IMG/VR virus record: IMGVR_UViG_3300032116_000424
Coordinates: 1-43,497 of that record
DNA length: 43,497 nt
Source: a virus
Direction: 5' to 3' (one strand)
Part shown: positions 1-43,497 of the stretch, one piece after another
Layout: every line of letters starts with the position of its first letter
Numbering within the stretch: position 1 is the stretch's first letter
Made by a program: the position numbers and the translations under genes
Notes under the pieces: model-generated
Database searches by the model: none
Seen by the model: the letters and a program-made list of their open reading frames with translations, nothing else
What the model was told of the DNA's origin: nothing

Positions 1-1
1 A

Positions 2-1603
2 ACCGCCGTCGCAGCATCCAAGCTCTTCCCGTCCCACGTCGTCCTCACCTGGCAGGGCGGTTCCAAGCGGGTCGCCCGTGCTGCCATCGACCCTCTCCTG
101 ACACGCGCCACCCCGATCGTCCTGTGGCCCGACGCCGACAAACCCGGCCGGGACGCCATGGTCTACCTCAAAGCCCGCCTGCCCGCCGCCAAGCTGGTTC
201 ACCTCCCCGATTCCCTCCCCGAGGGCTGGGACCTCGCTGACCCGATCCCACCTGACGTATCCATCCAGGGCCTCCTCGACGCCGCTGGCGATCCACCACG
301 CCCGGTTCCCGCTGAGCCGCAGGCTGCCTCACCTAATCCGCTTGACGACCTCCACTACGACCCCAATTCCGGCCAGTGGTGGACCCGTAACGCCTGGGGT
401 GATTACGCCCAGATCAACGGCGAGCGCGTCCGCACGTTCCTCACTGAGTCCGGCGTCTCCCACGTCAAAGACCAAACCGGCTCCTCAGACGTCGATCGCG
501 AACTCCTCCGGCGCACCCGGGACACCCTGATCGAATACGCTGGCCCACTCGCCGGCCACCGCGCTGGCCTGTACGGCACGATCCTCGTCACGCGCTCTGT
601 CGTCCCGCTCGCTGGCGTCCCCGGCGATTCCGCCCGTCTCCAGACCTACCTCCACAATCTCCTCGACCAGAACGACGACCAGTACTGGCGCCTCATCTAC
701 TGGCTCGCGCTCCGCCGGCAGGCCGTCCTGACAGGCACCTGGCGATCCAGTCAGGCACTCGCGCTGGTCGGCCCCGCTGCGTGCGGCAAGTCCTTCGTCC
801 AGTCCGCCATCATCACGCGCCTGCTCGGCAACCGCATCGCCAAGCCCTACCGCTACATGAGTGGCGCCACCGACTTCAACGGCGACCTCTTCACCTCCGA
901 GCACCTCTGCATCGAAGACGAAGCCCCCGGCCGCGACATCCATTCCCGGCGCACTCTCGGGTCCAACATTAAATCCATGCTGTTCGCTCAGAACCAGTCC
1001 TGCCACCCCAAGAACCGCCAAGCCATCACCCTCAAACCCATCTGGGCTATGTCCATCTCCCTCAACGACGAACCCGAGAACCTCCAGGTCCTCCCGCCCC
1101 TCGACCCGTCCCTCATGGACAAACTCATTATCCTCCGCTGCGTCCGCCAGACCCTTCCGTGGCCCGGCCCCGAAATCGAAGTCCTCAAGGACATCCTCGA
1201 AACCGAACTCGCCGCCTTCGCCCACTACCTCGACGGCCTCACCGTCCCCGAACACCTCGTCGAACCCCGCTGCGGCCTCAAGGCCTACCAGCACCCAGCC
1301 ATCCTCGAAGAACTCATGCAGCTGTCCCCGGAGCACCAACTCATTGGCCTCATCGACACCGTGATCTTCGAGAACGAATTCCTCACCTGGAGAGGAACGG
1401 CCGCCGACCTCGAAACCCTCCTCCGTGACTCCAAGTATTCCAGGGAGGCCGACCGCCTCTTCCGGTTCAACACCGCCTGCGGCGTCTACCTAGCGCGCCT
1501 GCATGAGCAGGATCCTCACCGCATCTCGAAGGCCAAGACCGGCGGGAAGGTCCGCTGGGCGATCACGCCTCCAGCAGGCTCAAAAGTCGATTCGTGGGTC
1601 TGA
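2..1603 (+). CDS. DNA primase-helicase (5' end outside the window)
   Basis: The frame is open from base 2, so the gene begins before the window; about 533 residues are visible. The first residues carry a TOPRIM-like piece (VLWPDADKPGRDA), seen in phage primases that fuse a TOPRIM primase to a helicase. After a linker comes a P-loop NTPase: Walker A GPAACGKS (about 785-808), an acidic Walker B-like HLCIEDEA (about 901-924), and a later polar strand (WAMSISLNDEPENL) like the sensor of D5/DUF5906-type primase helicases. The family makes primers and unwinds DNA at the phage replication fork. The first in-frame ATG, at 158, lies inside the TOPRIM segment and is not the true start. The gene ends in TGA just before a noncoding repeat region. 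Primase-helicase is well supported; the exact subfamily is inferred. Confidence 0.8.
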   Translation, partial: TAVAASKLFPSHVVLTWQGGSKRVARAAIDPLLTRATPIVLWPDADKPGRDAMVYLKARLPAAKLVHLPDSLPEGWDLADPIPPDVSIQGLLDAAGDPPRPVPAEPQAASPNPLDDLHYDPNSGQWWTRNAWGDYAQINGERVRTFLTESGVSHVKDQTGSSDVDRELLRRTRDTLIEYAGPLAGHRAGLYGTILVTRSVVPLAGVPGDSARLQTYLHNLLDQNDDQYWRLIYWLALRRQAVLTGTWRSSQALALVGPAACGKSFVQSAIITRLLGNRIAKPYRYMSGATDFNGDLFTSEHLCIEDEAPGRDIHSRRTLGSNIKSMLFAQNQSCHPKNRQAITLKPIWAMSISLNDEPENLQVLPPLDPSLMDKLIILRCVRQTLPWPGPEIEVLKDILETELAAFAHYLDGLTVPEHLVEPRCGLKAYQHPAILEELMQLSPEHQLIGLIDTVIFENEFLTWRGTAADLETLLRDSKYSREADRLFRFNTACGVYLARLHEQDPHRISKAKTGGKVRWAITPPAGSKVDSWV

Positions 1604-2094
1604 AAACTGAAGAAAAGGGTGAGGGTATTTTCAGGACCTGTGTAAGGTCGGCTGTACCCTCGCCCCACGTTTTGCCCCTAGTTTGCAGGCTCTTCCGAGC
1701 GTTTGTCATGACAAAAGGTGGGGGGGGCGAGGGTATGTCTGAAATCCATGGCGGGGCGGCGGCGGACGCTGGCTGGAGACGCGGAGCGGCGGCGGAGCGG
1801 CGGCGGATCCAACGGAACCATCAATAGTGACTTTACCCTCTCCCCCCTCTACCAGAAGAGAGTTAAGTGCTGAGAATGAGGGCAAAAACGTGGGGTGAGG
1901 GTCTGAGGATACCCCTCACAGGCCCCCTGTGACCCCTAGTTGAGTTTGAAAACGGTCCTAGGTGTTGGAGAGGGGGTCCCGTTGTGGCCTGCCGTCGAGC
2001 GCGGCCCCCACCCACCCCACCCCGTGGGGACGGTCCAGCCCGTAAGGAATCCCTTATGGGACCCGCAGGTCAGGCACAGCCGTCGGGGATGGCG
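1604..2094. other. 491-bp noncoding region with repeats, possible origin or control region
   Basis: I find no convincing gene here. The stretch holds repeated GGGTGAGGGT-like words in both orientations, a perfect 14-base palindrome TTTGTCATGACAAA near 1701-1714, two perfect tandem 11-base units GGAGCGGCGGC at 1783-1804, and a small hairpin (TCACAGG, loop CCC, CCTGTGA) near 1915-1931. It lies directly after the primase gene. Repeat-rich noncoding DNA next to replication genes is where phage origins are often found. The role is inferred from layout only. Confidence 0.5.
1656..1902. repeat. Long imperfect inverted repeat with iteron-like copies
   Basis: The left arm at 1656-1678 (begins ACCCTCGCCCC) and the right arm at 1880-1902 (ends GTGGGGTGAGGGT) are near-perfect reverse complements over about 22 bases, about 200 bases apart. 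Further copies of the core word: direct near 1616-1626 (GGGTGAGGGT) and 1727-1736 (GGGCGAGGGT), inverted near 1833-1843 (ACCCTCTCCC). In all, three direct and two inverted copies lie within about 290 bases. Confidence 0.6.
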
Positions 2095-2451
2095 TTACGT
2101 CAGGTCAGGCAGGGATGGGGAGGAGCCGACCAAGGTTGCCGGAGATATGTCGATGGGGATGGATGCCTTCCCTTTACCAGATGAAGCAGCCGGTCTCCTC
2201 GGGATGGCGAGCAGGTCCATGAGTTGGTCTTGCAGGGAGACCATGGCCTTCGCGGCGGAGATCCGATCTGGTGCAGGCGCATTCGGATCCTCGGCGATCT
2301 CTGACATGGTGACAGCCGATCGTCGCAGACGCAGAACCATCTGCGCTGGTAAGGTCGCCCTCGCTACCGCTAATACCGTCCCAGTCCGATTCTCCCTTCT
2401 GCTCAGGCTCTTCGGGCTCACCTCGGGCGTCAATCTTTCCAGACTCGGCAT
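2095..2451 (-). CDS. Hypothetical protein, 118 aa
   Basis: No family recognised. The protein reads well as a real sequence: a basic N-terminal third, then a helical stretch with the pattern DPNAPAPDRISAAKAMVSLQ (about residues 56-75), followed by a Ser/Pro-rich tail. Helical DP-x-R-x-x-AA patterns of this sort occur in phage terminase small subunits and related DNA-binding proteins, but that is only a resemblance. It is the sole minus-strand gene in the left + strand region. The ATG at 2451 has no clear Shine-Dalgarno site, and a plus-strand frame overlaps it, so the call is moderate. It ends in TAA. Confidence 0.5.
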   Translation of the reverse strand: MPSLERLTPEVSPKSLSRRENRTGTVLAVARATLPAQMVLRLRRSAVTMSEIAEDPNAPAPDRISAAKAMVSLQDQLMDLLAIPRRPAASSGKGKASIPIDISPATLVGSSPSLPDLT

Positions 2452-2548
2452 GACTGACAATGACCGACAGCACACCGATTTCAACCAATGTTTACCGGGG
2501 GATTTTGAAAAAAATGCGTTGAGATCAAAAAAAGGTATCGACAACCAC

Positions 2549-2845
2549 ATGAACCGCTTTATGATGTCCACGTTGATTATGAACATGAAACCTAAATTCT
2601 CGCTGCACAAACACGGTCTCCGTGTGGACTTCGACGCCTCAGAAATCTTCCCTGAGGATCCGGGACAAGGAACGCCTGTGATGGTCTACACCTGCGGTAA
2701 CAGCGCTACCTACAACTGCGCTCGAAACGAAGGCGAGGTCGATACGGTCCGACTCAACCAGCAGCAGATTGATTGGCTGTGGGAGATCGAGGAAGACGTC
2801 TGGGATTGGTTCGAGAAATTCACCCTCGCTGGTCCCTGCCGCTGA
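2549..2845 (+). CDS. Hypothetical protein, 98 aa
   Basis: No family recognised. The frame is open far upstream, but only the part after about 2549 looks coding: it reads HGLRVDFDASEIFPEDPGQG and ends in an acidic/aromatic stretch (IDWLWEIEEDVWDWFEKF). Several in-frame ATGs (2549, 2561, 2564, 2579, 2585) compete and none has a good Shine-Dalgarno site; I chose the first in the A-rich stretch. It begins the small-gene run on the + strand and ends in TGA 56 bases before the next start. Confidence 0.5.
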   Translation: MNRFMMSTLIMNMKPKFSLHKHGLRVDFDASEIFPEDPGQGTPVMVYTCGNSATYNCARNEGEVDTVRLNQQQIDWLWEIEEDVWDWFEKFTLAGPCR

Positions 2846-2901
2846 TCGTCGCTCCCTGCTTCTCCGCTGGGGAGGCAGTGGGCGGCGAACCGCACATAAC
2901 T

Positions 2902-3126
2902 ATGAAAAACACCTACCGACTCAACAGCACCGATTGGTGCTACACCCCCGGAATCATCCGCTTCGCGAAGGCGATGTTCCCCACTGACGCCATTACCGCG
3001 ACCCGGATCCTGCGTGAGGGATTCAACCTGCCGAACTCGATCGCTGAGGCGCTGGCCTCAGGTTACCTGAGCTACGAAATCGACGGCGAGGCTGTCGTGT
3101 TCAGCGCCGAGGAGGTGAGCCTGTGA
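2902..3126 (+). CDS. Hypothetical protein, 74 aa
   Basis: No family recognised. A compact soluble protein starting MKNTYRLNSTDW. It is preceded by ATAACTATG, one of four AACTATG starts in this operon. The end couples to the next gene: the last codons (GAG GAG GTG AGC CTG TGA) contain the Shine-Dalgarno AGGAGG of the gene at 3123, and the GTG start overlaps the stop. The coupling supports translation here. Confidence 0.65.
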   Translation: MKNTYRLNSTDWCYTPGIIRFAKAMFPTDAITATRILREGFNLPNSIAEALASGYLSYEIDGEAVVFSAEEVSL

Positions 3127-3218
3127 AGCGCCTTCTCCGTGATGCGGCCGTCCTGATCATTGGCAGCGGCGTAGTGCTCCTGATCGTGTGGCTGCTGGTA
3201 GACGCAATCCTCGGATGA
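3123..3218 (+). CDS. Small membrane protein, 31 aa
   Basis: A short frame beginning GTG at 3123 and overlapping the previous stop (GTGA). A strong AGGAGG lies about 8 bases upstream. The product has a basic N-terminus (KRLLRD) followed by one hydrophobic helix (VLIIGSGVVLLIVWLLV) and a few polar residues, so it should sit in the inner membrane with one span. Its function is unknown. Tiny membrane proteins of this kind in early phage operons are sometimes host-takeover or superinfection factors, but nothing here proves that. Confidence 0.6.
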   Translation: MKRLLRDAAVLIIGSGVVLLIVWLLVDAILG

Positions 3219-3221
3219 CCC

Positions 3222-3273
3222 GGCGAGCCTCCTGCGTGCAGGGGGTTCTGCGGATCAGCTGATCCAAACAACT
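3222..3273 (+). promoter_or_regulatory. Repeated leader element, copy 1 (palindrome plus AACTATG start)
   Basis: Begins with GGCGAGCC (3222-3229), then a small hairpin CCTGC-GT-GCAGG (3231-3242), then CTGC and the perfect palindrome GGATCAGCTGATCC (3252-3265), followed by AAACAACT and the ATG at 3274. A second copy lies at 4011-4049. It could be an operator, an RNA processing site or a translation enhancer. Confidence 0.5.
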
Positions 3274-3519
3274 ATGACGACCAACGAAATCAAACGCAGT
3301 GTGGACCTGTCGAATGCAGGTCGAGTGAAGGACATGGTCCTGTCGGACCAGAACAAGCAGGAGCTACGTGAGGCTGGCTACGTAGTGTCCGGTTCCACCG
3401 TCTACGGTCCCGCTTGGAAGGGTGAGCGGTTCATCGCCTATCCAGTGCGGACGACGGCTGTCGAGCATGACTACGAGGGCGCAATCCTCGCACGTCAGTA
3501 TCTGGGAGGTGGCCTGTGA
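3274..3519 (+). CDS. Hypothetical protein, 81 aa
   Basis: No family recognised. It starts MTTNEIKRSVDLSNAGRVKD right after leader copy 1. The sequence is soluble and mixed alpha/beta. Its last codons contain GGGAGGT, the Shine-Dalgarno of the next gene, whose GTG start overlaps this stop. Confidence 0.65.
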   Translation: MTTNEIKRSVDLSNAGRVKDMVLSDQNKQELREAGYVVSGSTVYGPAWKGERFIAYPVRTTAVEHDYEGAILARQYLGGGL

Positions 3520-3659
3520 ATCTGGGTGACTTCGTGACGTGCCCAGACGGACTGACTGGCATGGTGATGGGCATCGACGGCGATCGGGTGCTGGTCCGGT
3601 TCTTGGACGGCTGTCGGTCGTTCCCAGCGGCGCAATGCGTATTGGTGGAGGTCGATTGA
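3516..3659 (+). CDS. Small protein, 47 aa, SH3-like beta pattern
   Basis: GTG start at 3516, overlapping the previous stop, with GGGAGGT about 6 bases upstream. The product (begins MNLGDFVTCPDGLTGMV, with DGDRVLVRFLDGC further on) has the alternating small-beta-barrel pattern common to short phage proteins of the KOW/SH3 type. That is a pattern resemblance only. It ends one base before the ATG of the next gene. Confidence 0.6.
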   Translation: MNLGDFVTCPDGLTGMVMGIDGDRVLVRFLDGCRSFPAAQCVLVEVD

Positions 3660-3660
3660 T

Positions 3661-3984
3661 ATGAGCATCATTGATACCTTCCGAAACCTTGAGCGGCATG
3701 GGTTCGTTCGCCTTCGCGCTGAGCCTGAGCGGGAGAGCTACTTCGATGTCTTTGGCAATCCTGAGACGCCGGAGGAGCGACAGGAAATCATCGACCAGAT
3801 AAACCTGCATGGCTGCTGGTGTGTCTTCTCTGAGTTCAGGGGCGACGATGGGCGCTGGCATCATGCCGACTCGATCGGGATGTGTGCTGGCTACCAGAAC
3901 GTGCTGGACCCAGAGGAGAACGATTACGTGTGCGACCTCATGGCCTCGGCTGTGAATGCACTGGAAATGCAGATGTGCATCTGA
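3661..3984 (+). CDS. Hypothetical protein, 107 aa
   Basis: No family recognised. It starts MSIIDTFRNLERHGFVRLRA one base after the previous stop. The protein is acidic, with a His/Cys-containing middle (LHGCWCVFSEF, RWHHADSIGMC) that could bind metal, though the spacing does not match a known motif. It ends in TGA shortly before leader copy 2. Confidence 0.65.
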   Translation: MSIIDTFRNLERHGFVRLRAEPERESYFDVFGNPETPEERQEIIDQINLHGCWCVFSEFRGDDGRWHHADSIGMCAGYQNVLDPEENDYVCDLMASAVNALEMQMCI

Positions 3985-4010
3985 CTTATCCGGCGGTGGC
4001 TGGCGTGACA

Positions 4011-4049
4011 GGCGAGCCACCTGCGGATCAGTTGATCCAGAGAAAAACT
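4011..4049 (+). promoter_or_regulatory. Repeated leader element, copy 2
   Basis: GGCGAGCC, ACCTGC and GGATCAGTTGATCC (4025-4038; 6-bp arms), then AGAGAAAAACT and the ATG at 4050. It matches copy 1 at 3222-3273 except for a spacer of about 17 bases present only in copy 1 and small differences around the palindrome. Confidence 0.5.
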
Positions 4050-4502
4050 ATGAGACCCCCCGCCGAATTCAAAATTATGCGAGTCCGCGATTGCGGAACC
4101 AGTGAGCCCGTCATAGGTGACTGCCCTCCGAAGGTGTCAGCGTACTGGAAGGAGCACGTCGCCACGGCTCCGTGGTTCTCGCCGGATCAGGAGTCATTCG
4201 TGACGATCATGCTGAACACACGCTGTAGGATCACTGGCCATACGCTGGTTGCAATCGGGACCTTGGATCAAGTCGTGGTCCATCCCAGAGAAGTGTTTCG
4301 GGCCGCGATTGTCGCGTGCGCTCACTCGGTTGTCATTGTCCACAATCATCCCAGCGGAGATCCGAATCCTTCGGAGGCCGACATCCGGATTACCAAGGAA
4401 CTGATTGCGGGCGGGAAGCTTCTGCGAGTTGACGTGCGCGACCACATCATCATCGGTGCGGAGAGGAACGTGTCGCTTCGGGAGTTGGGATATTCCTTCT
4501 GA
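4050..4502 (+). CDS. RadC-like JAB-domain protein, 150 aa
   Basis: The metal-binding JAMM motif of the RadC/JAB family is intact: HNHPSGDPNPSEAD fits H-x-H-x10-D (about residues 98-111). The catalytic role of JAB proteins of this clade is unsettled. In mobile elements RadC-like proteins often travel with anti-restriction genes. At 150 residues it lacks the N-terminal helix-hairpin-helix part of bacterial RadC (usually about 220 residues), so it is a JAB-only form. The chosen ATG follows leader copy 2 (AAAAACTATG). It lies alone between two leader elements rather than being overlapped with neighbours. Confidence 0.85.
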   Translation: MRPPAEFKIMRVRDCGTSEPVIGDCPPKVSAYWKEHVATAPWFSPDQESFVTIMLNTRCRITGHTLVAIGTLDQVVVHPREVFRAAIVACAHSVVIVHNHPSGDPNPSEADIRITKELIAGGKLLRVDVRDHIIIGAERNVSLRELGYSF

Positions 4503-4515
4503 TCAGAGCACGGCC

Positions 4516-4569
4516 GCCCCCCTTGCGGGGGCTGCCTTCTCTGGCCAGAAGCGCCGGAATCCAAAAACT
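4516..4569 (+). promoter_or_regulatory. Intergenic stem-loop and AACTATG leader
   Basis: A GC-rich hairpin (GCCCCC at 4516-4521, GGGGGC at 4527-4532), then an imperfect second stem around CTGGCCAG (4541-4548), then CCAAAAACT and the ATG at 4570. There is no T tract, so it does not look like a simple terminator. It has the stem-loop then AACTATG layout of the other leaders. Confidence 0.45.
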
Positions 4570-4830
4570 ATGATACCCATACATTCCCCTGCACCGTGGT
4601 CGATTGAGTTCGACCGCATCAAAGACGCGACTGGCAAGCAGGTCGCGCAGATTACGCCCCGCCTAACTGGCGAGCAGAACCACAGGCTCATTGCAGCGGC
4701 GCCGGAGTTGCTGGCGGCGTTGGAAGGCGCCCTTGTCGCTGTCCGATACCTCGACGATCACGAAGGCGCCGAGGAGCTTATGAATCAGGTCTGCGATGCA
4801 CTGATCAAGGCCAAGGGAGGTGTGCGATGA
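4570..4830 (+). CDS. Hypothetical phage protein with LIAAAPELLAAL motif, 86 aa
   Basis: It contains HRLIAAAPELLAALEGAL (about residues 38-55), a motif very common in small phage proteins of unknown function that begin with a short beta segment (here PAPWSIEFDRIKDATGK). Function is not known. It starts in CAAAAACTATG and couples to the next gene: AAGGGAGGT near its end serves the ATG at 4827, which overlaps its stop. Confidence 0.75.
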   Translation: MIPIHSPAPWSIEFDRIKDATGKQVAQITPRLTGEQNHRLIAAAPELLAALEGALVAVRYLDDHEGAEELMNQVCDALIKAKGGVR

Positions 4831-5102
4831 CCCCCAGCGCATACGATGCAGCGTTCGCAGCGGCTGGTCTGGCGAATCGAGTCGAAGGAGCCAGCGTGAA
4901 CACGATGACCAGAATCTCGCTGGCTGCACTGACTGTGGCTGAGTTGGAGGCTGAGAACGCTATTCCGGAGGGATGCTACGACGACCTACTGGATCTGGTG
5001 GGTAAGCGCCTGAGTGATTCACGCTGGCCGATTCCGGGAATCAAGATCAGTGCGGCCGTCCGAGCCGTGCTGGTGAACATGAAGGAGGTGTCACGTGCGT
5101 GA
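4827..5102 (+). CDS. Hypothetical protein, 91 aa
   Basis: No family recognised. ATG at 4827 overlaps the previous stop (ATGA) with GGGAGGT upstream. The N-terminus is alanine-rich; a helical region follows. Its final codons (AAG GAG GTG TCA) provide the Shine-Dalgarno of the next gene, whose GTG start at 5095 lies 8 bases before this stop ends. Confidence 0.65.
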   Translation: MTPSAYDAAFAAAGLANRVEGASVNTMTRISLAALTVAELEAENAIPEGCYDDLLDLVGKRLSDSRWPIPGIKISAAVRAVLVNMKEVSRA

Positions 5103-5334
5103 CCTCACGATCGAACACGGCCGGGGCATGACGTATTCCAGTGAACGCTGGACCGTCTACGAGCACGGCGTCTACGACAGGGACAGCGTGTTGTCTGGCC
5201 AGAGCCGACGCATCTGGTTGGATGACTTCGATACGCTGGAGGAGGCTGTCATTGCCTATCCAGATGCGGTGGTGTGCGCTGGCTCGACGTATCGTCCGCC
5301 GTACCTGAATCACCTGCCGGAGGATGGCGAATGA
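5095..5334 (+). CDS. Hypothetical conserved phage protein, 79 aa
   Basis: GTG start with AAGGAGG upstream. The sequence (VYEHGVYDRDSVLSGQSRR, then FDTLEEAVIAYPDA, ending YLNHLPEDGE) follows a pattern I recognise from short unnamed phage proteins: a beta-rich first half and a helix with a TLEEA core. Function is unknown. It overlaps the next gene by four bases. Confidence 0.7.
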   Translation: MRDLTIEHGRGMTYSSERWTVYEHGVYDRDSVLSGQSRRIWLDDFDTLEEAVIAYPDAVVCAGSTYRPPYLNHLPEDGE

Positions 5335-5798
5335 GGAAGATCAAAGGTATTTTCGTGGATCCGTTTCAACGGGTGAACACGATGGTTGAAACCTCGAAGG
5401 ACATCCGAGAAATCCAAAAACTACTTAACGTGGAGTTATTGGAGGTCTTCAATCCCAGTCGCGTTGGAGGGCCGGACATCGAACTGTGGATGGATGAGAT
5501 GGGTCAGCTGCGCGAAAACCCGGGCTGGTGGTTTGGTTCTTGGAACCAGCTGTTTGCTGGCCGGTGTTTCATCTGTAAACCCGGTCTGAAGACACTTCCG
5601 AAATCGCAAGCCTACGATCTGGTTTGCTGGATCCGGCCGAACATGACCGAGTCTTGTGCGCAGATTGCACATCTCAATCGCGCTCGGGTCATATCTGGGA
5701 TCAAGGAGTTTCAGGACTGGAAGCGCGACGTCAACGATTGCAAGGCTATGCTGTCCATGCTTTCTCTTGCCGTTGAGCCAGCGGCGCTGCTACCGTAA
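5331..5798 (+). CDS. DUF3846-like protein, 155 aa
   Basis: The first half (IKGIFVDPFQRVNTMVE, then IQKLLNVELLEVF and ELWMDEMGQLRENPGWW) matches the layout of DUF3846, a small phage/plasmid domain of unknown function: a short beta strand ending in DPF, a helix, and a D-E-x-G turn. The C-terminal 70 residues are an extension I cannot place. ATG at 5331 overlaps the previous stop. It ends in TAA just before the transglycosylase-like gene. Confidence 0.65.
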   Translation: MRKIKGIFVDPFQRVNTMVETSKDIREIQKLLNVELLEVFNPSRVGGPDIELWMDEMGQLRENPGWWFGSWNQLFAGRCFICKPGLKTLPKSQAYDLVCWIRPNMTESCAQIAHLNRARVISGIKEFQDWKRDVNDCKAMLSMLSLAVEPAALLP

Positions 5799-5805
5799 GC
5801 GGATT

Positions 5806-6135
5806 ATGAAAGCCGAACTATTGGCAGCATTGATAGCGGTCGAGTCAGGCGGGAACGATCTGGCTCGCGGCCGTCATGGCGAACTCGGTGCTCTACAGGT
5901 GCGCCGCTGTGTCGTGACGGACGTGAACCGGATTGCGGGTAAGTCATACCGCTGGTCCGAGATGACCAACCGAGTCGTCGCTACGAAGGTGGCTGACATT
6001 TACCTGACCCACTGGTCGAAGCGCATCGGCCGACCGGCGACCGACCGGGACCTCGCACTGATCTGGCATCATGGGCCGAACGGATGGAAGCGATCGGGCG
6101 GGGCGTATTGGAAGCGGGTGTCGGCAGCGAAATGA
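5806..6135 (+). CDS. Lytic transglycosylase-like protein, 109 aa
   Basis: The sequence has the signature of the SLT/lysozyme-like fold: a catalytic Glu in ALIAVESGGN (Glu13), a G-x-L-Q-V strand (ELGALQV, about residues 27-33), and a late ALIWHHGPNG stretch matching the A-x-x-YN-x-G end of the fold. Enzymes of this fold cleave the glycan strand of peptidoglycan. There is no signal peptide, so if it is the endolysin it needs a holin; the holin-like gene is over 32 kb away at 38093-38287. It might instead be a virion-associated murein hydrolase. The ATG at 5806 was chosen because the fold starts there. Confidence 0.75.
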   Translation: MKAELLAALIAVESGGNDLARGRHGELGALQVRRCVVTDVNRIAGKSYRWSEMTNRVVATKVADIYLTHWSKRIGRPATDRDLALIWHHGPNGWKRSGGAYWKRVSAAK

Positions 6136-6197
6136 CACGGAGCACGGTGGCCGGCGTGTCCGACCACCCTCTCCGCGCCAGTAACGCGGGAATAGTT

Positions 6198-6497
6198 ATG
6201 GAAAACGAAACACCAGTTCAACCTACCGAGGTGCAGATTGCAGCCTCGAAGCTCGGCCGACGCGGCCGTGGCAAACCGAAGACCATCACTGACGAAGATC
6301 GCCAGCGGCGTTCCGACCAGATGAAAGAAATCAACGAGAAGCGCCGCACCGTGAGAGTGCAGGGCGTGGTCGTGAATTCGCCGGGCGGTAACACGCAGGT
6401 GAACCAGATCGTGAAGACGATCGAACCCGTGACTGACCCCCGAGTCGTCGCCGCTGTCGGCCGCACCGTGCGGTCTCAAGGGAGGATCGTGCAATGA
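6198..6497 (+). CDS. Hypothetical protein, 99 aa
   Basis: No family recognised. A basic, polar protein (KLGRRGRGKPKTITDEDRQR) with a long charged helix (MKEINEKRRTVRVQG) and a beta-rich C-terminus. It could bind nucleic acid, but that is only a charge-based guess. The start is AATAGTTATG after a short stem (CGCG arms at 6176-6187). The last codons encode GGGAGG for the next gene. Confidence 0.6.
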   Translation: MENETPVQPTEVQIAASKLGRRGRGKPKTITDEDRQRRSDQMKEINEKRRTVRVQGVVVNSPGGNTQVNQIVKTIEPVTDPRVVAAVGRTVRSQGRIVQ

Positions 6498-6682
6498 ATC
6501 GCAAAGTTACCATCGTGATTGAGGACGCTGAAGGTGGATTCAGCCTGTTAATTAACTCAGAACCGCCGCTGCCCACCGATGGCACCGTGCCTGAGCCGTC
6601 TGCCGCGTTGATCGCCGGCATGGTGGCTCGGCGTGCGATCGAGGAGTTGGTGCAATCGCAAAAGCCCAATGACCAAGAGTGA
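6494..6682 (+). CDS. Hypothetical protein, 62 aa
   Basis: No family recognised. ATG at 6494 overlaps the previous stop and has GGGAGG about 8 bases upstream. The N-terminus is a beta hairpin-like stretch (KVTIVIEDAEGGFSLLIN), followed by a Pro-rich turn and a C-terminal helix. Overlaps the HU-like gene by 14 bases. Confidence 0.6.
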   Translation: MNRKVTIVIEDAEGGFSLLINSEPPLPTDGTVPEPSAALIAGMVARRAIEELVQSQKPNDQE

Positions 6683-6971
6683 CCTGATTCATACGCTAGC
6701 CGAGGAGTGCGGTCTGCTGGTGCCTCATGCCCGGCAGATTGTCGATCGGATGTTCGACCTGATGATGGACGCGACCTTGGCAGGTGGGTTTGAAGTCAGG
6801 GGGTTCGGCGTGATGGAAACCCGAATGACCAAGCCGATGATCGGACGGAACCCGCTGATCCCGGATGTCGAGATCGTGATTCCGCCCCGGCCGAAGGTCG
6901 TGTTCCGGCCGTCGAAAGAGTTCCGCGACCGGGCGATCAAAACACTTGCGGTTGGGGGTCGTAAGAAGTAG
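6669..6971 (+). CDS. HU/IHF-family DNA-binding protein, 100 aa
   Basis: A classic HU/IHF layout: an N-terminal helical dimer region (MTKSDLIHTLAEECGL), the G-F-G turn (FEVRGFGVMETR), the DNA-intercalating beta arm with GRNP (about residues 58-61), and the C-terminal VVFRPSKEFRDRAI. Members bend DNA as dimers and help replication, packaging or recombination. The start at 6669 gives the usual N-terminus and overlaps the previous gene. It stops at TAG (6969-6971), and readthrough would meet another stop near the following terminator, so this amber is a genuine stop. Confidence 0.9.
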   Translation: MTKSDLIHTLAEECGLLVPHARQIVDRMFDLMMDATLAGGFEVRGFGVMETRMTKPMIGRNPLIPDVEIVIPPRPKVVFRPSKEFRDRAIKTLAVGGRKK

Positions 6972-7008
6972 GATACCACCGCTTGTAGTGCTGTTCATAG
7001 TTGTCTAG

Positions 7009-7041
7009 CCCCCTAGGATTGAGAGGTCCTAGGGGGTTTTT
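7009..7041 (+). terminator. Rho-independent terminator of the left + strand operon
   Basis: A perfect 10-bp stem, CCCCCTAGGA (7009-7018) with TCCTAGGGGG (7027-7036), an 8-base loop and a run of five T (7037-7041). It follows the HU-like gene. Confidence 0.9.
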
Positions 7042-7100
7042 ATTGGGGCTCCCTCCCCCGGCGTCCAACCGAGAGAGGGATAGGCCGATACCAAGCCGAT

Positions 7101-7138
7101 GGATGGGAAAAACTAAGAAACCATCCCGACCACGTCGG
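7101..7138 (-). terminator. Possible weak terminator of the minus-strand operon
   Basis: Right after the minus stop at 7139-7141, the minus strand has a small stem (CCGAC, loop, GTCGG; 7126-7138), then GATGG, TTTCTTAGTTTTT and CCATC. The stem is short, so this is tentative. On the + strand the same segment reads GGGAAAAACTAAG, close to the AAAAACTATG leader but with no start codon. Confidence 0.3.
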
Positions 7139-7348
7139 TTACCCGAAGGTGGCTGATAGGACGCCTGGAATCCTGCGGAGGTTTGCCAGGAGCGCGTCAG
7201 AATTCTGCGAGTTGGCCACGCAGATGCCAATGAGATCCTTGCGAGCGCGCTCGCTGAGATCCTTGGTGTCGATCACGACAACCCGGTTACCGGAGAGATG
7301 AATCCGATGGGCGCCGGTGGATTGCTTGGATGATGCGCTGGTCTTCAC
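7139..7348 (-). CDS. Hypothetical protein, 69 aa
   Basis: No family recognised. GTG start at 7348, overlapping the upstream gene by 62 bases in another frame. The C-terminal two thirds look like a folded alpha/beta unit: RVVVIDTKDLSERARKDLIG, then ANSQNSDALLANLRRIPGV. It is the last gene of the minus operon that begins with recT. Confidence 0.55.
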   Translation of the reverse strand: MKTSASSKQSTGAHRIHLSGNRVVVIDTKDLSERARKDLIGICVANSQNSDALLANLRRIPGVLSATFG

Positions 7349-7490
7349 GGGTCATGGCGAGGTAACGCTTCGATACCTGCTGACAGGTCCAGCATGGCTC
7401 GGGGTGACAACCACAGGCGATCCGGTCATGCAGCTGGTGGGCTATCGCTTTGAATTTTGAGAGTTCGTCGTTTGCGGCATTGGGTTCCAT
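7287..7490 (-). CDS. Small Cys-rich protein, 67 aa
   Basis: The middle has ACGCHPEPCWTCQQ (four Cys/His ligands within 10 residues), which could form a small zinc site. The rest is helical and charged. The ATG at 7490 (MEPNAANDELSK) overlaps the upstream gene by 65 bases, more than usual in this operon; a later start at the internal Met before TREDQRIIQ would avoid this but lose the Cys motif. Ends in TAA. Confidence 0.5.
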   Translation of the reverse strand: MEPNAANDELSKFKAIAHQLHDRIACGCHPEPCWTCQQVSKRYLAMTREDQRIIQAIHRRPSDSSLR

Positions 7491-7668
7491 TGTTGTGACG
7501 GTAGCGTTGAATGGTTGCGTAAGAGACATTGAGGATATGTGCTAGCTCGACATCGGTCACGTGCGGTGGCGCGCCTTTGATTGCCATTTGCTTCTCGATG
7601 GGGATGCGTGGTCGGCCTGTAGGCTTGGTAAGGCCGAGGAGTTTTTTGATGCGGTGGATGAGGTTCAT
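7426..7668 (-). CDS. HTH protein, 80 aa
   Basis: It contains a helix-turn-helix pattern in VTDVELAHILNVSYATIQRY (about residues 37-56), preceded by a basic stretch (KKLLGLTKPTGRPRIP). Likely DNA-binding, perhaps a regulator or a short recombinase-like HTH as in resolvases; no catalytic domain is present. ATG at 7668 overlaps the previous stop by four bases (ATGA). Confidence 0.6.
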   Translation of the reverse strand: MNLIHRIKKLLGLTKPTGRPRIPIEKQMAIKGAPPHVTDVELAHILNVSYATIQRYRHNNGTQCRKRRTLKIQSDSPPAA

Positions 7669-8207
7669 TCGCAGCTGTAGATTTCGGTTGTGGTTTTAAG
7701 ATTGGTCGGCCACTCGGGAGCGACGAAGGAGAGGTCGTGGAATAGGACTTTGTCCGTCGGCTGGATCGTGAGCCGGCCGTTGTCCAGCTGGATGAAGCAG
7801 AACTCCTTGGCCTGTTCGGGATACCGAGAGAAGCCGTCGTCGATGGGCGCGACGGTGAAGAGGTACTGGCCTTTGCGAAGCAGGCTACCAGCCTTCGCCT
7901 CGGCGGTGACGCCGCGCAGATAGGTGTACTCGATCGTCGAGAACTCCCGGCCGTAGCAGTCCCAGCGTTGAGCGTGCTCGATGCGCCAGTCAGGCTCTGG
8001 GTTCTCATGGAATGCTAGCGCGTGCGGTGGCACAGCCCGGTAGATCGCGCCGCATTCCAGCATGACCGTGCAGCCCCAGGCACGTCCAGGGATCGAGACC
8101 AAGCCGAACCAGACGCAGGGTTTGAACCCGTGCTCATTACTTATGAACGAGGCATCGACCCAGCAGTACTGGTGATGGGGCAGCTGGCCGGATTGGGAGT
8201 AGGTCAT
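7665..8207 (-). CDS. Hypothetical protein, 180 aa
   Basis: No family recognised. A soluble, aromatic-rich protein (many Trp, Tyr and His residues; e.g. HHQYCWVDASFI, FKPCVWFGLVSIPGRAWGC). No membrane helices or clear catalytic motif. The chosen ATG (MTYSQSGQ) overlaps the upstream small zinc-finger gene by four bases, matching the coupling used throughout this operon. Confidence 0.65.
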   Translation of the reverse strand: MTYSQSGQLPHHQYCWVDASFISNEHGFKPCVWFGLVSIPGRAWGCTVMLECGAIYRAVPPHALAFHENPEPDWRIEHAQRWDCYGREFSTIEYTYLRGVTAEAKAGSLLRKGQYLFTVAPIDDGFSRYPEQAKEFCFIQLDNGRLTIQPTDKVLFHDLSFVAPEWPTNLKTTTEIYSCE

Positions 8208-8335
8208 TTTTTTGAGGTGTAAGCCACCGTGCGCCGGCACGCGATGCAGGTGACTTTGGATTTGTCGGCGGTGGTTCGGGCGCTAGCACGTCCGCAGGCG
8301 GCGCGCTTTGATAAGTGGTTGTAGTGGGTGGTCAT
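8204..8335 (-). CDS. Small zinc-finger-like protein, 43 aa
   Basis: A short frame with ATG at 8335 overlapping the upstream stop (ATGA) and its own stop overlapping the next ATG. The product has one Cys early (AACGRASARTT) and a CIAC pair later (KVTCIACRRTVAY), a pattern I recognise from very small phage proteins of unknown function that probably bind zinc. The double four-base coupling supports it strongly despite its size. Confidence 0.65.
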   Translation of the reverse strand: MTTHYNHLSKRAACGRASARTTADKSKVTCIACRRTVAYTSKK

Positions 8336-8529
8336 GCTGGTTGAATGATGAAATCAAAGTTGCTGCGCCACGTTTCGCCCAACCTGTTGTAGGTATCGGC
8401 CTTGATCTTCCAGGTGCGAGGGTCACGGGTGGCGCCGGTGTGGCGGCACCGGATCCTGACGTTGATGTCCTGGATGGCGATGTTTCGCAGACGGTGGTCC
8501 GGTGGGAGTTCGTGGAGTTTGGTGATCAT
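8332..8529 (-). CDS. Hypothetical protein, 65 aa
   Basis: No family recognised. Begins MITKLHELPPDHRLRNIAIQ; polar, with a DPRTWKIKADTYNRLGETW segment. Linked by four-base overlaps on both sides. Confidence 0.55.
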   Translation of the reverse strand: MITKLHELPPDHRLRNIAIQDINVRIRCRHTGATRDPRTWKIKADTYNRLGETWRSNFDFIIQPA

Positions 8530-8825
8530 GGCTTATTGCTTAGCGCCCATGCTTTTGCCATGCATCCAGTTCTTGTCGGTCGCTTCGATGTCGAAACTAT
8601 TGCGCCGGCTAACTTCAATTCAGAAAATCTCGCGCTGCAGGTTTGATGATTCATTCCAAGAGCCGTTTCCGCTTCATCACAAGTGGCATCAGGCACTGTG
8701 GTAAGGTAAGCAACTATTCTTGCTTTATCCCTGCTTTTATCTGTAACCAAGTTTGCTTCCTTAGAGCATTCGTCACCTCCATGGTTACGTTCGCAAATAT
8801 CAAATAGTTCAGGTTGATCATTCAC
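8526..8825 (-). CDS. Winged-helix-like protein, 99 aa
   Basis: The C-terminal half has a winged-helix look: KARIVAYLTTVPDATCDEA (helix 1), ALGMNHQTCSARFSELKLAG (recognition helix), then a basic wing (IVSTSKRPTRTGCMAKAW). Phage proteins with this layout are usually unnamed; a regulatory role is likely. I start at GTG 8825, which overlaps the upstream stop (GTGA) and has AAGGAGG about 7 bases upstream, rather than at the longer frame. The N-terminal 35 residues hold several Cys and acidic residues. Confidence 0.6.
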   Translation of the reverse strand: MNDQPELFDICERNHGGDECSKEANLVTDKSRDKARIVAYLTTVPDATCDEAETALGMNHQTCSARFSELKLAGAIVSTSKRPTRTGCMAKAWALSNKP

Positions 8826-9034
8826 AGCTTGGCCTCCTTGGCTTTGTTCCACTGTTTAATGGCTTCCGATTGAAGGAAACTGATGTCTCCCGTGTTTTTT
8901 GGGCAGAAATACCACAGCAACGCATTACCCGCCTCTTCCAACCGCTTAATGCGCTCAAGAAGTTCGGTCTTGTCCCGACTCAGATCGGAGATTGCTGTGC
9001 AATATGCGACGTGGGCATCTACTATGTGGCTCAC
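8822..9034 (-). CDS. Coiled-coil protein, paralog 3 of 3, 70 aa
   Basis: Begins GTG at 9034. The middle is a helix with the shared motif LLERIKRLEEAGNALLW, and the C-terminus is NKAKEAKL. The same motif and tail recur in the two preceding genes. The tail codons AAG GAG GCC AAG CTG TGA supply the Shine-Dalgarno AAGGAGG and overlap the GTG start of the next gene. Function unknown; small coiled-coil phage proteins of this type are common. Confidence 0.7.
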   Translation of the reverse strand: MSHIVDAHVAYCTAISDLSRDKTELLERIKRLEEAGNALLWYFCPKNTGDISFLQSEAIKQWNKAKEAKL

Positions 9035-9267
9035 AGCTTGTCCTCCTTGGCTTTAGTCCAGTCGATGAAGGTGAATGGGTTGTGGTTGTAAGCGAGAGCG
9101 TCCCCCGCCTCCTCCAGCCGCTTGATGCGCTCCATGTAGTGCTTCCTGTCACCATCGTATTTGTCCCACAAAGCGCGGAGACGGTTTTCAAGTTCGGTGA
9201 CGTATTCTTGTCGTTCTCTCAAAGAGTTTTGAAGAGTCTCGATTTCCTGAAGGTGAAAGTTGCTCAC
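9031..9267 (-). CDS. Coiled-coil protein, paralog 2 of 3, 78 aa
   Basis: GTG start at 9267 (MSNFHLQEIETLQNSL). Heptad-rich throughout, with HYMERIKRLEEAGDALAY matching the neighbours, and the tail TKAKEDKL. The end AAG GAG GAC AAG CTG TGA contains AAGGAGG for the gene at 9034. Compared with paralog 3 it has a longer N-terminal coil (RERQEYVTELENRLRALWDK). Confidence 0.7.
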   Translation of the reverse strand: MSNFHLQEIETLQNSLRERQEYVTELENRLRALWDKYDGDRKHYMERIKRLEEAGDALAYNHNPFTFIDWTKAKEDKL

Positions 9268-9539
9268 AGCTTGGCCTCCTTGGCTTGTAGTGCTGCTCTT
9301 GCTGCGATTATCACTGACTGCTCTTCAGGATTCCAGAATCCAGCGTCTCCGCTATCTGCCAGATGAACGATCCATTTTACGGTTCCTTCAAGAGCCTCCT
9401 CCAGCCGCTTGATGCGGTCGTTCGCTGCGTTCAACTCACGCTCCAACTGGCACGCGAAATTCGCGTCGATAGTGATGAGGTCGTCGGACCAGCATTTCTG
9501 TCGGTTCACCTCGGCTTCGGTTCTCGGCGTATCGCTCAC
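9264..9539 (-). CDS. Coiled-coil protein, paralog 1 of 3, 91 aa
   Basis: I start at GTG 9539 (MSDTPRTEAEVNRQKCW), which overlaps the upstream stop. MSDTPRT... followed by FACQLERELNAANDRIKRLEEA is a widespread phage-protein layout of unknown function. It shares the RIKRLEEA core and the QAKEAKL tail with the two downstream genes, and has an extra domain (TVKWIVHLADSGDAGFWNPE) between. The tail again encodes AAGGAGG for the next start. Confidence 0.7.
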   Translation of the reverse strand: MSDTPRTEAEVNRQKCWSDDLITIDANFACQLERELNAANDRIKRLEEALEGTVKWIVHLADSGDAGFWNPEEQSVIIAARAALQAKEAKL

Positions 9540-9745
9540 GGCCGCCCCTCCTGAATGATCGCCCAGACGGCGCGCTTCTTCACACCGATTGCCTTTGCCA
9601 CGTAGGCCAGGGATTGGCCTTCGTTCCACAATTTCCAGGCGCGCTTGGAATTGAATTTCGGCGCCTCGATGTGTGCTGGCGCCGCAACTGGATCAGGGAA
9701 GGAGATCCAGCCACGCGCGACGGCGTTTGCTATCATCTGGTTCAT
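9536..9745 (-). CDS. HTH-like protein, 69 aa
   Basis: The C-terminal half has a helix-turn-helix pattern: KLWNEGQSLAYVAKAIGVKK then RAVWAIIQEG. No other domain is present. It overlaps the genes on both sides by four bases. Confidence 0.6.
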   Translation of the reverse strand: MNQMIANAVARGWISFPDPVAAPAHIEAPKFNSKRAWKLWNEGQSLAYVAKAIGVKKRAVWAIIQEGRP

Positions 9746-9978
9746 CTCACTCCCTCCCGCTTGAGCACGGTGCAGATGGCTCCGGAGGAGCGGTTAAATT
9801 TTTTACCAAGCTCATTGAGACTGTAAGTTGGGTTAGCCCGGAAAAATGCCGCGATCTTCTTTGATTCCTCTTTGCTGATGGCAGACCAGATGCCACGCGG
9901 TTTACCCTTCTCTATTACTGGAAGCGGAGGTTGCGGCCCCAGGATGCGCTCGATGGCTTCACGTGATGGGGTTTTCAT
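9742..9978 (-). CDS. HTH-like protein, 78 aa
   Basis: A second small HTH-like protein: KKIAAFFRANPTYSLNELGK then KFNRSSGAICTVLKREG. The N-terminal 30 residues are Pro-rich. It overlaps the RecE-like gene by 20 bases and the next gene by four. Its HTH half resembles that of the following gene in pattern, so the two may be distant paralogs. Confidence 0.6.
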   Translation of the reverse strand: MKTPSREAIERILGPQPPLPVIEKGKPRGIWSAISKEESKKIAAFFRANPTYSLNELGKKFNRSSGAICTVLKREGVR

Positions 9979-10756
9979 CCTTCAGAATGTATGCTGGGGA
10001 TTGAATGATCTGGATAGAATCGCCGTTGTAGCCCGGCCAGCTGTCGGTGTCTTCGCAGACCATCCACTGGCGGATCCACGACTGCCACGTGCTGGAACCC
10101 TTGTCCAAGGATTCGGTGTCCAGCTGGTACACAGCCACGGCGTAGGGCGCTTGGTCTTCGACGCAGATCCACTGCCATGCGCGGGTCTCGCCGGTGATGT
10201 CCCGGTACAGGTCCCGGTAGTACGCGGCCTGCACGTCGTAGCGCAGCTGGCCAATCTGCCGGCGGAACCCGGCCTTGCTAGCATCGCGGCACTTCTTGAG
10301 GTCCACGATCACCGGCGTCGTGTTGGGCAACCAGTCGATCAGGCCTTTCCGTTCGCAGGACTCGAACTCGCCGAACATCCCGACCTGCGCCTTGCCTGGC
10401 TCAGCCAGCAGGCGACCTGCAACTGGGTGTTCACGCACGGCCTCGACCATGCGCTCGACGATCTCGATGGCGTCCTGCTTGAACACGGTGACGCCACGCT
10501 CGGTCTGCTCATCTCTCCACGAGCGTGCCTCCTTGGTCCGGTAGTCGTCGTATGGCGACGTGGTCCACAGGTACGGCGTGCCGAGGACCTTGTGGTCCAG
10601 CAAACTGCCGATGGCCATGGCTTCGGTGGTTTCCTTCTCTTCCTCAAAGCCGACCATGGCGTGCGCTGGCGAGCGGGAGAATGCCTTGAGTGAAGAGACG
10701 TTGATCGCAGGGTGGCTGCGGTAGGTGTTTACGTCGATGGGGTGGACTAACTTCAC
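9959..10756 (-). CDS. RecE-like PD-(D/E)XK exonuclease, 265 aa
   Basis: The nuclease core of the RecE/DUF3799 (PD-(D/E)XK) class is visible: an upstream Glu-containing segment (FGEFESCERKGLIDWLPN, Asp at about residue 140), then VIVDLKKCRDASKAGF with the D-L-K catalytic step (about 150-160), then LRYDVQAAYYRD (about 170-180). Such enzymes chew one strand of double-stranded DNA to leave 3' tails for RecT. The GTG start at 10756 overlaps the recT stop and has GGGAGGT about 6 bases upstream; this and MKLVHPIDVNTYRSHPAINV, a typical RecE start, decide the start. The pairing with recT supports the call. Confidence 0.85.
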   Translation of the reverse strand: MKLVHPIDVNTYRSHPAINVSSLKAFSRSPAHAMVGFEEEKETTEAMAIGSLLDHKVLGTPYLWTTSPYDDYRTKEARSWRDEQTERGVTVFKQDAIEIVERMVEAVREHPVAGRLLAEPGKAQVGMFGEFESCERKGLIDWLPNTTPVIVDLKKCRDASKAGFRRQIGQLRYDVQAAYYRDLYRDITGETRAWQWICVEDQAPYAVAVYQLDTESLDKGSSTWQSWIRQWMVCEDTDSWPGYNGDSIQIIQSPAYILKDENPIT

Positions 10757-11745
10757 AGCGCACCTCCCGCCTTCTGCACCGCACGACCGATGCCGCGCTT
10801 GTTGCGGATCACCCACTTCTTCAGGTCATCGGTGAGATCGTTCGCCGTCGGGTACGCCTCGGGCGTCGGCCACCAGTTCAGTTCCGTGGCGAGCTTCACC
10901 AGCTGCTCGTAGGTCGCACCGACCGATGTTAACGTGGACTCGACGGTGTCTTCAACCAACTCGGGCAGCGGTGCGGGGGTGGCAGGAATCTCGAACGGGG
11001 CAGGCGTGGGCTCAGGCTCGGGAGCCGGCGCAGGCTCCGGCGTGGGTTCAACGACCGCGATGGCCTCGGGCTCGACCTTCTTCTTGCGCTTGGGCTCGGG
11101 CGGATTCGGCGTCACGTCCACGACGGACGCGGTGACCGTGGTGGCGACGGACGGCTGAACGACCTGCTGGGACGCCTGGGTGTCGTGGATCTCTTCCGAG
11201 GTGTGCATACCCAGCGCGATCTCGGGCGCGTAGGCGCGGCACCAGAACGCAGCGGCGCGGTACTGGAGCATCTGCTCCGGCATTGTCTTCCACTTCGACC
11301 CAGACTTGCCGTACCAGCCCTCGGCCTTGGCCATGGCGATCGTCACCAGAGCGCCGACCAGTTCAAGGTTGCCCTCCCTCTCGACGGCGTAGGCGCGGCA
11401 ACCCCAGTCATCTGTCCCCTCTTTTCCGACCCAGCGGAACCGCATAGGGCTGAACCGGCCGCAGCTGTTGACGGTGGCGATCAGGAACGAGGCACTCCAG
11501 GTGGGCTTGCCGTGGATGGGAACCATGGACTGCATCACGGCCATGACCGAGGCACCGATGCGCTGTGACAGTTCGAGCGCGATGATGCAGTTACCGAGGT
11601 TGGCCTCGCCCCGGTACGAGTCCGGAACGAGCGTGCTAGACGCCAAGGCCTTGGCCATGCGCTGCACGGAGACAAACGCGTTCTCCGAAGAGAAGGCGCT
11701 CAGAGGTTGTTGTTGCTGTGTTGCTACTTGCAGTTGGTTGCTCAT
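10753..11745 (-). CDS. recT: RecT-family single-strand annealing protein, 330 aa
   Basis: The N-terminal 190 residues match a widespread phage RecT family: QRMAKALASSTLVP, then GNCIIALELSQRIGAS, MQSMVPIHGKPTWSASFLIA, NSCGRFSP, AMAKAEGWYGK, SKWKTMPEQMLQYRAAAFWC and YAPEIALGMHTSEE in order. The protein anneals complementary single strands and acts with the RecE-like nuclease downstream. After the core comes a Pro/Glu-rich linker (about residues 215-270, repeated PEP/PAP) and a small C-terminal helical piece. It heads the minus operon that runs to 7139. A promoter-like pair lies just upstream of the ATG. Confidence 0.92.
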   Translation of the reverse strand: MSNQLQVATQQQQPLSAFSSENAFVSVQRMAKALASSTLVPDSYRGEANLGNCIIALELSQRIGASVMAVMQSMVPIHGKPTWSASFLIATVNSCGRFSPMRFRWVGKEGTDDWGCRAYAVEREGNLELVGALVTIAMAKAEGWYGKSGSKWKTMPEQMLQYRAAAFWCRAYAPEIALGMHTSEEIHDTQASQQVVQPSVATTVTASVVDVTPNPPEPKRKKKVEPEAIAVVEPTPEPAPAPEPEPTPAPFEIPATPAPLPELVEDTVESTLTSVGATYEQLVKLATELNWWPTPEAYPTANDLTDDLKKWVIRNKRGIGRAVQKAGGAL

Positions 11746-11754
11746 ACGTCAGTC

Positions 11755-11783
11755 AACGTATGGCAAGTGGTGTGCAGCGTCAA
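11755..11783 (-). promoter_or_regulatory. Promoter-like element of the recT operon
   Basis: On the minus strand: TTGACG (11783-11778), a 17-base spacer, and TACGTT (11760-11755). The -10 box ends only 9 bases before the recT ATG, so the transcript would be nearly leaderless. Sequence match only; no Shine-Dalgarno is seen at the start, which fits. Confidence 0.5.
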
Positions 11784-11787
11784 GCAA

Positions 11788-14256
11788 TCATCGAACACCT
11801 CGGTCGATTTTTTCTCGGATTCTAGTACGAATTCGTTCGGTGTCCTTGCTGATAACTTTGATCGCTTGGTCCGGCGTGGCAGCCAGCAGTTGCGGTCCCT
11901 TTCGCAACACGTACTCGCGGTACTGCTGACCAACCTCTCGTTGGTAGCGGTAGAACTCTTCGGGAGTCATCTGACGGCGCGTGCCGTTCTCGCTGACCTT
12001 TGCAGCTGCCGAAGGTGTAGGGAGAAACACTCCGCGCTCTGACAGCGTGGCCAGCGTGTTCCAGGCGGGATCATCCTTGCGGGTTTTGATCCAGCGGCTG
12101 AACGGATGCTTCATTATCTCCACGGGTTCGCCCAGGACGTTGACCATGGGACCGGCGCCGATGTCGCGACGAAGCATAGGCACCTGCTGGAGGAAATACT
12201 CGGAGCCCAGTTTGGCTTGGTAATACTGCGGATCGAAGTACGTATCGACCTGCTTGAGGATGTTCGGGATGAACGATCCAGCAAGGCGCCCAGCCCAGCG
12301 GGACAGGTCCTTGTTGACCAAGTCGTCGGCGTTGTACTTGTACGCGTTGGTCATGCCTACCAGTTCCGTGAAGGCGGAGATTGCAGGCGAGTCGGTCAGT
12401 ACAAACATACCAGCCTGAGCGGCATCCTTGAACTTTCCGAGGATCGCGTCGCGATTCCATTCCTTCGGGTTGTGCAGCTGGTGATCGCGCAACTCGCCGA
12501 TGGCAGCCAAGCCCATCGCGAACGGCATCTGCCGGTAGCTGATGAACTTGTCTCCGATGCGGATGGAATACGGTTGCCGACCTTGAGCGAGCAACTGCCG
12601 CTTCTTGTCCGGATCGAGCGATCGGTAGGACCCAGTGATGTCGATGTTGCGATCCTCTTCCTTGTCATCATCACCGAGGAACAGCGCGCCGGCCATGGCC
12701 ATGAGCGAGGTTCCAATCGAAGCCTTCATCAACAGGAGCTTCCGCTCGTTGTCGCTGATCTGGTAACCGAACGGCTTGTTGATCCGACTGGAATTGCTCA
12801 GGTAGTACCGAGTGAATCCCCACGGCAACCAGTCAATGCTGCTGTTGGTCGCGTTGGCCGCAAACCGCAGGAACGCCAGTCCGGTGACCATCTTGACGCC
12901 TGGGTACTTCTTCTCGGCTTGGTTCAGCCATTGATAGAAGAGACCAACAATGCCAGTCGGGTCCTGCTTGAACGCGGCTTGGCGGGCGAGTTCTTTCGCG
13001 TCGATCAGGATCTCGGACGGGATTCTGGCTTCCAGGATCTCACGAACACGCTGGTTGATGCGCTCGGCGGGAAGCCCCTCGGACTCGGCTTTCTCTCTGG
13101 CCAACTGCACGTCAGACGCCTCTGGGATGAGGTACTTGCGGATCTGCTCCTTGTCTCCACCACGGGCAATGATCCATGCCTTCATGGCTTCGTAGTTGGA
13201 AGTCACGGCCACGTGGTCCATGGCGTCCATGAATCGGGACACGAAGCGCAGATTGCTGATCACCTTGAGCGCCAGGTTGTCCGAGTCCTTCAATGCTTCG
13301 AGCGTGCTGGTCGGGCGCTCCGGATCGAAGTTGATGCCACGGAACATCTCGCCCTTGGCAAGGATTGCCGGCACGTCCTTGAACGACCGACGCAATCCAT
13401 CGAGCCACGCAGACGCGATGTAAGGCGCAGAAGTCCCGCTCTGCACGGATGCAAGGCCGGCGTTGATCATGCTGTTGATGATGCCGGTGCCCTGCTCGAC
13501 AGCCGTAGTCAGACCGGACAACACGGATCCGTACCAGTAATCCATGATGATGTTGCGAGCGCGGATGCCGCCCTCTCGCTGCATCAGCTGGTACATCTCT
13601 TGGATGATCTTGTTTCGGGCGGTGCCACCGGTCCTCTGGGCGCGTTGCGCCATGTCGGAGATCTTCTGGGCAGTCTCGCCATTGATCTGAGCCACTCCAA
13701 ACTTCGGAGCGATGGCGTTGCGGAACGCATCAGCGGCCGCTTCAGGATTGGTGAGCAGACCGAGGTTAGCCCACTTGATGATCTCCGGGACGGAGTCGTA
13801 GATCTTCTTGCGAACCTTCTCCTGAACCTCGGGCAGTTTGACCTGCTTGCGGAACTCGTCGCGAACGATTTTGTTGCGCTCCTTCTCGAAGGCATTGCCG
13901 AGAAGGTTGGCGAGTTCGATCTGACCCGCACGGCTCAGCGTCTTGAGGATCGGGTGCTCGCTGATCACGTCGAGCAAGATGCGCTTGTAGTTCCCCTGCT
14001 TGTCCAAGCTGGAGGTCATTATGTCCTCCCAGGAAACACCAAGCTCTCGGCGAGCCTGCTTGAGTTCGCGAGACACGACGTTGTCAGCGATCGACAGTGT
14101 AGACCGGATGTTGGCAATGGCCCGACGTGAGGAGTCGAGCAACCAGCGGCGGATCTGATCGGATGAAACCTCAGGGAACGGAATCTCCTTCTGACGCTCG
14201 TTGATTAGGTTGTAATAGGTCAGCGTAGGAGTCAGGTAGTCGATGTCGCTGATCAT
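11788..14256 (-). CDS. C-terminal part of the giant polyvalent virion protein (822 aa from the first ATG)
   Basis: A long, mostly helical region with scattered hydrophobic stretches (WYGSVLSGLTTAVEQGTG, LMAMAGALFLG). The order of motifs (an S-G-L-T-T-A segment, RFMDAMDHVAVTSNYEAMK, then YPGVKMVTGLAFLRFAANAT) resembles the large-polyvalent-protein-associated domains at the C-ends of giant phage virion proteins; I could not confirm the exact domain. The frame is the same as that of the 2312-residue gene upstream and is open from just after its amber stop (14488-14490). The ATG at 14256 has no Shine-Dalgarno site and no ATG, GTG or TTG lies in frame between, so separate translation is doubtful. 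Ends in TGA. Confidence 0.75.
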   Translation of the reverse strand: MISDIDYLTPTLTYYNLINERQKEIPFPEVSSDQIRRWLLDSSRRAIANIRSTLSIADNVVSRELKQARRELGVSWEDIMTSSLDKQGNYKRILLDVISEHPILKTLSRAGQIELANLLGNAFEKERNKIVRDEFRKQVKLPEVQEKVRKKIYDSVPEIIKWANLGLLTNPEAAADAFRNAIAPKFGVAQINGETAQKISDMAQRAQRTGGTARNKIIQEMYQLMQREGGIRARNIIMDYWYGSVLSGLTTAVEQGTGIINSMINAGLASVQSGTSAPYIASAWLDGLRRSFKDVPAILAKGEMFRGINFDPERPTSTLEALKDSDNLALKVISNLRFVSRFMDAMDHVAVTSNYEAMKAWIIARGGDKEQIRKYLIPEASDVQLAREKAESEGLPAERINQRVREILEARIPSEILIDAKELARQAAFKQDPTGIVGLFYQWLNQAEKKYPGVKMVTGLAFLRFAANATNSSIDWLPWGFTRYYLSNSSRINKPFGYQISDNERKLLLMKASIGTSLMAMAGALFLGDDDKEEDRNIDITGSYRSLDPDKKRQLLAQGRQPYSIRIGDKFISYRQMPFAMGLAAIGELRDHQLHNPKEWNRDAILGKFKDAAQAGMFVLTDSPAISAFTELVGMTNAYKYNADDLVNKDLSRWAGRLAGSFIPNILKQVDTYFDPQYYQAKLGSEYFLQQVPMLRRDIGAGPMVNVLGEPVEIMKHPFSRWIKTRKDDPAWNTLATLSERGVFLPTPSAAAKVSENGTRRQMTPEEFYRYQREVGQQYREYVLRKGPQLLAATPDQAIKVISKDTERIRTRIREKIDRGVR

Positions 14257-14490
14257 TGCCCGGCGCGCTTGACCGCTCTGACCGAAGTCTTGGGCGCCAC
14301 TCTGGGCAGCGACCTCGCCGATCTTGCGCAGCAGGTAGACCCATCGCTGTTGGTCTATCGGATTACGGAACGATGCTTGAACTCGGGCGGCAGTGCGCTC
14401 GATCAGTTCGCCAAGGATGGTCTGCTGAAGGGCCGGAGTGATACCGAACTGAGTGGCTCGGTTTCCACCAGTGGCAGCGGTGAAGGCCTA
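14257..14490 (-). other. In-frame amber codon and open junction between two halves of the giant gene
   Basis: The codon at 14490-14488 reads TAG on the minus strand, after GAC GAC ATC GAA. The next 77 codons, down to the ATG at 14256, contain no stop and read as normal protein (for example QQTILGELIERTAARVQASF). I checked every triplet of this interval. Upstream 2312 codons plus downstream 899 form one frame of 3212 positions with a single stop inside. Confidence 0.85.
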
Positions 14491-17400
14491 TTCGATGTCG
14501 TCTCCAAACTGATCGACCCATTCGCGGGCAGCGGCTTTGCGCTCCGCGTTGGTCTCACGAACGATGCGCCCCTGGAAGAACCCAGCAGACGGGCGACGGC
14601 GTTGACCAGCAGCAGCGCGAGGCGGCTGAACCTCTCGTTGCTCAAACGCACCAGTACCTGGAGTCTCGAATGCGCCTTCGATCAGCTGGCCGATTTCAAC
14701 CTCGGCAGCGGCGAAGTCCGTGTTCGCAGGAGCGTTCTCGCGCACATACTCGATCGCAGCCTGACGCGCTTGAACGATGTCGCGGGTCTTGATGTACACC
14801 GCACGCGCAGCCCGGAGCGCCAGATTGATCACCGCCAGCGGAATGGCTGCTGTGGATTCGTATGAACCCTGTGGGCGGGTAGCTTGGATCGCCCGGTTCA
14901 ACAGGTTCTCGACCTTGTCGTACATCAACCGACCGAGGTCGGGGTTGATCTGTTCGGCTACGGACATCAGAGACGGCGCATCGGCCGCATCCATCGTGCC
15001 TACAAGGAATGATCCCTTCTGAACGAGGTTATCCGGGAACAGGCGCTGGACGCTCGGGTTAGACCAGACCGGCCGTAACGCATTGCCAGCCCGAATGCGA
15101 ACCTCGTACTTGCCACCACCGACAGGCTTGATGCGAAGCAGTTCAGCTGCCTTCGCGCCCTCACTCTCGCCCTTGGCAAAGACCTCGGTGCCTGCCCTCA
15201 GAAGCGAGATGGCTTCTTCTCTCGGAACCCGGATGTCCTTCACCTTCCGCTCAGGCGTGAAGTTCGCCGGCATCAAGATGCCAGTCTTCCGCTTGCCGGT
15301 GTTGGTCGTGTAGATGGTGATCTTCGGGCGAACCTCAGATGCGCCACGCGCTCCCTGGAAACCCTTCAGGAGGTTGCCGGTCACGACGTACCGCTGATCG
15401 GTCGTCTCCGTTGTGGTCTGCCATTCTTCAGCAGCGTTGGAGACTTGCTCGCCAAGAGAAGACGCACTCTCGGCGCCTTCCGATATCGACAGCGGCATCG
15501 AAGCACGCGAGCGCACCATGTTGCGCATTAAGAGCAGCTGGTGATCGGACGGGCGAGTGAAGTTGCCGGGGTCGTTCGACTTGAGCTTGAGCCCGATCGG
15601 GACCGCGACGTAGCCAAATTGGTTTTTGAATGCGCGACCGATCTTCTGATACGCAAAGATAATCATCTGTCGGGTGTCCTGGAACGCTTCCCTCACAGAT
15701 TGGATCTGCGCCGGAGTGACCTCCTTGGCCTCCATGGCAGCAACACGCTGTTTCTCGAAGGCGTAACTCTGATTGAGCCACCCCTCGTAGATAGCCTTGG
15801 TTGTAGCCCGATTCTTGGAAGCCTCTTTCGTAGCGGCTTCGTAGGTCGGGGGAGCCTTCGGGGGCTTGATGGAAACGCGCTCCATGACGGAAGGCCCGTC
15901 AAACGGAGTGGTTCCAGTTCCAGGAGTAAACTCCGAGGAGTCAACCGTTTTGGCCCGGAGATCATCGACGTTCGCCTTCAGCGGGTTCTCGCCAACCTCA
16001 TCGAGTGCGCGGATGCGGTCGGTGTAGAGTTCCGATATGTCGCGCCAGAGCTTGGCCGCGTAGTCATCCGGAAGGATTACGAAGTAGCCCGTGGCCGATC
16101 TGGCGAAGTCTCCGCCTTCGTCGATGCCTTCTTCAAGCGGAGGAAGGCTGAAGTCCATCTGGTCAACGATCTCAGGATTGGATTTCAGGACGTTGTAGAC
16201 CACGTCATCGCCAATCGAGTTGAAGATGTCAGCGACCAGACCCTCGTTTGCGGTGAGATCCGATTCAGTGTCCGCAGACGTGTTGGCATTCAGCGACGCC
16301 ATCTTGCGGCGCAGCAACACCATGAACCGATTCTCAGCAGCCAGCGAAGAGGATAGAACCACGTAACGCGGCAGGCTGGTCTGACCGAAACGCATAATGC
16401 GCCCGAGCATCTGCATGAAGTCGTTGATGTCCGGGGCAGCCTGCCCAACGATCATCACACGACGCCGCTGGTCTTTGAACTTCGGATCAGTATGCGCGCT
16501 GGTTCCAGTTGAGCCCGACTTGTTGACCAGGATGGCGTCGAGCCGACCGTTGTTGAAGTCGTCCAAGACCACGCGTCGATCGCGCTTTTTCCTTGGTACA
16601 GAAGTCGCCTTACCATCGGGCGTGGTGACGATCTCCGTGTTTCGTCCGGTGATTTCGTCGATGGAATAACCTGCTTGCTGAATGCGGTTCTTGATGAAGT
16701 CGATGGGCGAGATCGGCATATCTCCAAAATCACCGACTTCGATTTCAAAGCGAATATCCTCGTACTGCTGGCGAGCATCATCCGGAAGTTCGTCAGGCGT
16801 GATTTTAACCGTAGTCTTCGTGTCGGCCGCTTTGTCGCGAACGGTGACCTCAAGTAGTTTGTCCAGCTGGCGAAGCAGCAATCCTTGGTACGAAACATCG
16901 TAACCCTCTTCCTTCAGGGTTTCGATCGGACCTTCCATCGTGTTGTTGATCGCGATGAACGGCTTCTCATTACCCTTGAGCGTTTGGATTGCGTTGTCTG
17001 CAATCGCTTTGGCCTTCAGGGACAGAATGTACTGGGTCGAAAGATTGAACAGCTGACTTCCAAAATTCGTGGATGAAACGCTGACCTTCTCTTCTGATGC
17101 GCGAATCTGGTTTTCCGCGTTCTCCATCTTCTTAGCGACTTTTGCGACCTTCTTGCTGAAGCGCAGGATCTGCTGAAGAAAGTCCGTGTACACATCGGCC
17201 AGCTCGCGCTCGCGCTCTGCGTTGTCGGTGGACGTGACGAAATCAAACGGCACGCCGCCCCAGTTCTGCTCACGGCGCACGAACTCGCCGGATTCAGCGA
17301 GCATCGAGGTCAACGCCTGCTGAAGCGCCAAACCGCCGCTGTCCAGCAACTCGGTCATTTCGGTCGGGCGCAATCCAGCGCGCTGCATCAACGTCTTGAG

Positions 17401-20400
17401 CGCGTAGAGCCCGAGGTTGTCTGGTCGCTTGGCGAATGTCGCAGATGCGAAGTACGCGCCCTTGGACTTGGGCAGCACCTGGTCAAACCGGATGTTCGTG
17501 TCGGAATTGGCGCCGGCCGCAAGGTGGGCTTCGTCCAGCACAAAGATCGCGTTGGGAGCAATACGGGAGAGCGCCTGCCAGATCGGCCCAAACGGTTTGG
17601 CAATCCGCTTGGATTGGCGCTGACGCCGTTGCTTGGCCACCTCCTTGAATCCCTGGGGAACGTCAGCCTTCAGCTGGTCGTAAGTTGTGAAGAACGCATT
17701 GGATCCAGTCGGAAGTTCAGCTGTGTCGTTGATCTTCGCCAGTTCCTCACGGGCTTTCGCGGCCGTTCTGCGCACCTTTACGGTTTCGCCAGTGGATGCC
17801 AAGTAATCGACATTGCTGTTCGTTACATACGGCCGAATGCCAGTTTCTCCGATCGCCGGAAGATCCCGGCCGGCCATGTCAGAATACAGGGTGGGCTTGG
17901 CGGTGATGAACACCGGAGTCAGGCCGTTCAGTCGGGCATACCGCAATACAGCAGCCACAGTGCGTCCCTTACCCACGCCGGTCTGGTCTGAGTTGATCAG
18001 CGCCGAACCGCGTTCAATATTACGGATCGCCAATCCCGCAGCATCAATCTGCGCGGCTGACATCGTCTTGAACAGCTGGTCCTTAGACATCTGCAACCGA
18101 TTGGCGACGTACTCGTCGATTGGCATTTTGACCTCGGCCTCCAATTCGCGGAGGGCGCGCTCAGTGGCGTCTGCGATGTTTGAAGGGCTGACCAACCCGG
18201 TTTCCGCGTTCTTGCTTTGGCTCTTGTAGGGCTTGGTCCGGGCCTCGGACATCACCTCTGGCTCTGCATCCGTTTCGGGCTCGACTGGAATCTCGGGTTC
18301 CGTGGGCACCGTGGCCTGATCAATGCCAGCAATCACCTCGTTAGCTTGCTTGCGTGTCAGGTCGTCCAACCCTTCGACCGTGTTGGAGGTCTCCTGCCAG
18401 ATGGCCAGAAGTGATTGCTTAAGCTTGTCCCAGATTTCAGGGAGATCCGCTCGAACCTGAGCGGCAAACTCAGAAAACCGTCGGATACCGGCTTCTGCAT
18501 AGATACCAGCCATGCGGGCGCCGATCACAATGATCTCCGGATCGACGCCCATGCCGACGCCGCCGAGCTTGTCGCGCAGCTGCTTCTTAAGGGCCTCCAG
18601 CTGCGCCTGTTTTTCGGCCGACAGGTTGGAGGTTAGTCCGGGCCTTGCGGCAGGCGGCTTAACCACAGGTTCAGGCCGTCCACCCGCCACGACTCCAGCT
18701 GCTCCTGGTTGTTCGACTGCGGCCGCTGGCTCAACCACTGGTCCAGCTGCCGTCGGTTCACTTGGAGCAGCAGGTCGTTGTTCTTGAACACTTGGTACAA
18801 CTGGTCCGGGTCCAGGAACAGGCTGCTCGACAGGTGCAGGTTCTGCCCGCTGTCCTTGAGGTACGATTTCAGGACGCGCAGGCGCTCCTGGAACGCCTCC
18901 GGGTTGTTCTCCACCTCCTGCAACTGCTGGCTCCACAGCTGGGAGATTTCCGACGCCAGTTGCTGCTGGGGTGACAGGGGTTGTGACTTTCGTTTTGCGA
19001 GCTTCATTGATCAGCGGTTTGAGGTCTGCCCAGCTATTGTAAACGCGAGGTGCCGAAATCCACGGACGGACCAAGCCTCCTTGGGCAGCGGGAGGGGTTG
19101 ATCGTTTTCCGTCGATTACCACAATATCGACCGGCCATCCTGCGCCCATCTTGGAGTACATACCTCCGTCGATGGTGAAGAAGTCGGTGACGTTGAACCG
19201 ATTGAACAGGTCGAGGTACTCAGCCCGATCGTAGGATTTGAGCCGGTTTTCGGGAGTTCCCAGCTTGTTGGACTGCGATCCAGTCTTGGATCCCAAGATC
19301 AGCACGGCCTTTCCGTTCGGGGCCATGGCTTCGAGCGTGTTCAGCGCGATGGCGAGGTCGATGCTCGATGTCTGCGCACGCTTGATGCTGCTCCTGAAGA
19401 GCGGGAAGGACTCCTTCTGGCCTTCGATGAATCGAGCGCCAAACGGAGGATTGATAATGACGCGATCCGGCTGAGCAGAATCCAGCGAGTTGAAGAACTC
19501 TTGGCTTACCGCATCGAGTCCGGTCGCAGGCTTGCCGATGAAACGCTCCAAGCGCGTGCGGCGATTCGGGTCCAACTCGTTGGCAAGAATGTCCTGCTTG
19601 GTCGGATCCGACGTGACCAGGAGCATTCCGTTGCCGGCAGTCGTCTCGGCCACGCGTTGGCCTCCCTCTACATCCGCCAGAATGCCGGCCAGATAGGCCA
19701 GCGGCGGCGGAGTCGAGTAGGCCTGCGCAGTTTTGCTGGACGCAGTGCGAGTCCCCAGCTGCGGCTGCTCCTCGTACCGCTGAGCGAGCTTATCGTAGGT
19801 CTCAGTCGGATCCACTCCGGCCGACCGATCTTCACGAACGGTCTGGGCTGTTGCTTCAACGATCTGCGATTCGAGTTCCTCTTCGGCCGCCTTCTTGGTC
19901 GGTTCAACCAGTTTGGGGGCAGGAACCGGAGTCGGTTCGGCAGGGGGAAGCGCAGACGCCGCTGGAGAGATTTCCTCCGGCGGACGGATTAACTCTTCCG
20001 GGACGACCGGCGCTTGGGCTTCGGGCCTTCCTCCTTCGGTAGGCCGCCCTCTTTGATCCACTTCTGGCAGTCCCACTTGGACTTCGGGTTGCGGCTCTTC
20101 TCCGCGAAGCAGGCCTTCATCTGGGCCTTGTTCTTGAATGGCACTGGGTGTGGGGGGTTGGAGTTCGGGTTGTACGGGCGCTTCAGTTACAATCGGTGCA
20201 ATCGGCTCCGCCGGCGGCGCAATAGCCTCCTCAACAGCGGCAGGGATCGTGGGCTCAGGCTGGATCTGAATCGGACCAGACGGAGGACCTCCGGCGTTGA
20301 TGCCACCAAGCTCTTCAGCAATGTCAGGGGTAAGCTCATCTTCGATCCCGGCCACGGTAGCGGCAGAGTTCGGGAGAGGGTTGGCGGGATCACCGCCAAT

Positions 20401-21426
20401 GGATGCCCGGATGGCAGCCTCGCGATCAACGACGGTTTGAATGTCGTCTGTGGCAGGCGCTATGCCCCTGGCAAGGCGTTGCTCCTGCAAACTGCGAAGT
20501 CTTTGGCCACGCGAAATCTTCCCAGCACCACCTGCAACAAGACCAACCAACGTACCGACGCCAGCACCAACCTCTCCGGATTCAAGGATACCTTGACCGA
20601 GTTTCTGGTCAGGATTGTAGATTTTCTGAGCCGCCAGATTCTGAAGAAATTGTTCCGATGATTCCTGAGCAGCTTCTGTAAGGCCGGTCTTAATGGCGCC
20701 ACTGACAACCCGTTTTCCAACGGCACCGGTCACCAAACGCTTCACCGCCGGAACAGCGCCCAGCGCGCCTTCTGTGATCGCTCCAACGGGAGCGGTTGCC
20801 ATGAGGACCTTGCGCTGTGCTATCGGCTTTTCGGCGCGGAGTCGGTTGGCCTCTACCGTGTTTCCACTGGCCAACGCTTCCGCAATCTTGGTGTCGTAGA
20901 ATTGACCAGCTTGCTGCGCCGAATCCTCACCGGTGCTCAAACCATAAGCCAGCTGGCCAATGATCGGGACAGCGGAGACTGGAAGAGATCCAACGCCGCT
21001 CGCCAGCTGGGTAAGGTAATCTTCTTCCCGCAGCGGGTTGACCGGGAACGCTTCTCTTGCGCCCTCTTGAAGATTCTGACCGAGCTTGAACGTGGGGCTC
21101 GTTTCAGTTCGCGCCTGGAGTTCCTCAGGTGAAACCGCTTTGGTGCGTTGCTCCCATTCCGCCAGACGGCGCTCGTAGGCTGCCATTCCAGCGGGGCTTT
21201 CAGCCTGTGCTGCCGTAATGGCAGGAGGCGGTTCCTCAGATGCTGCACGCGCCAAACCCATCATTGCGCCGCCGACCATTCGGCCGCCTTCGCGCATGAC
21301 CGCTGATCCAGCGGCAGCTAGCCTGCCTTGGTCGAATGTATCGACAAGCTCTTGAAGTTCGTTTTCACCAACATCATCAGGAACCTCGATTAGGCCGATG
21401 TCTTGAATATCAACGAGCTTAGGCAT
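14488..21426 (-). CDS. Giant polyvalent protein with methyltransferase and SF2 helicase domains (DarB-like), 2312 aa
   Basis: Domains in order: a glycine-rich, hydrophobic N-terminal region (about 1-330); Pro/Glu-rich linkers (about 380-520); an adenine-methyltransferase module with an AdoMet-site-like AETTAGNGML (about 593) and NPPFG (about 659); a second Pro-rich linker (about 780-920); and a superfamily 2 helicase with Walker A TGVGKGR (about 1150), VLDEAH (about 1295), SATF (about 1328) and MLGRIMRFGQ (about 1675). The remainder to 2312 is unassigned. This layout matches phage P1 DarB, an internal head protein injected with the DNA that protects against type I restriction, of similar length. 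It follows internal-virion-like genes, fitting a packaged protein. Its frame continues past the amber stop. Confidence 0.85.
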   Translation of the reverse strand: MPKLVDIQDIGLIEVPDDVGENELQELVDTFDQGRLAAAGSAVMREGGRMVGGAMMGLARAASEEPPPAITAAQAESPAGMAAYERRLAEWEQRTKAVSPEELQARTETSPTFKLGQNLQEGAREAFPVNPLREEDYLTQLASGVGSLPVSAVPIIGQLAYGLSTGEDSAQQAGQFYDTKIAEALASGNTVEANRLRAEKPIAQRKVLMATAPVGAITEGALGAVPAVKRLVTGAVGKRVVSGAIKTGLTEAAQESSEQFLQNLAAQKIYNPDQKLGQGILESGEVGAGVGTLVGLVAGGAGKISRGQRLRSLQEQRLARGIAPATDDIQTVVDREAAIRASIGGDPANPLPNSAATVAGIEDELTPDIAEELGGINAGGPPSGPIQIQPEPTIPAAVEEAIAPPAEPIAPIVTEAPVQPELQPPTPSAIQEQGPDEGLLRGEEPQPEVQVGLPEVDQRGRPTEGGRPEAQAPVVPEELIRPPEEISPAASALPPAEPTPVPAPKLVEPTKKAAEEELESQIVEATAQTVREDRSAGVDPTETYDKLAQRYEEQPQLGTRTASSKTAQAYSTPPPLAYLAGILADVEGGQRVAETTAGNGMLLVTSDPTKQDILANELDPNRRTRLERFIGKPATGLDAVSQEFFNSLDSAQPDRVIINPPFGARFIEGQKESFPLFRSSIKRAQTSSIDLAIALNTLEAMAPNGKAVLILGSKTGSQSNKLGTPENRLKSYDRAEYLDLFNRFNVTDFFTIDGGMYSKMGAGWPVDIVVIDGKRSTPPAAQGGLVRPWISAPRVYNSWADLKPLINEARKTKVTTPVTPAATGVGNLPAVEPAVAGGGEQPGGVPGAPARPEIVPQGQRAEPAPVEQPVPGPGPVVPSVQEQRPAAPSEPTAAGPVVEPAAAVEQPGAAGVVAGGRPEPVVKPPAARPGLTSNLSAEKQAQLEALKKQLRDKLGGVGMGVDPEIIVIGARMAGIYAEAGIRRFSEFAAQVRADLPEIWDKLKQSLLAIWQETSNTVEGLDDLTRKQANEVIAGIDQATVPTEPEIPVEPETDAEPEVMSEARTKPYKSQSKNAETGLVSPSNIADATERALRELEAEVKMPIDEYVANRLQMSKDQLFKTMSAAQIDAAGLAIRNIERGSALINSDQTGVGKGRTVAAVLRYARLNGLTPVFITAKPTLYSDMAGRDLPAIGETGIRPYVTNSNVDYLASTGETVKVRRTAAKAREELAKINDTAELPTGSNAFFTTYDQLKADVPQGFKEVAKQRRQRQSKRIAKPFGPIWQALSRIAPNAIFVLDEAHLAAGANSDTNIRFDQVLPKSKGAYFASATFAKRPDNLGLYALKTLMQRAGLRPTEMTELLDSGGLALQQALTSMLAESGEFVRREQNWGGVPFDFVTSTDNAERERELADVYTDFLQQILRFSKKVAKVAKKMENAENQIRASEEKVSVSSTNFGSQLFNLSTQYILSLKAKAIADNAIQTLKGNEKPFIAINNTMEGPIETLKEEGYDVSYQGLLLRQLDKLLEVTVRDKAADTKTTVKITPDELPDDARQQYEDIRFEIEVGDFGDMPISPIDFIKNRIQQAGYSIDEITGRNTEIVTTPDGKATSVPRKKRDRRVVLDDFNNGRLDAILVNKSGSTGTSAHTDPKFKDQRRRVMIVGQAAPDINDFMQMLGRIMRFGQTSLPRYVVLSSSLAAENRFMVLLRRKMASLNANTSADTESDLTANEGLVADIFNSIGDDVVYNVLKSNPEIVDQMDFSLPPLEEGIDEGGDFARSATGYFVILPDDYAAKLWRDISELYTDRIRALDEVGENPLKANVDDLRAKTVDSSEFTPGTGTTPFDGPSVMERVSIKPPKAPPTYEAATKEASKNRATTKAIYEGWLNQSYAFEKQRVAAMEAKEVTPAQIQSVREAFQDTRQMIIFAYQKIGRAFKNQFGYVAVPIGLKLKSNDPGNFTRPSDHQLLLMRNMVRSRASMPLSISEGAESASSLGEQVSNAAEEWQTTTETTDQRYVVTGNLLKGFQGARGASEVRPKITIYTTNTGKRKTGILMPANFTPERKVKDIRVPREEAISLLRAGTEVFAKGESEGAKAAELLRIKPVGGGKYEVRIRAGNALRPVWSNPSVQRLFPDNLVQKGSFLVGTMDAADAPSLMSVAEQINPDLGRLMYDKVENLLNRAIQATRPQGSYESTAAIPLAVINLALRAARAVYIKTRDIVQARQAAIEYVRENAPANTDFAAAEVEIGQLIEGAFETPGTGAFEQREVQPPRAAAGQRRRPSAGFFQGRIVRETNAERKAAAREWVDQFGDDIE

Positions 21427-21429
21427 GGT

Positions 21430-22293
21430 TTATTTGGCTAGGACGAGCTTGCCCGTGACCGGGTCGCGTTGAAAGCGCACTTTTACAGGAGCGTTCGTAG
21501 GCGCCGCAGATTTTTGTTGAGCCAATCTACTAGCCACCTGTTCGGCAGTTAGCTTGATCTTCATCGGACCCTCTGGGGTATCCATTTCAATTTCCCCAGG
21601 ATATTCAGTCTTTGCGGGTTTTTCGGCCTTGGGCTTCCGCATGAAATAGTCTCGGTCATTCATCCGGATTGGAATTGTTCCCGGCGGAGCAGAAAGTTGG
21701 TCCGCAACGGCAGGTCCGGTTGTTTCTCCACGACCCGACGAAATGTCAAAAACAGTCTGCGGTTCTTGACCCGTAACCGCATTTTCAACGGCAGCTGGAA
21801 GAGATCGCCCAGGGCCTGCCGCAATAATTCCTTGCGAAGCCAAGATCCGCTCCATCTGGATCTGATTTTTGGTCTTCTCGACCATCGCATTTGCCAGTCC
21901 GCGCTGAAATGCTTTGCTCTTGCTGATCTCTGGCGTAATTCCCGTGATAGGCGTACCGAGTCCTTGAGCTAACCCAGCAGTTTCAGCAAATGCATCCGTT
22001 CCCTCGGCTTCTTTGAGTTTTCGAGACGATTCAACAATGTTGACGCTGCCGTCTGTATTTAGGGTCAGATACTCACCGAACTTTGATCCAAGCACATCGT
22101 TTCTGTTCTGCGCCGCCAACACCGCCGCATCACGCCGCTGCTGCACAAGATCCTGATAATACCTCTCGCGCACCCGCGCCTCTTCCTGCCGCTGCGCAAG
22201 AGCTTCCTCACGCGCCTGGCGTTGATTCGCCAGCTGCACGCCTGCGAGGTACGACTGCCCGATGTTTTCGAGTCCTGAGAAGGGGTTTGCCAT
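21430..22293 (-). CDS. Probable internal virion protein, 287 aa
   Basis: No named family recognised. The N-terminal 65 residues are a Gln/Arg/Ala-rich coil (ANQRQAREEALAQRQEEARV), followed by low-complexity polar sequence and a C-terminal beta strand (VKVRFQRDPVTGKLVLAK). It lies between the giant protein and a second helical virion-like gene, the position of the internal ejection proteins in podoviruses such as T7. It ends in TAA three bases before the giant gene's ATG. Confidence 0.6.
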   Translation of the reverse strand: MANPFSGLENIGQSYLAGVQLANQRQAREEALAQRQEEARVRERYYQDLVQQRRDAAVLAAQNRNDVLGSKFGEYLTLNTDGSVNIVESSRKLKEAEGTDAFAETAGLAQGLGTPITGITPEISKSKAFQRGLANAMVEKTKNQIQMERILASQGIIAAGPGRSLPAAVENAVTGQEPQTVFDISSGRGETTGPAVADQLSAPPGTIPIRMNDRDYFMRKPKAEKPAKTEYPGEIEMDTPEGPMKIKLTAEQVASRLAQQKSAAPTNAPVKVRFQRDPVTGKLVLAK

Positions 22294-22296
22294 AGG

Positions 22297-23043
22297 TTAG
22301 ATGGTTTTCGGCATGATGCTCTGCTGGGTGGAAACAAGGTCACTGGTGCCCTTACCGCCTCCAAAACCACCCTGTCCAAGGGAAGCGAATCCAAGGTTGG
22401 TCAGGCCGGTTCCAAGCGAACCAATGCCTTGTCCAAAAACACCCGTTGCGCTCGGCATACCGGCAACACCGAGCATCGCCTGCTGCTGTGCGCTACGTTC
22501 GCCACCGCGCAATGCGGCAATCTGCTGCGGCGTGAATTCGTAGTTCGCCAGCGGAGCCAACGGCGTGGTTCCAAGGATGTTGGAGAACTGCTGGTTTCCG
22601 AGATTGGCCATCTCAAGGCTGGTCCTACCAAGATCGCGAGCGACAAGGTTTCGTCCAGCTGCACTTCCCGCGTAGCCACCTTGAACAGCTTTAGCGGCCG
22701 CATTGCGCTGAACCTGCGCCGCGACATCTGGAGGAAGTTCGCCTCGAAGTAGTGCTAGCGCGTTCTCAGCGCGCTTGGCCTGCGCCTCCTGATAGCCCGG
22801 GACTTGGATGCCTAGCGACTCTAGCAGCTGTGCGCGGTTGTACGCGTTGCGCTGAGCCTCCATTTCGCGAGCACGGGGCGCATTGAGAGTGGACTCTCCC
22901 ATTGCCGCACCAATGTTAATGCCAGGAAGATTTGCAGCTTCACTGGCTTGGCGACGCGCTGCGCTAGCAGACGATGCCTGAAGACCCATCCCGATACCCG
23001 ACGTGACAACGCCGGCTCCGATTGCTGTGGCTACGAATGACAT
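22297..23043 (-). CDS. Internal virion protein-like, 248 aa
   Basis: It starts with a hydrophobic Gly/Ala-rich segment (VATAIGAGVVTSGIGMGLQA) and continues with Ala/Gln-rich helices, including AAGRNLVARDLGRTSLEMAN, and a Gly-rich C-terminal third. This resembles small internal virion proteins of podoviruses (T7 gp14-like), which form part of the ejection channel. The assignment rests on composition and position. The ATG overlaps the upstream gene's TAG stop region by 13 bases. Confidence 0.55.
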   Translation of the reverse strand: MSFVATAIGAGVVTSGIGMGLQASSASAARRQASEAANLPGINIGAAMGESTLNAPRAREMEAQRNAYNRAQLLESLGIQVPGYQEAQAKRAENALALLRGELPPDVAAQVQRNAAAKAVQGGYAGSAAGRNLVARDLGRTSLEMANLGNQQFSNILGTTPLAPLANYEFTPQQIAALRGGERSAQQQAMLGVAGMPSATGVFGQGIGSLGTGLTNLGFASLGQGGFGGGKGTSDLVSTQQSIMPKTI

Positions 23044-23486
23044 GGTAAGTATTGGTTCTGCCTCACGTAGGTGAGGTCGTTCAAAAGCTCTTCGTGATCC
23101 GTCTTGTTATCGAGATTCAGGTGGACCGTTGTCCAAACGGTGTCCTCATGGATCAGCAGCACCCGACGAGTTCCAGGCTTCGTGATGCCGGAGTATGGCG
23201 CCGTGTACGTCACCCACCCCTCGTTCTCGCTGACCACCGTGACCTTGCCCTTGGTGACGAAGAACGGGTTGGCGAACTTGTGGATGCGGCTGGTAATCAC
23301 AGACCCAGCCGGCATGAAGATTTCGCGCACGTACATCCCTTCAGGAAACGTGTGCTTCAGGGGGCACTCCTGAGGTGGCAGGTTAGCAACGAATGCTTCC
23401 CACCTGTCCAGGCGGTCATCGAACGTGATGGTTTCATCCGTGAGGATGTCCAACCACGTCAACGGCTTTTCCAGCGCCACCTCCAT
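23031..23486 (-). CDS. Cupin-fold protein, 151 aa
   Basis: The core MYVREIFMPAGSVITSRIHK, then FFVTKGKVTVVSENEGWVTY and VLLIHEDTVWTTVHLN, gives the alternating strands and turn (PAGS...H) of a small cupin barrel. Phage cupins near tail genes are recurrent and may be structural or modify the host surface; function is not known. Its stop is TAG (23033-23031), overlapping the start of the next gene. Confidence 0.7.
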   Translation of the reverse strand: MEVALEKPLTWLDILTDETITFDDRLDRWEAFVANLPPQECPLKHTFPEGMYVREIFMPAGSVITSRIHKFANPFFVTKGKVTVVSENEGWVTYTAPYSGITKPGTRRVLLIHEDTVWTTVHLNLDNKTDHEELLNDLTYVRQNQYLPCHS

Positions 23487-24574
23487 CAGATGAACCCTCC
23501 AAACCGATACTCGATCTTCGCCGATCCGTAGGGCTGCACGTTGATCACGCTGCGCTCGTTCGGGCTGTAGGCTTCGAGTTCGTTGCGCAGGCTGCGAAGC
23601 GCCAGCTGGATTTCGCGCTCAGCCTCGGTGTACTGGTTGCGATCCTCCTTCTGGATGGCCTTCATCATGTGCTTGATCGCTTGAAGGTTGCCGATAAACA
23701 ACCAGTCGGAGTCCACGATCGCAGGAATGAAGTCCAGGCGCACGATGGCTTCGACCACGGTGTTCGTGCAGGCTTCATCTGGAGGCACGCAACCGTCGCC
23801 GTGGTCGATACAGCAGTTATCGTTGCTGGAGTTGCATCCCTGAGTGCCCCCGCAAACCTCGGGCATATTGATCAGGTACGTACGGCGGTACTCTGGGTTC
23901 TGCTCGCTCGGCCCCCAGACGGCGACCTGAGTCTGCAAGCTGGTCGATGGGTTGTAGGCAACAATGGTCAGGCTTCCCTGAGTGAGCGGCTTCTGGGCGC
24001 CATTCAAGCCCGGTTGCTTGAAGAGGTTGGTGGTCTGCACGTAAGCCGTAATCAACGGATTCGGCAGCGTCACATACTCGCCCCAGACGTACTCGCCAGT
24101 CACGGTGTCGAGCGTCCGGATCGGGTCTCCGTTGGGGTCTAACCCTTGGAGAAGCACGCGTTTTCCGGCGTCGGCTGACAACTGAGGGTAGACCCTCATG
24201 TGGCAGTTGCCTACTGAGTCGCGATATTGCGTGACCATGCCGCGATCTAGCAGCTGGTCCTGCTCGCAGCCTTCACGTCCGCAGCCAGTGCGCGGCGCAC
24301 GGGTGTCGGTTTGAAACTCGTACCATTGGTTCTGAACCGGGATGTTGTATCCGCAGAGGTTCATCGCCTCGATCGTCTTAACCTCGCGAGGCCAGGTGAT
24401 GCAGCCGGCAACGACGCAGAGGCGCAGTTTTTTGTATGTGCCCCACCACTTGCCCATGTCCGCGAGGCGTGCCTGAGCCTCGTTGAGCAGCTGGAGAAAA
24501 CGCTCGTCGCAGGTGGCGAGACCGACAGCCTGCGGGATCGTGGAATTCTTGGCTTGGGCGAGGGTTTTTCTCAT
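23486..24574 (-). CDS. Tail adaptor-like virion protein, 362 aa
   Basis: The N-terminus (AVGLATCDERFLQLLNEAQA) followed by RLCVVAGCITWPREVKTIEA looks like the adaptor/tubular protein A family of short-tailed phages, with a C-terminal helix bundle (LIFIGNLQ-type region, then QKEDRNQYTEAEREIQLALR). The match is weak. A notable insertion near residues 235-270 is very Cys-rich (CGGTQGCNSSNDNCC, then CVPPDEAC). It is linked to both neighbours by 3-4-base overlaps. Confidence 0.5.
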   Translation of the reverse strand: MRKTLAQAKNSTIPQAVGLATCDERFLQLLNEAQARLADMGKWWGTYKKLRLCVVAGCITWPREVKTIEAMNLCGYNIPVQNQWYEFQTDTRAPRTGCGREGCEQDQLLDRGMVTQYRDSVGNCHMRVYPQLSADAGKRVLLQGLDPNGDPIRTLDTVTGEYVWGEYVTLPNPLITAYVQTTNLFKQPGLNGAQKPLTQGSLTIVAYNPSTSLQTQVAVWGPSEQNPEYRRTYLINMPEVCGGTQGCNSSNDNCCIDHGDGCVPPDEACTNTVVEAIVRLDFIPAIVDSDWLFIGNLQAIKHMMKAIQKEDRNQYTEAEREIQLALRSLRNELEAYSPNERSVINVQPYGSAKIEYRFGGFI

Positions 24575-25554
24575 GGCGCGACGTAAGCCGGGTTAAGTGC
24601 CGTAGCGTAGACTTTGACCTGATAATCTGCGGGAGTCAGACCTGGATTGAAGAATGGAATTGAAACCACGCCCAAAAGATTGACCGAAACCCAAACATTA
24701 GTTCCGTCAGCAACATACCTAAATGACGGGAGTTTTTCGTAGGGCGCGGTTCCAGAGCTTACGAAATGCAAGCAATCGACTTCCTGACCGTTGTACCAAG
24801 TGTAGGTCGTTACACCGCTGACTCCATTAAATGTAACAGATCCAGCTGCAATCCTTACTAGGACGACTCGAACCGCGAACGGAATCAATGGCACCCCGCT
24901 GATTGGGTTTACAAATCCGTGAGTAAACGGAACAAGTACATCACTAGCAAAAGTTGAAAGCGTAACGCCAGCTGACGCATACGTCAGAAACTGACGCAAG
25001 CTCTGCCGAGTCAGGTCCCGCTTCTGGGTGATCAGCTGGAAATTCACGCCATCGTACAGCACGGTAACCACCTGACCAATTAGGATGTCGTTGGCTGACA
25101 ACGCAGCTGCACCATCCTTGGTAATTGCCTTGGCTCCTTTGCCGTCCACGTTCAGCGTGCTAGCGCCGGAATTGGTGTGATTTGCCAGAAAGGTGTAAAT
25201 CTGGCCGGTGCGATAAGCCGACGCTGCGCTAGGATACGGCGGAGAATTGGTCACCGCATACGCGCCAGCAGCACCGCTTGCGGTCCCTGCAAACACGACT
25301 TCACTTGCCAACCTGATAAAATCGGAATCTCCCGCAGCCGACGAAAACCTCATCACGTCGATCGGTCGATTGTTGGTATCGGTGCGAAGCCAGTAAAGGC
25401 CGGGGTTTCCGGGCGCGGTTTGAGAAGTGGCCCATTCAGCGCCTGTAGTCAGGTTTCCGATCAACGCGGCTGCGTAGGCGTCCAGTCGATCTTGCTCCGA
25501 TGGGTAGCAAGCGGGCGGCGGCAAAAGGCCTGCTGAAATGTCAACGGTTGCCAT
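24571..25554 (-). CDS. Tail fibre-like protein, 327 aa
   Basis: The middle carries a fibre-type repeat pattern: ANHTNSGASTLNVDGKGAKA then ANDILIGQVVTVLYDGVNFQ, found in many phage tail fibres. The N-terminal part (LLPPPACYPSEQDRLDAYAA) and the beta-rich C-terminal part (VTFNGVSGVTTYTWYNGQ) fit an adhesion or linker role. It sits directly downstream of the tailspike. Confidence 0.7.
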   Translation of the reverse strand: MATVDISAGLLPPPACYPSEQDRLDAYAAALIGNLTTGAEWATSQTAPGNPGLYWLRTDTNNRPIDVMRFSSAAGDSDFIRLASEVVFAGTASGAAGAYAVTNSPPYPSAASAYRTGQIYTFLANHTNSGASTLNVDGKGAKAITKDGAAALSANDILIGQVVTVLYDGVNFQLITQKRDLTRQSLRQFLTYASAGVTLSTFASDVLVPFTHGFVNPISGVPLIPFAVRVVLVRIAAGSVTFNGVSGVTTYTWYNGQEVDCLHFVSSGTAPYEKLPSFRYVADGTNVWVSVNLLGVVSIPFFNPGLTPADYQVKVYATALNPAYVAP

Positions 25555-25556
25555 GA

Positions 25557-28500
25557 TTAGATGCGGTAGAGGTAGTCGTTGGGCTTACACGGGCCGGGGT
25601 CGCATTCAAGCGCCAAACAGCCCTCGGGACAATCGAAATAGAAAAACTGCTCCAGCGGTGCCACGCAGCGCGCAGGACGCCCCTGGAGAAAGGACGGGCC
25701 AAACCGGCCGCCGTTGTTTACGACCAGTCCGTTTCCACTCAGGCGCCTAACCGTGTTGCAGCCGATCTGAATGTTATCAACGTACCGGAAGAAATTTCCG
25801 GTCTCAGAGGTGAACGGCACGTCTGGGCCGGGGCTCGCGCACGTGAAGGTGTAGAGCGTCGGCGTGCCGGTCACGATCACCTCATCGTTAAACGAGGCGT
25901 TGCTAAGGCCTTCAATCGTCGCGTGATCTCCGGTTGAGAGTTGATGCGCCTTGTTCGTCGTGTACGTGGCGACTCCACTGGTGCGCTGGTATCCGATTGG
26001 GCGGATCTCCCATGGGAATTTGACGGGGTCGTTGATGCCTAGAAATCCTCCGGATGTGGATACAACGCTGCCGGGATTTGCGACCGTAAATGTTGTGAGT
26101 GAAGGCGTGCTAGCAACCGTAAAGACGCCGTTAAACGTGCCGTCAGTAACCCCGACCGTGGAAATTTCCATGCCCACCTGGAGTTCGTGAGGTGATGCGG
26201 TTGTGAACGTCGAGATGTTGGTAGCGCGGGATGCAGCCGTAATCGGAATCTGGTAGTCCGTCGGGTAGTAATACTCCGACTTGTTTACGTCGTGGTTATT
26301 GATCAGAAACACCGCATCCAGCGGCGTCAACGCGGTCTGGTAGAACCACGAATCTGGGCCGGTCAAGAAAACATCGTTGTTCTCGATCAGCATATCCTTG
26401 TGGGCTGCGATCAGCGTCGAGTAGGTCTCTGGGTTCGCAACTGGTGGCGTGATAGTTTTGATCAACTCATACCAATCCTGCACTACCAGCGAGATAAACG
26501 CTGAGACGTTCAACGCCGAGTTGTGATGGATGTGAGTGCCTTTGTGCTGGTACGAATCGACGTAGAAGCAGGTGCCCCGGAAGCCGTCAAAGTTGTTGTA
26601 GCTGATGTCCATCCCGCTGGTTTCGCGAGCCGTGATAGCATGGACTGGGCTTTGCTGGTTGACCACGTCAGGGCCACCTTGGACGCGGTTGTATTTGAAC
26701 TCGCACTCTGAGGCGAAGATCCGCTTGCTACGGAGCATGATTACCTGGCCGTCGAGGTACAGGCCGGGGAGCACGTCTGGGCCACCTGTGTTTGCTGTGA
26801 ATCGAAACGCGTCGGGTGTCGATATGACAGTGAGGCTGCCGTTGAAGGTGGGATCTGGGAAAGAATTTACGATTACAACATCCCCGACCCGCAACGTGTG
26901 CTTCATCACGCACGTGTAGGTGGCCACTCCAGCTGACCTGGACACCACGTTGATTGGGTTTACAAGGCTCGAAAAGCCACCGATCGCGCACTGGGTGTTG
27001 GCCTCCGCGTTGCCCGGGTACAGCGTGCTCTGGATCGAGTTGCGCCCCTGGTAACTAAAGTCGTTGTTAAGAACCTTGGCGCCGGCCGTCAGGTCATCGA
27101 CGTTCATCGGCAGGAACGATTTAACCAGGAACGTCTCCGCATCCGCGACACCCACGCCGAAGTCGTAGAACTGATTGTTCTGAATCAAAGCCCTTTCTCC
27201 GACATGGTTGATTCCCGCGACCGTGTAGAGTGAGTTGACGCCCGCTTTGGTTTGTGGCGTGAGCAAGACATCTGGAGCACTCCAAGCGCGGGCATTTTCA
27301 ACGATGCCGTAATATCCAAGACCTGGCGTCAATCCAACGTTGGCTCCAATGTTTGAACAGGTGAATTGAGTTGGAGATGGGATTCCACTGACAGTGAACG
27401 TGCCATTGAATGACGCGTTCAAAAGATTCTGGATCATCACCGTTTCGCCGCCAACGAATCCGTGCGGGGTGATAGTGTCGTAGGTGGCGACGTTTAAGTT
27501 TCGCTGGAATCCATTGATCTCGCGAGTCGTAGCGGGGCCGACGTTGACGCAGTAGACTTCTTCAGTGGAAAGAAATCCGACGACAGTGAAAGTGCCGTTG
27601 AAACTGGCATCCGAAAATCCAGTAACGGTGATTGAATCACCGATCGTAAACCCAAAGTTCCATTGAGGATGTTTCGTGTAGATGGCGTAGTTAAATGCGT
27701 TTCTTCGCGCCTGCCGAAGAACAACCCGCAAATCGCGCTGAAACGACAGTGCGGTGACGTTTGTGATGCTGCCAAACCCGACAAACGTCGCGTCATTTCC
27801 TGGGCCGGATGTCACCACGTTGCTGATGTACTGACCAATCGCGCTGACGTTGGTGTACGGGGGAGGCGAAATGGGAGGAATGTAGGCCGGAGGTGCGACG
27901 GAATAGAACTGAGTGCCGTTAATTCCAGGCGCGTACAACGGCTTGTCCACGGTGTACGTGTTGACTCCGTTGGTGCGTTGCACCGAGACAATCTTGATGT
28001 CCGCGACCGAGTTGTTGGCGTAGTTGCCGTCGAAGGTGATTCCTTCGATTAGGGTGTTTTTGCAGTTGATGCTGTTCAGCGGCGCACCTGCATAAGAACC
28101 AGGTGATCCGACTGCTGTTCCGGATCCACCATAGTTTCCCAGGGTCTTCAGCATCTGAATGTTAAAGCCAAAAGTGTCCCCTCTTTTCGTGGAGGTGTTG
28201 TTAGCGAACTTCAGGATTGTTTTTCCGGCGCCTTTGCCGGTAAACGCGACGTTGTTGATCACGCCGGTTAGGGGAGGGTATCCCATGACCAACGACGATG
28301 TGTAGCCGCCGCCAACAAGATTGATCCAGCCAGATTCAACCGCCAATGGCGTGTTGGCTCCCGGCATGAGAATCTGGAATGACGTCGGGGTGTAAATCGC
28401 CGTTACCTCGAAACCAAACTGACCTGGACCAGTGTTGCTTGGTTGTCCATTACTGGGATCTATGTAAATGACAGTAAGACCGTAGACTGTGATTTTTTCA

Positions 28501-28718
28501 CCAAGAACCAACCCATGCGGGGTCGCGGTTGTGAAGGTTGCGTAGCCACCTGTCCTCTGGCTCTGAATAATCTCTGCCCCTGGACTCGATCCCAACAGAA
28601 ACGTGCCTTCAGGAAAATCGCACCGCTTGGCCGCAAACAGGCATTCGTTGATCGCCCACGCGCTGTTTCGCAGCCCGCAAGGATCCGCTCCGTAATCAAC
28701 TGGGTTTGAAGAGGGCAT
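25557..28718 (-). CDS. Tailspike-like protein with repeated beta modules, 1053 aa
   Basis: The N-terminus (PVDYGADPCGLRNSAWAINE then FPEGTFLLGS) is the pectate-lyase-like start of phage tailspikes. The body is beta-rich, with right-handed helix-like stretches (FYVDSYQHKGTHIHHNSALN, then LIENNDVFLT), and has about six copies of a roughly 50-residue module built on ATYTT, H-x-L, G-D, SFNGTFTV and FTC (see findings). The C-terminal 40 residues are Cys-rich (CPEGCLALECDPGPC). Spikes of this type bind and may cut host surface polysaccharide. I start at ATG 28718, just beyond the overlapping TAG of the upstream gene. No catalytic residues can be assigned. Confidence 0.8.
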   Translation of the reverse strand: MPSSNPVDYGADPCGLRNSAWAINECLFAAKRCDFPEGTFLLGSSPGAEIIQSQRTGGYATFTTATPHGLVLGEKITVYGLTVIYIDPSNGQPSNTGPGQFGFEVTAIYTPTSFQILMPGANTPLAVESGWINLVGGGYTSSLVMGYPPLTGVINNVAFTGKGAGKTILKFANNTSTKRGDTFGFNIQMLKTLGNYGGSGTAVGSPGSYAGAPLNSINCKNTLIEGITFDGNYANNSVADIKIVSVQRTNGVNTYTVDKPLYAPGINGTQFYSVAPPAYIPPISPPPYTNVSAIGQYISNVVTSGPGNDATFVGFGSITNVTALSFQRDLRVVLRQARRNAFNYAIYTKHPQWNFGFTIGDSITVTGFSDASFNGTFTVVGFLSTEEVYCVNVGPATTREINGFQRNLNVATYDTITPHGFVGGETVMIQNLLNASFNGTFTVSGIPSPTQFTCSNIGANVGLTPGLGYYGIVENARAWSAPDVLLTPQTKAGVNSLYTVAGINHVGERALIQNNQFYDFGVGVADAETFLVKSFLPMNVDDLTAGAKVLNNDFSYQGRNSIQSTLYPGNAEANTQCAIGGFSSLVNPINVVSRSAGVATYTCVMKHTLRVGDVVIVNSFPDPTFNGSLTVISTPDAFRFTANTGGPDVLPGLYLDGQVIMLRSKRIFASECEFKYNRVQGGPDVVNQQSPVHAITARETSGMDISYNNFDGFRGTCFYVDSYQHKGTHIHHNSALNVSAFISLVVQDWYELIKTITPPVANPETYSTLIAAHKDMLIENNDVFLTGPDSWFYQTALTPLDAVFLINNHDVNKSEYYYPTDYQIPITAASRATNISTFTTASPHELQVGMEISTVGVTDGTFNGVFTVASTPSLTTFTVANPGSVVSTSGGFLGINDPVKFPWEIRPIGYQRTSGVATYTTNKAHQLSTGDHATIEGLSNASFNDEVIVTGTPTLYTFTCASPGPDVPFTSETGNFFRYVDNIQIGCNTVRRLSGNGLVVNNGGRFGPSFLQGRPARCVAPLEQFFYFDCPEGCLALECDPGPCKPNDYLYRI

Positions 28719-28719
28719 A

Positions 28720-30759
28720 CTAGGCAGATAGGAGTGGGCAGGCCACCCGGCTGAGGTCGCCGTAGATGTCCTCCTGGAGACGTTGGGCAACCATAGCAAT
28801 ACGCTTCAAGCGAAACCTGCCGGTGTTCACGTAGCGCAGCTGGAATTCGTACCCGTCGCGAGTAAAGCCGCCAGTCTGCACGTCGCACTTGTCCGGGGGT
28901 TGCGGCAGGGCAATCCGCGAGCGGGTCGGAGGCTGGTAGTATTTGACCTCCTGGCAGTTGATTACCGCCGGAGGGCACGAAATCTCACCAGGCTCGCAGT
29001 TGCGGTACTTGGCGCAGTCCTTGAACTCGGCCCACGGCTGCCAGCACTCGCCTTCGTTGGCCTTGAAGTAGACCTTCGATTCGATGTCGCCCATCACCTG
29101 GTCATACCACTGCTCGGCGCTCACTAGACGCTTCTTGTTGGTGGGCTCCGCGAAAGTCAGCGAGCGCGTCTCAATGGTCCAGTCGATCGGCGCATCATCG
29201 AACCCGTCGAAGTCGAACTGGCCGTTCTTGGTCACCTCGTAAAGGCCGATGTCACCTTGATTCAGCCCGAAGATAAAGCATCGCTCCTGCTTCTGGATTC
29301 GCACCGTCACCATCTGAAGAATATCAACCCCAGTCCAGACGCCTTCCCACGCCGGCGGTAGCTTTCGGCCCATGCCAGAGACGAGATCGAAATCCATCGC
29401 AACCATGCCACGGTGGACAACGCCGCGTCCGTTGACCTTCTCCGGCTGAATGGTCATCAGCATTCGGTTGTCGAAGTTCACCGCGCTAGCAGCTGTCAGG
29501 TAAAACTCAGTGTCGTAGGCTAGCGCCCTAACGACCTGTCGGCTGATCGGCGTGTTTCCAAACTCGGTGAAATCGCGGCGAGCGTAGATTAACGACCGGA
29601 TGCCGTCCTGCGCACGGAAGAACAGGTCGCCGTTGACTGGGACAATCGACTCATGGTTGAACGACCCGAAGTTTAGAAGGGCGAATCGTTGGATCGGATA
29701 ATTAAGATCCTTCCAAACATCCCGATCGACTGGAGCGTTAAACGCGTAGGTCGCGGTGGGCGTGAAGACCAGCAGGTCGCCATCTCCTAGCGATGTGTCC
29801 AAGTTAGCGGCAAACGCCAGTCCGGTAATTGGGCCGTTGGAAACCGCGAAGGCGCCACCTTCATTGAGAAACGTGTTTTCGGTGAATCGAATGACTGAGT
29901 TGCGGCCGTATGCAGGATCACCGTAGACAAGGTCGCCACCGTAGTATTCGGATCCTTTGGCAACCCAGAGGCGTCCTTTGCCGTAAGCCATTGGGCCACC
30001 TACAGGCACCTCATCACTTGCCGCTCTTCGGAACGACGTGCCGTCGTAAAGGTACGGAGCGTTTTGTTGATCCTGAATGATCAACCAGTTTTCCGCCTGC
30101 TGGAAGTAGACATGATCCGCATTCGGATTATTGGCTGCCAGTATGTAGCCGATAAAGCTAGGTCCAAGCAGCGGTCCAGCGTCGATTCCAGGCGAGTAGA
30201 CTGTGAAAGTTGTCGTTGACGGCGTTGTCTGCACCACGAAATCGCCAAAGAACCCTTCTGGGTAGAGGGCGCCCACCGGCTCTGGAAGCCTGACAACCAT
30301 GCCTGGAAACAAACCGTGAGCCCCAGCGGTCACGTAGGTTGCCACATTGGACACCCTTCCACGTGTGTTCACCTGGAATGTTCCGGTCTGAGGGGTTCGA
30401 TCCGTAACTCGAAAGTTGTTCCCGATGTCGATCTGAAAGATTTTTCCGCTGATCGCGGCGTACAGGTATGGCTCCCCCTGATCGTTGGTGTAGGCGCCGC
30501 AACCCTGGAAATAACCCGTCTTGAATGCAGATTCCACAACGGCGTTGTAGTACCCACCGTTGTAGACCACGTCCGGATCATCAAACGTCAGATTCTTCAC
30601 CCAGATCCCAGGCCGCGCTTTCGGGAATCCGCCGCGCACCGTCGTGTTGACTGCCCAAGCCAGTTGGTTGGGCTGAATAAGTGAGGGCGAAAAACCGCTA
30701 TCCACCCCACCTTCAGCGGTAAGGAGGCCATCTACGATGCGATTTTTTTCTGCGACCAT
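28720..30759 (-). CDS. Tail nozzle-like protein (tubular protein B-like), 679 aa
   Basis: It begins VAEKNRIVDGLLTAEGGVDS then PNQLAWAVNTTVRGGFPKAR, and runs through beta-propeller-like repeats (YLYDGTSFRRA, ARRDFTEFGNTP). This matches the general layout of T7 gp12-like nozzle proteins, which form the tip of a short tail. One copy of the module repeated in the tailspike lies near residues 130-195. The end is Cys-rich (DCAKYRNCEPGEISC, CPPAVINC). I start at ATG 30759; an earlier TTG-like start at 30801 is possible. The stop is TAG (28722-28720); readthrough would add only a few codons. Confidence 0.65.
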   Translation of the reverse strand: MVAEKNRIVDGLLTAEGGVDSGFSPSLIQPNQLAWAVNTTVRGGFPKARPGIWVKNLTFDDPDVVYNGGYYNAVVESAFKTGYFQGCGAYTNDQGEPYLYAAISGKIFQIDIGNNFRVTDRTPQTGTFQVNTRGRVSNVATYVTAGAHGLFPGMVVRLPEPVGALYPEGFFGDFVVQTTPSTTTFTVYSPGIDAGPLLGPSFIGYILAANNPNADHVYFQQAENWLIIQDQQNAPYLYDGTSFRRAASDEVPVGGPMAYGKGRLWVAKGSEYYGGDLVYGDPAYGRNSVIRFTENTFLNEGGAFAVSNGPITGLAFAANLDTSLGDGDLLVFTPTATYAFNAPVDRDVWKDLNYPIQRFALLNFGSFNHESIVPVNGDLFFRAQDGIRSLIYARRDFTEFGNTPISRQVVRALAYDTEFYLTAASAVNFDNRMLMTIQPEKVNGRGVVHRGMVAMDFDLVSGMGRKLPPAWEGVWTGVDILQMVTVRIQKQERCFIFGLNQGDIGLYEVTKNGQFDFDGFDDAPIDWTIETRSLTFAEPTNKKRLVSAEQWYDQVMGDIESKVYFKANEGECWQPWAEFKDCAKYRNCEPGEISCPPAVINCQEVKYYQPPTRSRIALPQPPDKCDVQTGGFTRDGYEFQLRYVNTGRFRLKRIAMVAQRLQEDIYGDLSRVACPLLSA

Positions 30760-32575
30760 GACGCTTGAACCGATTGAAAGGCCATCGCAGGATTCCCGCA
30801 AGATGAATGAAAGCCCCGATTACTTGTCCATACCGTGGCGTACAAAAGACCGCTTTCTCATCGAGGCCGAGATGGTGCGTCGTGGAGGGTACATTCACAA
30901 CGCCGGCGTAAAGTACGGCCAGGGCAAGTATTACCACTTCCGTGCTGCCATGACCGCGCTGTGGCCGCACTTCGATTGGCATGAGTGGTCGGAGCTTCTG
31001 ATCCAAGCATTCGTCGAAAACCAAGAGGTCGGCATCATGGGGCCGGGTTCATCTGGCAAGACGTACAACTCCGCAGCGTTCGGGCTGTGCTCGTTCTACA
31101 TCTGGCCGAAGGGCACCTCGATCATCATGTCGTCAACGACGCGTGAGGGTCTCCAGCTGCGCATCTGGGGCTCGATCAAGGAGCTTCACAACAAGGCCAA
31201 GGAACGGCGCGAATGGTTGCCGGGGCGCGTGATTGAAAGCCGATTCATCCTGACCAGTTCGGATGAAGATGCCGAGGCGCAGGACTTCCGTGACGGCATC
31301 ATCGGTGTGGCGTGCAAGGTCGGCGGCACGTTTGTCGGCCTCTCGAACTACGTCGGTTTGAAGAACGACCGCGTGATGTTGATCGCTGACGAAGCCTCGT
31401 TGATGGGACGCGGTTTCTTGGACTCGGTGGCGAACCTCCGAAAGAACCCCGAGTTTAAGCTGATCGCGATGGGCAACCCCAAGGACCGCAACGATGCGCT
31501 TGGTGTGGTGTGCGAACCGCATCCGACGTTCGGTGGTTGGGAGGGTCTTGAATACTTGGAGAAAACACGCACCTGGAAAACGCGAGCGCCCGGTGGTCTC
31601 GCTGTCCAGCTGTGTGGGTACGACACGCCGAATGCGAAGTTCCCCAAGGGCACGAATCCGTACCGAGGCATCATCACTCCGGAGCAGATTCAGGCGGACC
31701 TCGATTACTACGGCCGGGATTCATTGCAGTTCTCGATGATGAACCTCGGTCTGCTGCCTCGGGACGGTGGCACCAGGCGCGTGGTCACGATGTCGCTGTG
31801 CGAACAGAACCAAGCGTTCGACGATCCAGTTTGGGAGCGCGCCGATAAGATCACGCGGATCATCGGCATCGACGCAGCGTACTCAGGCGTCGGCGGTGAC
31901 CGATGCGTAATGACCGACCTGACGTTTGGGCCGGACTCATCGGGCCGCATCGTGCTAGCATTCACCGAGACGCCCATCGTGATTCCCGTTACGGCGGTCA
32001 AAGCCCAGCAGGCCGAAGAGCAGATAGCTGAGTACGTTCTTCTCTATTGCAAGCAGCGCAACATCCCGCCTGAGCGCGTTGGGTTTGACTCCACTGGACG
32101 CGGCACGCTGATGTCTGCGTTCGCTCGCTTGTGGTCTCCGCAGGTCGTTCCGATCGAGTTTGGTGGCAAGCCGTTGGATCGCCCGGTACGCCAGGGAGAT
32201 CCGAAGACTGAGCGCGAGGCCTACGGCAAGATGGTCACCGCACTGTGGTACGCGTCGCGTCTGCTGATTGAATCCAAGCAGCTGCGTAAACTGCCCCGCG
32301 AAGTCGCTGAAGAAGGTTCGATGCGCGAGTGGGGTATCGCCCGCACTGGCCTGATCGACGTTGAGCCAAAGCACAAGACCAAGGAGCGCATGGGTAGGTC
32401 GCCTGACTTGTGGGATTCGTTCGTGGTCGCACTCGAAATGGCGCGCCGAAACGGTTTTGAGATTGCAGGCGGCCAAGGTGTTGGTATTGTCAAGCGACAG
32501 ACACCAAAGTGGCTGACGCGTATGTCTGACAAGCGCCGGTCAGTGGAGTCTGAACATTCATTAACTTACTCCTGA
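30737..32575 (+). CDS. terL: Terminase large subunit, 612 aa
   Basis: Complete ATPase-nuclease layout: Walker A GPGSSGKT (about 102-109), Walker B VMLIADEAS (about 212-220), and the RNase H-like nuclease acids in GIDAAYSG (about 376), GFDSTGRG (about 450) and PDLWDSFV (about 557). TerL pumps DNA into the prohead and cuts it. The start at 30737 has AAGGAGG (30721-30727) nine bases upstream; a later ATG at 30803 has none. With this start it overlaps the divergent nozzle-like gene by 23 bases, so the start is somewhat uncertain. It leads a + strand packaging block. No small terminase subunit gene is recognised nearby. Confidence 0.93.
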   Translation: MRFFSATMTLEPIERPSQDSRKMNESPDYLSIPWRTKDRFLIEAEMVRRGGYIHNAGVKYGQGKYYHFRAAMTALWPHFDWHEWSELLIQAFVENQEVGIMGPGSSGKTYNSAAFGLCSFYIWPKGTSIIMSSTTREGLQLRIWGSIKELHNKAKERREWLPGRVIESRFILTSSDEDAEAQDFRDGIIGVACKVGGTFVGLSNYVGLKNDRVMLIADEASLMGRGFLDSVANLRKNPEFKLIAMGNPKDRNDALGVVCEPHPTFGGWEGLEYLEKTRTWKTRAPGGLAVQLCGYDTPNAKFPKGTNPYRGIITPEQIQADLDYYGRDSLQFSMMNLGLLPRDGGTRRVVTMSLCEQNQAFDDPVWERADKITRIIGIDAAYSGVGGDRCVMTDLTFGPDSSGRIVLAFTETPIVIPVTAVKAQQAEEQIAEYVLLYCKQRNIPPERVGFDSTGRGTLMSAFARLWSPQVVPIEFGGKPLDRPVRQGDPKTEREAYGKMVTALWYASRLLIESKQLRKLPREVAEEGSMREWGIARTGLIDVEPKHKTKERMGRSPDLWDSFVVALEMARRNGFEIAGGQGVGIVKRQTPKWLTRMSDKRRSVESEHSLTYS

Positions 32576-32576
32576 T

Positions 32577-32993
32577 ATGGCCTCATTCAATCAAGTCATC
32601 CTGATCGGTAACCTCACCAAAGACCCCGAAGTCAAAACGCTCCCCAAGGGAAGCACCGTTTGTGGCTTCAGTCTGGCAGCTAATCGCCGCTGGAAGAGTG
32701 AGTCTGGTGAGGACAAGGAAGAGGTCTTCTTTGCCAGCTGCAAGGCATTCGGGAAGTCTGCTGACTCGATCGGCAAGTACGTCAAGAAGGGTGATCCGCT
32801 GATGATTACCGGCCGACTGACTACCGAGAAGTGGACCGCCAAGGACGGCCAGGAGAAGTCTTCGACCCGCATCGTGGTCGAGCAGTTCCAGTTCCTGAAG
32901 AGTCGCGATGCTGGATCCGCTGCGCCCGCAGCTAAGCCTGCCGCTGCTGTTGCAAAGCCTGATCTGGACCCGGAAGACGACCTTCCCTTTTAA
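32577..32993 (+). CDS. ssb: Single-strand DNA-binding protein, 138 aa
   Basis: Classic SSB: MASFNQVILIGNLTKDPEVK at the N-terminus, an OB-fold with FFASCKAFGKSA and GDPLMITGRLTTEKW, an Ala/Pro/Lys-rich linker, and the acidic C-terminal tip DPEDDLPF that binds partner proteins. It coats single-stranded DNA in replication and recombination. It sits one base after terL and before the head genes, away from the other replication genes. Confidence 0.95.
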   Translation: MASFNQVILIGNLTKDPEVKTLPKGSTVCGFSLAANRRWKSESGEDKEEVFFASCKAFGKSADSIGKYVKKGDPLMITGRLTTEKWTAKDGQEKSSTRIVVEQFQFLKSRDAGSAAPAAKPAAAVAKPDLDPEDDLPF

Positions 32994-33002
32994 TAGCTCA
33001 CC

Positions 33003-33275
33003 ATGAATCGCGACACGTTTCCTCCTGGTGGTTGGCAATTCTACGAACCTAAGACCAAGTGGAGTCCCAAGGATGTCCTCAACTATGGGTTCTATGAAAT
33101 GGCCCGCCTGATCCACAACCATCGGGTTGCCAACAGCATTCCGTCTACGTTCGAGCAGGCGATGAATGACTTGGAGGCTTACACACGTGCGCGTTTTCCC
33201 CAGTTTGCATCCGCTCCATCAACCACAACCGATGTACAACCAAGGGTTTCAGGCTGTCGTACGTGCGGCCGCTAG
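33003..33275 (+). CDS. Hypothetical protein, 90 aa
   Basis: Starts MNRDTFPPGGWQFYEPKTKW, a pattern I recognise from short unnamed phage proteins near the terminase. The middle is helical (VLNYGFYEMARLIHNHRVAN). A short tail has CRTCGR. Function unknown. Confidence 0.7.
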   Translation: MNRDTFPPGGWQFYEPKTKWSPKDVLNYGFYEMARLIHNHRVANSIPSTFEQAMNDLEAYTRARFPQFASAPSTTTDVQPRVSGCRTCGR

Positions 33276-33624
33276 ACTGCGTCAAACGGCTCAGGGTGCA
33301 CGGATCCTAGCCGAATGGCTGGGTGATGGAGGCACGCCTGTCGATCGTCGGCAGGCGCAGGACCGCATTGATACCTGCAACCGCTGCATTCACAACAAAC
33401 CCACGGATGCGCGGTCAATCACCAAGACCGTCGCTGAGGCGATTCTGGAGCAGGAGCAGGCGCGTAACGACTTGGCGATGTTTCTGCAAGGAGAAGGCCT
33501 TGCTGGCACCTGCGATGTCTGCGGGTGCTACCTCAAACTGAAGGTGTGGGTGCCACTTTCGTATCTTGGCAAGACTGAAATGCCTGATAATTGCTGGATT
33601 TCGCAGGAACGGAAAGCAATCTGA
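33232..33624 (+). CDS. Zinc-ribbon protein, 130 aa
   Basis: Two Cys pairs, CNRC (about residue 48) and CDVCGC (about residue 99), about 50 residues apart, suggest a zinc ribbon interrupted by a helix (ITKTVAEAILEQEQARNDLA). The last Cys is in MPDNCWI. It lies between terL/ssb and portal, where small zinc proteins of unknown function often occur. ATG 33232 starts the conserved-looking sequence (MYNQGFQAVVRAAARL) and overlaps the previous gene by 44 bases; no good Shine-Dalgarno is present. Confidence 0.65.
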   Translation: MYNQGFQAVVRAAARLRQTAQGARILAEWLGDGGTPVDRRQAQDRIDTCNRCIHNKPTDARSITKTVAEAILEQEQARNDLAMFLQGEGLAGTCDVCGCYLKLKVWVPLSYLGKTEMPDNCWISQERKAI

Positions 33625-33631
33625 GACCGAT

Positions 33632-35902
33632 ATGAGCTTCAAGGAACCGAGCAGAGTCTGGAACGTCGTCAGCGCCATGCTGGAGGCGGAGCAACCGCGA
33701 TCCCGCAATCGGGCGCGCATCAACGCCGTTTTTAACGGCAACCCTCCGTATTCCGCAGAGGAGGCACGCGACAATCGGATTCAGACCAACGTGAACTTTC
33801 TGGAAGGCACCAGGATTATCCACGCGGCGCGTCAGCAGTTCACCAACGCGTTCCTGAAGCCGCAGAATTACTTCTCGGTCGGACTGGACATCGGCCCACG
33901 CGACAAGCGCACCCAGTGGGGCAACATCATCACGAAGCAGATTAACCGCGTGATGAAACGGTCGGCCAAATACTCGACTGTCTTGGAGTCCCAGTTTGCT
34001 GCCACCGTGCTTCACGGCATCGGCCCAGTGACTTGGCTCCGTGATCGCGACTGGTGCCCATCGGCTCGCGGCACCGAGGACATTCTTGTCCCGACCAACA
34101 CGCTCACGTCGCTCGATAACCTCTCGCACTTCGCGATCTACACCTCGTTCACGGCGCAGGACCTGATCCGCATGACCCGTGGCGAGAACGTCGATCCGGG
34201 CTGGAACCTCAAACTGGTGAACCAGCTGCTGGCAGCGATGATCGAGCGTGAGGCGACCAGCCTTCAGGTCAACGACTGGTCCGGCCAGTACTTCCCGGAG
34301 AAGATTGAGGAAGACTTCAAGGAGAACTCTGGCTACTGGGGTTCCGACGCGACGCCGGTGCTGCGCTGCTACGATTTCTACTTCTTGGACACCACGACTG
34401 ACGATCCCTCCTGGCGACGTCGCATCATCGTGGACCAGTACAACAGCGGTATCGGCAATATGCAGACCGCTGGTCAGTGGCTCTTCGATGCCGGCGATCG
34501 GTCCTACGGTCGCGATATCTTCGAGTTGATGCACACCCAGTTTGCTGACGGCGCTGTGGTGCCTCCGTTCCGCTGGCACTCGGTGCGCTCGCTGGGTTAC
34601 TTGCTCTACGCAGTCTGCCATCTCCAGAACCGACTCCGCTGTAAGTTCACTGACTCCGTGTTCGAGCAGATGCTCTGGCTCTTCCGCAACGTCGCGGACG
34701 GCGACATGGAACGCATGGAGAAGATTGACCTCTTCAACATGGGCGTGATCCCCGAGGGCCTGTCGTGGGTTCCGCAGTCTGAGCGGCACGTCGTGGACTA
34801 CACGATGCTTTCGGGCGCCATGGCCATGCACCGGCAGATCATGGCCGAGTCCAGCGCTGCCTACACTCAAGACGTCAACGACGGTTCTTCCAAGGAACTG
34901 ACCGCGACCGAGGTGATGGCCCGCGTGAACAACGCCAATGCGCTCATGGGCTCGATGCTCACCCGCGCTTACACCCAGCAGACCTTCCAGTACCGCGAGA
35001 TCGCTCGCCGGTTCTGCACGATCGACCATCCCGACTGCATTCAGTTCCGTCGCAAGTGCGAAGCTGAAGGTGTCGATCCGTCCGTGTTCAACAACCTCGA
35101 TAGCTGGGACATCATGCCCGAGCGCGTCATGGGTTCCGGCAACAAGATGCTGGAGATCGCGCAGGCCGACCGCCTCATGGCTATCCGCCCGTTGCTAGCA
35201 CCCGATTCTCAGGCCGAGGTCGTGCATATGTACGTCGAGGCCAACACCGACGATCCGCTCCTGGCGAACCGCCTCGCACCAGTGGACAGCAAGCCTGTCT
35301 CCCCGGCGGTCGAGCGCGCTACGCTGGCTTGGGGTACGCTCATCGACGGCCAGCCGGTGGTTATCGCCAGCGCGATCAACCGGCCCGAGTACATCCAGAC
35401 GCTCCTGCAAATGCTGGGCGCTGCGATCGGCAAGATCGAGCAGGCCGGCGGTATGCCGACCATGGAACGCGTCATGGGCTTGGCGAACGTGATCCAGCAC
35501 ATCCAGGAGCAGATCCAGCTGATCGCTCAGGACCCCGGCCAGGAGCAGAACATCAAGCTCTACATGGACGGCATCGGTCAGGCGTCGAACTACATCAAGG
35601 GCTACGTGCAACGTCTCCAGGAGCAGGCACAGGCTCAGGCCGAGGCCGGCGCAGCTGGCAATGGCATGGACGCCGAGACGGCTGCGAAGATCCAGTCGAT
35701 GATCATCACTGCCCAATCGAAGTCTCAGATCGCCGCTGCGAATGCCGAGCAGAAGCGCATCCAGAAGCAGGTGGCCTTCGAGCAGGATCAGCAGCGCAAG
35801 AACGCCAGCACGATCGCCGAGGCTCAGCGCAAGGGCGCTATGACTCGGGCTGATATTGCCGCGATGGATCTCAAGACTCAGGCCGACATCCTTAACCAAT
35901 GA
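33632..35902 (+). CDS. Portal protein, 756 aa
   Basis: Large helical protein with the size and position of podovirus portals. Features: NVNFLEGTRIIHAARQQFTN near the start, a long middle with polar strands (EILV-type and RIIVDQYNSG stretches), GSSKELTATEVMAR (typical of the portal stem region), and a C-terminal coiled coil rich in Gln and Ala (about 640-756). It follows terL and precedes the scaffold-like gene. The portal forms the 12-subunit entry channel for DNA. I chose ATG 33632 (MSFKEPSRVWNVV). Confidence 0.85.
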   Translation: MSFKEPSRVWNVVSAMLEAEQPRSRNRARINAVFNGNPPYSAEEARDNRIQTNVNFLEGTRIIHAARQQFTNAFLKPQNYFSVGLDIGPRDKRTQWGNIITKQINRVMKRSAKYSTVLESQFAATVLHGIGPVTWLRDRDWCPSARGTEDILVPTNTLTSLDNLSHFAIYTSFTAQDLIRMTRGENVDPGWNLKLVNQLLAAMIEREATSLQVNDWSGQYFPEKIEEDFKENSGYWGSDATPVLRCYDFYFLDTTTDDPSWRRRIIVDQYNSGIGNMQTAGQWLFDAGDRSYGRDIFELMHTQFADGAVVPPFRWHSVRSLGYLLYAVCHLQNRLRCKFTDSVFEQMLWLFRNVADGDMERMEKIDLFNMGVIPEGLSWVPQSERHVVDYTMLSGAMAMHRQIMAESSAAYTQDVNDGSSKELTATEVMARVNNANALMGSMLTRAYTQQTFQYREIARRFCTIDHPDCIQFRRKCEAEGVDPSVFNNLDSWDIMPERVMGSGNKMLEIAQADRLMAIRPLLAPDSQAEVVHMYVEANTDDPLLANRLAPVDSKPVSPAVERATLAWGTLIDGQPVVIASAINRPEYIQTLLQMLGAAIGKIEQAGGMPTMERVMGLANVIQHIQEQIQLIAQDPGQEQNIKLYMDGIGQASNYIKGYVQRLQEQAQAQAEAGAAGNGMDAETAAKIQSMIITAQSKSQIAAANAEQKRIQKQVAFEQDQQRKNASTIAEAQRKGAMTRADIAAMDLKTQADILNQ

Positions 35903-36162
35903 TTCAAACACCCAAGCAAGAGTTTCAGCGCGACAAGCAGCGCCTCCAATCAGTCGAGCGAATGCTCGAAACGCCAGAACTCCAAGCCGCGCTCCTAGCG
36001 GCCTTCAATAATTTCTGCTGGAACCTTCCGCCCTCTGAGAATCCGCAGCATGGCTGGAATGCCAACTGCAAGCGCGCTGGTGCGCGTGCGTTCCTGGAGG
36101 AACTGAATGGTCTGGTGGATTTCCGCGAACCTAAAAAAGCACCGACTCAGAATCTTGAATGA
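35899..36162 (+). CDS. Hypothetical protein, 87 aa
   Basis: No family recognised. Overlaps the portal stop and the scaffold start by four bases each. Sequence MIQTPKQEFQRDKQRLQSVE then LETPELQAALLAAFNNF is helical. Its place between portal and scaffold suggests a head-related role, but this is position only. Confidence 0.6.
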   Translation: MIQTPKQEFQRDKQRLQSVERMLETPELQAALLAAFNNFCWNLPPSENPQHGWNANCKRAGARAFLEELNGLVDFREPKKAPTQNLE

Positions 36163-37409
36163 GCACCGAAATGACACCTCCCGCTGATCGCGGTGGAGAT
36201 TACACGGACGCCTTTGCTGGCATCGACGCCATTGAAGGACAGGGCTTAGAGAACCCAATGGGGTCAGTCAGCCCAGCGCCAATAGCGCCTTCGGCCCCGG
36301 CTGCACCTGCGGCGCCCGTAGCGCCAGTGGCACCCACTCCGGAACCACAGGCCGCTGCCCCGCAGAAGAACGACGACCTGTTCAACCTCGATAAGCTGGT
36401 CGCCCCAAAGACTGAGACGGCCGCACCTGCCAAAACACCGGAGCCGGCCAAGCCGGAGCCCGCGTCGCTCAAGCAGTTCCGCGAGCAGTACGAGATGACC
36501 AAGAAGGAGCGCGATGATTTCGCGGCCAAGGTCGCTGAACTCGAACGCGCAAAGTCTGAAGGCACCCGTAAGGAGGTCGAAGAAGCCACCAAGGCCCTCA
36601 AGGCCGAGATGGATTCGATCCGCAAAAACGCCGAGGAACTCGATACCGAGGTCCGCTACCTGAACTACACGCGTTCGACCGAGTACAAGCAGAAGTACGA
36701 ATCGCCGCTGCGCGAAGCGTGGCAGACCGCTCTGGGTGACATCGACGGCATCCGCGTCACCGATCCGGATGGCACCGAGCGTGATGCAAACCATCAGGAC
36801 ATCATGGCGCTCTTGAACGTGCCGGTGGCTAAGGCTGCTATCATCGCCCAGGAGACCTTCGGGCCGGCCGCTCCAGAGATCATGGCGCATCGCCGTCGGT
36901 TGATTGAGTTGACCCAAGCCCGCGATAGGTCCATCGCCGAGTGGAAGGAAAAGGGCGCCCAGCGTGAGGTTGAGTCAAAGAAGCAGCTGGAGACCCGCCA
37001 GTCGCGTTCCCGCGAGCTTTTCGAGTCCCAGTTTGCTGACTACGAGAAGACCCACGCTCAGCTGTTCGGCAAGGAAGAGGGCGATGAAGATGGTAACAAG
37101 CTCCTCGATGAAAGCGATCGGTTGATCAAGATCGCGTTGAAGGGCGAAGGCGTCGATGCCGACATGGGCTACGACGACAAGGTGGACCTGATCACCAAGG
37201 CTCAGGCTCAGGTGGCTCTGCGGGCGCGTGCCTACGGCCGTGAGCGCCTGCGTGTGATCCGCCTCCAGCAGAAGGTTGCGGAACTGGAGAAGAAGGTCGG
37301 CAAGGTCCGCTCTTCCGAACCCGGTCAGGGTGAAGGCACCTCAACGGCTACCCGCGTGGCGCCTCGAAACGCGGAAGACGCGATCGACGAACTGCCGTCG
37401 GCGTACTAA
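36159..37409 (+). CDS. Scaffold-like protein, 416 aa
   Basis: Long Ala/Pro-rich N-terminal third (repeated PAP/APV), then highly charged coiled coil (AELERAKSEGTRKEVEEATK, AEMDSIRKNAEELD), and a basic helical C-terminus. This composition and the place after portal match phage scaffolds, which guide prohead assembly. The major capsid gene is far away and on the other strand, unlike most podoviruses. It ends in TAA (37407-37409), overlapping the TAG stop of the next, convergent gene. Confidence 0.75.
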   Translation: MSTEMTPPADRGGDYTDAFAGIDAIEGQGLENPMGSVSPAPIAPSAPAAPAAPVAPVAPTPEPQAAAPQKNDDLFNLDKLVAPKTETAAPAKTPEPAKPEPASLKQFREQYEMTKKERDDFAAKVAELERAKSEGTRKEVEEATKALKAEMDSIRKNAEELDTEVRYLNYTRSTEYKQKYESPLREAWQTALGDIDGIRVTDPDGTERDANHQDIMALLNVPVAKAAIIAQETFGPAAPEIMAHRRRLIELTQARDRSIAEWKEKGAQREVESKKQLETRQSRSRELFESQFADYEKTHAQLFGKEEGDEDGNKLLDESDRLIKIALKGEGVDADMGYDDKVDLITKAQAQVALRARAYGRERLRVIRLQQKVAELEKKVGKVRSSEPGQGEGTSTATRVAPRNAEDAIDELPSAY

Positions 37410-37555
37410 CGGGCGGCCTTACGGCCAGCAGCGGCTCGGCGTTGGAACTCTTCCGCGCCGAGCTTTTTTCTGCCGATGAAGGCCGCGAGAGCGCGGGGAT
37501 CATCAGCGCCTTGATTCTTCAGCTTGCGGACCAGTTTGGCGTATTTCGTCTGCAT
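37406..37555 (-). CDS. Small basic protein, 49 aa
   Basis: Begins MQTKYAKLVRKLKNQGADDP and continues RALAAFIGRKKLGAEEFQRR. This layout (a K-L-x-N-Q-G helix, then AFIGRKK-x-G) is recurrent in very small phage proteins; function unknown. The stop is TAG, interleaved with the scaffold TAA. Confidence 0.65.
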   Translation of the reverse strand: MQTKYAKLVRKLKNQGADDPRALAAFIGRKKLGAEEFQRRAAAGRKAAR

Positions 37556-37559
37556 AAAG

Positions 37560-37805
37560 TCACCAGGCGCGGCAGCTCCAGTACTTGGCCGACAGCTTCG
37601 TTCCCGGGGTATCGCAACCATGCCGCGCACGGAAGCTTTTCCGGTTCTTCGCGATGTGCTTCTTGATCGGCATCTTGGGATCGCCGAACCGGACCAATTT
37701 CACCTTGCCATCTTCCTTGGCCAGCACGGCGGACTTCTTGGACGCGCCTGGCGTAGCCTTCGGCTTGTTGTAGCCGGCGAACTTCTGGCCTCGGTAGGTG
37801 ATCAT
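37560..37805 (-). CDS. DUF5872-like protein, 81 aa
   Basis: The C-terminal motif VKLVRFGDPKMPIKKHIAKN then RKSFRARHGCDTPG and KYWSCRAW matches a well-conserved small phage protein family (I believe DUF5872). Its function is unknown. The start at 37805 (MITYRGQKFAGYNK) overlaps the neighbouring stop (ATGA). Confidence 0.75.
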   Translation of the reverse strand: MITYRGQKFAGYNKPKATPGASKKSAVLAKEDGKVKLVRFGDPKMPIKKHIAKNRKSFRARHGCDTPGTKLSAKYWSCRAW

Positions 37806-38017
37806 TTGGTCTTGGGTAGCGCGTACCACCCAGCTGGAATCTTCACAGTCGAAGGGCCGACCAGCTTACCGTCGCGGTCAAACGCGTACACGCTCGCCCG
37901 CGTCGGCTCTGCTAGCATGATCGGATCACCGGAAGGGACCAGGACCACCTTCGTCCGGCATCCCAGGCAGATCGGCAATGCGAGCAGCCAGATCAGACTT
38001 GAGAGGTTTGGGTGCAT
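37802..38017 (-). CDS. Lipoprotein, possible outer spanin, 71 aa
   Basis: Short N-terminus, a hydrophobic segment (SSLIWLLALPIC), then LGC at about residue 20, which looks like a lipobox (atypical, with Cys at -3). The mature part (VVLVPSGDPIMLAEPTRASV then GWYALP) follows a pattern I associate with small phage lysis-module lipoproteins. Outer spanins are such lipoproteins. It overlaps the gene at 37926-38096 by 92 bases, as spanin pairs often do. ATG 38017 chosen; a TTG at 38029 is an alternative. Confidence 0.6.
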   Translation of the reverse strand: MHPNLSSLIWLLALPICLGCRTKVVLVPSGDPIMLAEPTRASVYAFDRDGKLVGPSTVKIPAGWYALPKTK

Positions 38018-38096
38018 TTCCGTCTTCAACCGTTGGCGCAGGCGTTTCCCGGAGCCAATCCAGGAACGCCTTTACCAGTTGGTAGATCCAGTTCAC
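37926..38096 (-). CDS. Small amphipathic protein, possible inner spanin partner, 56 aa
   Basis: GTG start at 38096, overlapping the holin stop (GTGA). The N-terminus is a hydrophobic helix (WIYQLVKAFLDWL); the rest is polar and Pro-rich. It lies between a holin-like gene and an overlapping lipoprotein gene, the place of an inner spanin, but it is shorter than most Rz-type proteins and has no long coil. Confidence 0.5.
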   Translation of the reverse strand: MNWIYQLVKAFLDWLRETPAPTVEDGNAPKPLKSDLAARIADLPGMPDEGGPGPFR

Positions 38097-38287
38097 GCAG
38101 CTGGAGCAGCGGGCGGAGTCGGAGGGGTCTTGCGGTTCTTGTAGATCGACCAAGCGACACCGAATATGGTGATCACAGCGCCGGCAAGCTCGTTGGCTTG
38201 GTCAACGCTGACAATGCCCTTGGCGACCAGAAAACCGCCACCGAACGAGAGTCCGTGGCGGGCGATAGACTTGATTGAATCTTTCAT
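38093..38287 (-). CDS. Holin-like protein, 64 aa
   Basis: Two hydrophobic stretches (LSFGGGFLVAKGIVSV and LAGAVITIFGVAWSIY) separated by a short polar turn (DQANE), with a basic, Pro-rich C-terminal tail (KNRKTPPTPP). This size and topology fit a small phage holin. Holins open the inner membrane to release endolysin. It is coupled on both sides by four-base overlaps. Confidence 0.7.
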   Translation of the reverse strand: MKDSIKSIARHGLSFGGGFLVAKGIVSVDQANELAGAVITIFGVAWSIYKNRKTPPTPPAAPAA

Positions 38288-38490
38288 TTCAGGCCGATCC
38301 TACCAAGCAGTTGAGCCAGCACAACCAAAACCCCGAGGCCGCCAAACAGCTTCCATTGGAACTGCTTGAGGCCTTCGAGGGTGGCTTTGATTCCGTGGAT
38401 GTCGGAGACCATCCCTGCGTCTTTGTCGCCGATGATGGTCTCCAGTCTCACGATACGTACCTCAAGGTTGTGTTGAGTCTCCTCCGGCAT
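38284..38490 (-). CDS. XhlA-like membrane-anchored protein, 68 aa
   Basis: N-terminal coil (RIVRLETIIGDKDAGMVSDI then LEGLKQFQWK) followed by one C-terminal hydrophobic helix (LFGGLGVLVVLAQLL). This is the layout of hemolysin XhlA-like proteins found with phage holins. It sits just upstream of the holin-like gene. Confidence 0.65.
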   Translation of the reverse strand: MPEETQHNLEVRIVRLETIIGDKDAGMVSDIHGIKATLEGLKQFQWKLFGGLGVLVVLAQLLGRIGLK

Positions 38491-38674
38491 TGGTAAGTGC
38501 AGGTTGGGCTGCGGCGTTGGCTTTCTCAGCTGCGTCTGTCGCCAAAGCTACCTTGTCCTGAATTGGAATTCCGATGCGGGCAGCTTGGCCGCCCTGTGAT
38601 CGGATCCCCATTTCAATGAACTGTATGATCGCTTTGGCCTCGTTTTCGGTGAGTTGAACAATGATAGGAATCAT
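38462..38674 (-). CDS. Hypothetical protein, 70 aa
   Basis: Starts MIPIIVQLTENEAKAIIQFI; a short helical protein with an Ala-rich C-terminus. Family unknown. A TTGACG-containing motif lies about 20 bases upstream of its ATG, related to that before recT (see findings). Confidence 0.6.
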   Translation of the reverse strand: MIPIIVQLTENEAKAIIQFIEMGIRSQGGQAARIGIPIQDKVALATDAAEKANAAAQPALTNAGGDSTQP

Positions 38675-38696
38675 GCGGCGTCAGTGTGTGTCAGCG

Positions 38697-39029
38697 TCAA
38701 GCAGCTGGCAACTCTGAAGCGTCATTGGCAACCAAAACCGGCTCCCTCTGAGGCAGCATCGGAGGCACGATCATCTCAGGCTGAGGCTCAGGAGCCGGAG
38801 GATTCGCCAGCTTGTAAGCCTCCACAACCGCAGGAGTCCACAGCGCGTTGGCGATATTCACAACCTCAGTCGGCTGGCCTTCCAGCGAGTCGCCGGGGTT
38901 CAGCGTGTACTGCGAGGTAATCTCTTGGCCGACAATCGTGCCGTCGCTGTCGTAATCAACGCCGGTCGTGACGAACAGGCTGTTGTTGGCGTTCACCTGC
39001 ACTGCGACAATATTGACTGGTACGATCAT
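38697..39029 (-). CDS. Hypothetical protein, paralog of the neighbouring gene, 110 aa
   Basis: Shares LxPGxxLxGQPxxVVxIANAxWTPA with the gene at 39026-39277, so the two are tandem duplicates. The rest has a beta-rich N-terminus (IVAVQVNANNSLFVTT) and a Pro-rich end. Function unknown; position near fibre and lysis genes suggests a structural part. Confidence 0.6.
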   Translation of the reverse strand: MIVPVNIVAVQVNANNSLFVTTGVDYDSDGTIVGQEITSQYTLNPGDSLEGQPTEVVNIANALWTPAVVEAYKLANPPAPEPQPEMIVPPMLPQREPVLVANDASELPAA

Positions 39030-39277
39030 TGGGTGATGGGGCTAGGGGTTTGGCTGGCGGCGTAGGCAGCGACAGCAGCAGGAGTCCAGACAGCGTTGGC
39101 AATCGCAACCACCTGCTCGGGCTGACCCGTAAGGTCTGAGCCGGGAGTGAGGCAATAGCGGCGGAAGGTGGAGGCCTTAACGGCTTCTCCATCGACGATC
39201 TGGTCCGCAAGACGGACTTGAAGCGTCGTGTTGGGGAGAACCTCGCAGAGCGAGAAGATGGTACGTTCAGTGAGCAT
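39026..39277 (-). CDS. Hypothetical protein, paralog of the neighbouring gene, 83 aa
   Basis: Starts at ATG 39277 (MLTERTIFSLCEVLP). The C-terminal half matches its downstream neighbour (GQPEQVVAIANAVWTPAAVA). It overlaps that gene by four bases. A longer start at 39310 would overlap the fibre gene and is less likely. Confidence 0.6.
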   Translation of the reverse strand: MLTERTIFSLCEVLPNTTLQVRLADQIVDGEAVKASTFRRYCLTPGSDLTGQPEQVVAIANAVWTPAAVAAYAASQTPSPITQ

Positions 39278-39281
39278 ATGA

Positions 39282-40397
39282 TTAAACGAAGTAGGTTCCA
39301 CTAAATGCAATTTCCCCAGCGGTATCTATTGGAACAAGTCCATTAACACCTCCTCCGGTTGGTGTTTGAGTTGCCGTAATGTATGTAGAACCAAACTCAA
39401 ACAGACCATACAAAACATTGTTTGCTGTGAGTGCAATTTGAGAGTGGTATCCAATACTGATACCACCGTAGTTTCCAGAAATGTTTGCAGCCGTAAAAGG
39501 AAGGTTGGCAAACCTAAGGTTTCCAGTTCCAGTGTGCGCTGTCCATTGGAGCCAGACATTGATAGTAACAACTCGTCCAACCTTTGTGTAAAATCCAACT
39601 TGCTGCGTGTACGTTCCAACTCCAGCAGCAGTGCTTCCAGTCACCGTCGGCACAAACGTCCCCTCCTCGTAATCATTCAGCAGCTCGGAGGTCATCGTTC
39701 CGCTGCCTTCAGAAGTCGCGGAGAAGTCGATGCCTTTGCCGGAGGTACCCATTACTAGGTTTCCGTTTGCAAGAGACAAATTCCCGGATGTGTCGATGGT
39801 AGCTTTGAGCGATGCGTTTGCGTAAAGACCGAGACTATGGTTTGAAACAGTTCCAACCAAACCAAGTCCTCCAGTTTCACCAAGTACGTTTTGAACGCTG
39901 TTGCCGGTGTAGCGAACACCGCTTCCAGCACTTCCAGCAACATCCAGCACAAACGTCGGAGTCGCCGTCCCAATACCCACCCGATCAGGATATCCAGCCG
40001 GATTAACCACCAGCGTCGTGGTATCCACCGTCAGTGCGCCGGTGATGGTGAGAGCATCTGTGGTCTTGTTGTACGTCAGCCCAGCATCCCCTGCTAGCAC
40101 GCCCCCATCATTGAAGATCACCTGGCCGTTCGCACCCACACCACCTGGCGCCGGCGGAGCGTACATGAACTTCATCAGCTGGTTAGCGATGATGGATTCG
40201 ATGTCCGACTTGGGCTGTGTGACGATCTGGTAGAACTCATTCCACAGCTGTTGCGTGGTCAGGTTCGGGTTGAGCGGCGTGCCGGCATTGGCGTTGGCCA
40301 AGGTTGCAGCGACGACTGACCGCACGGCAGAGATGGAATCTAGGTTCAGCACCTGCTGCGCATCGGTCCTTAGGGTTTGAATTGAAGGGGTAGGCAT
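39282..40397 (-). CDS. Fibre or spike-like protein, 371 aa
   Basis: The middle holds VGIGTATPTFVLDVAGSA, a common sequence of phage fibre head/neck domains, then LYANASLKATIDTSGNLSLA and SEGSGTMTSELLNDYEEGTF, typical of a receptor-binding tip. The last 110 codons or so are clearly AT-richer than the rest (about 39290-39640). It lies between small virion genes rather than with the other tail genes. Confidence 0.75.
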   Translation of the reverse strand: MPTPSIQTLRTDAQQVLNLDSISAVRSVVAATLANANAGTPLNPNLTTQQLWNEFYQIVTQPKSDIESIIANQLMKFMYAPPAPGGVGANGQVIFNDGGVLAGDAGLTYNKTTDALTITGALTVDTTTLVVNPAGYPDRVGIGTATPTFVLDVAGSAGSGVRYTGNSVQNVLGETGGLGLVGTVSNHSLGLYANASLKATIDTSGNLSLANGNLVMGTSGKGIDFSATSEGSGTMTSELLNDYEEGTFVPTVTGSTAAGVGTYTQQVGFYTKVGRVVTINVWLQWTAHTGTGNLRFANLPFTAANISGNYGGISIGYHSQIALTANNVLYGLFEFGSTYITATQTPTGGGVNGLVPIDTAGEIAFSGTYFV

Positions 40398-40400
40398 AGG

Positions 40401-40805
40401 TCAGACAAACTGGGCAAAGGTGTATGAGGGATTGCCGGCGGTAGCAGCGACGCTGATGGCGCCGATGTATCCGTCTAGCATTAAAGGGTCGGAGTGCTTC
40501 GACCCAGTGTTGTGGGCCGGAAGCGCGATGTGGTAGTCGGTGGTGGTGGCGCCAGTTCCAAACTTCACGAACAACTCTTCGTTCTTCTGGTTCTGAAGCG
40601 TGAACTTCCGGCGCAACGGGTTGGCCGCAGACGTGGCTGTAATGGTCAGCAATCCGCCAGGGCTGGTCGTGGTCAGCGGCGCACCTGGTGCAGCAGCCAA
40701 AATCTGCTGAAGCAAGGTCACCATGTAGGTGTCCTTGATGCCCGGCGACAGGCAGTCGAAGCACCCGCTGAGCGAGGCGATCTCTTGGGAAGTCAGGGCT
40801 GGCAT
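40401..40805 (-). CDS. Hypothetical virion-type protein, 134 aa
   Basis: Starts at ATG 40805 (MPALTSQEIASLSGCFDCL) with GAGGAAG upstream. The C-terminal half is beta-rich (KFTLQNQKNEELFVKFGTGA, then DYHIALPAHNTGSK) in the manner of small fibre or decoration proteins. Overlap with the fibre gene is close (four bases between stop and next start). Function not known. Confidence 0.65.
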   Translation of the reverse strand: MPALTSQEIASLSGCFDCLSPGIKDTYMVTLLQQILAAAPGAPLTTTSPGGLLTITATSAANPLRRKFTLQNQKNEELFVKFGTGATTTDYHIALPAHNTGSKHSDPLMLDGYIGAISVAATAGNPSYTFAQFV

Positions 40806-40806
40806 A

Positions 40807-41079
40807 TTAGGCTTCCTCCTCCATGTCTTCCATCTCCATCTCAGGCTTTTCCATCTCCATCTCTTCGACGTCCTGGCGGCCGGACTCACCCAGCGTGATG
40901 CCGTCGAATCCGATGATCTCGATGGTGCCACGCGGCGTGGTGCGCCAGTCAACCATGGCGGTGCCAGAATCACCTTCGAGCCGCAGTTCCTTGGGCGGGG
41001 TGAACTCGACAACTTCGACCTCGGCGCCCATGCGGCCCATGCCGTCCATCTTTCGTTTCCGCATCATTTGTCCGTACAT
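40807..41079 (-). CDS. Hypothetical protein, Met/Glu-rich, 90 aa
   Basis: N-terminus MYGQMMRKRKMDGMGRMG; middle beta-rich (VEVVEFTPPKELRLEGDS then VDWRTTPRGTIEIIGFDG); C-terminus almost only Glu and Met (EEMEMEKPEMEMEDMEEEA). No family recognised. AAAAGGA precedes the ATG at 41079. It is the first gene after the capsid gene. Confidence 0.65.
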   Translation of the reverse strand: MYGQMMRKRKMDGMGRMGAEVEVVEFTPPKELRLEGDSGTAMVDWRTTPRGTIEIIGFDGITLGESGRQDVEEMEMEKPEMEMEDMEEEA

Positions 41080-41100
41080 CGTAAAATCCTTTTCTTGAGA

Positions 41101-41157
41101 GGCTGCCAGCATCCCGGACGCTCCGGAAGGCTGCCAGCACCTCGGGGGCTCCCCCGA
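41101..41157 (-). repeat. Two tandem hairpin units downstream of the capsid gene
   Basis: GGCTGCCAGCA occurs at 41101-41111 and 41129-41139. The first is followed by CCGGA-CGC-TCCGG (41114-41126), the second by TCGGGGG-CT-CCCCCGA (41142-41157). There is no clear T tract. They could weaken readthrough or protect the capsid transcript from 3' decay. Confidence 0.5.
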
Positions 41158-41181
41158 AGGAGAGCCCCGTTTGGTGGTGGT

Positions 41182-42774
41182 TTAGATTGAGAACTCTAGG
41201 GTCACGTTGGTGCAGCTGCTGCCGGCCAGCTGGATCAGGTTGCCAGAGACAACGCTCCAGGTGCCCTGACCGGCGCCAAACTCGGCGTCCCAGGCGGCTT
41301 GCAACGCAATAATCAGAGCAGCCACGCTGGCCGCGCTGATGCCAGCGTTAGCGACGATGTTGTCGTCGCACATGATTCCGGTGGTTCCGATGACATAACG
41401 AGCCGGGTCGGCATCGTTGATGACCGCCGTGAACTGGATGACGCTCGGGCAGACAGGGTCCGCAGAGTTGTAGCTCTGAGCAGGATCGCCAGGATCAGCT
41501 TCGCAGACAGGGATGATCTCGATGCAGCCACGATCAACCTTGTGGAAGATAGCTTCAAGCCATTCCGGATGCTCGGCCTTCACGGCCAACTGGAAGTCGG
41601 CAATGAACTTGCCCTTGTTGCCGCGACTGTTGTCGATCGGCTTACCGGCACAGTCCGCGCCCAGGTCATTGGTCGCGAACTTCCAACGCCCACCATAATC
41701 CCGAACCATGAACGGCATATTCGGGTTCACGGCCTCGGGGCGGAACGGCATCACGCGCAGGGCGCGAGGGTTGTTGATGTAGCTGATCTGGAACTGGGCG
41801 CGGTCGTAGTCTTCGTTGAAGACAGACTTGATGCCCTCGGTAGCAGCCACGTTCTTGTACGGCAGGACCAGGGTGTATTCACCAGGAGTAGTCGTCGCGT
41901 TGAAGCGCAACGGGAACTGGAGAACCTTCACCATGAAGTCGCCGACGAATCCCATGAAGCCGTACTTGTAGAATTCCTTGGCAGCCGGGGCGAAAACGCC
42001 GAAGCGCCAGGCATCGTACAGGGTAGCGTTGGTCTTCTGGAGATACCGGAAGGTATCCTTGTCAGTGTGCAGCTGGAGGGAATCGTACCCTTCCTTGCCG
42101 GCCTGGATAGCACCCAGGAAGTACTGACGGGTAACACGCGACTGGAGGATTTCCGGAGTCAAACGTCCCAACGAAGCAGCGGTGATCGGTGCGAGGGCGG
42201 CGTTCGTCACGCGCAAACGGGTGTAACCGGCACCAACCCAGGAATAAATCACCGCAGGTAGACCGACGGCGCAAGCAAAGGCGTTGCCGCTGATGCCAGT
42301 CGGGCTGTAGCTGGACAACTCCATCGCCTTGCGCTGGAGGTAGTAGGTCGTGATCCAGTTCGTGGCCGGACGCAGCACGTCGTCGATGATCTGACGGAAG
42401 TGCTCCTTGGCCTTCGTCTTCGTCATAATCTGATCGAAGCACAGGATGTCGGAACCCCAAGACTGCTTCTCCAGAGCGTAGGTGCTACGGGTCCAGCCCC
42501 AACCGATCTTGTTCTCGGTAGGATCGCAGGGTTGGCCAGTGCAGGCCGCGCCAGTCGGGTTTTCCCACGCGCCAGTCACATTTGGGAACACGCTGTTGAA
42601 GCGGTCGAAGGTGTGTTGCGTGCCGGAATACGCGTCAAACGATCCGGTGTTGTAGTATCCGATCATCCCGTCAAACGGGCGGATATCCTTAAGCACTTCC
42701 TTGTCATACACAGGCTCCTGCGAGACGAGGAAGGAAGCGAACTGCTTACAGCTGATTACATTTCCACTGGCCAT
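41182..42774 (-). CDS. Major capsid protein, 530 aa
   Basis: Size, composition and N-terminal region (DIRPFDGMIGYYNTGSFDAY) fit a HK97-fold capsid protein of podovirus size; I do not see a match to a named subfamily. The middle has ordered mixed strands (KVLQFPLRFNATTTPGEYTL, VMPFRPEAVNPNMPFMVRDY). It is rich in Cys (about 12), several in pairs (CTGQPC, CIEIIPVC). The ATG at 42774 has CAGGAG about 8 bases upstream. It is on the strand opposite to scaffold and portal. Confidence 0.7.
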   Translation of the reverse strand: MASGNVISCKQFASFLVSQEPVYDKEVLKDIRPFDGMIGYYNTGSFDAYSGTQHTFDRFNSVFPNVTGAWENPTGAACTGQPCDPTENKIGWGWTRSTYALEKQSWGSDILCFDQIMTKTKAKEHFRQIIDDVLRPATNWITTYYLQRKAMELSSYSPTGISGNAFACAVGLPAVIYSWVGAGYTRLRVTNAALAPITAASLGRLTPEILQSRVTRQYFLGAIQAGKEGYDSLQLHTDKDTFRYLQKTNATLYDAWRFGVFAPAAKEFYKYGFMGFVGDFMVKVLQFPLRFNATTTPGEYTLVLPYKNVAATEGIKSVFNEDYDRAQFQISYINNPRALRVMPFRPEAVNPNMPFMVRDYGGRWKFATNDLGADCAGKPIDNSRGNKGKFIADFQLAVKAEHPEWLEAIFHKVDRGCIEIIPVCEADPGDPAQSYNSADPVCPSVIQFTAVINDADPARYVIGTTGIMCDDNIVANAGISAASVAALIIALQAAWDAEFGAGQGTWSVVSGNLIQLAGSSCTNVTLEFSI

Positions 42775-42979
42775 ATTGGCTCTCCTGCCTCGGGGGTTTT
42801 CTTCACCTACCTCTCCGAGACAACGAGGCAGATTGCAGGTCCGTTAAGACCATCAATCCAACCTCGGTGGCGAGTCCGAGCCGTGGAACCGGCGAATGCC
42901 CTTCGGCACTCTTGGCCAACTGGATTAACGCGCCCAGTTCGCGCCTGGTTGACGAAACCAAGCTATGCGTCGTGGCGGA

Positions 42980-43008
42980 ATGCTGCTAGCGCGCCTTCCG
43001 AGTGTCAA
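42980..43008 (-). promoter_or_regulatory. Possible capsid-operon promoter
   Basis: Within the 230-bp spacer 42775-43004, the minus strand has TTGACA (43008-43003), 17 bases, then CAGCAT (42985-42980). The -10 match is weak. No gene is seen in the spacer. Confidence 0.3.
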
Positions 43009-43205
43009 CGGGTTTTTTCTACCCGAGCACGCGCATCCTTAAAGGCATGGGTGGAAACCTCGTCATCATCAGCCCTGGCGATGTAATCTTCGATCGCGAT
43101 GATCAGCACCGCAGTCTTCGTCCGGCGGGACCGGATTGCTTCCTCTTCCAACAGCTGAGCCACCTCGATCGGCAGCCTGTAACTTACACGAATTGTGTTC
43201 TTCAT
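43005..43205 (-). CDS. Ribbon-helix-helix regulator, 66 aa
   Basis: Begins MKNTIRVSYRLPIEVAQLLE, the strand-helix start of a CopG/Arc-type repressor, then EEAIRSRRTKTAVLIIAIED, its second helix. These bind DNA as dimers through paired strands. A palindromic site lies in the 61-bp spacer shared with the divergent helicase gene, so it probably represses itself and the helicase. Confidence 0.75.
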   Translation of the reverse strand: MKNTIRVSYRLPIEVAQLLEEEAIRSRRTKTAVLIIAIEDYIARADDDEVSTHAFKDARARVEKTR

Positions 43206-43226
43206 GGGCGCAGTGTGTAGCTTGTG

Positions 43227-43240
43227 CTTGACACGTCAAG
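43227..43240. promoter_or_regulatory. Palindromic operator with divergent -35-like boxes
   Basis: CTTGACACGTCAAG has two 6-base arms (CTTGAC, GTCAAG) around AC. TTGACA (+ strand, 43228-43233) and TTGACG (- strand, 43239-43234) overlap it, so a protein bound here would block both promoters. The helicase ATG is at 43267 and the RHH gene ATG at 43205. Confidence 0.6.
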
Positions 43241-43266
43241 TCGGAGAACGCAGCCTACGGCTCACG

Positions 43267-43497
43267 ATGGAGCTAAGGCCCTACCAAAACCAGCTGTCTA
43301 ACGACATCCGATCCGCGTTCGCATCCGGCGCCAAGCGCCCTATCGCCGTCAGCCCCACTGGATCCGGTAAGACAGTGCTCTTCTCGTACATCACATCGCA
43401 GGTCCTCAAACGCGGGACTCGCGTGATCGTCGTCGCGCACCGGAAGGAAATCCTTGAGCAGATCAGCGCCACGCTGAAGCGCGTCGGCGTGCCGCAC
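43267..43497 (+). CDS. Superfamily 2 helicase (3' end outside the window)
   Basis: The first 77 codons read MELRPYQNQLSNDIRSAF (Q-motif-like start), SPTGSGKTVLFSYITSQVLK (Walker A), and RVIVVAHRKEILEQI (motif Ia region). This is the opening of a DEAD/DEAH-type or type III restriction-like helicase, which in phages often serves replication. The stop lies beyond the window, so the rest cannot be assessed. Confidence 0.85.
   Translation, partial: MELRPYQNQLSNDIRSAFASGAKRPIAVSPTGSGKTVLFSYITSQVLKRGTRVIVVAHRKEILEQISATLKRVGVPH

Follow-up and report, generated by a model that had tools for sequence, protein, structure and literature searches.

Whether a stop codon inside a giant phage gene serves to make two forms of one protein, or is an accident of a single record, is the question raised by the in-frame amber codon (TAG) at 14490-14488 on the minus strand of the window, the whole stretch of DNA analysed here, a linear virus record from IMG/VR that is 43,497 bases long. 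The codon closes a frame of 2312 codons (21426..14488) that begins with an ATG at 21426, after which the same frame stays open for 899 codons and ends at its true stop, a TGA at 11790-11788 on the same strand (11788..14487 for this C-terminal stretch including the TGA). Recounting the frame on the minus strand gave the same lengths and coordinates as the original prediction. The earliest possible start past the TAG is an ATG at 14256, the 78th codon, which lacks a Shine-Dalgarno-like sequence, as had been stated, but a second in-frame ATG at 14019 had been missed; with GGGAGG five bases upstream (14017..14030, minus strand), it is a candidate internal restart for a product of 743 codons.

The giant gene is predicted from profile matches to encode a DarB-like polyvalent protein of known kind, the identity originally proposed for it. 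Its initial 2312 codons, which are N6-methyltransferase-like and then encode a strawberry-notch-type SF2 helicase, matched phrog_10089 (DarB-like antirestriction, 5.6e-19) in the PHROG search and the helicase profiles PF13871 (1.4e-18) and PF13872 (8.8e-11) above cut-off in Pfam, with N6_Mtase just under the cut-off (E 0.0019). Like DarB-like polyvalent proteins (P1 DarB, PHROG 10089), the product is giant and multidomain, joining a methyltransferase-like segment, here sub-threshold, to a superfamily II (SF2/SNF2) helicase in one phage protein, and tail-fibre and tail protein genes are among its neighbours. It is unlike most polyvalent proteins in that its helicase matches PF13871/PF13872, the strawberry-notch type having been described in only a few of them (Iyer et al. 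2017, PMC5512222), and it is set apart from DarB-like proteins by an amber interruption found in this record alone. In phage P1, DarB is a component of the virion head and acts in cis to shield the DNA of the phage against type I restriction (PMC5512222). For the protein studied here, packaging in the virion and injection are hinted at from sequence alone by the tail-gene neighbourhood and by a weak match of the C-terminal 899 residues to phrog_6651 (internal virion protein, 2.5e-4); a Pfam search with these residues gave no match. The gene at 23031-23486, originally labelled a cupin, instead matched the PHROGs for short tail fibre protein (1.2e-29) and tail fibre adhesin (5e-20). Directly downstream of the giant gene, at 9959-11745, lie exonuclease VIII-like and RecT-like genes, a RecE/RecT-type recombination pair.

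Relatives were collected by scanning IMG/VR, the query being the 898 residues that follow the amber, which gave 30 loci (8 close and 22 distant relatives), and the amber column was read from a whole-gene protein alignment, the comparison of homologous phages that the original prediction had called for. A sense codon occupied this column in all 30 loci, with the frame uninterrupted there, and an amber codon in none. Specifically, the codon is GAG (Glu) in each of the 8 close relatives, which concur with one another at 14490 where the window deviates, and it encodes Arg, Gln or His (CGG, CGC, CAG, CAC) in the 22 distant relatives. In 29 of the loci the frame runs without a stop for 1270 codons or more upstream of the match, and in the other (L016) the frame is open as far as the contig end, about 920 codons upstream. 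In the close relatives the gene is a single unbroken frame of about 3150-3280 codons, and none of them ends it near 14488. An IMG/VR pattern search with NNN at the amber codon returned seven relatives, each with GAG, and one unrelated contig, and an exact search of IMG/VR for the amber allele, from which the window's own record may have been omitted, returned no second contig carrying it. No relative was encoded in the bacterial genome contigs searched; the annotated phage collection held no near DNA match and, by protein, a sole relative, a distant record with 25% identity across 60% of the query.

One of the close relatives, IMGVR_UViG_3300042691_023863 (G008, locus L009; 34,402 bases), is essentially the same virus as the window, matching it across 30,325 and 1,284 bases (31.6 kb) with exactly two differences. 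One of these falls at 14490, where the amber codon begins, with A in the window and C in G008; the other, at 41308, is synonymous (Ile/Ile) in a 530-residue gene at 41182-42774, where G is present in G008, G007 and G004 and A is common to the window and G003. G008 also spans both ends of the window (1 and 43497), inserting 2793 bases between them (locus L041, G008:30326-33118), and this crossing of both ends indicates a circular or circularly permuted phage genome about 46.3 kb long. The inserted piece carries a helicase-like frame in which an IIDEAHH motif was read by eye.

Against six close relatives, the 899 codons downstream of the TAG gave dN/dS values of ~0.05-0.09 and, because these values are low, the stretch is on comparative grounds truly coding. 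The 77 codons preceding the ATG at 14256 gave dN/dS values of 0 to 0.10, with zero against L005, the nearest relative of the window after G008, and 0.02-0.10 against the others. An open frame under strong purifying selection, also across these start-less codons, is in keeping with programmed readthrough of the amber, by which an injected virion protein would be made in short (2312 aa) and long (3212 aa) forms, but an uninterrupted gene in the lineage accounts for the selection equally well. Programmed stop-codon readthrough is known from RNA phages of the Q-beta type (A1/coat), and the present locus resembles that case in having a long coding extension beyond an in-frame stop; it differs in that the stop is conserved in the Q-beta lineage, whereas here it is missing from every relative and the near-identical G008 has Glu in its place. 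The 151 bases around the codon folded as their shuffles do (z = 0.01), showing no notable RNA structure of a stimulating kind, and a search for tRNA genes in the window, the 2793 bases added by G008 and the compared parts of the relatives found none. Because all 30 relatives, the near-clonal one included, have a sense codon, the comparison lends no support to readthrough as an evolved feature, and we regard it as extremely unlikely.

The long protein could also still be made if TAG were recoded to an amino acid or read by an amber suppressor that the host might carry. The four genes originally listed as closed by TAG (at 6971, 23031, 28720 and 37406) all end in this codon. Among the relatives, G003 and G006 share the window's TAG as the stop of the gene at 28720-30801, and G004 and G007 have TAA at the same residue. 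For the gene at 25557, the stop is TAA in the window, TAG in G003 and TGA in G004. TAG closes the gene at 23031 in each of the seven relatives where it was found, and likewise the genes at 6971 and 37406 in the relatives found. Because orthologous genes stop at corresponding positions with TAG in some phages and with TAA or TGA in others, this comparison indicates that TAG is an ordinary stop in the lineage, in agreement with the earlier view that genome-wide recoding is unlikely. In TAG-recoded phages the codon does not terminate and a suppressor tRNA is usually present; here it terminates at conserved positions, and the sequence examined held no phage suppressor tRNA, so that production of the long protein by either route is given a next to negligible probability. 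A genuine split into two genes, the second starting from the ATG at 14256 or 14019, would draw on the suitably spaced GGGAGG before ATG 14019 and on the retention of this site in 7 of the 8 close relatives, but it is vanishingly improbable given the continuous coding frame of those relatives, the conservation as protein of the codons ahead of ATG 14256, the missing ribosome-binding site of that ATG and the Leu codon, no start, that replaces ATG 14019 in the 22 distant relatives. Restart at ATG 14019 was also rejected as a conserved feature, the same bases encoding conserved residues (WEDIM). It is likewise very unlikely that the TAG is fixed in the population and that, through a host amber-suppressor tRNA or restart at ATG 14019, two products replace the giant protein.

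The amber is almost certainly a one-base change private to this record, being either a recent nonsense mutation or a sequence or assembly error, because the relatives, including near-identical G008, all have sense codons. Of the three explanations in the original prediction, these two remain and programmed readthrough does not. A G to T change on the coding strand would have turned GAG (Glu) into TAG in a gene that is otherwise intact in the lineage. A very recent nonsense mutation may be present in the phage that was sampled, or in a minority variant that the assembler chose, and we put the chance that the allele is real at about even; alternatively, the base may be a sequencing or assembly error, which is assigned a little under half of the probability. 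These shares, together with the small remainder left for readthrough, suppression and gene splitting combined, are judgements and not calculations. Oxidative damage may be one source of such an error, and papers on artefacts of this kind exist. Within the gene, a stop would result from 3.5% of all possible substitutions and from 11% of the G-to-T changes, and therefore no special cause is required for one nonsense change among so small a number of private differences. With only two differences in the near-clonal pair, it is mildly unlikely by chance that one should be nonsense, although the site was chosen for being so. We infer that the amber has no function.

A real nonsense allele would be expected to give a product truncated at residue 2312, without the conserved C-terminal region; restart at ATG 14019 could perhaps supply a C-terminal fragment. 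Across the distant relatives the protein can be aligned at both ends but poorly in the middle. Its C-terminal 900 residues, about 44% identical, are the long stretch best conserved in the family, and truncation at 2312 would remove this stretch. The variable middle is effector-like, with methyltransferase/helicase in the window, ART-PolyVal in L010 and DUF7178 in L022 (L026 was also compared). The N-terminal ~350 residues (20000-21426 in the window; L002 and L005 compared) occur as two unlike types, MPKLVDIQDIG... and MPIEVDFG.../MGIEIDFG..., and because these are found in phages that are otherwise about 90% identical, an exchange of the N-terminal part by recombination between lineages is suggested.

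The comparisons indicate that the amber is not a built-in switch for two protein forms, one near-clonal relative being enough to settle the question of programmed function. As a caution, when one metagenomic contig shows a lone in-frame stop, a private variant or an error is the usual reason. Should the nonsense allele be real, it would represent a natural mutant in which a DarB-like protein has lost its C-terminus, of use only in asking whether the C-terminal region is needed.
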